Positions 1-64,000 of a stretch of DNA of 64,000 bases are shown one piece after another (within the stretch, counting starts at the first letter, position 1; each line of letters begins with the position of its first letter). A program made the position numbers and the translations under genes. Below the pieces are notes generated by a model, which had not been told where the DNA came from, searched no databases, and saw nothing but the letters and a program-made list of their open reading frames with translations. The stretch comes from Zopfochytrium polystomum. Lineage: Eukaryota > Chytridiomycota > Chytridiomycetes > Chytridiales > Chytridiaceae. The DNA is taken from contig JAIVFJ010000035.1 in assembly GCA_025765615.1 (NCBI GenBank), forward strand, positions 1 through 64,000. Reading direction: 5' to 3'.

Positions 1-128
1 TAGGCAAGTAGTAGGGTTGAAACACCCCCTAGACAACAGCCCAATAAAGTTAGTTTTAGCCTATTATTTGCTTTCCCTCACTCTAGGGCCCAGATCCCAG
101 GGTCCAAAGGAGTGAGTATAGTCTCACA
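1..128 (-). repeat. LTR-like repeat (LTR1), cut by window edge
   Basis: Read on the minus strand this begins TGTGAGACTATAC at 128 and runs off the window. It matches 25251-25377 in inverted orientation with one substitution and one single-base indel. The TG start and the abrupt junction with copia coding sequence at 129 suggest the end of an LTR element inserted into copia family C at the start of its reverse transcriptase. The rest of the element lies outside the window, so the family is unknown. Confidence 0.6.
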
Positions 129-1745
129 TGCCTTCCAATACTTTGCAAAGGAGAACGCATGGCCTCTTTATGCGAAGCAGGGAGTGGCGGTAAGTCCCGC
201 TGGTGGATCCTTTCTGTTGGATATGCTGTGACTTCCTCCGGCTCAAGCACAGTGTATGCTTTGAGCGTTTGGTAGAGTTCACGAAATTGTCCCCGTGCTA
301 TTCGTAGTTTACGAATTCTTGCAGTTAAAGTGCGGAGTGTTTTCTGACTGTAAGTGGAAGGACTGTGGCAATTGATGGTTTTGTTCGTAGTTTACAAAGG
401 TTTGCCTTCAATGCCAGGTAGTCACGTAAACCTGATGGCTCTCGTGGTATGATTGGGGGATTTGTTGCCTCCCCTGTTGACTCTGGCAAAGCTAGAATGT
501 CAGGGGAAGTTGAGCGCTCCCTAGGAGGGATTTCCTGTTCATCAGGTATTGACTCTGGTTCAGAATCAGATGCGTCGTATAGCATACCCGGCTGTAGATC
601 TCCCCCCTGTGATTCTGCAGGTGGTACATCATCTTCTTGTGAGTCAGACAGAGCGTCAGGATGTGCCACATCTAGATCAGTGGACATAGCAGGGGTATGC
701 AACGAGGAGGAAAGATATTGGAAATCCTGAGCTGTGGGTTGGACTGGTCCCCATTCCTTCAAGCGGGAGTCATGAAGGAACTGTCTCCAATTCCGCACAA
801 TGCCAGGAAAAACATTTTCGTGAAAGGAGACATGGAAGTGTTCCGATATTCTCTGGGTTTTCAAGTCGTAGACAACTGGAAGAGTGTTTCCTTTATACCC
901 TAAGAATATGCCTGGCGCCCCTTTGTCAGGATGTTTAAAGCGTTCGCTTTTCCTTTGGGATACGGTGGATAACCAAACAGCCAAAGGTGCGGATGTGATC
1001 AACATTTGGCTTTTCACCGTACCAAGCTTCGTAAGGTGTTTTCTTAGTGTAAGAGTGGTAAACCCTGTTCTTGATGTATGCTGCGTAGCGGACTGCATAC
1101 ACAAAGAAAGAGTGGGGCAATCGTGACTCTAAGAGCATGCAGTGTGCCATGTCTTTGAGAGTGTTGACCTGATGTTCTACCAGCCCATTGAATTCCTTGG
1201 TGAATGCAGGACTAGGTTCTAAAACAATAGGAGGGTGCCGAGTATTGGCCCAAGTTTTGAATTCTCCATCTTTGAAGATTTCCCCCCTGTCACAGCGCAC
1301 AGATGTGATATGTTTGCCATGTTGTTGTTCAAACCTTTCGATCGTAGACCGGAATCTTGTCGGCGCGTTGGACAAAGAGTTGAGGAACTCAATGTCAAGC
1401 CAACGGGTTGACTCTTCCACAACCAGTTGCCAATGTTTTTCACCATGGTGTCCACGTGCGGGCAGTGGGACAGCATCAGTGTGTAAACAACCAAGCAGTG
1501 TGGTGTTTGGTCTGGAAGTGGAGTGGATAGGCGAAGCTTTCAATTTCCCAACATCACATGTCACGCAGGGAATGTCATGAATGAGGAAAAATGAATGACC
1601 AACTTTATTCAGATTTGACCAAGTACGCTTCGAAGAAGATAAAGACAGGTGACCAAATTTCTTGTGAAGAGCTTGGACTGCTTCAATGTTCTGAGGGTTT
1701 GGTAAAGTATGAGATCTCCTCTTCATCTTCAGGGGCTCATCTATA
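129..1745 (-). pseudogene. Copia family C integrase and start of RT, broken
   Basis: Degenerate pol fragment. The frame ending at 935 holds a GAG-pre-integrase region (HKKFGHLSL with downstream CxxC near 1560) and the integrase core: TDAV near 1480, RCDRG near 1290 and NGLVEHQVN near 1190, where the usual catalytic Glu context is changed (VEH). The reading continues in a second frame at 325-1104 (FLGY, FHVSFHENVFP), so there is a frameshift near 1000. From 324 down to 129 the text resembles the linker leading into RT (LPPLPASHKEAM), and it stops at the LTR at 128. The usual family order is gag-PR-INT-RT-RH; here RT and RH are missing. Non-functional. Confidence 0.75.
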
Positions 1746-2744
1746 GTCTAGTGGCAGAAGGGATAAGACAAGTCTTTAAGATGGGAAGCTCCTGGTTATT
1801 AGCAGAGCCAGTACCCTGGATTCAGCTCAAACTCAACAAAGATGGATGATGTGGTTCAATTCTGTCTTTATTCAAGGACAACTAGACCAAGTGGAGTTGC
1901 TCAATGAAGAGTACCCCACAGGCCCCAGGTTCAAGCCCTGACTATCCAACATGGTGACCGACAGGCAGCAGTTCAACAAGGGGATGCCCTAAGGCAGTAT
2001 GGCATCTGCCAGTATCACAGAGACAGAGCTCAATGTGAGAACCAACCAGGTAGGGGAAGGAAGAGAAAGGAAAGGGAAGGAAACCTCACCCCAGCTTGGC
2101 ATACAACACACTGGCCTGGGGAAATCATACCTCTACTAGCTTGGTCTGGTAGCACTGGCCTAAGAGGACTCCATCCCCAGCTTGGTCTGGAAGCACTGGC
2201 CTGGGGAGAAACACCAAAGAGGAAAGAAAAGGATTGGTTGTTACCTAGGTAGGATTTATTGAGAGAGAGTAGATATATATAGAACAAAGGAGGGGAGAGA
2301 GGGAGTATTTATAGGAAAGGGGAGGAGAGAAAAAAGGAAAGAAGGAAGAAAGAAAGAAAAGAGAAAAAGGGAAAGACATAACAAAAGGAGAAAATGAAAG
2401 AAAGAACAAGTTGGAAGGGTGAATCACTCTTTCAGCCACACCCCCCCTCCACCCAGTGTCTCTCCTGCCTCCAAATTTGGGGTGAACATAATTTGAGGCT
2501 TTGAGGCCACATCAGTGCAGGGACAGTGGTTTGAAAGGTGGGAAAATGAGAGAAAAAGGAAAATGAGTAAAAATAAGAATGAATAGGATGAATGAGGGGT
2601 GTGCCCCTTGTGCTTGGGCCCATTCAGCACAAGGAACACAGGATGCTCTTTTATAGTGATAAACACTAGAGCCCGTGAGGGATGTGATGAATGGTAATAA
2701 AAAATAAATATGGGGGGCCAATATAATGACATAGTCACAACTGG
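1746..2744. other. About 1 kb insertion splitting copia C pol
   Basis: This stretch separates the protease end of copia C (2745 upward) from its integrase. It holds a tRNA-like promoter pair on the plus strand (A-box-like tagaccaagtgg at 1883-1894, B-box ggttcaagccc at 1928-1938, spacing as in tRNA-derived SINEs). There are also two copies of an about 50-bp unit with agcttggtctgg (2138-2205) and a long purine-rich tract (2040-2420). I see no coding capacity. Both edges are approximate; I found no clear target duplication. Confidence 0.4.
1880..1945 (+). repeat. tRNA-derived SINE-like head
   Basis: Contains pol III-type internal promoter boxes: tagaccaagtgg resembles an A box and ggttcaagccc fits the B-box consensus GGTTCRANNCC, 33 nt apart. 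The flanks do not form a full tRNA cloverleaf, so this looks like a SINE head and not a tRNA gene. The body and tail of the putative SINE are not delimited. Confidence 0.4.
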
Positions 2745-4846
2745 GGAAGAGCTTTTAGGGAGACCCCAGTTAAGACCATGATCAGTGAGATTAGGAATCT
2801 CACAAAAGGGTCTGGGTCAGTTTGACTTAAAGTTGGAGTTGCAGTTTGCAAAGGAGCAGTTTGCTGTTGCGACTCACCTGGGGCGTCCCCCGAAGGAGTC
2901 GGCACGTCCCTTCCAAGTTCTGCCCTGTCGAGACCAGTATGTCCCGTCAGAAGAGAAGGGTCCACAACATAAACATTCCCTTTGTCCCTGTGAGCAATGG
3001 TAAAGTCTGAACCATGTACCCGAGGATGTAATAGGGCTGTGTCTGCTGTGAAAGTCACGTTGTGACCTGTCTGCCGCACGATTTGCTGAACTGAGAGTAG
3101 AGTGTCTGAGAACTCTGGCACATAGAGCGAGTTCCTCATGATGAGAGCTCTTCCGTTAACGAACAGGGTGAAGTCGCCCACTCCAGTGGCAGTTGTAAAG
3201 CTCTCAGCTGTTTTGATCTGCTGGGAGGTGGGCCGCAAGTTTGTGAAGTGCTCTTCACAAGGTGACATTGTCCTGGAAGCCCCAGAGTCAAGGATGACCT
3301 GGTGTGGGTTGCTGCCAGCAAGTCTTGCCATCAGCGCAGTCTCGTAGATGCGGCGGTAGGTGACGTTGCGGTAGAGGAAACGCCCAGATTCGTACATCAC
3401 TTTGTAGCCGACGTTTGAGACAATGTTGTCAGTGATCCAGTCTGGATCCATTCTGCCGTCAAGAAGTGTAACTGTGAGTTCCACTTCAAATTCCTCCTCC
3501 ACCTCAACGGCCTGGCATGTTCCAATTTCAAACTCCTGTGCCGCAAGTGCCCTTTCTACTGAAAGGAAGTCGTCCAGAGCTGAAGTGTCTGCAAGGCGCG
3601 CAGCACCCTCAGTACTGAACTCCAACATTTCGACGTCTTCTGCTTCAGGAGGTGGTGATGGAGTATCCATCCTGTAGCATTTGTGGGGAGGAGAGTCCTC
3701 AGAGGCTGCGCAAGAGGCTTGGTGGTGTTCTTTAGCGGCCACCTCACGTGCAATCTTGGCAGTCTCAGTAGCTTTCTTGGAATCAGCTGACGTGGCCTTG
3801 GCTTCTTTGGCGTGTGCAGGCTGCTTGCCCTTGGCCTTCTTTGCAGGGCGAGCTGGCTCTGACTTCCCGTGAGGGAACTTGAGGCATTCCTCGCGAGAGT
3901 GCGAGACCCAGATTCCATGAAGGTCACAAGTAGGCTTGCCGTTGAGTGCCTCACCGATCTTGCGCTTCTTGGTTGCCACTGAGGTCTTTGCTGAAGCAGC
4001 TGTTTCCATCTCAGAAGTGCCGTGGTGAGCAGAGTGTCTGCTGTTCTTCTCTTTGCTTTGCTGGTACAGCGTGTGGCAGTTTGTCAACTCCTTGATGAGA
4101 TCGCTGGTGTTGGCGTAGTCTGACAGCCCCTTGAGAAGATTTTGACGAACGCCAGAGAAGATTTCATGTCCAGGCAGCGTTTCCCTTGCTTTGTGGATGA
4201 TGGCAGAACGCAGGATGTTTGTCACACCCCTGCAAGTGGTGGCAGTACATTTGAAATGCTTTGGCCAATCCGTGACCAGTGTGGTCAGAGTGGTGTACCA
4301 CTCCTGGACTGCCGGACCAGAGTCTCTGGGTTTTGCCAAACGACTGTAAGTCGCAAGCCACTTGTCCTGCTGTGAACCAGTGTGGTCCTGCAGGGTGTAC
4401 TTGTCATTGAGCCACTTGTACCGGTCAGCGCAGTTGGTGATGTTTGCTGCATTCATGGAGCGCACATCCTCAATGCGCAAGCAGGAGTCAAGGGTAGCAA
4501 CCGCCTTGTCGTGTTGGGCCTCAAGCTCCCTGTAGGTCTTGTGTTCTTGGCGTATACCAGTGTGGTACTTGTCAAGGGCAGCGTGGTGCAGACGGTACAT
4601 CTCACTGTACGCAGCCTTGGCCTCCGCCGTTGCAGAGGATTCAGGGGGAGAACCAATACTGGGAGGAGCAGCGCCGATGCCGACCTTGGTGCAGTGCTCG
4701 TTGAACGTACCGAAGTAATCAGGCTTGAGGAAGCTGGCAACAAGATTGTATGCCATGACCGGCTTGATGACTTCTTCCACATGCAGTTCCCAAGCCTGGT
4801 AGCCGTAAGAAGAGAAGCGGACAGCCTTGGGGGTCGAAGAAGACAT
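2745..4846 (-). CDS. Copia family C Gag and protease (5' part of gag-pol)
   Basis: About 700 codons from ATG at 4846 (MSSSTPKAVRF). The frame is open further upstream, but this Met begins recognisable Gag. Gag (about residues 1-330) is helical and carries a degenerate zinc-knuckle-like CDLHG...HSREEC. A Lys/Ala-rich linker follows, then an aspartic protease with the motif LDSGASRTMSP, the normal Asp-Ser-Gly. The protease then runs into the insertion at about 2745, so the element cannot make an uninterrupted polyprotein. It differs from copia A and B below, whose protease reads DNG. Gag and PR are still open, which suggests a fairly recent break. Confidence 0.75.
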
Positions 4847-5404
4847 GCTAGGTAGCGGCTTGGTGGACCAGTGGACTTGTTTAGAGCAGTAGCCCTTTTC
4901 TTGTAGAGAGCCAAGAGCCCTTTGTTGCCTTAAAGTGGCTGGTGAGCTGGTGCTCACAGACAGGTTGGTCTTGTTTAGAGTCAGAAACCCTTTTCTTGTA
5001 AGAGCAGCAGGGCCCTGTTCGAGCGTACAAGTGTGGCCGACGGCTTGTAGGTAGCTTTGTGATGAAATCCCACCCAGGACTGGAGGGACTTGGTGTGTGT
5101 GGGGATGAAGAGAGAGAGAGAGAGCAGTGATGATGGAAAAGGGAGAGGAGTGAGAGGATGGAGAGAGGAGAGAGGAGTGAGTGGGCAGAGAGGGAAGAGA
5201 GAGCAAATGGAGGAAGAGAGATTGGCTTGTTTTGCACTGGATTCTGTAAAAGCAGCAAGGAGGGGGTTGGATTCCTTGTTTGATCTCTGTGAGAGTTTGC
5301 TGCTTTTATACTCCTGCAGGTTGGAGCCATCAGAAAACAGAGGGAGCAGTGGGCTGCACAGAGCAGGCCACAGAAATGAGATAAAACAGGCTGAGCACCA
5401 ACCC

Positions 5405-5585
5405 CCAGCCTGGGCTAAGTACCCATTCAGGGCTGAGTACCACCCAGGGCTGGGCATCACTCAGGGCTGAGTACCAGCCAGGGCTAAGTACCAGCCTGGG
5501 CTGAGTACCAGCCAGGGCTAAGTACCAGCCAGGGCTGAGTACCACCTTGGGCTGAGTACTTTGTCTGGGCTGAGTACCACCAGGA
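5405..5585. repeat. Minisatellite, about 20-bp unit
   Basis: At least eight imperfect head-to-tail copies of a unit like gggctgagtaccagccag, varying between gctgag and gctaag. Confidence 0.85.
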
Positions 5586-5817
5586 ACCAATTTACAGCTT
5601 GTTTGAGAAACAGTTGCTTGTAAATTGGTTTGGTTGTTTCCAAATCAGGAAGCTTGTTTGGGAAACAAGCTGCTTTTTTTTCCTTGTTTTTAGAAATCCA
5701 ATGATTGGTGCAATCTCTGGTGAGCTCAGTTTTTATCTCACTTTTAGAAATGCAGTGATTGGTGCAATCCCTGATTCCTAAATGCCTGTTACATTGCTCA
5801 GATTGCACAGCACAGCA

Positions 5818-5945
5818 GGAAAGCTGGAATTCCAGATCAGGGAGCGGAATTCTGATGCAGAGAGCGGAATTCCAGATCAGGAAGCGGAATTCTGATGCAG
5901 AGAGCAGAATTCCGGTGCAGAGAGCGGAATTCCGGAGCATGGGGC
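5818..5945. repeat. Minisatellite with EcoRI-site-like units
   Basis: About six copies of a 19-20 bp unit built on gcggaattc, alternating gatgcagaga and cagatcaggga type spacers. Confidence 0.8.
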
Positions 5946-6369
5946 AGTGGTACACTGCTTCTGCATGCTTGCTGTGCTGTGTTACATGTGCAGAGTGTGT
6001 AGTTTGAGCGTTTTTGTGCATGTTCTGATTGCATTGTTCCTACCGGTATGATGAACAAAGCTAGAACAACAGCCGCCTTTGCCTATCTCTTTTTATTGAG
6101 AACAGATTAGCCCTTCCGAGCGCCCCATTCAAGTATTGAATCTACTGAGCCCTTCGAACGCCCCATCCAATGTGATTGGATGGAGTTCTCAAAGGGATCA
6201 TCAGTAACGGGCGTAGTGTACCCCGTGGGTTGAATCTGAACAGTCCCCCTGACAACCCTGGTGACATTGGTGACAAAAGCTGTTCTCTTATTTTCCAGTG
6301 GGTCAGACCTGTTCGAGTCGTCGCCATCACAGGCGAGGACGCAAAGACATAATACAGTGTTGTAGAAAC

Positions 6370-7097
6370 ATTCCCTGCTGGACAGATTGTGGTACAAACT
6401 GTCCATATCTCCCATCTGAGACCCTACACCGAGCGGGCTCCTGTAGACTCTGCGGAAGATGCTGTTACCAATAGTCTTGATGACTTTGAGAAAGAGCTTG
6501 AAGTGTGGAAGACTGCCACTTGGCTCATGAAGAAACCTGCCTCCAAGACCACAACGGCCCCTGGAGTGCATGTTGACTTCCTTAAGAAGTACACTTCGGA
6601 GGAAACCGAAGACCAAACTGCTGATGTAGAGTATCCTATTGAGAGGATCAAAGGTCATACCTTTGACAGAGAAAAGTATTACTATCTGACCAAGTGGTTA
6701 GGATTCTCTACCAAATACGATTCGTACCAACTTGAAGAAGATCTTCACTGCCTTGCAGTGCGCGACTACTGGGAATTGGTGAAGACCGATGATCCTGAAG
6801 AATATCAGAAACGATTGAAATGGTCACAGCTTCCAAAGAGCCGCAAGTTCCGTGCGCCTACTGCAGAGGTGGCCACACAGATGATAATGGAGAGAGATCA
6901 GTGCTTGCTTCGTCCTCTCACCCCACCACGCAAGCTAGTGCACTGTCTGTACAACCTGCCCCAAGTCAGCCTGTTGCTGGCCTGCCTACACCACAAACTC
7001 AACCTGTGCCCCCGAGGAGGAGCACACAGTCAAAACCTTCTAAGTAAGAAGTACTCCCTTTGTCACACCTGTGAGTGTGAGATTAAAAAAGAGGTAC
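6370..7097 (+). pseudogene. Chromovirus (Ty3/gypsy) integrase C-terminus with chromodomain, 5' truncated
   Basis: The frame begins with the integrase tail motif VHISHLRPY (from about 6395) and continues into a chromodomain (about 6630-6760: EYPIERIKGH, YYLTKWLGF, DSYQLEEDL), which in chromoviruses targets integration to modified chromatin. Everything upstream (gag, PR, RT, RH, integrase core) is absent. Past about 6900 the frame seems to shift, because the proline- and serine-rich end (PPRRSTQSKPSK) lies in another frame. The fragment ends directly at its 3' LTR. Confidence 0.8.
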
Positions 7098-7622
7098 TGT
7101 GAGACTACACCGAGGTCTCAGTGATAGAGTCTAGGGATTTTGTTTGCAAAAACAAGCGTACCTGTCATAAAACCGCAAGGATTGGGATCTTTAGTTTCCA
7201 AGGCGTTATCAAAGTGTATTTGCAGCTAACCCGTCTTTATTATTGGGTCTGCTTTTACTACTTTTGTCTTAACAGTTTCTGTTGCACCAGGGTTTTCTCA
7301 ACATACTTTCTTTTTCGGTGACAAACGGAGACTGCCTCACTGCCTAGGGATGGGGTGCCTGACAGGCCGTACCCCAAGCCTGCCTAATTTATTATTTATT
7401 TTCGGCACCTGTACATACATGCATAGGGTTGGGGGGACTTAGAGCATTTGTGGTGGATGCTCCAAGTCAGGGGGGTTGACTTGTCAATTTTCTCTCTCTC
7501 TGTTTTTGGGCCATTTCTCTTTTTCCTTTTTTCTTCAATCTGATTTCTGTCCATTGGCACCAATACAGAGTCCCTTCAAATCCATCTGGCTCGCAAAGGT
7601 GAGGGTAGTGAGAGATGGTACA
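7098..7622 (+). repeat. 3' LTR of the chromovirus
   Basis: Starts TGTGAGACTACAC directly after the chromovirus tail and ends at GGTACA. A second, inverted copy lies at 26157-26700 and shares nearly its whole length, which fixes both ends. It contains polypyrimidine and GC-rich stretches. Confidence 0.8.
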
Positions 7623-9086
7623 CACCCTGCAGTGATGGAGGGTGAGAGGTTGAGAGCAAAGGTTGTGATCACGATAGAAAACAGCGGTCAGCAAGACAAT
7701 CTAGTTGCGATGGTGAGGGTGACGAGTGCGATTCAGGGTGGCGATTGAAATTGGGCGGCAACGGTGAGCGGTCTGGAGTGTCAGTTGACTCTGGTTGTGT
7801 TGGTGAGGGTAGTGGTTGTGATTGCAATCTTTTTTTGAGGGTGTCGATCGAGATTAACACAACAATCGCAATCTGGGGGGCGCTGATCGTGATCTGGCAG
7901 GCACAGCGGCAGAGGGCGAAAGGTTGAGAGCAAAGAGTGGGATCTAGCAGATGAGGTGGCGGAGAGCAGTCAGGGTCTGGGGATTGCGATTTGGCAGGGC
8001 TGATGGAAGTGGTGATGCAATACGGCCAGGGTGGCTGCCGCGGCTGCGGTCGCGGCTGAAGGCTGCAAGATTGATGGTGGTGAATTTGAAGGCAGCAAGA
8101 TTGTGGCCATAGGCTGTGAGATTGGTAAGTAGTGATGGTGATGAAGTCGAGATCACAGCCTCTGGCCACGATTGCCGCAGCTTTTGCCACCGCAATAGTG
8201 GCGAGATTGCAGCCTTCAGCTGCGACATCGGTGGAGATGGGGTTGAAGGTGAAATCGCGGCCAAAGGCTGCAATCACTAAGAAATTGGTTGGAGATCGCC
8301 GCCAAAATCGCAGCCAAAGGCTGCGATTGCGGCAGAAAACCAGAGGCGGCGGTGGTGAGACGGTGGTGAGCAGTTGAGTGTGTCAGTTGACAAGGTTTTT
8401 CTCTCCCGTTGCCTGACATGTCAGCTGCAGCCATTTCTCAATTTTTTTTGGGTGGTCGTTACCAACGTTCTGCATCCCAAAAAAAGCAAGCTGCGAAATT
8501 CAAATAAATTAAATTATAAAAAACCTCCCGCGAAGGGCAAGCATCCTCAGTTCAAGTCTGAGATTTTTGCAATGACAAGTGCAATTTCAGAAAATCTCCT
8601 TGTGTGTCACAAGGCAAGAGAATCTGCAACAATCTTCTGACCTTCTGCAAGTCAAAAGCGACAGCTGTTGACTCCAAAAGTGTCTTTTTTTTCGCCTGTG
8701 TAGACAGACTGCTCCACCTTCAATAGGTGTGAGACAGGTGCTCCATGGCTGTCCACAATCTCTGTCGCCCACAGGGTATCGAAGGGGAGACAGGCAAGAG
8801 ACAGGTGCTCCGCACCTGTCTTCCGTAGTCACTTTTGCAGTGCTCTGGCCCCTTCATGGGACCACCCTGGTGACAGCCCTGTCCACAAGACTGCATCAAT
8901 GTCACCCTTCATTACGACACAAGACAAATCTGCCAGAAAAAAAAGCCACAAACCTTCATCTGCGAGCAAACAGCGCCGAACACCTCTTTGCCAACTGCAG
9001 TGATGAGAACATCAACCTGATTACCGGTTCGGCGGCGCGCACTGTTGTGATTTCAGTTTGGGGAGTGAGAGCGACAGCCTTAACTT
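7623..9086. other. Gene-free, low-complexity region
   Basis: 7630-8360 is rich in imperfect gattgcg/cagccaaagg-type units, open in several frames but without recognisable protein. 8640-8900 contains an imperfect internal duplication of gacaggtgctcc. I see no gene. Confidence 0.4.
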
Positions 9087-9148
9087 GTCTTTAAACGGAC
9101 TGTAGGGGGGTTCGCGTTGCAGAACCCCCCTACAGCCCGCTTAAAGAC
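9087..9148 (-). other. 62-bp hairpin (27-nt arms, 8-nt loop)
   Basis: Arms 9087-9113 and 9122-9148 are inverted repeats differing at two positions; the core is ctgtaggggggttc / gaacccccctacag. In RNA of the minus strand both differences become G-U pairs, giving a full 27-bp stem; on the plus strand they are A-C mismatches. No target duplication was seen. Confidence 0.8.
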
Positions 9149-9588
9149 GTGTGAAGCTGGTAACTGGCTATTGAGCCTGACGTCTGGTATGAAGGTCATG
9201 TGGTCACCTGTTTCCTCCACAATTTGATGCACAGAGTGTCTGAGGATTCTCGCGTAAAGTTAGTCTTGCAGTAGTACTCGGGTGATGCTGTTGACTGTCA
9301 GTGTGAATCCCCATGTACGTCAATGGTAATGCGGCTGTTGGCAGTTGTCATGGTCCGCTTTGTTGGAAGTTTTCCCAAACTGGGGACATAGTGAAATAGT
9401 CCAGCAAAGCGCGGTGCTTCCTTTGGGATTCCAACGTTGTCATTTCCGACTGTCGATCAATCACAGAGGTGCCGGCCCTTTGCCGCCGATGGGGTTGATG
9501 GTGATCGGCGGAGGAACGGAGCGCTGGAGAGCCTCGCACAGGAGACTTTCCTTTTGAGGTTTTTTTCTTGACAAGGACGATTGTCCAG
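9149..9588. other. Upstream region of the CWF18-like gene
   Basis: No recognisable coding sequence. It probably holds the promoter and 5' UTR of the gene starting at 9589; no clear TATA element. Confidence 0.3.
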
Positions 9589-10336
9589 ATGGAAGAAGTG
9601 AAGCGGCGACAAGACCGACTGGCCAAACTCCGTTCTCTAAAGGAACACGCACGAGCTGCGAACGACTCCAGCAAACAACCTGTGCCGGCAACTTCTTCGG
9701 AAACATTCAGCTCACGAGATGCGGTGGTTCCAGATCCTTCTCAGGAACCAGTTGTCTCCGACCAGGTGCACTCACTTGGGCATTCAGTAGATCACTTTCC
9801 TTTTAACTGAGCCCAACCACATAGTTTTCCTTCCGCACCACCGATCCGTTGAAAAAACACCTCGAAGAGATCAAGGCGACTTCGCTTGGGGATGACCGAT
9901 CAAAAGCAGAGACTTTGGAGACGCTGGTTGTTTGTGCAGCAACGGCCTTCGGCCAGTGCGTTGCGAAGGTTTCTAATTCCTCTTATTCAGGTTAAAGTAA
10001 TCGAAACAGAGGGAAAAGAGTTGGACAAACAAATAGCATCTCAGGAAGTGGTAACGAATAGAATAAATTGCTGCGTCATCAATCACTCTAACGAAATCGT
10101 GATGTATTAATCAACAGGACTTATCCTCGCTTGCGCCAAGGAAACCTGGATTTGACCTTGCAAGAGAGCTCTGCCATCGGACGGAGCGGCTGGAACGTGA
10201 GACCCAATTCAGTATAGCGGAAAATATAAAGGAGCGATTGCGGCGTGATAAGGACATATCGGCTGTGGGGGCCAGCAGAGAGGGTGAGTACAACGTCGAT
10301 GATGATGGGGATGAAGACGAGGCACTTGGTTTGTGA
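9589..10336 (+). CDS. cwf18: CWF18/CCDC12-like pre-mRNA splicing factor (4 exons)
   Basis: Exons 9589-9765, 9825-9926, 9991-10050 and 10118-10336 join in phase 0 to give 185 aa. Introns of 59, 64 and 67 bp are all GT-AG. The N-terminal basic helix (MEEVKRRQDRLAKLRSLKEH) is followed by FRTTDPLKKHLEE, then the family signature DLSSLAPRKPGFDLA with LERETQFSIAENIKERL, and an acidic tail (YNVDDDGDEDEALGL). CWF18/CCDC12 proteins are small components of activated spliceosomes associated with the NTC/CDC5 complex; function here is inferred from that family. ATG 9589 is the first in frame with the conserved helix. The stop is only 188 bp from the next gene. The exon model is mine: frame and conservation agree at every junction, but no transcript was seen. 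Confidence 0.88.
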
Positions 10337-10524
10337 ATATAGTAAATTTGTATGCCAAATGCAGCAGGAAGGGCAGCAGAGGGAAGGAGTGCTTTCAAAA
10401 GGTGCAGCTGAAGAGATGAAGAGATGCCAAGTGCTGATCAGATATGGGTTTAGCTCTCGCGCACCACAACAATCTTTTTTTTTTTTGGCGTTGAACGATA
10501 AAGAAAAAGGAAAATCTGACAAGG

Positions 10525-11678
10525 ATGGCTGCCACACCAGTGATCCCAAAGACCTTCACCCTGCTTGGGGGAACATTGAGAACACCGTCAGTCGGACTCG
10601 GCACCTGGCGGTCGTCTCCGAACGAGGTGATCATTGAGCATACTTCTCCCTGCCTGAACTACCGTTAGACAGCGAGAATGAGCCAAAGGTGATAAGAAAT
10701 GGCTGATCCCTTTTCCCTAGGTGCATGACGCTATTCTCAAGGCTATCGACGTTGGGTATCGCCATTTCGACTGCGCTGCCATTTACGAAAACGAGAAGGA
10801 AATCGGTCGTGCTTTTCAAGCCGCGATTAATTCTGGCAAAGTAGCTCGCTCCGAACTGTTCATCACCTCTAAAGTGCGTGGGAGGCATTTCCTCGACGTA
10901 TCGACCAACCGCTGACACAAATCCAATTTGTTCAGTTGTGGAACACGATGCACCGCCCCGAAGACGTCCCGAAAGCAATCAACCAAACTCTCTGTGACCT
11001 TCGGCTGGACTATTTAGACCTCTATTTGATGCATTGGCCAGTCGCCTTCAAAAACCGTGGAGACGGCAATTCCTCAAGGGACGAAAATAACACAATTATT
11101 CTTGATAGTGTTTCTATCGAGGACACGTGGCGAGCTATGGAGAAGCTTGTGGACGAAAAGAAGGTCAGGCTTGACTGAGTTATTTAACTCCATGCTGATG
11201 GGATGTGCAGGTGAAGGCCATAGGAGTTTCCAACTTCAATGTTGCGCTCCTTCGCCGAATTCTTTCAATCGCACGCATCCACCCCGCAGCGAACCAGGTC
11301 GAGCTTCACCCACACCTGCCTCAGCATGAGCTAGTTGAGTTTTGTCACAAATGCGACATCCTCCCCACCGCATACTCGCCTCTTGGGAGCAGTTCCCTCA
11401 GCTGCATCAAGGACCCTACACTAATAGCGCTTGCCGCGAAGCTTAAAGTTTCGGTCGCGCAGCTTTTGATCGCATGGGCGGCCCAGCGCGGTACCCTTGT
11501 GATTCCAAAGTCGGCAAACCCGGCCAGATTGGCCGAAAACTTTGCAGCGTTGAACGTGGCGCCGCTGAATACCGACGACAAGAGGATCGTGGACGACCTG
11601 CACAAGACGGCGGGCAAGCGATATGTTGACCCCGTCAACTTCTGGGGGATTCAGGTGTCCCCGTTCGATATGGAGTGA
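10525..11678 (+). CDS. Aldo-keto reductase (4 exons)
   Basis: Exons 10525-10626, 10721-10873, 10936-11163 and 11211-11678, all phase 0, give 316 aa, the normal length for the (beta/alpha)8 AKR fold. Introns are 94, 62 and 47 bp. The catalytic tetrad is complete: Asp51 and Tyr56 (FDCAAIY), Lys85 (FITSK, at the end of exon 2) and His118 (LYLMHWP). IGVSNFN and the nucleotide-binding IPKSANPARLAEN follow, as in NADP(H)-dependent reductases of carbonyl substrates. The C-terminus (DPVNFWGI..SPFD) is typical of the AKR1/xylose- or glycerol-dehydrogenase-like groups, but I cannot assign a substrate. Probably cytosolic; no targeting sequence seen. Confidence 0.92.
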
Positions 11679-13225
11679 AGGTCAATCTTTTAATTTCCTT
11701 GTGTTCAATGTTTTGTGTCTCGTTGTCAGAGGTTTTGCTAAGGTGATAGGGGCAGTTCGAAGAGAAGCATACCTTCAGAGTTGGCGAGGGGCTTGCTCAG
11801 CTTCTGGTTTGAGGCTGCTAAGTGAAGGATGTATTGGTAGACTATACTTCTGCTATGTCTGTTGTTCGTGAGGTCCGAATCACTGAGGATGTCACTGGTG
11901 CTGTGAGTAAAGTGAGTCATGATGCCAAACGTTTTTCAAGCCAAACTGGATACAGATCCTTGTGTGTGTCCCACATGAGAATTGTTGACAAAAAACTATT
12001 GTCTTCATCCATTTTGATGATGCAATTCTCGGTTGAGAGATTTCTGAAGTAACGTGTTAGCAGAACTGACTGTTAAGTCACAAGGGGCACAAGATGGGCC
12101 TGAACCTATTGTGACTGTCAGTTTCATGCTACACAATGCCTATGGGAAGCAGGAGCTGCAGACTGTTGACAATAAGGCTCAGCAGATAATCCTATCCCAA
12201 ACCGTTTATTTTTACAGTTAGGATAGAGGTTAAAATTTCTGACCCATTCCCAGGTAAGGATCGGTTGAGGATAGGTTTTAGGAATTTTTTAAGCAAAAGT
12301 GAGGTTTGCCCAGTTTCAACTGCAAATTGTAAATCAACTGTCCAAATCCCGTATCTTAAGGCAGAAAGGTCCCAGTTGGTCAGGGTAAGCAGTTTTTTAC
12401 ATTTGAACGTTTCTTGTCCTATCCTAGTTGACAAATACTCCAAGTAAAAAGTAGAACAGAAACGTGATGTTAAAGATTCAGAACGCTGAGAAACTCTTGG
12501 TTGGTGGTTTTTTTTTTTTTTTTTGTTTTTTTTTCCCCCCTTTCCTATGTCTGTGGGATTTCTCCCACATACACAAACATGGTTACCATTACACCATCGT
12601 TCTGCATTGGGTCTGGGTTGTCCCCCAATGTCCAAAGTGGTAAGCCCGCATACCCTGAAAGCCCCTGATGACATAACTACAAATTGTCAACACTGGTGCT
12701 GCTAAACCAGCAACCACCAACACTCCCCCTCGATTCGTGGAGTAGCAATCAGAAACCACTAAACCACCCTGAAGTGTCTGCCAATGCAGTACCCACCGTG
12801 TAGAGGGGAACGGTCCCTCATGCTCCAGAAAAGAAAGAGAAAATTTCATCACCAACAAAGAACTCTTCCCCACTGAAATGGTACTGATTCCATAACTTCG
12901 ACCAGACTTCTTTTCTGTAAGTTGTGAGGATGGCAGGCTGTCAAGCCTGTGACCTCAAAATAAAAGAGTGTATCTCCACTTTTTCACTGATAATTGTGAG
13001 GATTATCCACCTGTCTCAAAGCGTGTTACACACACATTCAGTTTGGACTCCGCTGTATATATTATTATTTTATTATGATTGGTTGTCCACGTAAGCCACC
13101 GACTGACACTTGTTGTCACACCTACGTCACCTGCCACAATTATTATTTGTGCCATTATTATTATTATTATTCTGCACAACAGCTGCAGACCAAGTGACTC
13201 AGTGTTTGCTTAACTGCTGGCATAA
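11679..13225. other. Intergenic repeat debris
   Basis: No host gene recognised. About 60 bp near 12070-12130 is similar, inverted, to 27314-27375 (shared ctgacagtcacaatagg and cagtcagttctg), pointing to an unidentified repeat. 12218-12433 has weak terminal inverted similarity (taggatag) and could be a decayed MITE. 12507-12535 is a T-rich tract. 13040-13170 has short ATT runs. Confidence 0.35.
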
Positions 13226-13226
13226 G

Positions 13227-13295
13227 GCTTCCTTGCTCAGTGGTTAGAGCGCTCCCTTCAATTGGGAAGGTACCAAGTTTGAGACATGCTGACTG
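13227..13295 (+). repeat. tRNA-like SINE head or tRNA pseudogene
   Basis: A cloverleaf can be drawn in part: D arm GCTC/GAGC (13235-13238 with 13247-13250) around agtggtta, and anticodon arm TCCC/GGGA (13253-13256 with 13264-13267) with loop ttcaatt, which would give anticodon CAA (Leu). The T arm (aagtttgagacatgct) is eroded. It is more likely a tRNA-derived SINE or pseudogene than a functional tRNA. Confidence 0.55.
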
Positions 13296-15101
13296 TTGGG
13301 CTGCAAAGTCCACCATGTCCAGCCAATAACCCCTCACTTTTGGAATGACTAAGGACTGAGCCACTTCTGTGGGAGAAGTGCAAAGTCCAGATGCCCAGCT
13401 ACCATGATGTAATGCCTCATATGAGTGGTATGAGAAGACAGGGCTTTTCTTTCTCTTTCTGTTGACGATTTTTACTTATTTTTTCAATTAGTATTTTCCT
13501 TTGTTTTGGCTCTTTTTCTTGTTTTATCTTTTATTTAATTGTTTGTTTACTGTCTCTCTTTGTGTGTCTTCCTTTCTTTCTGTGGCTGTGGTGACTGTCT
13601 TCTTGTCTGCACCAATCATTTCTTGCCAGTTCCTCCACCCCCCCCTCCACTCTGCTCTGGTGGCTGTCTGCCAAGAAATGGCCCATGATTTCCTGAGCTG
13701 TCTCTCTTTGTTGATGGCTCAGCCCCATTTGGTGAATCACCCTACCATTCTGTTCTTTACTGTTTTATTTATTGTTTTGTTGTTTTGTATGTGTTTACCT
13801 CCCTTTTCATCTCCTCCCTGTGATTCCAACCCTCTCCTATTTAAACTGCTGCCCCCCCCTTCTTGTTGACTGTGAGAACTGTACCTGAAGTCCCTTGCCT
13901 GCCCTTTTCTTCCTGACTGTGTGTATGAGCTGGGGGTGGCAGTCCCCTGGTGTGTGGCAGGAGGTTGAAGTCCTCTTGGCCATCATGGCAGTGTGCTGGG
14001 TTCAAGCCCCAGTGCACCTCACCATTTCTGCATGCTGCTTAGGTTGGACTGGGTAGGAGCCACTTGGTGATGGAAGGATGGAGGGTAAATCTGTGGTGGT
14101 GCCTCTAGGTTCCTGTCATAGTCAAATCCAGGTCTCTCAAGGTGATATGAATGAGCTGGCTGGTCAGGTACTGGAGCAGAAATGGTCTCTCACGTATGCC
14201 CCCATCTCCCTGTGTGTTGGCTCCTGTGGCCTCTGGTAGGCCTGGTCTTCACTGGGTTCAGACCCTCTTTCTTTCAGATTAATGCCTGTGATGTCATGGT
14301 ACCACACTTGTGCGTGGGAGTGGGTTTTAACCTTCCTTGCTTCTAAGATAGGGGATTCCTCTGGCCTGGTGAGGCAGTTGTCTGTGTCCTAGTAGGATGA
14401 AGCAAGAAGAGCCCCACTGTCTCCCACCCTGTGTGCCCCCTCCTTGGATTGAGTTGGAACCTCTCTTTGGAGTGAGACAAGATGTGTCTGGTTCTGTTAA
14501 GTGAACAGTTCTGGTTTGATCGAACAGGCATCTCTGCACACTAACTGTTCCTTGTGTTTGCCCTTTGTGTCCAACCCCCTCCAACTTAGGACTTGTCTTT
14601 GGCAGAGAGGGAGCTGGTGCTCCAAGGTGGTGGCTCCAACAGGTTGGGACCTGGCCACTTTCCTCCCCACTCTCTTGCCTTTCCCCTTGGCTTCTGCCTT
14701 GGGAAGGAGCTGGCACAGATTGGTTGGTGCTGCCTTAGGCGCCCCCTTTGTTGCCCTAAGTCTCATTCCTTACCAAGTGATTTGATCCCTTTGGCTTTGC
14801 TATTGGGGTTTCTCTGTGTCTTGGACCAGAGGCATTTTGCACTTTCTTTTGTGATTGTGCCACCTTTGTCACACTTTTCTTATGATTCCCTTTTAGATGT
14901 GTGATAGCTGCTCTTTTTGTGTTTAAAGAGTTTCTTTTGTGTTTGATGATGGGCTTTAGTAGACTCCAAATACATTTTCCTGTCTGGTGACCCCTAGACA
15001 CCTTCTTTTGCCCCTTTTCATTAGATAGGATTGGTATTTTGGCCATTGCTCTATTTCCACCTCCAGCCCAGGGTGAGGAGATTTAGAGAGCACAGTCTCA
15101 C
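13296..15101. other. Repeat-rich region, probable LTR of copia remnant D
   Basis: Several frames are open but none encodes a recognisable protein. The part next to 15102 reads as the 3' LTR of the minus-strand copia remnant D. A second tRNA-like module sits at 13970-14015. The far end of the LTR is not defined. Confidence 0.35.
13970..14015 (+). repeat. tRNA-like T arm with B box (SINE-like)
   Basis: A perfect T arm, ctggg-ttcaagc-cccag (13996-14012), containing a consensus B box, with an A-box-like tggccatcatgg just upstream. The spacing is short for a real tRNA, so I read it as part of a SINE. Confidence 0.45.
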
Positions 15102-15102
15102 A

Positions 15103-16476
15103 AAGTCCTCAAGCCCTGTGAGCCCCAGCAATGAACGTAGCTGCTTTGTGGTAACTCCTGGTTAGAATGTTCACAACCATGTCTTCCGTCTCGCAGAACT
15201 CCAATTGCATGTTCCGCTCCTTGAGTAAGGCTCGCCACGGACTGGCACTGTTCTGGCTGTCCTGCCTTCCTGGAACAGCACAGAACCACGCATTTCGTCG
15301 CTGACTGGCAGAAAAAACTTATCTTTGTATGATAAAACAGCGCAAACTTTAACGTTCCAGTCTCATTATGCACTTTCTCACCAATTTGTATCAAAATATG
15401 CCCTCCCAATTCCTGAAAAGTAGTCCACCAGTGGTGCGGGGCTCTCGTTCTGTGCTGTTCCACCTGAAACGGAACGGACTGGAACCAACTTGAAAATGGT
15501 GCCGTTCCGTTCCGTGGCGAGCCTTATCCTTGAGCTCTTGCCGCAGATAGGCAAAATGTGTTTTACACCACCACAGTGCACTGGATTCATGACAATCACA
15601 ATTGTTGACATGTTATCCTCCTTGATCTCCGTCGGATTCAAGGCCCATCCTAACTCAAGTAGCAAACCTCTTTCCCAGCCTGCTTCTTTCACTGCTTCTG
15701 CGAGGGCATTTGTTTCCGCCTCAGTTGAGGACCAAGCAACTGTACTTTGCTTCTTACTCGACCAGTTGACTGTGGCCCCTGCCAGGAGGAAAACACTGCC
15801 AGAAGGACTTTGACATTACTCCACTTTGGCTTAACTTGCATCTGCATAACCTTGCAATGCGTCTGGGCCTATCAATTTGGCAGTCTCTTTCACGATGGCA
15901 CGTGAAAAGATTCTTGGGATATTTTTATCCCGCCTGCAGAACAGACCTAAGTCATATATCCCTCGCAGATACTACATCAACCAAATGAGGACCTTTCCCT
16001 CACATTCATGTCTCCCCCTGAAACTGGGCCAGTGTATTTACTGCAAATGCAATGTCTGGGTGAGAATAGTTTGCCACATACAAAGCCTGCATTAAGAGAC
16101 TTCGAAACCACACCTGGTTTTCTCCATTTAAAATAGTTGATTTTGGACTGTGCTTCCAGTTTATCAACATTGGAGTGCAAACAATAGTGCCTGGGATTAC
16201 TGCACTGTCAACCTTCTGCTCCCAGAATCTATTCTCTTCCAGTACCTTACGTATGTAGTTTTGCTGTCCAACGCAAATTCTGCCCTCCACCTGTTCTGTA
16301 GAGAGGCCCACTGCATTCAGTGTCTCGATGTCAGTTGAACACCTGCCTTGGGGATTGGTTACCCAATGGCAAGTCCTCACAAGGTCTCCTCTGCTGACAG
16401 ACCAGAGTGGAGTTCGTTTGTCTGGTGGAAAGTTGGTTGCTTGATATGTGAAAACATGTATTGGGCAGCACACCAT
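15103..16476 (-). pseudogene. Copia remnant D: RT end and RNase H, interrupted by a MITE
   Basis: Minus-strand order: end of RT (16476-16006: GRICVGQQNYIRKVLEE, CTPM, ALYVANYSHPDIAFAVNTL), then RNase H in shifting frames (GYADAS near 15840, VNWSSKKQSTVAWSSTEAE near 15750-15700, EAVKEAGW). After the MITE at 15226-15526 it ends in NILTRSYHKA near 15160. Stops and frameshifts are frequent. At 15102 an LTR begins TGTGAGACTGTGC on the minus strand. The copia type follows from motif order. Confidence 0.8.
15226..15526. mobile_element. hAT-type MITE, 301 bp
   Basis: Perfect 16-bp terminal inverted repeats, taaggctcgccacgga at 15226-15241 and its complement at 15511-15526, flanked by an 8-bp direct repeat tccttgag (15218-15225 and 15527-15534). 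An 8-bp target duplication with short TIRs is the hAT pattern. There is no coding capacity, so it is a non-autonomous element. It sits inside the RNase H of copia remnant D and is therefore younger than that element. Confidence 0.9.
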
Positions 16477-16749
16477 CCATTACGGGTAACTAGCTCATAT
16501 ATTCTTATCTCATTCTTATTCATTATTTTTTTTTTCTTCTTTGTAGGTGCAGGCTTTGGTCTGGGATGGTGTTCTGTTGTGTGTAGCTTGCTTCTACGGT
16601 AACTGATCCTCTTTCTTTTTCGTTTCATGTTTTCATTTTTCAAATCTTTTGTCTTCGTGGTCTTGTCATAATAGACTGTTTCGTGTACCCTTCACACACA
16701 ACAATGTGAAGTTCAAACGTATTTATCCCCGACGGCTATCGCGAACGTG
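16477..16749. other. Short intergenic stretch
   Basis: Probably 3' UTR and flank of the PPR gene. A 12-T tract lies near 16527. Nothing else seen. Confidence 0.3.
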
Positions 16750-19700
16750 TCAGCGCGCTTCACTAGCGTTTCGCACTTTCCTCCCACGGCGGGTTCCGTC
16801 GGACTCGCTTCCAGAGGAACTACGTCCGTCATCAATTCGGAATGCCTGAAACTGTTTGCGCTTTGCTCCTTCCATCACATCCGCCGAAGAGACAGTCTCT
16901 GCACCAACTGCTCGACCATCCATTAAGGCAGCGCTCAGTGCTTCTGGGAAGCATTCTTCCAAAAAACCAACCACAGCTCGTTCCGCGTCCTTGTTCTGGC
17001 TCATCCGCAGGTACCTCATCAACATCGCCACTAGATCTGGAGTAACGCCAGTGCTGGCATCCAATGGCGGAATGGTTTCCTCTCTTGCTGTCGAGGATAG
17101 ATCGACAAGAGCGCTGATCAGCTCTTCGCTCCACCCAAACTTCGCCATCATGCAGAGAGTGGCAGCGCGACCGCGTGAGTCAATCGGAAGCGATTCCTGG
17201 CGCACCATTTCCAAGACAGCCTTCGCCGACCCAGCCTTGCCCACATCTCGGACACATTCCAGCAGTGTTGTTACAGTTGAAGCTAGCGGTGCCGAAATGC
17301 TCGCTCTCTTTTCACCTTTTACGATAGCAGTGCCCGCGCCACCGGGCTGTTGCTCTTTCCCTGATGTTGGGTCCGAGGCCGACTTACTTGAGCGTTCCGA
17401 TACGGTTGTCACTGATCCCCTAAACGTCGACCACACCTTGACGGCTGAAACAAGGTCTCCGAACCAGTGATGAGCACGGATCATCTTGGCATAGCTCTCT
17501 TCCTTGAGGGAACATCCAGCTGCAACAAGCTCCCGATATATCTCTGCGCCAAGTATCCGCTTTTGCCGTGCCTCGAGGATGTCCGAAGTTGACAAAGAAC
17601 GGCTAGGGTCAAGAGCAGATGGCAGCGACGCCATGTACACGTCGGGAAGAATCCTAGCGCGGGAAGTTCCAACACGCCCAAACGCGCCACGACCGTGGGC
17701 ACCGGCGGGATCTGTCGCGCTCAGGGATGCTGTGCTGTCCATGCTCTCTGCACTGTCCAACAATGAAAGCATTACCCGCTCGAACTGGGATGACTGCGAT
17801 CGGATAACCAACTTTAGTTCCAGGCCCGACTTCACATTCTTCGCGTCGGCTCCTTTGCTTGCGCCTAACGACTGTCGCATAAGCATGATGGTCTCTGCTG
17901 CAGCAAGGTAATTTCGCCCGCGTACGTGCGCTTCAACAAGCTTGACAAACAAGTGAGGGTGTGGTTGCAGTTTGTTTTTCTCAACCATATTTTTGATGGA
18001 CTTGGCTGCCAGGTCAATCTTGTGGCAATCGATGAGAGCCTCGATAACGATGGAATGCGACTGCGCATTTGGAGGATTTGTTCGAAGTGCCATAACGTGA
18101 TGGGGTACACGGCGTACTGTTTTTTTCGACCCCGAGAAAGGAAGCGTCTCAATCGCTGCTGCAGGTTGAGGTCCTTCAGAGCATGCTTGCAGCCATCGTT
18201 CCCAATACTGCAGCAGTGCGTCGATTTCAAATTTCGATGCGAGACCTTTTAGCAGTTGATTCCGGATTTCCGCCGATACATTCGGCTGCCGAGATTCGAG
18301 GTCCTCGAAGACTCTTACCGCATCTTCAACTCGGTCAAGCTCGAAGTATCTGCTCATAATGACAGACTTGGATCGTGCTGCTAACGAGCTCTGGCTCTCT
18401 TGGATGTCGGCAGTGGCAACTTGAAGTTGGTTTTTCTCGATGTCTGCAATCATTCGCTCTGCTGCTTCCGGATTGCGTGAATCGCAAAGCCCCTTAACGA
18501 AAATAAATACTGTCAGACCATCGATGCTGCAGCCCATTTTGACCATTGACGATAGTGTCCGCCTCGCACCGTCCATGTCACCGGCTCTAATGTACCCATT
18601 TATTAGAGTCGAGAAAAACTTGGTGTCGGGAAGTGAATCTTGCGCGGCATTCGGCTTTCCGAAATTGAGGAGTGCATCACCGCGTAAGTTTTCGGCCCTT
18701 TCTAGGAACGCCTCGCACACGGATATTGCTTTATCTGGCAATTGCGCGTCCATCCACAGTTTCGCAATGGCCGTAGTATTCGCTGTATTCAGCACCAAAT
18801 TCCGCTCAGCCACAGCCGTTGCCGCCATATCCTCCACTTCTTGTGGCGTTTTCAGCTCACTGAGCACCTTGATGTAGATATTGAGGGTCCGTTGATCCCA
18901 AGGGACGCCCATGATGTCCATTATTTCAAGGTACTGTTGCGCCAAAAGAATTCGCTCCGCTTTCAGCAGCCCTTCCACCATGATGTTAAATGTTCGAGTT
19001 GTTGGCTTCACACCTTTCTCGATCATGTTGTCCAAAAACTGACGGGCACCATCCGATTTGTAGGCTGTGAAGTACGCTTCCAGCATAAGATCATACGTGT
19101 CAGCGTTTGGGGCGACGTGTATTTCCTTCCCGTCCACGTCGACAAATGAGCCTGCGGCAACCATTCTCGCCAAAACCTTTTTGGCGCCGGAAAAGTACGA
19201 GGATCGAACTTGGGATTCAAGCAGCAGGTTGTACCCTTCTGTGTCAAGCCTGAGCCCCAACTCTTCCGAATATTGGCAGACACGCTCCACAATCGCCTGA
19301 AGAGGCCGCGGTTTGCGTTTGACTTGCAAGCGGAGGAGGCTATTCACGTGCTTTCGTTGGAGAAGGTGGCGATCATTCTCAGACATACAGATGTCGATGA
19401 ACTTGTGGTAGGCGCTGACACGGTTGTTCAACTTCAACTCCTCCTCAAGGCCTTTCAAGTCGGCCGGCCGCACTTCCAGCATGGAATTGTGCAGGCTTAA
19501 CTCTTTGACACTATCGGAATCCAACGGGGTCAGTTCAATCACGTCACGATCATTGGCCCCCTTCAGGTCGCTACTGTCCCCGGAGTCGCTGTTGTTGGTC
19601 CCGAAATGTGATGGCTTTGTGGAAGCAGAGTTTGCATCCACTCGAACGTAGGCAGGGCTTATCATGGAAGGGTTGTATCGTTTTTGTGGTTTTCGACTAT

Positions 19701-19821
19701 GCTGCGAAGCTTGCGTTTGATCGGGACGTTCGCGCTGCAGTTGCATGGCGGTTGGGAGAGACGAAAAGGGGCGAGAAGCCAAAGGAGGGGCTTCTCGCAA
19801 AGGAGATGAGCACAGTATCAT
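16750..19821 (-). CDS. Pentatricopeptide-repeat (PPR) protein, probably mitochondrial
   Basis: Open frame of 1023 codons with no visible intron. PPR-type helical hairpins are clear around residues 190-225 (DTEGYNLLLESQVRSSYFSG), 238-272 (NADTYDLMLEAYFTAYKSDG), 273-307 (TTRTFNIMVEGLLKAERI) and 398-433 (DTKFFSTLINGYIRAGDMDG), with weaker repeats later. PPR proteins bind organellar RNA and act in its processing, stability or translation; the target is unknown here. From the first ATG the N-terminus is serine/arginine-rich. An alternative start upstream would add a strong presequence: ATG about 20153 (MNLRQILRTAAAARPKSFG), with a 56-bp GT-AG intron about 19843-19788. Divergently arranged with the AIM41-like gene. 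Confidence 0.85.
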   Translation of the reverse strand: MILCSSPLREAPPLASRPFSSLPTAMQLQRERPDQTQASQHSRKPQKRYNPSMISPAYVRVDANSASTKPSHFGTNNSDSGDSSDLKGANDRDVIELTPLDSDSVKELSLHNSMLEVRPADLKGLEEELKLNNRVSAYHKFIDICMSENDRHLLQRKHVNSLLRLQVKRKPRPLQAIVERVCQYSEELGLRLDTEGYNLLLESQVRSSYFSGAKKVLARMVAAGSFVDVDGKEIHVAPNADTYDLMLEAYFTAYKSDGARQFLDNMIEKGVKPTTRTFNIMVEGLLKAERILLAQQYLEIMDIMGVPWDQRTLNIYIKVLSELKTPQEVEDMAATAVAERNLVLNTANTTAIAKLWMDAQLPDKAISVCEAFLERAENLRGDALLNFGKPNAAQDSLPDTKFFSTLINGYIRAGDMDGARRTLSSMVKMGCSIDGLTVFIFVKGLCDSRNPEAAERMIADIEKNQLQVATADIQESQSSLAARSKSVIMSRYFELDRVEDAVRVFEDLESRQPNVSAEIRNQLLKGLASKFEIDALLQYWERWLQACSEGPQPAAAIETLPFSGSKKTVRRVPHHVMALRTNPPNAQSHSIVIEALIDCHKIDLAAKSIKNMVEKNKLQPHPHLFVKLVEAHVRGRNYLAAAETIMLMRQSLGASKGADAKNVKSGLELKLVIRSQSSQFERVMLSLLDSAESMDSTASLSATDPAGAHGRGAFGRVGTSRARILPDVYMASLPSALDPSRSLSTSDILEARQKRILGAEIYRELVAAGCSLKEESYAKMIRAHHWFGDLVSAVKVWSTFRGSVTTVSERSSKSASDPTSGKEQQPGGAGTAIVKGEKRASISAPLASTVTTLLECVRDVGKAGSAKAVLEMVRQESLPIDSRGRAATLCMMAKFGWSEELISALVDLSSTAREETIPPLDASTGVTPDLVAMLMRYLRMSQNKDAERAVVGFLEECFPEALSAALMDGRAVGAETVSSADVMEGAKRKQFQAFRIDDGRSSSGSESDGTRRGRKVRNASEAR

Positions 19822-20327
19822 AGAAGCTTAATGTTGGTGAGCTTACACAATAGTGGAAAGGAATCGTTGGGAAATAAGCGATAGAGGAAAGCTCGCGGAT
19901 TGAATTTGCTTCCACGACTATGGCAGCGAGCAGAGTGACTGAGAGGAGCGTCGAGCCAAGACCGGCTGTTGTATCCCCAGGAGGATGCTTCGGCAGCAAA
20001 TTCGACAGGCAGTGCTCTAGTTGGCGAGCCGCCGGCCACAGTTGCCGCAAAACACGATGTCAATGCAGATGACAACGACGACGACGACGACGATGCGCCG
20101 AACGATTTCGGCCGCGCTGCTGCTGCAGTGCGCAGGATTTGCCTGAGATTCATATCTTTCCAGAGTCTTCGTTGCAACGAGCGCACGCGGGGGGGAAATC
20201 CGGTAGAAGCTTAATGGCCAGTAGGCTGGCCAACGAATGGAACAAAGGCAAGAAAGAAAGAAGGCTGGGAAGGAGGAGAGACAAGCCGAAACCGAAAAAA
20301 TAAAAAAAATAAAAAGAGAAGACCAAT
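19822..20327. promoter_or_regulatory. Divergent promoter region (PPR / AIM41-like)
   Basis: About 500 bp between two head-to-head genes of probable mitochondrial function. The part 20153-19843 on the minus strand is open and reads like a mitochondrial presequence, so it may be a first exon of the PPR gene; the true shared promoter would then be about 20160-20327. No TATA box identified. Confidence 0.4.
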
Positions 20328-21099
20328 ATGTGTGCCGCCGCTCTCCGTCGAATGAGCGTGCCGCGATCTGCACAGCTGTTGCTGCACTCGGCGCGTCAAC
20401 TGCCATTCCGCTTCCTCCACTCGTCTGCATTCCACACTGCATTACTCAGTGGCTCCTCCAGTAGTCGCTGCGCCCGCTTTGCAACGCGGCGGCCACCTCT
20501 TCCCATGCACCCCACGTGCATCATCAAGCCACCCACGAACACAACAGCCGCCCCCAGTTCCACCTCCACTAGCTCTTCCGATGACGGTGCAGCGGATGTG
20601 ACGTCGCGGCTCAAGGCTGAGCTGAAGGCGTCCATGAAAGCTGCGAAGAAGGCCCGCGTGACAGTCATCAAATCACTTCTGTCGGACCTGACGTACGCCT
20701 CGAAACAGGCACCGCCAGTCGAACCGGAGCTTGTCATTCAGCGTGCCCTTAAGCGACGCATGGACTCGATCGAGTCGTACACCCAAAGCGGTCACTTGGA
20801 CCTAGTGCAATCGGAGCAAGCAGAGGTGAACAGATCTATTTTCTTTCCTCTGCAAGGCCAAACGCGTGACTACTGCCCATTCTTCACAAAAGGTCGCCAT
20901 CATTCAAGAGTTTCTTCCCAAACAACTGGGACAGGACGAGCTCGAGGCGATCGTCCGCTCGGTTGCTCAAAAACTTGCCGCGAAGTCTCCGAAAGACATG
21001 GGTCCCGTAATGAAGCAGGTTATTCTAGAGTTGCCGTCGGGGAGCGCAACGCGAAAGGATATTTCCGACACAGTTAAGCGAGTTTTGTCGTCTCTCTAG
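20328..21099 (+). CDS. AIM41: YqeY/AIM41-like mitochondrial protein (2 exons)
   Basis: Exons 20328-20825 and 20893-21099 join in phase 0 across a 67-bp GT-AG intron to give 234 aa. Residues 1-65 are rich in Arg, Ser and Ala with few acids (MCAAALRRMSVPRSAQLLL), as in a mitochondrial presequence. A serine/threonine-rich linker follows, then the YqeY domain (about 85-234): RLKAELKASMKAAKK, VIKSLLSDLTYA, then IIQEFLPKQLGQDELEAIV and SPKDMGPVMKQV. YqeY-like domains resemble the tRNA-binding tail of GatB; fungal AIM41 is mitochondrial and its exact role is unsettled. The gene symbol is assigned by domain and targeting only. Confidence 0.87.
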
Positions 21100-21197
21100 G
21101 GCGATTCATAGACATCGGCGCGAAGTCAACAACAGAACGCGAAGAATCCTGTGGTGACGGGAGGGAGGTTGCGTGAGAGAGTGGAAGCTGTGGAAGT

Positions 21198-22235
21198 ATG
21201 ATGCAGTCCAACAAAAAAGGGAAAAATCGGTTCAGGCGTATCCCTAATAATATGACTCCAAACGCACACTGTGGCCTCAACCCATCTCTGCCTCGCCTCA
21301 AGCTCCGCGTCTCGAAGGCAAGCGTCGACGACAGAGCAAACCGCTTTCCTGGTGCCATCACGGCCGCAGACCAACTTCACGCCGCTCAACCAGCCCCTCG
21401 CCGTGTTACGACTACAGTCCACGATGCCGTGGTCACAAGACGATAATGAAGCAAAGGTGGGAACAGACCGCAAAGAGGCCAGCGTGGGGTAAGGCGAAGG
21501 GATTCGGCGACTGCGCGTACGACCGCAACACCACGGATATCCAGAGCGAGACGCGCAAGAATATGCGATGGGGCAAATAGGCTCGACAATGGCCGTCAGA
21601 AGTACCCGTTTGCATCATCAGCACCGCTTCCCAAGCGTGAGGGCAATTCGGAGGCGGTCCTCACCTCATTTCAAAGAAATCCATCAACCTCTTTAACAAA
21701 AACTGTGACAAGGGTTGTGGTGTGGGATTTCTCTCCCGCAAAGGGAACGCCATCAGAGGTTTTGAGGCAGCCCAAGCTGATGAAGAAGGTCAAGTGGTCG
21801 GCCCAAGCCTCCTTGCTGACCCCACCCTAGACTGGCGCAAGATTTGTTACAACCGCCTAGTTTTTCCACGCCATTTGGAAACAACGCAACCTGGCGCCTT
21901 GCCAGAGTTGGTTGCTTCAGCTTCCACGACGGTGTCATATACTGAGCTTCCTACAAATCGCGCAATCGACCGGTTCACAAGAAACATCCTTTGTGCAGCA
22001 CTGCAGAATCTGGAGAGGCAAATTGCCCTCAGCCCGAGCTTGGGAAAGAATCCTAGTGCGCCAGCCACACTTGTTGTCAAGCAGATCCCAGCTAGTCGAG
22101 TTTGTTACTGTTTTTGACAGCTGAAGTGTAAAACAACAAGGTGGAGTAGGGGGCACTGGCCCGATGCAGCAGCGAAGGGAAATGCTGAAAAGGCTTATGC
22201 AACAGCAAGGGTGGAACCGCTTGAGCGATGTGTGA
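21198..22235 (+). CDS. Unresolved multi-exon gene (hypothetical)
   Basis: Long open stretches in more than one frame suggest spliced coding sequence, but I could not build one consistent model. Evidence: a stop-free stretch 21450-21833 (KYPFASSAPLPKREG, TRVVVWDFSPAKGTPSEVL); a candidate 42-bp intron gtcaag...ccctag near 21790-21831 whose removal or retention both keep frame; an open frame 21722-22117 (TELPTNRAIDRFTRNI, LQNLERQIALS); and a plausible C-terminus MQQRREMLKRLMQQQGWNRL ending at TGA 22235. It converges on the PHAF1 gene, whose stop is at 22398. I recognise no family. Exact exons and even the start are open. Confidence 0.4.
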
Positions 22236-22397
22236 GAGAATGAATCAGTCAAGCGAGTTTTTTCCTTGAACATTGATACCCAAGTTCCCAGACGATCTGC
22301 ATGCTTTGGTGCTATTCTTGTTCAATTGGGTGATGCAAACTGGATCCGAACCACCAGAACAAGGAATGAAAACAACCAATGGCCTTCCTGTAAAGTT

Positions 22398-24355
22398 TTA
22401 TTGAAATGACGCCGATCCCAAAACGGTTACAGAAGCGAGGTGGCCGCTTCGCATGACCTGAACAAATGGGTTAGCAGTGAGCACATATTTCTTGCACCCA
22501 AGTACTGCCAACCTCGAATATAATATTTTCGTAACCATAGAAGGAAGTAGCACCGAAAGGGTTGCTTCCAGCTGCCTTATTAAAGATAACAGGAGGCCCG
22601 GACGGTGGGCCAAGAGCTTTACTAATCGATTCCCACATCATGTTGCAGTCGACAGATCCTATAATATCCAGTCGGTACGGTCAGCATTAAAGTGACTACC
22701 AACAAACCCCATTTCCTTTCCGCGAGTTTGAAATTGCACTTTCGATATCTACTTTCAGACAACGGTAAGAAGGCAAATCCACTTATCCATCTCTTACGGC
22801 ACCTGTTGAAATCGTAATGCCCAGGGAAGTTTGTGTGGAGAACGAACTTTTTTACGCAGTGCAGCTCTCCATCAAAAACAACATCGCATCCTAGGTGAAA
22901 GTAGTTCCAGATGTAATCTCGGACAATCGACACGCTGTCCTTGGACTGCTCGCCCACTGTCCCACCTCCTGGATGAATCCCAGACCCTCCGCTTGCGCTG
23001 ACGCTGCGATGAATACTCATTTTGTCATCTTCTTTGAGCCAAATTTGAGATGGTGGGCCAAGAACAGCTTGCACTTCTTGGGTTGGAGTGCCGAATCGTA
23101 AAATATCGTGGTTGGAGGGAAACAAGATACCGCTTTCAAGATGTATCTCCACAAAGGGAGCTGGACCAACAAGATAGTCTTCCGGGCGTGCTTGATTTGC
23201 CTTTGCAAAAGACGCTTTTCCCTCTGTTGATTCTTGAATTGCTTTTGGAGTGACATAGAGACGCTCGCACAAAGGAGTGGAGCCATCCGGTAGAGTAAGC
23301 AGCAAATCTGGATGTACGGTTAGATTCAACGGTTTGCTATCTTAAGCACCTGCAGATTGCATATCCTTTTGCCCGCTCGGTACTGGAAAAATAAAGGAGA
23401 TTCCCTTCGCCGAATGAGTAACAAAAATTTCGCAGAGTTCGACATACAGGGTATTCCAAAGTGTATCTATCATTAGCAAGCACTCCAGGGTACGTTGGGC
23501 CGAAGCTCTTGTAAATTAAAAGAAACGTCGGAAGCGTCCGGGTTGAACTAATGCAGCCTAACATCAGCGCTAGGATGAGGCAGCGACGACCAACCTCAGT
23601 TCCAATCCATTGTACGTGAAAACAGCATTTTCGAAGTCGAACACTTCTATGAGCTTTAATAGCTGGTTCAAGGAAGGAAAAGTGAGTGAGCGGAAGCCGT
23701 CCCAACGGCGGAAGGAGGTACCTGGAAGCGCGGGTCGAACCGAAGGCAAATGCCAAGACCAGGAACGTTCAGGATGAGGTCACGTGCGAGTGGCTCCTGG
23801 AGAAATCGTCAGATCGTCATTAAATACTTCGCCACCGGACCGGCTTAAGGTCCCACAGACCTGATCGCCGTACATGAATTGGGCCTTCGCGTCAATGGAT
23901 TGAAGCACGTCGCAAGCCTCGCCTATTGCCATGCCTAACTTGAATTGCCATAGTGCAGATCCTGGTATCACTGGAAGGGGAGGCAGAGGCGGCGCAGGTG
24001 CTGCCGGTTGCGATAAAGGTCCGTTGTGGTGGGGTTGCGAGGAGCTCTGTGCTGCATCATTCGCCAAAGGCGAGTAAGATCGGGTCTTCGAAGCGGAAGC
24101 CGATGGTGAAGCAGTCGGCAGAGGAGCCGATGAGGAGGTAGTCAACGGCGGCGGGGCCTGGCCCGACGGGCTGGGGAATGCCGCGGGGGAGGCGGAGGAG
24201 GAGGCGGCGGCGGGTATGATGGACGTGACGGCCGACGTTGTTGTCGTCGTCGCAGAGGGCAGACTCGTGGGTGGAACAGCGGGGGACTTGCGGCCGCCCC
24301 GGCCCGATCGGCCAGCGGTAGCAGCAGTCCCGTTTCCGTTTTGGCTCGACGACAT
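22398..24355 (-). CDS. PHAF1: PHAF1/UPF0183 family protein (9 exons)
   Basis: Exons 24355-23861, 23796-23722, 23662-23595, 23547-23448, 23404-23350, 23307-22803, 22751-22708, 22658-22513 and 22457-22398 join to 515 aa. Introns are 64, 59, 47, 43, 42, 51, 49 and 55 bp, all GT-AG. A low-complexity Ser/Pro/Ala N-terminus (about 135 aa) precedes the conserved domain: LWQFKLGMAIGEACDVLQS, ARDLILNVPGLGICLRFDP, LLKLIEVFDF, LIYKSFGPTYPG, GISFIFPVP, VLGPPSQIWLKEDDKM, FVLHTNFPGHYDFN, SNPFGATSFYGYENIIFEV, SGHLASVTVL. This order spans the whole UPF0183 family. In animals PHAF1 (C16orf70) pairs with BCAS3 at autophagosome formation sites; a similar role here is inference. Confidence 0.93.
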
Positions 24356-24469
24356 TGAATGAATGATGAAAGTCCTCCAGAATTCAAAAGCACCGTCACG
24401 CGGCAATCTTCATACACTTGGACAAAATCAAAAAAATGGTGTTGGCAAGCAGAAGTGTATATGGAGCAG

Positions 24470-25000
24470 CTGTCTCAATACTTCTTGCAGCCCCCTTTGT
24501 TTTGATAAAAGCCGTGATTCTCCTTGGCATACTCTCAATCAAACATTGAAGGAACAAATGAGAAAATTTGCTGCGTGCACTTGAGTGATTTTTTCAAAGC
24601 TGGAATTCCAAACAGGAATCTTTTGCACATTTAGCTTCATGTGCTCCCAGAGATTCTCTGTCGGGGTCACTTCTGGGGAACTTTCAACTAACGTTTCTGA
24701 AGGCATTGTCCCACTTTCACTGCTTTGTGAGCTGGTGCATTGTCTCACTGATAGATGATGTTGGCCGTCAGATCCTTGTGCAAGTCCAATCCATATATTC
24801 CAGAAAGCCTTCAAACTCGACTTTCGGAATGTCATTATTCTTGGTTGAGTTGATCCAGCTGTCAATGAATGAAAAGCATCCCAGGTTTGAACCCATGAAA
24901 CAACCCCAAATGTAGAAGGATTCACAACTGTTCTTAGATGAGCCTCCATAGGAGTACTGAAGCCGATGGTGAGTCCTCCAATGATGGCTCATAGACCTCC
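24470..25000 (-). pseudogene. Tc1/mariner transposase remnant
   Basis: Similar in all three minus frames to the intact copy at 61777-62838: YIWGCFMGS and FSFIDSWINSTKN match that copy's SIWACFRGS and YAFIDGRLNSSQY; SPEVTPTENLW matches SPDLNPIENLW; and a C-terminal FLQCLIESMPRRI matches FLQSLVKSMPARM. Several frameshifts; the N-terminal half is gone. Confidence 0.8.
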
Positions 25001-25250
25001 ACAATTGCCGATTCCATATTTGTCATTGGCGATGCTGTCTTGTCTTCGGCGATGGTGTCTTTGTCTTTGGCGATGCGTCAATGGATTTGCGAAGACAGTA
25101 GGTGGCTTTGCCGATGGTTCGGCAAAGAAAGTAGATTGCTTCACGACTTCGCCTGGAAACAATCAGAAATTTATTTTGTACCCTGTCCATATAGCCCTGC
25201 CGAGAACATGAATGAAGTTGGAGGTAATTGATTGCATGGGAATCAATGAA
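25001..25250. other. Spacer with short repeats
   Basis: ttggcgatg-type units repeat near 25025-25075. No gene seen. Confidence 0.3.
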
Positions 25251-25377
25251 TGTGAGACTATACTCACTCCTTTGACCCTGGGATCTAGGCCCTAGAGTGA
25301 GGGAAAGCAAATAATAGGCTAAAACTAACTTTATTGGGCTGTTGTCTAGGGGGTGTTTCAACCCTACTACTTGCCTA
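25251..25377 (+). repeat. LTR-like repeat LTR1, second copy
   Basis: Begins TGTGAGACTATAC and matches 1-128 in inverted orientation with one substitution and one indel. It may extend further right, but the first copy is cut by the window so the end cannot be compared. Confidence 0.6.
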
Positions 25378-26156
25378 GTCCACGAAGTATCCCTACTGAT
25401 CTGTCTAACAGGGGTCTCAAACACAAAGAATGAACGTTCAGAGGGACAATCCTCTGAAGGATCGGTGCTGGAGCACCGATTACTCACGTGGCCGCAGGCC
25501 GATGCGAGGGGAAACGGAAGGGCACTCCCAAGGGCGCAACACAACCGGAGAATAAAGAGAGAGAAGAGGGAAATGGGGGTTTTTATCTCAGGAGCCTAAT
25601 CTCAAATACAACAGGAGCGGTTAATAGCGACGGGACAGACAGGGCGCAACCTAGCACCCCTCGTCGCAGACAGTACTGCGGGAACCCTTGTCGTCGCCAG
25701 TGACAGGGGGGAGAGAGAGAAGGGAGTCAACTATGTAGGGGTCGGAAGGTCGCCAGCAGAGAACTCGCATGCAGAAACACCTGCAATCGTACACGCACCC
25801 CGCTGGGCTGCATCGGCACGATCACTCGACCAACAGGCTTTATCGCATCGCACTTGTACTCACACATCTCACCCTCACAGCAATAGGACTGAGGCAGGCG
25901 CTTGTAGATTGAACTCTCAGGTGTCGGGGGCTGCACTGGGCGCAGCCACCAACACCCTTGCGGGGATGGGAAGGTTGGGGACAACAACGCTGCCGTCGTC
26001 ACCACCACCACCGTCATCGCAGCGGGCAAGCGCCAGGGATCCTCACTCCAACACAGAGCCGGCAATGTCACACAGTCGCTGGTGGGGCCAGCTGCATTCC
26101 CCACCCACGGCCCCTTAAGAGGAGCCCCACGAAGGGACCATGTACACACCTGGGTA
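25378..26156. other. Probable rest of LTR1 and flank; no gene
   Basis: Contains a perfect 9-bp hairpin, atcggtgct/agcaccgat, near 25458-25477 and a nearby ggccgcaggcc palindrome. No protein recognised. Confidence 0.35.
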
Positions 26157-26700
26157 TGTACCATCTCTCACTACCCTCACCTTGCAAGCCAGATGGATTT
26201 GAAGGGACTATGTATTGGTGCCAATGGACAGAAATCAGATTGAAGAAAAAAGGAAAAAGAGAAATGGCCCAAAAACAGAGAGAGAGAAAATTGACAAGTC
26301 AACCCCCCTGACTTGGAGCATCCACCACAAATGCTCTAAGTCCCCCCAACCCTATGCATGTATGTACAGGTGCCGAAAATAAATAATAAATTAGGTGGGC
26401 TTCGGGTACGGCCTGTCAGGCACCCCATCCCAAGGCAGTCAGGCAGTCTCCGTTAGTCACCGAAAAAGGAAATATGTTGAGAAAACCCTGGCGCAACAGA
26501 AACTGTTAAGACGAAAGTAGTAAAAGCAGACCCAATAATAAAGACAGGTTAGCTGCAAATACACTTTGATAACGCCTTGGAAACTAAAGAACCAGGAGCA
26601 ATAATAGGGGTCACGATCCTCGCAGTTTTATGACAGGTACGCTTGTTTTTGTGAATAAAATCCCTAGACTTTATCACTGAGACCTCAGTGTAGTCTCACA
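26157..26700 (-). repeat. Chromovirus LTR, inverted copy (possibly solo)
   Basis: Inverted copy of the LTR at 7098-7622, starting TGTGAGACTACAC at 26700 on the minus strand and ending ggtaca at 26157. Neither flank shows chromovirus coding sequence. The adjoining 5-mers (gggta and tgaag) do not match, so it is either an old solo LTR or a rearranged one. Confidence 0.75.
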
Positions 26701-27780
26701 TGAAGGGCACTGATTGAAAGAAGGAGTGGAATAAGAGAATGCTGTAAACTGATGGTTGGGAGCTTCAGTGCAGGCACATGAAGAGATTCGGACTTGGACC
26801 CGAAGGAAAGGAAGGAGGCTGCAGATAAAAAAATGTTGAAATTTGGTTTGAAAGTTTGAGGACACAAAGCTCAGAAAGAAATGCTTCCTGGATAAAAGAA
26901 TGAAGTACAGACGCTTATCAAAGATTGAATCTAACATTTCGCGTACATCTGGAATAGAGAAGAACTTTACAGCTTGTAAACAGTCTACTCTGAGTGAGTG
27001 AGTGGAAGGAGTGAATGAAGTGGAGATGTGTGTTTGTGGGTGGTCCTTCTCCCCAACTTGGAGAGAAAGAGAAAAAACACTGTTATGAATAACTGATACA
27101 TGATGATGCATGCTGTAATAGTTGATGGGCAAGTGTGACCAGCATAGGGGAAAAACCTCTCCTATATCATCTGCTTGAGCAGAGGAGGAAGAAAACAGTT
27201 TACACCAGGTTTCTGTTCCACTTAATACTCAGAGTATTTGTCAACAGTGAAGCCAGCACCTGGGTCTGCATTGGCAGTGGCTTGCTCTCCCATGGGCATT
27301 ATGAGAACGATAACTGACAGTCACAATAGGTTTGGGTTTGTGCCTCTTGCTGCTAACCAGTCAGTTCTGCCCAACACAGTTTGCATCGCCTTGTATGGAC
27401 ACTTAGACAAAAATTTAGCGGTCGTTGAAGTGGGAAAAAGAGACTCACCAGTAATAGTTAGTTTGGGTCCTCTGGCGAATTGGCCTCTTCGATGGGTTTT
27501 GATACCCCACCATGGTCTTCAGCCCAAAGGCAAAGCCTTAAACCTCGCCAGCACACAGACAACCTGTCGCTGGATTAAATGAAGAGGGGCAGGCCACAAT
27601 GTACATAGTGTGGAAGGTACAATTTAGGTAGTGGCAGGCCACGATGTATGTTGTGTGGCAGGACACATTAATAGCGACGCGCTTGCTTGGGTCAGGGGTT
27701 TCGCCCTGATGGGGAGCCACTCAGGGAGAGAGAGGGACAGACAGACAGACACAGTAAAAAGGGACTACCGGAAAGGAGAA
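26701..27780. other. Intergenic, unidentified repeat
   Basis: 27314-27375 resembles 12070-12130 in inverse orientation. A 114-codon open frame at 27238-27582 has no recognisable features. The dispersed short repeat ggcaggccac(a/g)atgta occurs twice at 27588-27645. Confidence 0.3.
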
Positions 27781-27830
<50 letters not shown>

Positions 27831-27865
27831 TGAAAAGAAAGAGAGAGAAAGAGAGGGCAGACAGA
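27781..27865. repeat. (GA)n microsatellite
   Basis: Near-pure GA dinucleotide run at 27785-27825 followed by GA-rich sequence. Confidence 0.95.
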
Positions 27866-28059
27866 CTTGGGGTAAGGCCTTGTGACGGACCCATGTTCCT
27901 GTTCCTTTGGACACGTACTTTTGCCACTTTTCAGTTTGAATTCCTTTCTCACCTGTTCACTTTGTCGAAGCAGGCAAGAGGGGAAACCCTTGTCAACAGA
28001 CACTCAAGACTGCACCCTCCACCACCTTGCCACCGCCCTCCACCACCTTCCCACTGCCA

Positions 28060-28345
28060 GATTGACTTCAGATCGTTGATAAATCAGATCATCATCAGAT
28101 CAACGTCAGATTGACTCCAGAACCATCCTCCACCACCCTCCACCGCCTTGCCACTGCCAGATTGACCTCAGATCTTTATCAGATCATCAGAGCATTGTCA
28201 GGTCGACGTCAGATTGGCTCCAGATCATCAGATTGTCATCAGATTGTCACCAGATCATCAGATTGTTGTCAGATTGTCGTCAGATTGTCAGATCATTGTC
28301 AGATTGACTCCAGATTGTTGCCAGATTGACTCCTGATTGCTGCCA
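28060..28345 (+). repeat. LINE 5' leader minisatellite (left)
   Basis: Imperfect repeats built on cagattg and cagatcatcagattg. The right copy has a longer, differently ordered array (60775-61260). Confidence 0.75.
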
Positions 28346-28472
28346 GAATGCCTCCAGCGATTGCTGGCCTTGCCTTCCAAACCAGACTGCAATCACCCCC
28401 TTCACCACCACAACCACATTGCAACCACATCACAACCTTTGTGCTGAATTGGGATTGGCACCCCCCTATTTA

Positions 28473-30138
28473 ATGAGCAGCCCACCTCCCTCCATGTTCT
28501 TCGGCACCCACGCTGATCAACACATATTGACAATCACCACTCAGCCAGACCCCACTATTGCCCCACTCACTGAACTTGACATCCTACGCTTCACCTCCAC
28601 TTGCAACCTCTCCATCCGACAGCGGCCCTTGCTCTCAAAGGACCAGACTTCTTACTCGCTCCGCCTTCTGCATCCTTTGTCGGACAAACAGGCTGCCTGT
28701 CTTCAGACCACATCCCCACACATTAAATTTTCTTACACCTGTCGACTACCAGCTGCTGCCACAGAATTCACCAACGAATCTGCCAACCAACTCGTCCTCC
28801 AACACCTGGCTCCTGGAACTACTAGAAAGAACTTTGATGAGCAAAAGGACTCCCTGCGTCATGCAATCACCTCTGCTTTAACCTCCTGTGGCTCCATAAT
28901 GGCTATTCATTTTGCACACCACCAGCTTTCCGCCTCCGCATCTGCCACAGTTCTATTTGACGGCCCTCCTCACAATCCCCCTCAGTTCATAACTATTATG
29001 GGTGCAGGTGTCACAATTCGACCACTGGAACCTTCTGCAGAAAACCAGCGGCGAATCAGTGATGAAAAGCAACGCACAGCTGTCCTTTATAACATTCGTC
29101 GCTCCACAAGTATCTATGACCTTGAGGCCATCCAATATGAGTTTGGGTGCACGTCATTTAAGCATTCCAGGATTCTTCAACTCAGCAAAGGGCTCCACTG
29201 GATTTTCGTCATCTGCCCATTTTGTTTTTACAACCTGCGCATTGATGTTGCAATAAACTAACCAATCAGTTGTCTTCAATGGCCGTGCACTCCCATTTCA
29301 CCCACTCCAAAAGGAAGATTTCACTCCCTTCCCCTGCTGTCGCCGTTGTGGAAACTCCAACCATACCTCTCAATCTTGCAAAACTGGCCGCCCCTCTGGC
29401 TCCCTCCTTAACCAAGCCACTTCAGCAGATTCCAAAGACAACAGCCAGACAGCTCAGGCCCCTCCTGACACCACAACTCCCCCACCTGTCCCGCCTGCCC
29501 CCCCTTCTGTCCCTCCTCCAGAGCTGCAGTCAATCTTGAAGGTCCTTGAAAACATCCAGCAACAGCTTCGCACACAACAGACCTCCTTGCGCACAGAGCT
29601 GAAAGAGCATCAGACAACAGTACGCACTGACATCCAAAAACTCACCACTCAGCTTACCCAACTTGAGCCAATCCCTGCAGCACTGGAACACGGCTTAGCA
29701 AAGGTGGACCACGACATTCAGAGACTTGCAGTTGCTGCAGCCAATGTGGATACTTCACTCAAAAACCACGCTGGCGCCATCCACAACCTAAATCAGCGAG
29801 TCACCACACTGGAGCCACTCACTGCACAATTGGACAGCCGCCTCACCACAGTGGACATGACCACCCAGCTCCTCAGCTCTCGCCTCCGGACAATTGAAGA
29901 ATGGTTGAAATACAATGACCCGATTGATGAGGACCTTGACGACTGTTCCTCCGCTGAACCTTCTTCTACTACTACTGTCCCAGCTCGATCAGCTGTCACC
30001 ACACGCTCAACACACACTGCTCTTGCCCTGGCCAATGCCTCCAGTTCCTCTTCTCCCCCCAACAAAACTGCCCCCAAACCTGCCCACAAACCTGCCCCAA
30101 AAACTGCCTCAAACCCCAGGACTGCTGCCTCAACTTGA
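28473..30138 (+). pseudogene. LINE ORF1 (left), frameshifted
   Basis: Starts MSSPPPSMFFGTHADQ; the frame is open upstream through the leader. After IDVAIN a +1 shift near 29260 is needed to continue as VVFNGRALPF and the zinc knuckle CRRCGNSNHTSQSC (CX2CX4HX4C, about 29340-29380). A coiled-coil-like region then has heptad-type Leu/Gln (LENIQQQLRTQQTSL to SRLRTIEEWL), followed by a Pro/Lys/Ala tail. LINE ORF1 proteins bind the element RNA. The same frameshift exists in the right copy, so it predates the duplication. Confidence 0.75.
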
Positions 30139-30200
30139 TCAATATCCTTATTCATTCTTTTGTGAAAGCCCCTTTGCTATTTATATCACTCTTATTTCTC

Positions 30201-30224
30201 AAAAAAAAAAAAAAAAAAAAAAAA
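30201..30224 (+). repeat. Poly-A run between LINE ORF1 and ORF2
   Basis: About 24 consecutive A, located between the end of ORF1 and the endonuclease of ORF2; present in both arms. Confidence 0.95.
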
Positions 30225-30268
30225 ACAGAGACATTATTAGCAGGACTTCCTGCACCCCTTAGTCACCT

Positions 30269-33200
30269 ATGTCAACTAGCCCTGTGTCTAGCACACCACC
30301 CCCAACACCACTACACCTCCCCTCGCTTTGCAACTTGGAACATCTGTCGTGCCTTCCCCACCAAGGCTGCATCTATCTTCCACTGGCTCGATCACACCAA
30401 AACCACCATCCTTGCCATTCAAGAAAACTGGCTGCTCTGACACAGAGGCCACCCACTCCATTCGTCACATCACTAGGAATTACAAAGGTTTCTTCATATC
30501 CTCCACCCCCTCCCGTCACGCTGGCGTTGGTTTCATCATTTCAACTTCCCTGGCACCACACATCACTGACGTCTCCCACTTTGGAACTTGTGCCATTGCC
30601 CTCACCTTATCTTTTGCTCGACGCTCCATCCTCCTGCGAAATATTTACTGGCCTGCTGACCCCCAATCTGAGGAACTCCCTGACTTGCAAAAATGGTGCA
30701 ACTCTCTTGCCTCATCTGACTCCACCTCACCCCACCAAGCTTACTGGTTTGGTGACTGGAATGCCATCACTGACCCCCTTGACCACTCCACCAGAGCCCC
30801 CACACCTACTTCCCGCCATGGGTTCCTCCCCACCCTCTCCCTGAAAGGCTTTGTTGATTCCTTTCGACACCTGCACCCAGAATTACCCTCTTACACACAC
30901 ACTGCTGGCTCCTACTCCTCTCGTTTGGACAGCATTTGGCTCTCACCCCCTGCTCTTGACTACGTCACTGAAGCTAACATTTCTTCTCCACTTGAAGAGC
31001 CCCATCTCACTGACACTTCAGACCACCTCCCCTTCAACATAATTCTTGCTTCCTCCCCCTTCCACACTTTTCCCTTCTCCCCTCTGCGCCGGCAGGTCAC
31101 CAAACCCCTGGAAGCTTCAGAGGAGCAACTCGACAATTACACTTCAGCCCGTCTCAGTTGAGCTTGCCCCCCTCTCAGCAGCCCTTGCAGCCTTGGACAG
31201 CATTCTTCTCCCCTCCGAGCTTGAGTTCCTCCATTCTCCATCCCTACCCTTTCAATACCCCTTTCCAGAACGTGCATCACTCCTCGTCAGCCACCTTGAC
31301 ACACTCTCCACATCATTTCACGAGTTACTGCTTCGGCTTGGCAAAAAGTTCCTTCCTCACAAGGGAACCTCCTCAGTAGCGCCAAAGATAGATTGCTGTG
31401 CCAAACCATTCCTTGTTGCACGTTGGAAAGTAGAGAAACTGTGGGCACTTGCCAAAGACCCTGCGCATGATCTGGCTAACATCTTCCCTTCCATTCCTTT
31501 GACCCCATCTGAGTGGGGTGCAGATCAGTCTTACTCCTTCTTGTCCCACATCCACTCTCAGTACAAAGCCCGCTTCTTTGACACAACTGACTATCGTGAT
31601 GTTTTACTCCCCGCCCTCAACCGCCATCGCCAGGCCATCTACCGTGCCCAATGCCAGGCAGCAGAAAAGCACAAAATGGAGGACATTGCCACAGCTCTCA
31701 CACATAGACACAACCTTTTCTCTTCTGGCAAGATAAAGACTGTCCTCAACAACATCCTCAACCGCACGCGCAGCAACTCCAGCATCGACCACATTCGCTA
31801 TACTACTGCCGAAGGTCCCTCAATCACCCACGATCCTGACCTTGTCCCTCGAATCTGCCAACAACAGGTTGAACACTGGTTTCACCCTCGTACCCTCACT
31901 CCCTTCCCACCATCCTCTCCATTTCACTCTGAGATGCAACGCCGTCCCCACATCCCCCCAGATCTTTTCTCCAAGGTTATGCTGCCCCCTTCTGCCAATG
32001 ACGTCAAAACGCTCTCACATCTCTTGCCTCAAACAAAGCCCCTGGCCCCTCCCAAATCTCCAGAGAGCTTCTCCTCTCAGCTGGTCCTGATGCTCTTGCA
32101 TTCTTCTCCTCCCTCATCATTCGCTCTTTTCTCTTCCTTGACATCCCGGACTCTTGGGCATCTTCCTCCATCTTCCCCATACCCAAGAAAGCTGCGTGGG
32201 GTGGTGACATCACTAACCTCCGTCCAATCAGCCTCTGCGAACTTGCTGCCAAAGTTGTTCAGTCCATCTGTCTTTCTCGTATCTCTTCCCTCTTCTCACA
32301 ATTTGCTCCTTGGTCGCAACTTCTCTGCCCTCCCTGGCTCTTCTCCTGACCCGCCTCTCCACCTTGTTCGCTACGCCCTTGACCTTGCCCATTCCACTAA
32401 ACAGCCCTCATACCTTCTCCTCAACGACATTAAGAAAGCTTTTGACAGCGCCCCTGTTGCTGGCCTCATTGCCTCCTGGGAACGTATTCACCTCCCTCTT
32501 CTTATGTTCGCATGCGTGTCAATTCCCAACATCGTTTTCATTCCTCTGTCATCACAGCTTTTGGCCCATCCCCTTCCTTCCCCATTGGCACTATGATTCA
32601 GCAAGGCTCCCTTGAGGGACCCCTTGATTGGCGTATCTTTTGGGACCCTGTTCTTTGCGTTCTTGATCGTTGTACCTGTTAGTTTTGGGTCTTTTGGTGT
32701 AAGCAGTGTGCAGGAGCTTTGACCTGATACTGCTCTGCAAGGATGACTTGCAGCATTTTGCAAGTGATGGTCCTTGTAACAGTTTTGTATAAAGACAAAC
32801 ACAAGACTGACAGAAGCCAAGATCAACCTCCCACCACCACCACCTTCAGTAGTGTACACCACAGCAGCCCAACTCATCAATCAGCCACCATAGCAAATTC
32901 TTTCAGTACCACCGGTTTCATTTTCGCAGTTCCCACCCCTCGTAACTTCCCTGTCCTTTCCTCGACATTATCAAACACAAAAAGATGGGTGACAAAATTG
33001 CTTCTTACCTCATCCGTAACGTTCTCCTCCCACGTGTCCGCTTTCTGTGGAAAACTGCCATTCTCCCCCGTACTTTCCTCAACAACCTCACCACACTCCG
33101 TCGCAAAACCTTCAAATGCCTGGTTGGCTACTGCACCTCTTTTCCCAATGCCCACCTCCATCACCCCATGACCCATAACTTCCTTGACTTTTACAATGAA

Positions 33201-35020
33201 TACTGCTCTGACATGATTGTTGACCTCAACTCTCGCTTGAACTCCCCCTCTCTCATTGGCCACATAAGCCGTATCATGATGCACCGCCTCCAACTTGACC
33301 TGGCCTCTGGAGCTCCAGTTTTCTCACATCCCTTACCCTTGTCCCAGCCAAAAAAACACTTCACCAAGTCTCTCATTCCCCTCCTTTTTTAACCAACAAA
33401 CATCCTTCCAATACTCTGGTCCACCCCTATTTTCTGTTCACGCTCACTCCATCAACTCATTGGTTCCTTGGCATATTTTTCTCAAAGTGCTTCCCACTCT
33501 CCGTTCACACTCAGTCTTCTTTTTTGAACAACTTTTTGACCTCTGCCTCACCAGTCCTTCCTACAAAGACAGCCCTCTCCCTGACAAACTCTGTGAAGTG
33601 TACCACATCATTAAGACCTTTATTTTCGCTGCTCCCACCTTTGGCTCTCCAGTCTTTTACCACAGCCCTCCTGATGGTCCTCTTTACAATCCCTTTTACC
33701 CATCTTTGGATCCCATTCACCATCCCCCCCCTTGCTCGTGGCAGTTTTTTCCGTCTGACGACCCCACCACAAGTGGAATTCTTCCGCATTGTTTACTGGA
33801 CTCACACTCTCCCAAACCCCCAACTCCTTTCTCATCACTACTCCAGGCTCCATGAACGCCTTCACCCTTCCTACCACAATTTCCACTTGGTCCAATGCCT
33901 TGGCTGCCCCATTGGCTCCCCCCCCATTCTCTTACCCCTGCAGCAAGCACATCTCTCCCTACAATCCAACTTCCCTTGCACACTCCACCTACACAGTCCC
34001 CATCAGCAGCCGCACAACTGCTACTGCAGCTCGACCCTCCCAGCCCATCTTCTTTGTTAACTCACCTACCACCGTTTTCACACCCACACCATTCCCACTC
34101 CTCACCTCCCGCCACTCCACTTTCAATCCAGCTCCCTTCACGAATCCCTGCTTTCAACCAATGGATGTGCCCCTCCTCCCTGCTGACCTTGCTCATACCC
34201 ACCCATCGTTGACCTTTGACACTGATGGCTCCCTTCGCGAGGAGGGCTTCATGGCTGGCTCTGTTGTTTGCCTTGAGCTTAACTTTGAATTTTCTTTTGC
34301 CCTCCCTCCACTCTCTGCCTCTTCCACAACTGCTGAAATTGCTGCTCTTCTTGCTGCCCTCACCATAACTGCAAAGCTTTCCCTGCCCCTCACTTTTCGA
34401 CTTGACAATCTTCGAGTGGTTCACACCTTTGAGAAACTCTTTCTCTCAAACTCCTTCAGTCCCCATCCACACAGCGAGCTCAACACACCTCCTCTCTCTG
34501 ACTCCCTCCATCGTCTTTTGCACACCACTTCCCACCCCACCCTTTGGGCATGCGTTGCAGCCACTCTACAGTCTTGGATTGGCCCCCCTCCACAAGTTTC
34601 CTGGGTTTGTGGAACAACAGCGACGCTGGCAACGAACGAGCAGACAAGCTGGCATCATCTGTACCCTCGACTTCCAACCCAACTTTGTTACCAATCCTCT
34701 CACAACAGATCCTTCCAGCCACCGCCTTCATCTCAAATACCCCGATCTTGGGCCAACTTCGACGACAACTGCGCCTCCTCACAGGTCTCTCTCACCATTT
34801 TGCACTTCTGAACACCTCAGCCTTTGCCCACATCACCCACAACCCTGTCCTAGTTCTATGGGAAGCCACATTTCTTGTTCTCCACTCTGGAATTAAACCC
34901 TCTTCCCTCTTTGGCACCCTCCCTGGCTCTGCTCGTCGCAAGTATCAACTTCAAATCCTCAGCAACACTTTGCCCACCCAAAAAGTTCTACACCAACGAC
35001 ACCCTCAAGTCTGCCCTGAT
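30269..35020 (+). pseudogene. LINE ORF2 (left): endonuclease, RT, RNase H; broken
   Basis: The APE endonuclease begins FATWNICRAFP and includes AIQE, WFGDWNAITDP, RLDSIWLSP and TSDHLPFN. The RT follows (PIPKKAAWGGDITNLRPISL in one frame, LLLNDIKKAFDSAP in another), then the solo LTR at 32677-32905, then thumb-like sequence. RNase H has FDTDGS near 34215, TAEIAALLAAL near 34335, and GNERADKLA in a shifted frame near 34630. I could not find a YxDD box between the RT halves, so the catalytic loop seems lost at or near the solo LTR. One-base additions break the frame in this arm where the right arm stays open. Confidence 0.8.
32677..32905 (+). repeat. Solo copia B LTR inside LINE RT
   Basis: 229 bp, TGTTAGTTTTGGG to CTTTCA, closely similar to the 239-bp LTRs of copia B, flanked by the 5-bp duplication gtacc (32672-32676 and 32906-32910). 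A solo LTR arises by recombination between the two LTRs of an inserted element. Confidence 0.92.
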
Positions 35021-35266
35021 TGAAAGAAATGGCTGCTGCTGGTCCTGGATGGTGGTGAACTACTCTGGTGGACTACTCTCTTGTGATGGTGAAGCTGAGA
35101 TGGGAGACTGTTGTACAATGTATGTTGTTTGGCTTTATACAAAATTGTGACAAAGACCAGGTGACAAAAAATGCACCAAATCCTCATCACAGTTGGTGCT
35201 CCCATGCACCACAGTGTGAGGTGTTGCTCCTGCACACTGCTTACTGCAAAAACCCAAAATCTAACA
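35021..35266 (-). repeat. Copia A LTR (inverted copy)
   Basis: Reverse complement of the LTR at 53877-54122; abuts the truncated LINE. Confidence 0.92.
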
Positions 35267-35550
35267 CTCCCCCCTAAGCTGTGGGCAGGAGCAAAAGGGC
35301 CAGCACGGAGGAAAACCTTACGCCATAGGCAACGTAAGGAAACCGTACACTGGTTAAGGAAAAGCAATAAACAGGTATGACTGGCCACCAGGTGGCAGAA
35401 CAATAAGAAAAGAATGCCCATATGAAATTTGTAGATGGAGAGCAAAGAAGCTTGAATGCAAGAATATAAGAAGCAATGCAGAAGAAGAAGAAGGGCAAGA
35501 AAGAGAAAGGAGAAAGAGAATGCAATACAAATAAAGAAAGGGGACAGAAA

Positions 35551-37052
35551 CTAAGGCACACGACAAAGACCAATATGACTAAGATGGTAAGCACCTAAAG
35601 CAGCTGGTAATGATTTTGTAAGATAATCTGCTGGTTGCTTGCCACCATGAATCCATTCCAGTCGAATCACTTGTCGATCAACCAGTTCCCTGATATAGTG
35701 ATACTTAACCAGAATATGTTTTGACCTATTAGTGTGGAGATCGTTTGAGCTCAAATTGATGACGCCTTGGTTGTCAGTATAGATTGGAATAGGAGTTGGG
35801 GATGGGAGCATAAGTGCTGTGTGCTGTTGTGAGATGGCCTCCAGTTCTCGTCCTAGTTCTGAGACTGCAATGTATTCTGCTTGCTGAGGTGACAGCATAA
35901 CTGTAGGACTGCAAGTTGATGCCCAGCTGATAGCGGTATTTCCAAACAAAACGAAGTAGCCAAGTTGTGATTTCCCATCAGCATGAACTCCATGAGCAGC
36001 ATCCGAGTAGCCAAAAATTCCAGACCCTGTGTTGGAATAAAGCAAACCATACTCACGTGTACCATTGATATATTGAAGGACTCGAATGAGGATCTGCAAG
36101 TGGTGTTTGCTTGGGTCCTTGCTGAAGGCGCCAAGATATGAGACTGCTGGTGCCAAGTCTGGTCGTGTGTGTGTTGCCAAATAGTTGATGCCACCAAGGA
36201 TTGCTTGGTAGAGCTGTTGATTTGCTGTGGGTTCATCATTTTCTCGAGGTTGAAGAGTGAGAGGACTGGGGAGAGCAGTTACTGCTGTCTTCTTTCCATT
36301 GACTAGGTCTGCATGGCGTTGGAGTAACTCTTTGGTGTAAGCTCGTTGATGCAAGTAAATGCCAGTTGGTGTTTGATGAACTTCCATATTCAGTACGGTC
36401 TTGATATGACCTAGTTCGCGGAGCTTATAGAAGGATTTTAGCAAATTGATGGCAGAGGTGATTTCCTCTGTGTGCCCAAAGAAACAAATATCATCAACAT
36501 AGATAGCAATGAAAATAATACGTTCCTTTGTGCGCTTGAAGAGGATGCACGGATCTGCTGCGCTTTGTTGGTAGTCGGCAGATTTGAGACGACCAATGAG
36601 TTCCTGGTACCAACAACGCCCCGCTTGCTTGATACCGTTGACAGCTTTGTGCAAAAGCCAGACCTTGCCATCCGAACGGTAGCCATCTGGTTGCTCCATG
36701 TAGATGGGGACATCAAGTTTGCTGTTGAGGTAGGCATTGCTAATATCGACCATAGCTGTGTCCCAACTGTTTGAGGCTGTCATAGCAAGGAGCCATCGTA
36801 GACTATTGATGCGAACAACAGGAGAGTGAGTGTTCCAGAAATCAACGCCACGACGCTGTGTAAAGCCCTTCGCCACTAGTCGTGCGCGAAAGCGCTCAAT
36901 GCTGCCGTCCGGTCGAAGCTTGACCTTGTAAACCCATTTGTTCTGCACGACATTGACATTCTTGGGTCGATCAACGACTTCGAAGGCTGCAAGCATTCTG
37001 AGAGCGTCAATCTCTGTTTGCTCTGCTGCAATCCACTCTTTGGACCACTTTC
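35551..37052 (-). pseudogene. Copia A RT-RNase H fragment, inverted
   Basis: Reverse copy of 52091-53592 with all RT and RH motifs (IYVDDICFFG; AAHGVHADGKSQLGYF; SPQQAEYIAVSE). It is cut at 37052, where it joins copia A integrase sequence in the opposite orientation, giving a fused open frame across the junction that is an accident of the rearrangement. Confidence 0.9.
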
Positions 37053-37978
37053 GCGAACATTTAGCCTTTGATCTAGTGGAAGTCAAACCAAAGTTTCGAG
37101 GACAATATGGCTTTGCTCTCATTGCCATTGACTATGCAAGTAATTATCTCTGGTCGACAAACCTTCGGAGAAAGTCAGAAGCACTACCGGAGGCCATTAA
37201 GATCATCCAACAATTGGAGACAGTTAGGGATGTTCGTGTAAAGGGCGTCCTCTTTGATGGTGGGGAACTGAATTCACTTGCTTTTAACCGTTTCTGTGCA
37301 TCACGTGGCATCCGCGTTGAAGTCAGTCCACCTCATACACCTGAGCTGAATGGGAAAGCAGAGCGAGCAGTTCGAACAGTCATGGATGTCACACGATCTC
37401 TTCTAAGACATGCTGGTTCACCATGGTCATGGTGGGGATACGCGATTCGACATGCAGTAGATATCATCAATACACTTCCTGTCCTCAGCTGTGGATTACT
37501 ATCTCCAGTTGAAACGCTTCTTGGATTCCCTCCATGCATCAGTCAATTCAGAGTTTTTGGCTCAGGATGTTTGTATCATATCACAGCAAAGGAACGTGGA
37601 CAAACACATCAGTTTAAAAAGCTTGCAGAATGCGCCCGACCAGCAATTTACATTGGAAACATTGGTCGTTCCATTGCTCGTTTGATTGACATCAGCACGG
37701 GTAGAGTAATCACTCATCGATTGGATGACCTTGTGGTTGCAGAAGACAGTTTCCCTCGCCTCAGCACCTCAGCAGCAGAGGATATTGCTCAGGACCTCGT
37801 TCATCAGCTAACACCACTCCTCAGCAAAGATGAACTTACATCAACTGAACAAAACATCACCAACCTCCTTCGTGAAGCCAATGTTCGCGTGGATCAATTC
37901 CCAGAACCAGGACCAGCAGCGGTAGCTGAACGACAACCTTCCACAGAACTAGCACCAAATGAACATGAAGTGGTCCAG
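37053..37978 (+). pseudogene. Copia A integrase fragment (duplicate)
   Basis: Lacks protease, zinc-binding region and the start of the integrase core. Retains FDGGE and ELNGKAERA (two of the D-D-E residues) and ends at the intron 5' site (VVQ | gtatgg). Confidence 0.88.
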
Positions 37979-38509
37979 GTATGGCAGCGAAAGTGAATCG
38001 GATAACGATGTACAGCACGAAGTGTTGGAGGTGGCGGCACGACGGGATGGACTCCGTGTTACCGCAATTAACGCCATCTCCAGTGGGCTTTACCTACGAG
38101 CACTAAAGCCGGGGGACCAATCGGATGAGTGAGGGCGGCGACCGGCTCTGTGACTGCAGGCGCACTCTCAGCTGGGAGTGACGTGGGTGGCGCAACCGAA
38201 GGCCCTGGGCCATACCGACCCTGCGGGAGCTAGTGTGGCGTGGACCCAAGTCAGAAGGGACGGATGCCTGTTTGGGGAGCCCATTCCGTAAGGAACACCA
38301 CCAGGGGAGATAGGTCCCTTGGCGCCTGACGTTACGCATGGGGGAAAATGCGGAAGGCGGGCTGTGGAGAGAGGAAGAGAAGGCTCTCTGGCACGGGGTG
38401 TCCCGAGCCGCATCGTGCAGAAGGCTCACCTGCCAATGATTTTCTATTTCCTTTTTCTGCATCCTAATACTCACAAACACCTCTGTCATTTTACTAACAC
38501 CACCAAAGC
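37979..38509 (+). ncRNA. Structured intron between INT and RT (copia A, duplicate copy)
   Basis: Same 531-bp intron as at 51338-51868. 5' site cag|gtatgg, branch site tactaac at 38493-38499, 3' site caaag|cat, phase 0. Paired segments ggaggtggcg (38027-38036) and cgccatctcc (38072-38081) covary with copia B. Confidence 0.7.
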
Positions 38510-40233
38510 ATACCCCTGATGACAAAACAATTGCTGAAACACCAACTAGAGACCTACCACCTCAAGCGCCACCACCAGAACCACCACCAACAGAGCCTCC
38601 ACCTACACATGTGCGCAAATCACCGTGCAGCCCTACGCGCAGCCCATCTCCAAAACATACTCGATCCGGACATCTATATTTAACCAGTGTCAAATGTCCA
38701 GACCTGGTAACACGCACTGAGGCCATGAGTGGAAAGTGGTCCAAAGAGTGGATTGCAGCAGAGCAAACAGAGATTGACGCTCTCAGAATGCTTGCAGCCT
38801 TCGAAGTCGTTGATCGACCCAAGAATGTCAATGTCGTGCAGAACAAATGGGTTTACAAGGTCAAGCTTCGACCGGACGGCAGCATTGAGCGCTTTCGCGC
38901 ACGACTAGTGGCGAAGGGCTTTACACAGCGTCGTGGCGTTGATTTCTGGAACACTCACTCTCCTGTTGTTCGCATCAATAGTCTACGATGGCTCCTTGCT
39001 ATGACAGCCTCAAACAGTTGGGACACAGCTATGGTCGATATTAGCAATGCCTACCTCAACAGCAAACTTGATGTCCCCATCTACATGGAGCAACCAGATG
39101 GCTACCGTTCGGATGGCAAGGTCTGGCTTTTGCACAAAGCTGTCAACGGTATCAAGCAAGCGGGGCGTTGTTGGTACCAGGAACTCATTGGTCGTCTCAA
39201 ATCTGCCGACTACCAACAAAGCGCAGCAGATCCGTGCATCCTCTTCAAGCGCACAAAGGAACGTATTATTTTCATTGCTATCTATGTTGATGATATTTGT
39301 TTCTTTGGGCACACAGAGGAAATCACCTCTGCCATCAATTTGCTAAAATCCTTCTATAAGCTCCGCGAACTAGGTCATATCAAGACCGTACTGAATATGG
39401 AAGTTCATCAAACACCAACTGGCATTTACTTGCATCAACGAGCTTACACCAAAGAGTTACTCCAACGCCATGCAGACCTAGTCAATGGAAAGAAGACAGC
39501 AGTAACTGCTCTCCCCAGTCCTCTCACTCTTCAACCTCGAGAAAATGATGAACCCACAGCAAATCAACAGCTCTACCAAGCAATCCTTGGTGGCATCAAC
39601 TATTTGGCAACACACACACGACCAGACTTGGCACCAGCAGTCTCATATCTTGGCGCCTTCAGCAAGGACCCAAGCAAACACCACTTGCAGATCCTCATTC
39701 GAGTCCTTCAATATATCAATGGTACACGTGAGTATGGTTTGCTTTATTCCAACACAGGGTCTGGAATTTTTGGCTACTCGGATGCTGCTCATGGAGTTCA
39801 TGCTGATGGGAAATCACAACTTGGCTACTTCGTTTTGTTTGGAAATACCGCTATCAGCTGGGCATCAACTTGCAGTCCTACAGTTATGCTGTCACCTCAG
39901 CAAGCAGAATACATTGCAGTCTCAGAACTAGGACGAGAACTGGAGGCCATCTCACAACAGCACACAGCACTTATGCTCCCATCCCCAACTCCTATTCCAA
40001 TCTATACTGACAACCAAGGCGTCATCAATTTGAGCTCAAACGATCTCCACACTAATAGGTCAAAACATATTCTGGTTAAGTATCACTATATCAGGGAACT
40101 GGTTGATCGACAAGTGATTCGACTGGAATGGATTCATGGTGGCAAGCAACCAGCAGATTATCTTACAAAATCATTACCAGCTGCTTTAGGTGCTTACCAT
40201 CTTAGTCATATTGGTCTTTGTCGTGTGCCTTAG
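38510..40233 (+). CDS. Copia A RT-RNase H (duplicate copy)
   Basis: Reverse transcriptase with NKWVYKVKL, AKGFTQRRG, YLNSKLDVPIYMEQP and the catalytic IYVDDICFFG, then RNase H (GYSDAAHGVHADG, SPQQAEYIAVSE, YTDNQGVINLSSN). The frame is open from the intron 3' site (HTPDDKTIAETPTRD) to TAG at 40233. Without its own gag and protease it can only be a passenger. Confidence 0.88.
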
Positions 40234-40517
40234 TTTCTGTCCCCTTTCTTTATTTGTATTGCATTCTCTTTCTCCTTTCTCTTTCTTGCCCTTCTTCTTC
40301 TTCTGCATTGCTTCTTATATTCTTGCATTCAAGCTTCTTTGCTCTCCATCTACAAATTTCATATGGGCATTCTTTTCTTATTGTTCTGCCACCTGGTGGC
40401 CAGTCATACCTGTTTATTGCTTTTCCTTAACCAGTGTACGGTTTCCTTACGTTGCCTATGGCGTAAGGTTTTCCTCCGTGCTGGCCCTTTTGCTCCTGCC
40501 CACAGCTTAGGGGGGAG

Positions 40518-40763
40518 TGTTAGATTTTGGGTTTTTGCAGTAAGCAGTGTGCAGGAGCAACACCTCACACTGTGGTGCATGGGAGCACCAACTGTGATGA
40601 GGATTTGGTGCATTTTTTGTCACCTGGTCTTTGTCACAATTTTGTATAAAGCCAAACAACATACATTGTACAACAGTCTCCCATCTCAGCTTCACCATCA
40701 CAAGAGAGTAGTCCACCAGAGTAGTTCACCACCATCCAGGACCAGCAGCAGCCATTTCTTTCA
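40518..40763 (+). repeat. Copia A LTR (shared: 3' of duplicate, 5' of full element)
   Basis: 246 bp, TGTTAGATTTTGGG to TTTCTTTCA, preceded by the polypurine tract aggggggag (40509-40517). Segment gtcacaattttgta (40633-40646) is the exact reverse complement of the 14 nt right after the LTR. Confidence 0.93.
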
Positions 40764-40777
40764 TACAAAATTGTGAC
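40764..40777 (+). promoter_or_regulatory. Copia A primer-binding site candidate (self-complementary)
   Basis: tacaaaattgtgac directly after the LTR. It does not begin TGG as tRNA 3'-end PBSs do, but it is the exact reverse complement of LTR segment 40633-40646. Confidence 0.6.
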
Positions 40778-41426
40778 CCATCCCAATCATCTGGAGTATA
40801 AACAACAAGCAGAATCGAGGAAGAACATGCAGAACGCAGCAACACACTTGAAAAACGAGTAAACAAACAGTGCCACTCACCACCACACATCACCAGCATC
40901 ACTACCTGCAGAACCAACACCTTCAGTTTTTGTACCCCCACCATTTCACCACGTCCACACCACTTTTAACACTGGGGAAGACGTTTTGATGATCGTTTTT
41001 CGCTGCAGCAGCGTTGCAGAGCGTCTAACAGCACTCATCCACAACATCAGCCACCTGATAACGCCAAATTTCGAGAGTTTACGTTTGCAACTTCTTTCAA
41101 TTGCTTCAGGAATCGCTTACCACCACAGGAAAGAGCTACTTCCACTCTATCTATCCACCAAATATCGTGATCTTCGACTGGTTCCTTGCAGAATAACAGC
41201 TGTCCGCGTTTTTACTGTTCAATTAGCACTCAACTCGTCGAAATTGCTGTATTGGAGCTTCCCACCAACACAACTCAGCCAAAACCGGACCAAATTGCCT
41301 CAATCCAATTTTCCTGCATTGCTCAGCGCCCAATCTTCGTGATTCCACTCGGTGATCAATCAGATACATCTACTTTCATTGCAGAATATTGAATTACGAC
41401 GAGCTGCAACCATATTTTGCAGTATC

Positions 41427-41665
41427 TGTTAGTTTTGGGTCTTTTGGTGTAAGCAGTGTGCAGGAGCTTTGACCTGATACTGCTCTGCAAGGATGACTTG
41501 CAGCATTTTGCAAGTGATGGTCCTTGTAACAGTTTTGTATAAAGACAAACACAAGACTGACAGAAGCCAAGATCAACCCCCCACCACCACCACCTTCAGT
41601 AGTGTACTCCACCCATCACCACAGCAGCACAACCCATAGACAATCCAGCCCAACGAAATCTTTCA
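41427..41665 (+). repeat. Copia B 5' LTR
   Basis: TGTTAGTTTTGGG to ATCTTTCA. Contains gtaacagttttgta (41526-41539) overlapping a tataaag that could be a TATA box. Confidence 0.95.
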
Positions 41666-41679
41666 TACAAAACTGTTAC
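41666..41679 (+). promoter_or_regulatory. Copia B primer-binding site candidate (self-complementary)
   Basis: tacaaaactgttac, directly after the LTR, is the exact reverse complement of 41526-41539 and of 47805-47818. It differs from the copia A site at two positions, and both are compensated in the LTR segment. Confidence 0.62.
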
Positions 41680-42265
41680 CCATCCCAATCACTTCCCCCT
41701 TGATTTCAACAAGATCCAATCAGTAGAAGAGCCTGTACGCTTTTCAGATCTGCCAACTTTGGGGATCGATCACGGACGCTACAGACATCGTACAGCAATT
41801 TCGTTACTACCATCGGAAAGCTCTCGATCTCCTCTTTCCAACGAACCCACCTGATCTCGGATCGGACGCTCCTACGTCGTATCCACCGCCTCCAAAGTCG
41901 TCGCCCACTTTTCCAACTTCAACCTCAATTTGCTCGCCTTCCAGACCTCCCCCAGCCGATCCCAAGCTATCATTGGAAAGGCCTGCTTCTGGACTACACG
42001 ACTGTCACCGGCGGAATCCCAAAATCACTCTCCTTCGTGATAAGCGACGCCCTTTTTCCATTTAGGGTCACCAGATTACCTCCAACCCTCACCATTAATT
42101 TTTGATTTTTTGTCCCCAATTGGAGACAACGACCACCCCCCTACCTGACACACACCAAGCTAACAAACCAACTTTTCATCTGCTGCAACACCACCTTCAC
42201 AACACACCCAAAATCCAACGAAATCCTTTCAAACTTGGCACACATAATCGTCCTGAGAAAACAGC

Positions 42266-43582
42266 ATGACTACTGACTCAACCAAGTATGTTGCCAAGTC
42301 CTTCAGCGTCTTGGAGGGACCAGAGAATTTCGGTGACTGGTTGGAGGATCTTACAGCAGAACTCTCCAACAAAAATGTCGACTTACGCCACTGCATTGAC
42401 ACAAGTCACATCAACGCAGAGCAGAATGATGCAATTGATCCACTAGACCTCCGCGACACTGGAACCTGTCTCATCAGAGATGGACCATTCCAAGGACAGA
42501 GATTCCAATTGGTGCCTCCGCCTCGTGGACAAGAGAAAGTAACTTGGTTTCCTGGTACACAGAACCAGAATGCACATTGCTGTCTAATTATTCGCCGCCA
42601 CATCTCTCGAGCCCTTCTCACCCAAATCACACCTGGTCGAAACTTTGCTTACGAGTTGGTTGGCGAATTGGGAATAATTTGCCGCACAGCAGACCAGGGA
42701 CTCGCAAAGGAGATCATTGACGACTTTGAACGCATCAAAATGGAACCAACTGAAGCCTCAGATGCCTTCATTACCCGATTCACTGAAGCATACCATCGAG
42801 TTGACAGCTTTGCAAAATCAGCAGCTGGAGAACTTCTCCATCGTATCCGCCCTTTCCAAAAAGTTGTTCGAATCTTTGTTGGTTCACTGAACCAAAGCCT
42901 ATTGGACATGGGGATAGGAAACGTTTTTCTTGTTGTCGGCAACCCAGCTCCTGAGATAACAAGTTTAGCCAAACTAATCTCACTCTTCAAACAAACTGTT
43001 CGTCAAAACAACTATGATAAGCGACGCATCGAGCTGGCAAATCAAAGAGAAGGGGACACCTCCACTGCAGCCCCTGAGGTCAACGCACCAACTGCAAATG
43101 TTGCCCAAGTTCACTATACCCACCCCCGAGGCCGTGGAAGCTATCGACCGCTCCAACCAAGGCCACAGCCATACACCCCACGACCCTATGGTGGCTTTGG
43201 CAGAGGGTCCACTCCACTCTCTCAAGGAAGTTGGCGACCCCAGCAGATGGGATGGCGACTCCAGCAAAGTGGATGGCGACCACAGCAACCATTCCGTCCA
43301 CACCAGAGCCGGGCATCTGCAAATGTCACCTGCAACAATTGCAGTGGTCGTGGACATTATGCAAGGGAATGTCCTTCAGCTGCAAACGTGCAGGAGCAGA
43401 TGCCTCAGCAATCCCAGCAGGCACTCCTAACATACAGTGCACCAGCAGACAGTGATTGGGATGAACAACAGAGTCAGCAGTTTGCAAACGAACAGCAGTT
43501 ATGGGAAGAGACTTACAACTCACAGCTTGGCGGCCAAAGTGACGACAACCACCAACAGGATTTTTGGATGGCCCGGGAGTGA
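42266..43582 (+). CDS. Copia B Gag
   Basis: 438 aa from ATG 42266 (MTTDSTKYVAKSFSVLEG). A helical capsid-like region (FGDWLEDL, TADQGLAKEIIDDFERIK, YHRVDSF) is followed by an Arg/Gly/Gln-rich segment and a CX2CX4HX4C zinc knuckle, CNNCSGRGHYAREC (about residues 353-366), for RNA binding and packaging. It ends DFWMARE at TGA 43580-43582, inside the gag/pol overlap. Codon identity with the 3' half of copia A gag is high around the C-terminus. Confidence 0.92.
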   Translation: MTTDSTKYVAKSFSVLEGPENFGDWLEDLTAELSNKNVDLRHCIDTSHINAEQNDAIDPLDLRDTGTCLIRDGPFQGQRFQLVPPPRGQEKVTWFPGTQNQNAHCCLIIRRHISRALLTQITPGRNFAYELVGELGIICRTADQGLAKEIIDDFERIKMEPTEASDAFITRFTEAYHRVDSFAKSAAGELLHRIRPFQKVVRIFVGSLNQSLLDMGIGNVFLVVGNPAPEITSLAKLISLFKQTVRQNNYDKRRIELANQREGDTSTAAPEVNAPTANVAQVHYTHPRGRGSYRPLQPRPQPYTPRPYGGFGRGSTPLSQGSWRPQQMGWRLQQSGWRPQQPFRPHQSRASANVTCNNCSGRGHYARECPSAANVQEQMPQQSQQALLTYSAPADSDWDEQQSQQFANEQQLWEETYNSQLGGQSDDNHQQDFWMARE

Positions 43583-43590
43583 TCCGGGCA
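43558..43590 (+). promoter_or_regulatory. Copia B gag/pol -1 recoding signal
   Basis: In the gag frame GAT TTT TGG; after the T5 run (43561-43565), ggatg separates it from a hairpin gcccgg (43571-43576) / ccgggc (43584-43589) with a 7-nt loop holding the gag TGA. Pol is in the -1 frame. Copia A has the same layout with TAA in the loop. Confidence 0.6.
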
Positions 43591-46500
43591 TTTGCAGTCA
43601 ACATTCCACCTCCTGTTACTTCCTTTCCTCTTCTTATTGATAACGGTTGCAATGTTACTACTCTTCGTGATTTCTCCTTCTTTATCCCATCAACCTTCAA
43701 CAACCAAAAATCCAGCATGCGCATCGCAAAGGAAGGCCCAGTTCTCAACTGCGAGGGCTCAGGCGTTGCACGAATTCCTCTTGCAAACAACATCACTCTC
43801 ATTATTGAAGGCGCGCAGTTTGCTCCAGAATGCCCAGTCAACCTTATTGCCGACAGGGACCTCCAGCTATGCGGTTACTATCACTTGGCACGAGACCTCC
43901 AACCAGGTGTTATTCACCGCAGCAGTCATGAAGAAGGTGACCCAGCAGTTCTTCAAATGATCCTTCGGCACGGTCTCCAGTGGTTCCCAACTGCAGCAAA
44001 CCCAACCTTCAATTACAGCACTCAATTTCTCGCCCATTGCGCCAGCAGATATTACAACTTTTTCACGTCAGCAGAACCTGCAGACACACACAGCATTCGT
44101 GCAGCATTTCTCAACAGCAAAAAACCAGACACTCGCCGACTGCACCAACGTCTAGGACACATTCCCTATGCTCGACTTCGCTCCATGAAGGAACGACGAA
44201 CCTGTGCTGACTTTCCAGACATAGACTTAGAACTGCTTGAGGACGAGTGTAAGGCCTGTATTATTGCAAAGCAGACACGTGCCTCTATTCCCCACACAGA
44301 TCCTCCGGACAAGCTACCTGGGGAACACTTGGCGTTTGACCTTGTGGAGGTCAAACCCAAGTTCAGGGGGCAGTATGGCTTTGCCCTCATTGCCATTGAC
44401 TATGTCAGCAATTATATCTGGTCAACCAACCTACGACGGAAGTCTGATGCTTTACCAGAAGCCATCAAAATCATTCAGCAACTCCAGACTGTGCGAGACG
44501 TTCAGGTTAAGTCAGTTAGGTTTGATGGGGGTGAACTTAAGTCAACTGCCTTTGAACGCTTCTGTGCCTCTCGTGGGATACGGGTTGAAGTCAGTCCACC
44601 ACACACACCAGAGCTCAACGGCAAAGCAGAACGTGCAGTTAGGACAGTCATGGATGTAACTCGTTCACTCCTTCAGCATGCTGGCTCACCTTGGTCTTGG
44701 TGGGGTTATGCTATTCGACATGCCGTGGACATCATCAACACACTGCCAGTTCTCAGTCGTGGTTTGCTTTCACCGGTTGAAATGCTACTTGGCTTTCCTC
44801 CCTGCATCAGCCACTTTAGGGTTTTTGGCGCTGGTTGCCTCTACCATGTGACAGCCAAGGAACGCGGCAGCACACACCAGTACAAGAAACTGGCAGAACG
44901 AGCACGACCAGCAATATACATTGGCAATATAGGCCGATCCATTGCCCGGCTCATCGACATCAACACTGGTCGCGTTATCACACATCGCCTCAACGACCTC
45001 ACTATCGCCGAAGACAGCTTTCCCAAACTCAACAAATCAGATGCTGATGATGACAGTTCAGAACTACAGCATCACCACACGCCCTTACTCTCAGCTGACG
45101 AACTTCAGGAAACCAACAGCAACATCAAGGCCCTCCTTCGCGAAGCAAACGTACACATTGAACAGCTACCTGAGCCAGAACCAACACCAGTGGCCCCAGT
45201 GGAATTGGTAAAAAGTGTCACCCCTCAGGTAAGCACAGCGAAAGTGAATCAGATAACGATGTACAGCTCTGGTGTTGGAGGTGACGGCATGATGGGTTGG
45301 ATTCCGTGCTACTGCAATTAACGTCATCTCCAGTGGGCCTTATTGGGAGCACTATAGGCGTGACTGAGGGAGACCGGATCGGGGGGTAGACCGGCAATGT
45401 GAAGCAACCGAAGGCCCACGACAACCGAAGCCCCAGCTCGTAGGCTAGTGTGGCCCAGACCTGTGTCAGAGGAGGTGGAGTCCTGAGCAGGGAGCCCATT
45501 CCGTGAGGAGCACCAACCAGGAGACAGTTATTCTCCTGATGTGCCCAGGCGAGACGCGGGGGGTAGCGTTGAGGGCAAGCTGTGTATGGGGGAGTGGTTG
45601 CCTCACCTCATAGGGTACTGGGGGGAGCCCAGACCAGCATCGTGCGGAAGGCTCACCTGTGCATTTCATCCTTGCTTACTTTTGTGCGTTGGATATCTGA
45701 GACTGTTATAACTAATTCCTCCAAAGTCCCTACAAGATAAAACAATGGCAGACACACCCACTAGGGATGCCTCACAGGCTTCTCCACCTCCAGAACCACC
45801 TCCACCAGAACCACCTCCTCATCACCAACATTCACGTTCACCATCACCTGACAACTCAGCCAAGCGTACGCGTTCTGGGCAAACCTACCTCACAAGCACA
45901 ACATGTCCCGACCCCCAAACTCGTGCAGAAGCCATGTTGGGTAAATGGTCCAAGGAGTGGATTGCAGCAGAGCAGACTGAGATCGATGCCCTTCGCACTT
46001 TAGCAGCCTTTGAAGTTGTGGAACGGCCCACCAACATCAACGTCGTGCAGAACAAATGGGTCTATAAGGTCAAACTTAAACCAGACGGCAGCATTGAGCG
46101 CTTCCGTGCACGGCTTGTGGCTAAGGGCTTCACTCAACGTTATGGCATTGATTTTTGGAATACTCACTCTCCTGTTGTCCGAATCAACAGTCTTCGTTGG
46201 CTCATTGCCATGGCGGCTGCAAACAACTGGCACACTGCTATTGTCGACATCAGCAACGCGTACCTGAACAGCATGCTTGATGTGCCCATTTACATGGAGC
46301 AGCCAGATGGCTACCGCAGTGATGGCAAGGTATGGCTACTGAAGAGAGCTGTTAATGGTATCAAGCAAGCCGGCCGGTGTTGGTACCAAGAACTGATTAG
46401 CCACCTGAAGTCGAATGGATATCAGCAAAGCACAGCAGACCCCTGTATCCTCTTCCGTCAAGTGGATGGAAAAGTCATTTTCATTGCCATCTATGTTGAT

Positions 46501-47445
46501 GATATTTGTTTCTTTGGGGATTCTGGGGAGATCACCTTTGCCATCACACTGCTAAAATCTCGTTACAAGCTCCGCGAAATAGGAACAATCAAAACCATCC
46601 TCAATATGCAACTGGAACACCGCCACAACGGAATCTTCTTGCACCAGAAAGCCTATATCAAGGAATTACTTCAACGCCATGCCAACACTATCAACAATCG
46701 CACTGCAGTAACTGCCCTTCCCAGTAGTCTCAATCTTCACCCACGTGGGATCGACGAAGCAGCTGCAGACCAGAGACTGTACCAGGCAATCCTTGGCGGC
46801 ATCAACTACCTTGCAACACACACGCGGCCAGACCTTGCCCCAGCAGTTTCCTACCTTGGTGCCTTCAGCAAGGACCCTAGCAAGCAACACATGAAGATCC
46901 TTATTCGGGTTCTCGAATATCTCAACAGTACTAGTGAGTATGGTTTATTCTATTCTTGCAACTGCACAGATATAGCCGGTTACTCCGATGCTGCCCATGG
47001 TGTCCACTCAGATGGGAAATCACAGCTTGGCTACTATGTTCTATTTGGAGGAACAGCTATTAGTTGGACATCTGTTCGAAGCAGCACTGTCATGCTGTCA
47101 CCGCAGGAAGCTGAATATGTAGCGGTGTCTGAACTGGGACGAGAACTTAAGGCACTGTCCCAACTCTATTCAGCACTTCAACTTCCGTCTCCCACTCCTC
47201 TTGTCATCTACACTGACAACAGCGGTGTGATCAACCTCAGTTCAAATGATCTTTACACCAATCGGTCAAAGCATATCATGGTAAAGTATCATTATATTCG
47301 AGAACTTGTGAAACAAAAAGTAGTACGGCTTGAGTGGATTGCTGGAGGAGAACAGCCTGCAGACTATATGACGAAATCTCTCTCAGCTGTTCTCAGTGAA
47401 TACCATTTGAGTCGTATTGGCCTTTGTTTCTTCTCTTTCCTCTGA
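43558..47445 (+). CDS. Copia B Pol: protease, integrase, RT, RNase H (intron-containing)
   Basis: Exons about 43558-45228 and 45727-47445, phase 0. The protease has LIDNGCNVTTL, so Asn replaces the Ser/Thr usual after the catalytic Asp. The integrase has an HHCC zinc region (RLHQRLGH ... CKACIIAKQ) and D-D-E core (LAFDLVEVKP, VRFDGGELKS, ELNGKAERA). The RT has IYVDDICFFG; RNase H has GYSDAAHGVHSDG, SPQEAEYVAVSE and YTDNSGVINLSSN. The unspliced message stops at 45321. A Met (MADTPTRDASQ, 45745) near the start of the RT exon could allow separate initiation, but copia A has Ile there, so splicing is the better explanation. Confidence 0.9.
45229..45726 (+). ncRNA. Structured intron between INT and RT (copia B)
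   Basis: 498 bp. 5' site cag|gtaagc, branch-like taactaat (45709-45716), 3' site caaag|tcc, phase 0. It is far longer than the 42-94 bp host introns. The interior is GC-rich and conserved with copia A: ggaggtgacg (45277-45286) pairs with cgtcatctcc (45322-45331), where copia A has a compensated G-C for A-U change. A later hairpin (caggag/ctcctg near 45520-45540) is replaced in A by ccaggg/cccttgg. The blocks gcccattccgt and gcatcgtgc with gaaggctcacctg are shared. Confidence 0.72.
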
Positions 47446-47696
47446 TTCATTTTTTCTATCTGTGAAGTTGTTTTCTTCTTTGTTCTTTTTCATTACTTTG
47501 ACTCATTTTCTTTTACCTCTGAAGTTCAATATGTGCCCCCATCCATTTTTGCTAGTGTGGTCTGTCCTTTCTGTTCTGCCATCCGATGGCCAGTCATACC
47601 TGTTTGTGATTCTTCTTTCTCCGGTGTACGGTTTCCTTAAGTTGACTATGGCTTAAGGTTTTCCTCCGTGCCGGCCTTTGCTCCTGCCCACAGCTT

Positions 47697-47705
47697 AGGG
47701 GGGAG
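47697..47705 (+). promoter_or_regulatory. Copia B polypurine tract
   Basis: aggggggag directly before the 3' LTR, the usual plus-strand primer site. Confidence 0.85.
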
Positions 47706-47944
47706 TGTTAGTTTTGGGTCTTTTGGTGTAAGCAGTGTGCAGGAGCTTTGACCTGATACTGCTCTGCAAGGATGACTTGCAGCATTTTGCAAGTGATGGT
47801 CCTTGTAACAGTTTTGTATAAAGACAAACACAAGACTGACAGAAGCCAAGATCAACCCCCCACCACCACCACCTTCAGTAGTGTACTCCACCCATCACCA
47901 CAGCAGCACAACCCATAGACAATCCAGCCCAACGAAATCTTTCA
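47706..47944 (+). repeat. Copia B 3' LTR
   Basis: 239 bp, same ends as the 5' LTR at 41427. Confidence 0.95.
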
Positions 47945-48253
47945 GTATCCAGTTGTGCCACTGCTCAATTTTCGCTTCAGACCCCGTGACAAGTCTGTTT
48001 TTCTTGTCCCCAACTCGCTACACACACGTTTTTTCTTGTCCTCAAGTCACTACACACGTGTGCAAACTTGGCTACATCACCTATCCACCTATCCACACCC
48101 ATACCTTGACCATCAAGTGTCGTGTCACGCTTGTTGAGTGTCAACTTAAAGACTGCTACTATTCCCTACGAAGGGTTACCACTAAATCAGGGAAATCACT
48201 GTCTTTCAAATTTCTATTCTCCTGCAAAGCTCTCACACATTTTCCTCCCAAGC

Positions 48254-49673
48254 ATGAGCGAGCGTGATCAAATCAAGTATGCTTCCCGTGCATTCCCCAT
48301 CCTCAAAGGCGCAGCAAATTTTGGAGATTGGCTGGACGACCTAATTTCAGAACTATCCAACAAAAGCAATGGTCTCCGCCACTGCGTCGACCCAGACCGA
48401 ATTAACGTATTACACAATGATCAAGTGGACCCCAATGATCCTAATGTCGGCCCAACATGCAGAGTACGCAGGGGGCCCAACCACAGCGAGCATTATGCAT
48501 TTGCACGAGACGGGCGTGAGCCAGTCAAATGGTTCCCAGGGACAGAAGACCAGAACGCATACTGTATCCTTCTCATTCAACGACATGTTGAACCAGAGCT
48601 TCTACCACAGTTCCCCCGACGAGGGCAGATATTTGCCCACACACACTGCTTGGAGAAATTGCGATTGCATGTCGAACAACAGATCAAGGATTAGCAAAGG
48701 AAATTATTGATGATTTCGACATATAAAAATGGAACCTGCAGAATCATCCGAGTCATTTGCAATGCACTTCATTACAGCTTACCACAAAGTAGAAAGCTTT
48801 GCAGGAAGCTCATCAGTGGAAATCCGCAGTCGCATCACACCATTTTCCAAAGTTGTGCGAGTCTTCGTATCTGCCCTGAACAACACGCTAATCGATATGG
48901 GTGTTGCCAATACGTTCATGTTTGCAGGGAATCCTATCACTTCTGTTTCATCATTGACTAAACTAATCACCTTATTTAAATCTACCGCCCGCCAAAATAC
49001 ATATGATGAGAGGCGGGATCGACTTGCAGCACAACAGGAGCGGGACCTGACAACAGCCATTCCAGAAGTCACTACACCAACAGCAAATGTAATTATTCGG
49101 CCAAAAGTACACTATAGTCAACTCCGCGGTCGTGGCAGTTATCATAAACTTCAGCAGTACCAGCCGTATCCTAATATCCGCCCAACAACCTTGCAGTACC
49201 AAAACCCTCAGTCCCAACAGTACACACCGCGCCCATATGGTGGTTTTGGCCGAGGCCGAGGAACATGGCGAGGACTAAGTTCACATGGAACAGCAACAGG
49301 TGGTACCGCAATAGGACGCGGCTCTGGGGGGAGTTGGTACCCTGCACAGCAACAGTCTTTTGGAGTCCAATGTCATGCATGTGGAGGCTATGGTCATGTT
49401 GCTCGACAGTCTGCCAACACATTTCTTCAGCAATTGCAGCAACAGCAACAGAATAGACCACCAGCAAACCCAAATGCGCTCTTACTCCAGCAACCAAACC
49501 CTCCACAACAGCAGATACCTGAAAATCAAGCACTTCTGCTACAGAACGGTGATTGGGATGACCAGCAAAGTGAGCAGTATGCTGCAGAACAGCAATTGTG
49601 GATGGAAACGCAACTCCAATCAGAGACCGAACAAGATGAAAGTCAACAGGATTTTTGGATGGCCCGGGAGTAA
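48254..49673 (+). pseudogene. Copia A Gag, frameshifted
   Basis: Starts MSERDQIKYASRAFPILKG. The first frame ends at 48694, but the homologous text continues in another frame (GEIAIACRTTDQGLAKEII) and shifts again near 48720 to KMEPAESSESFAMHF; copia B is uninterrupted there. The zinc knuckle reads CHACGGYGHVARQS, so the fourth ligand Cys is Ser. A Gln-rich region follows. It ends DFWMARE at TAA 49671-49673. Confidence 0.85.
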
Positions 49674-49680
49674 TCCGGGC
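49649..49680 (+). promoter_or_regulatory. Copia A gag/pol -1 recoding signal
   Basis: T5 run 49652-49656, 5-nt spacer, hairpin gcccgg (49662-49667) / ccgggc (49675-49680) with loop gagtaat containing the gag stop TAA. Confidence 0.58.
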
Positions 49681-52600
49681 ATTTGCAGTTAACGTCCCTT
49701 CCCTTCCAATTTCTTTTCCTGTACTCATCGATAACGGTTGCAATGTCACAACACTTCGAGATTTCTCTCTCTTCATTCCCTATGGTTATACTCAGCAGAA
49801 ATCTAGCATGCGTATCGCCAAAGAAGGACCTATTCTTACTTGTGAAGGATTCGGCACAGCTCTCATACCACTCGCTAACAACATCACACTTATAATTGAA
49901 GGTGCCCAATATGCTCTAGAATGTCCTGTCAACTTGGTCGCTGATCAGGACCTACAACTATGTGGCTTCTTCCATCTTGCACGAGACCTTCAACCTGGTA
50001 CTATTTATCGTAGCAGTCCTGAGGAAGGAGATCCAGCCGTCCTTCAAATGACTCTTAGACATGGTCTCCAATGGTTCCCAACAGCAGCAAACCCCAACTT
50101 CAACTACAGCAAACAATTTATTGCACACTGTGCCAGTAAATTTTACAACCTCTTCAGCTCTGCAGAACCAGTTGATACACTCAGTATACACACAGCCTTT
50201 CTCAACAGCAAAGCTCCAAACACTCAGCGCATGCATGAACGCCTCGGCCATATCCCTTATGCAAGACTACGAGCAATGAAGGAGCGCCGTACATGTGCTG
50301 ACTTTCCTGACATTAAGCTGGACTTACTTGAAGAACCATGTAAGGCCTGCATTATTGCCAAACAGATTCGTGCTGCTATTCCACATACAGATCCTCCAGA
50401 TAAACTACCAGGCGAACATTTAGCCTTTGATCTAGTGGAAGTCAAACCAAAGTTTCGAGGACAATATGGCTTTGCTCTCATTGCCATTGACTATGCAAGT
50501 AATTATCTCTGGTCGACAAACCTTCGGAGAAAGTCAGAAGCACTACCGGAGGCCATTAAGATCATCCAACAATTGGAGACAGTTAGGGATGTTCGTGTAA
50601 AGGGCGTCCTCTTTGATGGTGGGGAACTGAATTCACTTGCTTTTAACCGTTTCTGTGCATCACGTGGCATCCGCGTTGAAGTCAGTCCACCTCATACACC
50701 TGAGCTGAATGGGAAAGCAGAGCGAGCAGTTCGAACAGTCATGGATGTCACACGATCTCTTCTAAGACATGCTGGTTCACCATGGTCATGGTGGGGATAC
50801 GCGATTCGACATGCAGTAGATATCATCAATACACTTCCTGTCCTCAGCTGTGGATTACTATCTCCAGTTGAAACGCTTCTTGGATTCCCTCCATGCATCA
50901 GTCAATTCAGAGTTTTTGGCTCAGGATGTTTGTATCATATCACAGCAAAGGAACGTGGACAAACACATCAGTTTAAAAAGCTTGCAGAATGCGCCCGACC
51001 AGCAATTTACATTGGAAACATTGGTCGTTCCATTGCTCGTTTGATTGACATCAGCACGGGTAGAGTAATCACTCATCGATTGGATGACCTTGTGGTTGCA
51101 GAAGACAGTTTCCCTCGCCTCAGCACCTCAGCAGCAGAGGATATTGCTCAGGACCTCGTTCATCAGCTAACACCACTCCTCAGCAAAGATGAACTTACAT
51201 CAACTGAACAAAACATCACCAACCTCCTTCGTGAAGCCAATGTTCGCGTGGATCAATTCCCAGAACCAGGACCAGCAGCGGTAGCTGAACGACAACCTTC
51301 CACAGAACTAGCACCAAATGAACATGAAGTGGTCCAGGTATGGCAGCGAAAGTGAATCGGATAACGATGTACAGCACGAAGTGTTGGAGGTGGCGGCACG
51401 ACGGGATGGACTCCGTGTTACCGCAATTAACGCCATCTCCAGTGGGCTTTACCTACGAGCACTAAAGCCGGGGGATCAATCGGATGAGTGAGGGCGGCGA
51501 CCGGCTCTGTGACTGCAGGCGCACTCTCAGCTGGGAGTGACGTGGGTGGCGCAACCGAAGGCCCTGGGCCATACCGACCCTGCGGGAGCTAGTGTGGCGT
51601 GGACCCAAGTCAGAAGGGACGGATGCCTGTTTGGGGAGCCCATTCCGTAAGGAACACCACCAGGGGAGATAGGTCCCTTGGCGCCTGACGTTACGCATGG
51701 GGGAAAATGCGGAAGGCGGGCTGTGGAGAGAGGAAGAGAAGGCTCTCTGGCACGGGGTGTCCCGAGCCGCATCGTGCAGAAGGCTCACCTGCCAATGATT
51801 TTCTATTTCCTTTTTCTGCATCCTAATACTCACAAACACCTCTGTCATTTTACTAACACCACCAAAGCATACCCCTGATGACAAAACAATTGCTGAAACA
51901 CCAACTAGAGACCTACCACCTCAAGCGCCACCACCAGAACCACCACCAACAGAGCCTCCACCTACACATGTGCGCAAATCACCGTGCAGCCCTACGCGCA
52001 GCCCATCTCCAAAACATACTCGATCCGGACATCTATATTTAACCAGTGTCAAATGTCCAGACCTGGTAACACGCACTGAGGCCATGAGTGGAAAGTGGTC
52101 CAAAGAGTGGATTGCAGCAGAGCAAACAGAGATTGACGCTCTCAGAATGCTTGCAGCCTTCGAAGTCGTTGATCGACCCAAGAATGTCAATGTCGTGCAG
52201 AACAAATGGGTTTACAAGGTCAAGCTTCGACCGGACGGCAGCATTGAGCGCTTTCGCGCACGACTAGTGGCGAAGGGCTTTACACAGCGTCGTGGCGTTG
52301 ATTTCTGGAACACTCACTCTCCTGTTGTTCGCATCAATAGTCTACGATGGCTCCTTGCTATGACAGCCTCAAACAGTTGGGACACAGCTATGGTCGATAT
52401 TAGCAATGCCTACCTCAACAGCAAACTTGATGTCCCCATCTACATGGAGCAACCAGATGGCTACCGTTCGGATGGCAAGGTCTGGCTTTTGCACAAAGCT
52501 GTCAACGGTATCAAGCAAGCGGGGCGTTGTTGGTACCAGGAACTCATTGGTCGTCTCAAATCTGCCGACTACCAACAAAGCGCAGCAGATCCGTGCATCC

Positions 52601-53592
52601 TCTTCAAGCGCACAAAGGAACGTATTATTTTCATTGCTATCTATGTTGATGATATTTGTTTCTTTGGGCACACAGAGGAAATCACCTCTGCCATCAATTT
52701 GCTAAAATCCTTCTATAAGCTCCGCGAACTAGGTCATATCAAGACCGTACTGAATATGGAAGTTCATCAAACACCAACTGGCATTTACTTGCATCAACGA
52801 GCTTACACCAAAGAGTTACTCCAACGCCATGCAGACCTAGTCAATGGAAAGAAGACAGCAGTAACTGCTCTCCCCAGTCCTCTCACTCTTCAACCTCGAG
52901 AAAATGATGAACCCACAGCAAATCAACAGCTCTACCAAGCAATCCTTGGTGGCATCAACTATTTGGCAACACACACACGACCAGACTTGGCACCAGCAGT
53001 CTCATATCTTGGCGCCTTCAGCAAGGACCCAAGCAAACACCACTTGCAGATCCTCATTCGAGTCCTTCAATATATCAATGGTACACGTGAGTATGGTTTG
53101 CTTTATTCCAACACAGGGTCTGGAATTTTTGGCTACTCGGATGCTGCTCATGGAGTTCATGCTGATGGGAAATCACAACTTGGCTACTTCGTTTTGTTTG
53201 GAAATACCGCTATCAGCTGGGCATCAACTTGCAGTCCTACAGTTATGCTGTCACCTCAGCAAGCAGAATACATTGCAGTCTCAGAACTAGGACGAGAACT
53301 GGAGGCCATCTCACAACAGCACACAGCACTTATGCTCCCATCCCCAACTCCTATTCCAATCTATACTGACAACCAAGGCGTCATCAATTTGAGCTCAAAC
53401 GATCTCCACACTAATAGGTCAAAACATATTCTGGTTAAGTATCACTATATCAGGGAACTGGTTGATCGACAAGTGATTCGACTGGAATGGATTCATGGTG
53501 GCAAGCAACCAGCAGATTATCTTACAAAATCATTACCAGCTGCTTTAGGTGCTTACCATCTTAGTCATATTGGTCTTTGTCGTGTGCCTTAG
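49649..53592 (+). CDS. Copia A Pol: protease, integrase, RT, RNase H (intron-containing)
   Basis: Exons about 49649-51337 and 51869-53592, phase 0, both open. Protease VLIDNGCNVTTL (again Asp-Asn-Gly); integrase zinc region (RMHERLGH ... CKACIIAKQ) and core (LAFDLVEVKP, LFDGGELNS, ELNGKAERA); RT with IYVDDICFFG; RNase H with AAHGVHADGK, SPQQAEYIAVSE and YTDNQGVINLSSN. The unspliced frame stops at 51355, six codons into the intron. Intact pol with broken gag suggests either recent gag decay or help in trans. Confidence 0.88.
51338..51868 (+). ncRNA. Structured intron between INT and RT (copia A)
   Basis: 531 bp, 5' site cag|gtatgg, branch site tactaac, 3' site caaag|cat, phase 0. See the copia B intron for the shared paired blocks. 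Splicing joins ...NEHEVVQ to HTPDDKTIAETPTRD, matching TPQ | SLQDKTMADTPTRD in copia B. Confidence 0.72.
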
Positions 53593-53876
53593 TTTCTGTC
53601 CCCTTTCTTTATTTGTATTGCATTCTCTTTCTCCTTTCTCTTTCTTGCCCTTCTTCTTCTTCTGCATTGCTTCTTATATTCTTGCATTCAAGCTTCTTTG
53701 CTCTCCATCTACAAATTTCATATGGGCATTCTTTTCTTATTGTTCTGCCACCTGGTGGCCAGTCATACCTGTTTATTGCTTTTCCTTAACCAGTGTACGG
53801 TTTCCTTACGTTGCCTATGGCGTAAGGTTTTCCTCCGTGCTGGCCCTTTTGCTCCTGCCCACAGCTTAGGGGGGAG

Positions 53877-54122
53877 TGTTAGATTTTGGGTTTTTGCAGT
53901 AAGCAGTGTGCAGGAGCAACACCTCACACTGTGGTGCATGGGAGCACCAACTGTGATGAGGATTTGGTGCATTTTTTGTCACCTGGTCTTTGTCACAATT
54001 TTGTATAAAGCCAAACAACATACATTGTACAACAGTCTCCCATCTCAGCTTCACCATCACAAGAGAGTAGTCCACCAGAGTAGTTCACCACCATCCAGGA
54101 CCAGCAGCAGCCATTTCTTTCA
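53877..54122 (+). repeat. Copia A 3' LTR
   Basis: 246 bp, preceded by the polypurine tract aggggggag (53868-53876). Ends TTTCTTTCA and abuts the truncated LINE. Confidence 0.93.
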
Positions 54123-57100
54123 ATCAGGGCAGACTTGAGGGTGTCGTTGGTGTAGAACTTTTTGGGTGGGCAAAGTGTTGCTGAGGATTTGAAGTTGATA
54201 CTTGCGACGAGCAGAGCCAGGGAGGGTGCCAAAGAGGGAAGAGGGTTTAATTCCAGAGTGGAGAACAAGAAATGTGGCTTCCCATAGAACTAGGACAGGG
54301 TTGTGGGTGATGTGGGCAAAGGCTGAGGTGTTCAGAAGTGCAAAATGGTGAGAGAGACCTGTGAGGAGGCGCAGTTGTCGTCGAAGTTGGCCCAAGATCG
54401 GGGTATTTGAGATGAAGGCGGTGGCTGGAAGGATCTGTTGTGAGAGGATTGGTAACAAAGTTGGGTTGGAAGTCGAGGGTACAGATGATGCCAGCTTGTC
54501 TGCTCGTTCGTTGCCAGCGTCGCTGTTGTTCCACAAACCCAGGAAACTTGTGGAGGGGGGCCAATCCAAGACTGTAGAGTGGCTGCAACGCATGCCCAAA
54601 GGGTGGGGTGGGAAGTGGTGTGCAAAAGACGATGGAGGGAGTCAGAGAGAGGAGGTGTGTTGAGCTCGCTGTGTGGATGGGGACTGAAGGAGTTTGAGAG
54701 AAAGAGTTTCTCAAAGGTGTGAACCACTCGAAGATTGTCAAGTCGAAAAGTGAGGGGCAGGGAAAGCTTTGCAGTTATGGTGAGGGCAGCAAGAAGAGCA
54801 GCAATTTCAGCAGTTGTGGAAGAGGCAGAGAGTGGAGGGAGGGCAAAAGAAAATTCAAAGTTAAGCTCAAGGCAAACAACAGAGCCAGCCATGAAGCCCT
54901 CCTCGCGAAGGGAGCCATCAGTGTCAAAGGTCAACGATGGGTGGGTATGAGCAAGGTCAGCAGGGAGGAGGGGCACATCCATTGGTTGAAAGCAGGGATT
55001 CGTGAAGGGAGCTGGATTGAAAGTGGAGTGGCGGGAGGTGAGGAGTGGGAATGGTGTGGGTGTGAAAACGGTGGTAGGTGAGTTAACAAAGAAGATGGGC
55101 TGGGAGGGTCGAGCTGCAGTAGCAGTTGTGCGGCTGCTGATGGGGACTGTGTAGGTGGAGTGTGCAAGGGAAGTTGGATTGTAGGGAGAGATGTGCTTGC
55201 TGCAGGGGTAAGAGAATGGGGGGGAGCCAATGGGGCAGCCAAGGCATTGGACCAAGTGGAAATTGTGGTAGGAAGGGTGAAGGCGTTCATGGAGCCTGGA
55301 GTAGTGATGAGAAAGGAGTTGGGGGTTTGGGAGAGTGTGAGTCCAGTAAACAATGCGGAAGAATTCCACTTGTGGTGGGGTCGTCAGACGGAAAAAACTG
55401 CCACGAGCAAGGGGGGGATGGTGAATGGGATCCAAAGATGGGTAAAAGGGATTGTAAAGAGGACCATCAGGAGGGCTGTGGTAAAAGACTGGAGAGCCAA
55501 AGGTGGGAGCAGCGAAAATAAAGGTCTTAATGATGTGGTACACTTCACAGAGTTTGTCAGGGAGAGGGCTGTCTTTGTAGGAAGGACTGGTGAGGCAGAG
55601 GTCAAAAAGTTGTTCAAAAAAGAAGACTGAGTGTGAACGGAGAGTGGGAAGCACTTTGAGAAAAATATGCCAAGGAACCAATGAGTTGATGGAGTGAGCG
55701 TGAACAGAAAATAGGGGTGGACCAGAGTATTGGAAGGATGTTTGTTGGTTAAAAAAGGAGGGGAATGAGAGACTTGGTGAAGTGTTTTTTTGGCTGGGAC
55801 AAGGGTAAGGGATGTGAGAAAACTGGAGCTCCAGAGGCCAGGTCAAGTTGGAGGCGGTGCATCATGATACGGCTTATGTGGCCAATGAGAGAGGGGGAGT
55901 TCAAGCGAGAGTTGAGGTCAACAATCATGTCAGAGCAGTATTCATTGTAAAAGTCAAGGAAGTTATGGGTCATGGGGTGATGGAGGTGGGCATTGGGAAA
56001 AGAGGTGCAGTAGCCAACCAGGCATTTGAAGGTTTTGCGACGGAGTGTGGTGAGGTTGTTGAGGAAAGTACGGGGGAGAATGGCAGTTTTCCACAGAAAG
56101 CGGACACGTGGGAGGAGAACGTTACGGATGAGGTAAGAAGCAATTTTGTCACCCATCTTTTTGTGTTTGATAATGTCGAGGAAAGGACAGGGAAGTTACG
56201 AGGGGTGGGAACTGCGAAAATGAAACCGGTGGTACTGAAAGAATTTGCTATGGTGGCTGATTGATGAGTTGGGCTGCTGTGGTGTACACTACTGAAGGTG
56301 GTGGTGGTGGGAGGTTGATCTTGGCTTCTGTCAGTCTTGTGTTTGTCTTTATACAAAACTGTTACAAGGACCATCACTTGCAAAATGCTGCAAGTCATCC
56401 TTGCAGAGCAGTATCAGGTCAAAGCTCCTGCACACTGCTTACACCAAAAGACCCAAAACTAACAGGTACAACGATCAAGAACGCAAAGAACAGGGTCCCA
56501 AAAGATACGCCAATCAAGGGGTCCCTCAAGGGAGCCTTGCTGAATCATAGTGCCAATGGGGAAGGAAGGGGATGGGCCAAAAGCTGTGATGACAGAGGAA
56601 TGAAAACGATGTTGGGAATTGACACGCATGCGAACATAAGAAGAGGGAGGTGAATACGTTCCCAGGAGGCAATGAGGCCAGCAACAGGGGCGCTGTCAAA
56701 AGCTTTCTTAATGTCGTTGAGGAGAAGGTATGAGGGCTGTTTAGTGGAATGGGCAAGGTCAAGGGCGTAGCGAACAAGGTGGAGAGGCGGGTCAGGAGAA
56801 GAGCCAGGGAGGGCAGAGAAGTTGCGACCAAGGAGCAAATTGTGAGAAGAGGGAAGAGATACGAGAAAGACAGATGGACTGAACAACTTTGGCAGCAAGT
56901 TCGCAGAGGCTGATTGGACGGAGGTTAGTGATGTCACCACCCCACGCAGCTTTCTTGGGTATGGGGAAGATGGAGGAAGATGCCCAAGAGTCCGGGATGT
57001 CAAGGAAGAGAAAAGAGCGAATGATGAGGGAGGAGAAGAATGCAAGAGCATCAGGACCAGCTGAGAGGAGAAGCTCTCTGGAGATTTGGGAGGGGCCAGG

Positions 57101-58869
57101 GGCTTTGTTTGAGGCAAGAGATGTGAGAGCGTTTTGACGTCATTGGCAGAAGGGGGCAGCATAACCTTGGAGAAAAGATCTGGGGGGATGTGGGGACGGC
57201 GTTGCATCTCAGAGTGAAATGGAGAGGATGGTGGGAAGGGAGTGAGGGTACGAGGGTGAAACCAGTGTTCAACCTGTTGTTGGCAGATTCGAGGGACAAG
57301 GTCAGGATCGTGGGTGATTGAGGGACCTTCGGCAGTAGTATAGCGAATGTGGTCGATGCTGGAGTTGCTGCGCGTGCGGTTGAGGATGTTGTTGAGGACA
57401 GTCTTTATCTTGCCAGAAGAGAAAAGGTTGTGTCTATGTGTGAGAGCTGTGGCAATGTCCTCCATTTTGTGCTTTTCTGCTGCCTGGCATTGGGCACGGT
57501 AGATGGCCTGGCGATGGCGGTTGAGGGCGGGGAGTAAAACATCACGATAGTCAGTTGTGTCAAAGAAGCGGGCTTTGTACTGAGAGTGGATGTGGGACAA
57601 GAAGGAGTAAGACTGATCTGCACCCCACTCAGATGGGGTCAAAGGAATGGAAGGGAAGATGTTAGCCAGATCATGCGCAGGGTCTTTGGCAAGTGCCCAC
57701 AGTTTCTCTACTTTCCAACGTGCAACAAGGAATGGTTTGGCACAGCAATCTATCTTTGGCGCTACTGAGGAGGTTCCCTTGTGAGGAAGGAACTTTTTGC
57801 CAAGCCGAAGCAGTAACTCGTGAAATGATGTGGAGAGTGTGTCAAGGTGGCTGACGAGGAGTGATGCACGTTCTGGAAAGGGGTATTGAAAGGGTAGGGA
57901 TGGAGAATGGAGGAACTCAAGCTCGGAGGGGAGAAGAATGCTGTCCAAGGCTGCAAGGGCTGCTGAGAGGGGGGCAAGCTCAACTGAGACGGCTGAAGTG
58001 TAATTGTCGAGTTGCTCCTCTGAAGCTTCCAGGGGTTTGGTGACCTGCCGGCGCAGAGGGGAGAAGGGAAAAGTGTGGAAGGGGGAGGAAGCAAGAATTA
58101 TGTTGAAGGGGAGGTGGTCTGAAGTGTCAGTGAGATGGGGCTCTTCAAGTGGAGAAGAAATGTTAGCTTCAGTGACGTAGTCAAGAGCAGGGGGTGAGAG
58201 CCAAATGCTGTCCAAACGAGAGGAGTAGGAGCCAGCAGTGTGTGTGTAAGAGGGTAATTCTGGGTGCAGGTGTCGAAAGGAATCAACAAAGCCTTTCAGG
58301 GAGAGGGTGGGGAGGAACCCATGGCGGGAAGTAGGTGTGGGGGCTCTGGTGGAGTGGTCAAGGGGGTCAGTGATGGCATTCCAGTCACCAAACCAGTAAG
58401 CTTGGTGGGGTGAGGTGGAGTCAGATGAGGCAAGAGAGTTGCACCATTTTTGCAAGTCAGGGAGTTCCTCAGATTGGGGGTCAGCAGGCCAGTAAATATT
58501 TCGCAGGAGGATGGAGCGTCGAGCAAAAGATAAGGTGAGGGCAATGGCACAAGTTCCAAAGTGGGAGACGTCAGTGATGTGTGGTGCCAGGGAAGTTGAA
58601 ATGATGAAACCAACGCCAGCGTGACGGGAGGGGGTGGAGGATATGAAGAAACCTTTGTAATTCCTAGTGATGTGACGAATGGAGTGGGTGGCCTCTGTGT
58701 CAGAGCAGCCAGTTTCTTGAATGGCAAGGATGGTGGTTTTGGTGTGATCGAGCCAGTGGAAGATAGATGCAGCCTTGGTGGGGAAGGCACGACAGATGTT
58801 CCAAGTTGCAAAGCGAGGGAGGTGTAGTGGTGTTGGGGGTGGTGTGCTAGACACAGGGCTAGTTGACAT
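54123..58869 (-). pseudogene. LINE ORF2 (right)
   Basis: Endonuclease plus N-terminal RT form one frame of 774 codons (58869-56545), starting near MSTSPVSSTPPPTPLHLP, with FATWNICRAFP, AIQET, WFGDWNAITDP, TSDHLPFNIILA and LLLNDIKKAFDSAP. The RT is cut by the solo copia B LTR (56236-56464) and lacks a visible YxDD box. The later part (55846-54332) is one frame of 504 codons with RNase H (FDTDGSLREEGF, TAEIAALLAAL). It ends at the copia A LTR. Shifts inside RT and before GNERADKLA are shared with the left arm. Confidence 0.82.
56236..56464 (-). repeat. Solo copia B LTR inside LINE RT (right arm)
   Basis: Counterpart of 32677-32905, flanked by ggtac (56231-56235 and 56465-56469). Confidence 0.92.
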
Positions 58870-58999
58870 AGGTGACTAAGGGGTGCAGGAAGTCCTGCTA
58901 ATAATGTCTCTGTTTTTTTTTTTTTTTTTTTTTTTTTGAGAAATAAGAGTGATATAAATAGCAAAGGGGCTTTCACAAAAGAATGAATAAGGATATTGA

Positions 59000-60665
59000 T
59001 CAAGTTGAGGCAGCAGTCCTGGGGTTTGAGGCAGTTTTTGGGGCAGGTTTGTGGGCAGGTTTGGGGGCAGTTTTGTTGGGGGGAGAAGAGGAACTGGAGG
59101 CATTGGCCAGGGCAAGAGCAGTGTGTGTTGAGCGTGTGGTGACAGCTGATCGAGCTGGGACAGTAGTAGTAGAAGAAGGTTCAGCGGAGGAACAGTCGTC
59201 AAGGTCCTCATCAATCGGGTCATTGTATTTCAACCATTCTTCAATTGTCCGGAGGCGAGAGCTGAGGAGCTGGGTGGTCATGTCCACTGTGGTGAGGCGG
59301 CTGTCCAATTGTGCAGTGAGTGGCTCCAGTGTGGTGACTCGCTGATTTAGGTTGTGGATGGCGCCAGCGTGGTTTTTGAGTGAAGTATCCACATTGGCTG
59401 CAGCAACTGCAAGTCTCTGAATGTCGTGGTCCACCTTTGCTAAGCCGTGTTCCAGTGCTGCAGGGATTGGCTCAAGTTGGGTAAGCTGAGTGGTGAGTTT
59501 TTGGATGTCAGTGCGTACTGTTGTCTGATGCTCTTTCAGCTCTGTGCGCAAGGAGGTCTGTTGTGTGCGAAGCTGTTGCTGGATGTTTTCAAGGACCTTC
59601 AAGATTGACTGCAGCTCTGGAGGAGGGACAGAAGGGGGGGCAGGCGGGACAGGTGGGGGAGTTGTGGTGTCAGGAGGGGCCTGAGCTGTCTGGCTGTTGT
59701 CTTTGGAATCTGCTGAAGTGGCTTGGTTAAGGAGGGAGCCAGAGGGGCGGCCAGTTTTGCAAGATTGAGAGGTATGGTTGGAGTTTCCACAACGGCGACA
59801 GCAGGGGAAGGGAGTGAAATCTTCCTTTTGGAGTGGGTGAAATGGGAGTGCACGGCCATTGAAGACAACTGATTGGTTAGTTTATTGCAACATCAATGCG
59901 CAGGTTGTAAAAACAAAATGGGCAGATGACGAAAATCCAGTGGAGCCCTTTGCTGAGTTGAAGAATCCTGGAATGCTTAAATGACGTGCACCCAAACTCA
60001 TATTGGATGGCCTCAAGGTCATAGATACTTGTGGAGCGACGAATGTTATAAAGGACAGCTGTGCGTTGCTTTTCATCACTGATTCGCCGCTGGTTTTCTG
60101 CAGAAGGTTCCAGTGGTCGAATTGTGACACCTGCACCCATAATAGTTATGAACTGAGGGGGATTGTGAGGAGGGCCGTCAAATAGAACTGTGGCAGATGC
60201 GGAGGCGGAAAGCTGGTGGTGTGCAAAATGAATAGCCATTATGGAGCCACAGGAGGTTAAAGCAGAGGTGATTGCATGACGCAGGGAGTCCTTTTGCTCA
60301 TCAAAGTTCTTTCTAGTAGTTCCAGGAGCCAGGTGTTGGAGGACGAGTTGGTTGGCAGATTCGTTGGTGAATTCTGTGGCAGCAGCTGGTAGTCGACAGG
60401 TGTAAGAAAATTTAATGTGTGGGGATGTGGTCTGAAGACAGGCAGCCTGTTTGTCCGACAAAGGATGCAGAAGGCGGAGCGAGTAAGAAGTCTGGTCCTT
60501 TGAGAGCAAGGGCCGCTGTCGGATGGAGAGGTTGCAAGTGGAGGTGAAGCGTAGGATGTCAAGTTCAGTGAGTGGGGCAATAGTGGGGTCTGGCTGAGTG
60601 GTGATTGTCAATATGTGTTGATCAGCGTGGGTGCCGAAGAACATGGAGGGAGGTGGGCTGCTCAT
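59000..60665 (-). pseudogene. LINE ORF1 (right), frameshifted
   Basis: Start ATG 60665 (MSSPPPSMFFGT), with the frame also open upstream through the leader repeats to 61016. It has the same +1 shift near 59878 and the same zinc knuckle and coiled-coil text as the left copy. Confidence 0.75.
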
Positions 60666-60774
60666 TAAATAGGGGGGTGCCAATCCCAATTCAGAACAAA
60701 GGTTGTGATGTGGTTGCAATGTGGTTGTGGTGGTGAAGGGGGTGATGCAGTCTGGTTTGGGGGGTGAGGAAAGT

Positions 60775-61260
60775 GATTGCTGGAGGCAATCTGGCAGCAA
60801 TCTGGAGTCAATCTGACGATGATCTGACGACAATCGGATGATGATCTGGCAATCTGACAACAATTGGGCGTTCTGGTAACAATCTGGAGTCAATCTGGCG
60901 ACAATCTGATGATGATATGATGATCTGGAGACAATCTGACGAAAATCTGACGTTGACCTGACGATGATGTGACAAGCTGACGAAGATCTGACGTCAATCT
61001 GACGATCTGGAGTCAATCTGATGAAGATCTGATGTCAATCTGATGATCTGGAGTCAATCTGACATTGACCTTACGATGGTCTGACGATCTGATGAAGATC
61101 TGATGTCAATCTGGCAGTGTCAAGGCGGTGGAGGGTGGTGGTGGAGGGTTCTGGAGTCAATCTGAAGTCAATCTGATGATGATCTGACGATCTGACAACA
61201 ATCTGATGTTGATCTGACATTGATCTGGCAGTGGGAAGGTGGTGGAGGGCAGTGGCAAGG
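60775..61260 (-). repeat. LINE 5' leader minisatellite (right)
   Basis: Longer array of cagattg / cagatcatc units than in the left LINE. Part of it stays open in frame with ORF1. Confidence 0.75.
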
Positions 61261-61313
61261 TGGTGGGGGGTGGTGGTGGTGGAGGGTGCAGTCTTGAGCA
61301 TCTCTTGACAAGG

Positions 61314-61648
61314 TTTTGACTCCAAGCTGCCCCCGTTTCATCACCACCACCAGCACCACAAACACCTCAGATTCCATGCCCCACCAACTCACCATGTGTC
61401 AGGAACATGGCAGGACAGGACAAGGCAGACATGGAACTGAGAGGAGTGATGATTGTATTGGAAACAATAATTCACTTGAGGGATGGGACAGGTCCCCCCA
61501 TCCCCCTTTTATACCTTTTGAGAGTCTTCCTTGTCAAGACTCAAAGAAAGTTCCAGAAAGAGCAATTAGTAATACAATAGAGAGTTTCCGCCACTGGGGA
61601 AATTCGATTTGCATCGTGAGAATTTCCCACAGTGATCACTGGGACTTG
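61314..61648. other. Flank of LINE and Tc1; no gene
   Basis: No coding feature recognised. A palindrome cagtgatcactg lies at 61630-61641 just before the Tc1 insertion. Confidence 0.35.
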
Positions 61649-61650
61649 TA

Positions 61651-62956
61651 CAGGGGGGGGACAAAAGTTTCCGGGCACTTGCTGTGCCACCAAAATTTCG
61701 CTCAACATGAGCCATCCAATTCCACAAAACTTAATTGTATTTCAAGCAAAAAGAACGTGATGGTTCGAAAGTCTGGTCAATAGTCTGTTGGCCCTCCATC
61801 GCTCTCAATAGTAGCTTGCATCCTTGCAGGCATACTCTTCACTAATGATTGGAGGAACTGGGGTTCAATTTCCTGCCAAGCTTTTCGAACTGACTTTTTC
61901 AACACCTCGAGGCCAAGCGGTCGGTCTTCTGATATCTGATCTTTAAGTCGAGCCCAGAGATTCTCTATGGGGTTCAAATCCGGGCTTTGAGCGGGCCAGT
62001 TCATGATAGGCAAGCCCTTGTCTTTGAACCAAGCTTTAACTTTCAGGGCTGTGTGAGCTGGTGCATTGTCATGCTGATAGATCAGGCTGTTCTCAAGAAA
62101 CTCCTCGTCGGCATTCTGTTCATCCAAATATTCAATAAAGACTTGAAGTTGACCATCCAAAATGTCAATATACTGCGAGCTGTTCAGTCGCCCGTCAATG
62201 AATGCATAGCTTCCTGCAATCGAACCGCGGAAACAAGCCCAAATTGAGAACGACTGGCGGCCACTCTTCACTGTTGCTTGAAGACATTCTGGTTTGAGCT
62301 TTTCACCAGCACTGCGCCAAACACGGACCTGCCCCTGCGCTCCAGTCTCAAAGCTGGCCTCATCAGTCCAAATTACCTTCTCCCACTCTTCAACGGACCA
62401 CCTGACATGCTCCTTAGCAAATTCAAGCCGTTTACGTCGATGCTCTGGCTTTAGATAGGGCTTTTTGGCTGCAAGACGGTTGAAAATCCCCTCCTCATGA
62501 AGTACACGTCGAACAGTCCTCGTTGAAACGGGATCGTCACGAGCGGAATTCAACTGATTTGTAAGGTCGCCAAGTGTTTGCCTTCTGTTTGATGCAGATC
62601 CCTTTGTAGCTCGAACCAAATAACGGCGATTGTTCTCTGAGAGCTTGCGAGGCCGTCCGGAACGGGGCAGGTGAGTGAGACTGCCAGTGTTCTCATAGCG
62701 CGCAATTATATCCTGGACCGTTGACTTTGGTACAGTTGTGTCATTGGCGATCTCACGGGTGCTCTTCCCGTTGTTGTGCATCGCAATCAGCGTCTTGCAC
62801 ACGCCAAGATCATTCTTCACTCTCTTTGCTGTCCCCATGTCAAATGTCGAGGCGATTGCTCCGAGTTTGGTGAGATCGTCAATGGGGCAGTGCAGATCGA
62901 CGAGCTGGCGGTGGAGGGTGGCACAGCGGTGCCCGGAAACTTTTGTCCTCCCCCTG
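61651..62956 (-). mobile_element. Tc1/mariner element, 1306 bp, apparently intact
   Basis: Terminal inverted repeats: cag + G-run, then acaaaagtttccgggcac at the left and its complement at the right ending ccccctg. Flanked by TA at 61649-61650 and 62957-62958, the Tc1 target. The transposase frame is uninterrupted. Confidence 0.93.
61777..62838 (-). CDS. Tc1-type transposase (DD34E)
   Basis: 353 aa from ATG 62838 (MGTAKRVKNDLG). Longer upstream readings start outside the TIR and are not plausible. The N-terminal paired-like helix-turn-helix domains (KSTREIANDTTVPKSTVQDI; HLPRSGRPRKL) bind the TIRs. The catalytic triad is Asp in VIWTDEASF, Asp in YQHDNAPAHTA and Glu in SPDLNPIENLW with 34 residues between the last two, the DD34E spacing of Tc1. 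It would cut and paste the element in the nucleus. No stop or shift seen, so it may be active. Confidence 0.93.
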   Translation of the reverse strand: MGTAKRVKNDLGVCKTLIAMHNNGKSTREIANDTTVPKSTVQDIIARYENTGSLTHLPRSGRPRKLSENNRRYLVRATKGSASNRRQTLGDLTNQLNSARDDPVSTRTVRRVLHEEGIFNRLAAKKPYLKPEHRRKRLEFAKEHVRWSVEEWEKVIWTDEASFETGAQGQVRVWRSAGEKLKPECLQATVKSGRQSFSIWACFRGSIAGSYAFIDGRLNSSQYIDILDGQLQVFIEYLDEQNADEEFLENSLIYQHDNAPAHTALKVKAWFKDKGLPIMNWPAQSPDLNPIENLWARLKDQISEDRPLGLEVLKKSVRKAWQEIEPQFLQSLVKSMPARMQATIESDGGPTDY

Positions 62957-63014
62957 TACAGTGGGAAAATCGTTCCGCGATCGTACAAATCACACAAATC
63001 ACACAAAATCCACG

Positions 63015-63545
63015 ATGCAGAGACGTGCTCACAACAATCCCACCACCTCTTTCATCTTCTTGGCCCTGAGCAGAGGGACATCGCCGAAAACCATTCACAG
63101 GCGCTTCAACATGCACCAAGAACCCCTGCATTCACTGTTTTGGAAAGAATCCTTTCGCTTCAGCAAGGATGAGATGCTCGAGCTCGTTGGCCTCCTCGAA
63201 GTGCCTGATCCAGTCATCACTCAGAACCAACTCGTTGCATCAGCATTTGAAGCACTGAGTATGACTCTCCAGCGGCTGGCGTATCCAAATCGACTGGCAG
63301 ATCTGGAACGAGTGTTTGACCAGCTGAAGTCAGCCATTTCGCAGTTCACCAACATAGTTATAAGCCACATCTACGAACGGTTCAAACATCTTCTTGTTCT
63401 GGATACTTTGATTAACAAAAAAAAAAGGTTGACTCTTTTGCAGATGCTGTTCACTGTGCTGGTGCTCCGCTCCAGACTTGTGTTGGTTTTATCGATGGAA
63501 CAGTATGTGGAATAAGCCTCCCACAGCAAAATCAAAAGGTGGGAG
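63015..63545 (+). pseudogene. PIF/Harbinger-like nuclease, N-terminal part, frameshifted
   Basis: From ATG 63015 (MQRRAHNNPTT): SFRFSKDEMLELVGLL, EALSMTLQRLAYPNRLADLE and HIYERFKHLL fit the N-terminal region of Harbinger (HARBI1-type) transposases. After the A10 run (63417-63426) the frame must shift by one to continue as VDSFADAVHCAGAPLQ and the first catalytic Asp in GFIDGT. Beyond LPQQNQK (about 63538) similarity stops at a possible 5' splice site gtggga. The catalytic C-terminal part is not found in the window. Confidence 0.75.
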
Positions 63546-64000
63546 TGGGACCGGACGTCATTGCTGTGGCCGCCGCTGCTGTTGCCGTCGTTGATGCTGC
63601 TGCTGGCGGCGGTGGTGGTGGTGTTGAGCGGCTCTTGCTGCTGGGACAGCGCTGACGATGGAAGCTGGTGCTGCAACTCAGATCAGCACAAAGGGAACGG
63701 GGAAGCCAGTTTCTGTTTCATGCAGGAGCAACTGATCATCAATCATTCCAGGAAGGGATGGGGATGGCAAGGGAGGGGCCAGGAGTGACGAAAGAGTACT
63801 CACCAGCTGGGGATTGGGGTTTACGCCTTCAGCCTTGCTCATCATGAAGTGGACCGACAGTGAGCTGGTGGTCACTGTGTTTTTTCAGCAGCAAATTCCA
63901 CAGTGAAAAAGTGGTTCAGCACGGTGAACTGTCTCTGTGCAAAAAAATTTGGAAATGTACAGTGGCGGAAACTCTCTAATGATACCAATGATACCAATGA
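63546..64000. other. No gene recognised
   Basis: Includes a gctgctg/ggtggtg-rich tract (63565-63650). The remainder of the Harbinger gene was searched for here and not found. Confidence 0.3.

Follow-up and report, generated by a model that had tools for sequence, protein, structure and literature searches.

How does an intron survive in an element that is copied through RNA, and how can one RNA serve such an element as both genome and message? These questions are raised by a stretch of 64,000 nucleotides from the chytrid Zopfochytrium polystomum (contig JAIVFJ010000035.1, positions 1 to 64,000; hereafter, the window). Two families of copia retrotransposons in the window, referred to as A and B, carry a non-coding block between the regions for integrase (INT) and reverse transcriptase (RT). 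A first-pass annotation, made from the letters alone, had described this block as a phase-0 intron with a conserved and covarying RNA structure.

The elements and their intron-like blocks

The window contains one family B element with both LTRs and, beside it, two family A copies that are present in part (Table 1). Because the 239-nt LTRs of the B element are identical and are accompanied by a GTATC target duplication, the insertion is recent. In both families, matches to the Pfam domains gag_pre-integrs, rve and SH3_retrovirus lie upstream of the block, and the match to RVT_2 lies downstream. PR and RNase H, which have no Pfam match, are recognized from their motifs. The resulting order of GAG, PR, INT, RT and RNase H, together with the LTRs and the target duplication of B, is that of Ty1/copia elements.

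Table 1. Features of the A and B elements in the window, with helices given in the coordinates of the B element
Feature	Position	Strand	Remarks
B element, 5′ LTR	41427..41665	+	preceded by GTATC; 239 nt, identical to 3′ LTR
B gag	42266..43582	+	zinc knuckle, PF00098; from translation
B pol exon 1, PR + INT	43543..45228	+	Pfam gag_pre-integrs, rve, SH3_retrovirus
B putative −1 frameshift signal	43558..43589	+	GGATTTT 43558-43564; stem 43571-43576/43584-43589
B intron-like block, INT/RT boundary	45229..45726	+	498 nt, phase 0, GT-AG, branch motif
P1 closing stem, 5′ strand	45233..45238	+	intron positions 5-10; overlaps 5′ splice site
P2 hairpin	45276..45332	+	arms 45276-45286/45322-45332; hairpin of the first-pass annotation
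P3 arm	45343..45458	+	45343-45360/45439-45458; encloses P4, 45385-45399/45405-45416
P5 hairpin	45460..45491	+	45460-45469/45483-45491; three double changes A vs B
P6 hairpin	45518..45538	+	45518-45522/45534-45538; two double changes A vs B
P7 hairpin	45549..45576	+	45549-45557/45566-45576; four double changes A vs B
P1 closing stem, 3′ strand	45657..45662	+	partner of 45233-45238
Less conserved tail	45663..45726	+	branch motif AACTAAT, 3′ splice site
B pol exon 2, RT + RNase H	45727..47445	+	Pfam RVT_2, 182 bits
B element, 3′ LTR	47706..47944	+	GTATC directly after; target duplication
Second A copy, intron-like block	37979..38508	+	530 nt
A pol exon 1, PR + INT	49640..51337	+	Pfam domains
A intron-like block	51338..51867	+	530 nt, phase 0
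A pol exon 2, RT + RNase H	51868..53592	+	RVT_2, 185 bits

The gag region of one family A copy (48254-49670) matches P0121 in two frames, and its gag frame is therefore interrupted; P0121, from Z. polystomum, is a Gag-type protein of family A, with stretches up to 97% identical to the copies found here. Family A copies are also involved in two inverted repeats, both 100% complementary, of 3134 nt (33919-37052/52091-55224) and 2032 nt (35021-37052/38732-40763), which reflect either a recent duplication or an assembly artefact. Elsewhere in the window are a Tc1-like transposase (61780-63051, minus strand; HTH_Tnp_Tc3_2 and DDE_3), other retroelement remnants (328-1747 and 2738-5302, minus strand; matches to SH3_retrovirus and Pol_BBD), a host protein with PPR repeats in a single frame of 1025 aa (16753-19827, minus strand), and degenerate direct repeats at 60800-61127, with spacings of 11, 30, 41 and 71 nt.

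The borders of the B block read CAG/GTAAGC at the 5′ end and AACTAATTCCTCCAAAG/TCC at the 3′ end. Its coordinates, its GT-AG ends and its phase are those of the first-pass annotation, as are the spliced translations of A and B, while the ends of the A blocks had been placed one base too far (51868 and 38509, rather than 51867 and 38508). The branch A lies 11 nt from the 3′ site in A and B, as had been claimed, and 12 nt from it in a third family, C. That is, despite a difference in length of 32 nt, A and B have in common the features by which a spliceosomal intron is recognized in sequence, namely GT-AG ends, a branch motif, and a reading frame that is restored upon removal, here in phase 0. 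Among the loci that were fetched, 71 blocks have more than 93% of their length covered by a reference, and are nearest to A (31), B (17) or C (23); since these loci were found via the block, they are uninformative as to how often it is absent. The GT is lost in two of the 71, both from family A (L028 and L029), with TT instead at the 5′ splice site, and the AG is lost in five, all from family C (L042, L051, L052, L068 and L073).

The sequence that follows the junction is under coding constraint. The 66 codons that can be aligned between A and B, from the junction to a conserved EAM, differ at 16 first, 14 second and 44 third positions, and this concentration of changes at the third position indicates that they are translated. 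Family A has no ATG between the junction and the EAM, and hence the reading frame enters from upstream. For comparison with host introns, for which a range of 42-94 nt had been stated, we examined one PHAF1-like host gene, in which the statement holds: its five introns measure 64, 59, 89, 43 and 42 nt, and splicing raises its Pfam score to 187 bits, from 92.8 bits for the largest of its single frames. Compared with these introns, that of the elements is longer by a factor of about six to twelve. Rfam scans (to E-values of 5 and 10) gave no match to a group I or group II self-splicing intron, and none to a known RNA near its gathering score. Considering its sequence features, we infer that the block is an intron in the spliceosomal style, and that it is spliced.

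What each RNA would encode depends on the junction of gag and pol. In B, the two overlap, with pol opening in the −1 frame from 43543, and the overlap contains GGATTTT, which we assume to be a plausible −1 slippery heptamer, followed by the stem GCCCGG/CCGGGC. Family A has an equal slippery site and stem from about 49649, differing only in the stop codon. The gag/pol overlap thus likely carries a −1 frameshift signal, in which case the spliced RNA would encode Gag-PR-INT-RT-RH, and not RT-RH alone. Of the coding scheme proposed earlier, the translation of the unspliced RNA into Gag-PR-INT is retained; the assignment of RT-RH only to the spliced RNA is not, as the −1 overlap would give the whole Gag-Pol.

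Conservation and covariation within the block

Although non-coding, the interior of the block is conserved, as had been reported. A and B are 74.3% identical over 474 aligned columns, compared with a mean of 66% and a maximum of 71% for 50 shuffles processed with the same permissive aligner, and with 36.7% (226 sites) and 43.8% (208 sites) at four-fold degenerate sites in the two exons. The identity is uneven, ranging from 58 to 88% per window; the first three 50-nt windows are at 88, 84 and 82%, and the first 150 nt at about 85%.

To assess the pairing, a consensus structure was derived from 25 of the 71 blocks (8 B, 6 A and 11 C), to the exclusion of 46 blocks among which near-duplicates were frequent. 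The energy of this consensus is −85.6 kcal/mol, as against −52.3 kcal/mol (sd 4.8) in 100 column shuffles, and it includes 20 double-changed pairs, as against 8.5 (sd 2.45) in 100 shuffles. When one B and one A row are folded together, the energy is better than in all 200 + 200 permutations, and the double changes are in modest excess, being reached by 13 and 7 of 200 permutations. Tests of the A/B pairing that are free of circularity were obtained by evaluating each fold in a sequence held out from it. With the fold of the 19 B and C rows, 99 of 127 are paired in A_L009, where 80.7 (sd 3.9) are expected and none of 1000 permutations reaches this value; conversely, with the fold of the six A rows, 105 of 143 are paired in B_L002, where 92.9 (sd 4.3) are expected and 3 of 1000 permutations do so.

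A core model was then defined by the 67 pairs that recur in at least five of seven folds. Between B_L002 and A_L009, 45 of these pairs are the same, 7 have changed on one side, 15 are double changes, and none is broken; that is, pairing is kept in all 22 core pairs that differ. Over the 25 rows, 96.4% of the 1670 cells pair, a value that falls to 37-42% when the columns are slid by 1-3. A first consensus of 93 pairs, with long-range helices 7-9 and 14-16, was dropped, these helices being lost in the two- and three-row folds. Some measures gave no signal: the number of further pair types is not in excess of shuffles (50 versus 51.3), and in the core model paired sites do not change more slowly than unpaired sites (p 1.0 for B versus C; 0.22 for A versus B). 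The stability of single sequences was abandoned as evidence, because 58 of 100 shuffles of B fold as well as B itself (z 0.27); A alone is somewhat more stable than its own shuffles (z −1.87; 4 of 100 as good). The compensation between ggaggtggcg and cgccatctcc to which the first-pass annotation had drawn attention is real, with columns 58 and 98 holding A-U in 19 rows and G-C in 6. Judged by these alignments, the interior of the block is a conserved, structured RNA with covariation beyond chance, as borne out by the shuffles, the held-out folds and the changes in the core pairs; the support for covariation comes essentially from two distant lineages.

Among the individual helices, P2 shows one double change between A and B, is present in at least five of the seven folds, and has a probability of 0.82-0.99 in eight of nine single-sequence rows; P6 exceeds 0.8 in seven of the nine. 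The P3 arm, with P4, shows three double changes. P1, the closing stem, pairs GCACAG with CTGTGC in B and TGGCAG (intron positions 4-9) with CTGCCA in A, and thus shows two double changes. In local shuffles, a perfect 6-bp match of this kind turns up at frequencies of 0.037 for B and 0.016 for A. Its probability is 0-0.1 in all nine single-sequence rows, 0.21 in the three-row fold, 0.94 in the 25-row fold, and 1.0 in the two-row fold. In C, where the stem is one of 5 bp that begins at position 7, the first six bases of the intron stay unpaired. P1 lies 3-6 nt from the 5′ end and 52-61 nt from the branch point, with linkers that total 56-64 nt. The predicted stem is therefore backed by comparison and not by single-sequence folding, and its position in A and B overlaps the 5′ splice site.

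A search for intron-free copies, and the chimeric family C

No match to patterns spanning the joined junction, at up to three mismatches, was found in 80.2 Mb. Likewise, the junction is crossed by none of the 41 (B) and 40 (A) matches to joined flanks of 150 + 150 nt; this search scored the best 40 of 137 and 40 of 192 candidates, among which a young intron-free copy would rank first, while an old one could escape. Some of these matches extend two bases beyond the junction, owing to the AG that precedes the exon. As intron-free copies were not found, the RNA that is copied back into DNA appears to be the unspliced RNA, and to this extent the data agree with the earlier proposal that intron-bearing RNA is the genome. 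In the genome, the 5′ motif of the block is present at 260 places and the 3′ motif at 280 (at up to three mismatches); with a defined intron and named stems, these places document the kind of RNA that was copied.

For other RVT_2 matches in the same genome, among the best 150 of 987 candidates, the frame is uninterrupted and up to 1950 aa long. Judged by frames only, this suggests that there are also copia families that lack the intron. More diverged families of the block were not found among the best places listed for this genome, nor did viral contigs yield any relatives when searched with the RT protein and with the block pattern. In a protein search with RT, the nearest named chytrid is Chytriomyces confervae, at 46% identity, and a metagenome protein is at 48%. 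One relative, P0001, known from the protein alone, has INT and RT in a single annotated protein.

Family C, a non-autonomous family related to B, is chimeric; one copy of it was mapped (L055 with L079 and L080; G000:C4:131000-139600). Relative to B, this copy retains the LTR and leader at 95%, pieces of gag, the block at 87%, an RT patch at 75%, and the region from RNase H to the LTR at 88-92%. The PR-INT region is absent, with no match to B from about 43047 to 45200, and the frames upstream of the block are rich in stops. In L041, L057 and L068, the ends of the block are mixed, of B and C type, which suggests recombination between families.

A model for the block, its alternatives, and known systems

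Taking together the intron anatomy, the reading frames, the conservation, the covariation and the failure to find an intron-free copy, we favor, with a probability of about 0.58, the view that the block is an inefficient spliceosomal intron that forms part of the life cycle of the element, with an RNA domain that keeps splicing in check, labels the genomic RNA, or does both. The unspliced RNA would direct synthesis of Gag and, via the −1 frameshift, of Gag-PR-INT, and the same RNA would be reverse transcribed. A fraction of the RNA would be spliced, joining INT to RT in phase 0, to yield Gag-PR-INT-RT-RH. The first 430-460 nt of the intron would form the conserved multi-arm domain, in which P1 would tie the 5′ splice site end to sequence 52-61 nt upstream of the branch point; the end of the 5′ site would thereby be hidden, and some RNA would escape and be spliced. 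The domain may also mark the unspliced RNA for export or packaging. Because P1 is located at the 5′ splice site, the domain is most likely a brake or a switch on splicing, and the position of this closing stem suggests splicing control no less than it suggests packaging. If this is true, the synthesis of reverse transcriptase would be subject to a further control that does not apply to integrase, in addition to the frameshift. A further elaboration, which we put forward only tentatively, is that the RNA is spliced into a reverse transcriptase message when open, and that relatives without integrase retain the domain in order to be carried along.

It is rather unlikely, in our estimate, that the domain mainly serves the unspliced RNA, as an export element akin to CTE or RRE or as a packaging signal, and that splicing control is secondary. 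Such a signal must be intronic so that only the genomic RNA bears it, which is in line with the failure to find intron-free copies and with the mapped C copy, where block, LTR, leader and 3′ end persist without PR-INT. The rates of change between B and C are also as this explanation would have them, with 34 differences at 433 sites in the structured part, 19 at 65 in the tail, and 41 at 254 third codon positions of RT/RH. However, retention of the block in C is weak evidence, because remnants of RT and RNase H are retained too. Moreover, the leader (19/599) and the 3′ end (5/256) are better conserved than the whole block (52/498), as if packaging signals resided there; within C, the block (96-97%) changes no more slowly than its flanks (92-98%); and the Gag proteins of A and B are 43% identical over the part compared (339 aa).

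We regard as improbable a scheme without splicing, in which the block would act in internal ribosome entry or reinitiation, so that RT-RH is made separately on the full-length RNA. A large structured RNA does precede an open RT-RH frame, and in B an ATG lies in frame seven codons past the junction, but A has ATT at that position, and the next methionine that the two families have in common lies after a stretch already under coding constraint; in addition, the GT, the AG, the branch motifs and phase 0 would all be due to chance. Little weight, to a similar degree, is given to the notion that the intron is an ordinary one, that A and B are alike through recent exchange between elements, and that the structure is incidental. 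Exchange does seem to occur, given the mixed B/C block ends and the patchwork of parts at about 95, 92, 87 and 75% in the C copy. The identity between A and B is patchy, though, and exchange fails to explain why the differences between them keep the pairing.

The retroviral RRE and CTE are structured RNAs that serve unspliced or partly spliced RNA. The block resembles them in being structured, albeit without any Rfam match, and by analogy might have a role in export. In Drosophila copia, partial splicing produces a Gag-only message. Bianca is a lineage of Ty1/copia. Among the titles and abstract openings surveyed, which covered few subscription papers, we found no description of a copia element whose INT and RT are separated by an intron, nor of a covarying RNA within a retrotransposon intron.

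The nearest known kind is the intron of Ogre, a plant Ty3/gypsy element with a mean spacing of 274 bp, in which the whole polyprotein is also made (PMC6317226). The superfamily and the position differ: the Ogre intron falls between GAG-PROT and RT, and here the order is that of copia and the intron is between INT and RT, so that the elements are not of the Ogre type but would work alike. In Bianca, two frames are separated by 172 bp on average, and the split falls after GAG or GAG-PROT, rather than between INT and RT as in A and B (PMC6317226). With regard to the closing stem, zipper stems in yeast are reported to shorten the path from the 5′ splice site to the branch point, with linkers of 42-85 nt and poor sequence conservation (PMC12350175). 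The linkers of P1 (56-64 nt) fall within this range; yet P1 is 3-6 nt from the 5′ end, closer than the minimum of 10 nt given there for a yeast zipper, and so would more likely hinder splicing than help it. BARE1, whose intron is 104 nt (PMC3735527), and EVADE are Ty1/copia elements with partial splicing, in which spliced and unspliced RNAs have different fates (PMC3735527, PMC8892269). In Arabidopsis, full-length EVADE RNA is held back in the nucleus through retention of its intron (PMC8892269), and thus intron retention alone can sort RNA. Splicing of BARE1 and EVADE leads to a Gag-only message (PMC3735527, PMC8892269), whereas splicing in A and B would add RT-RH.
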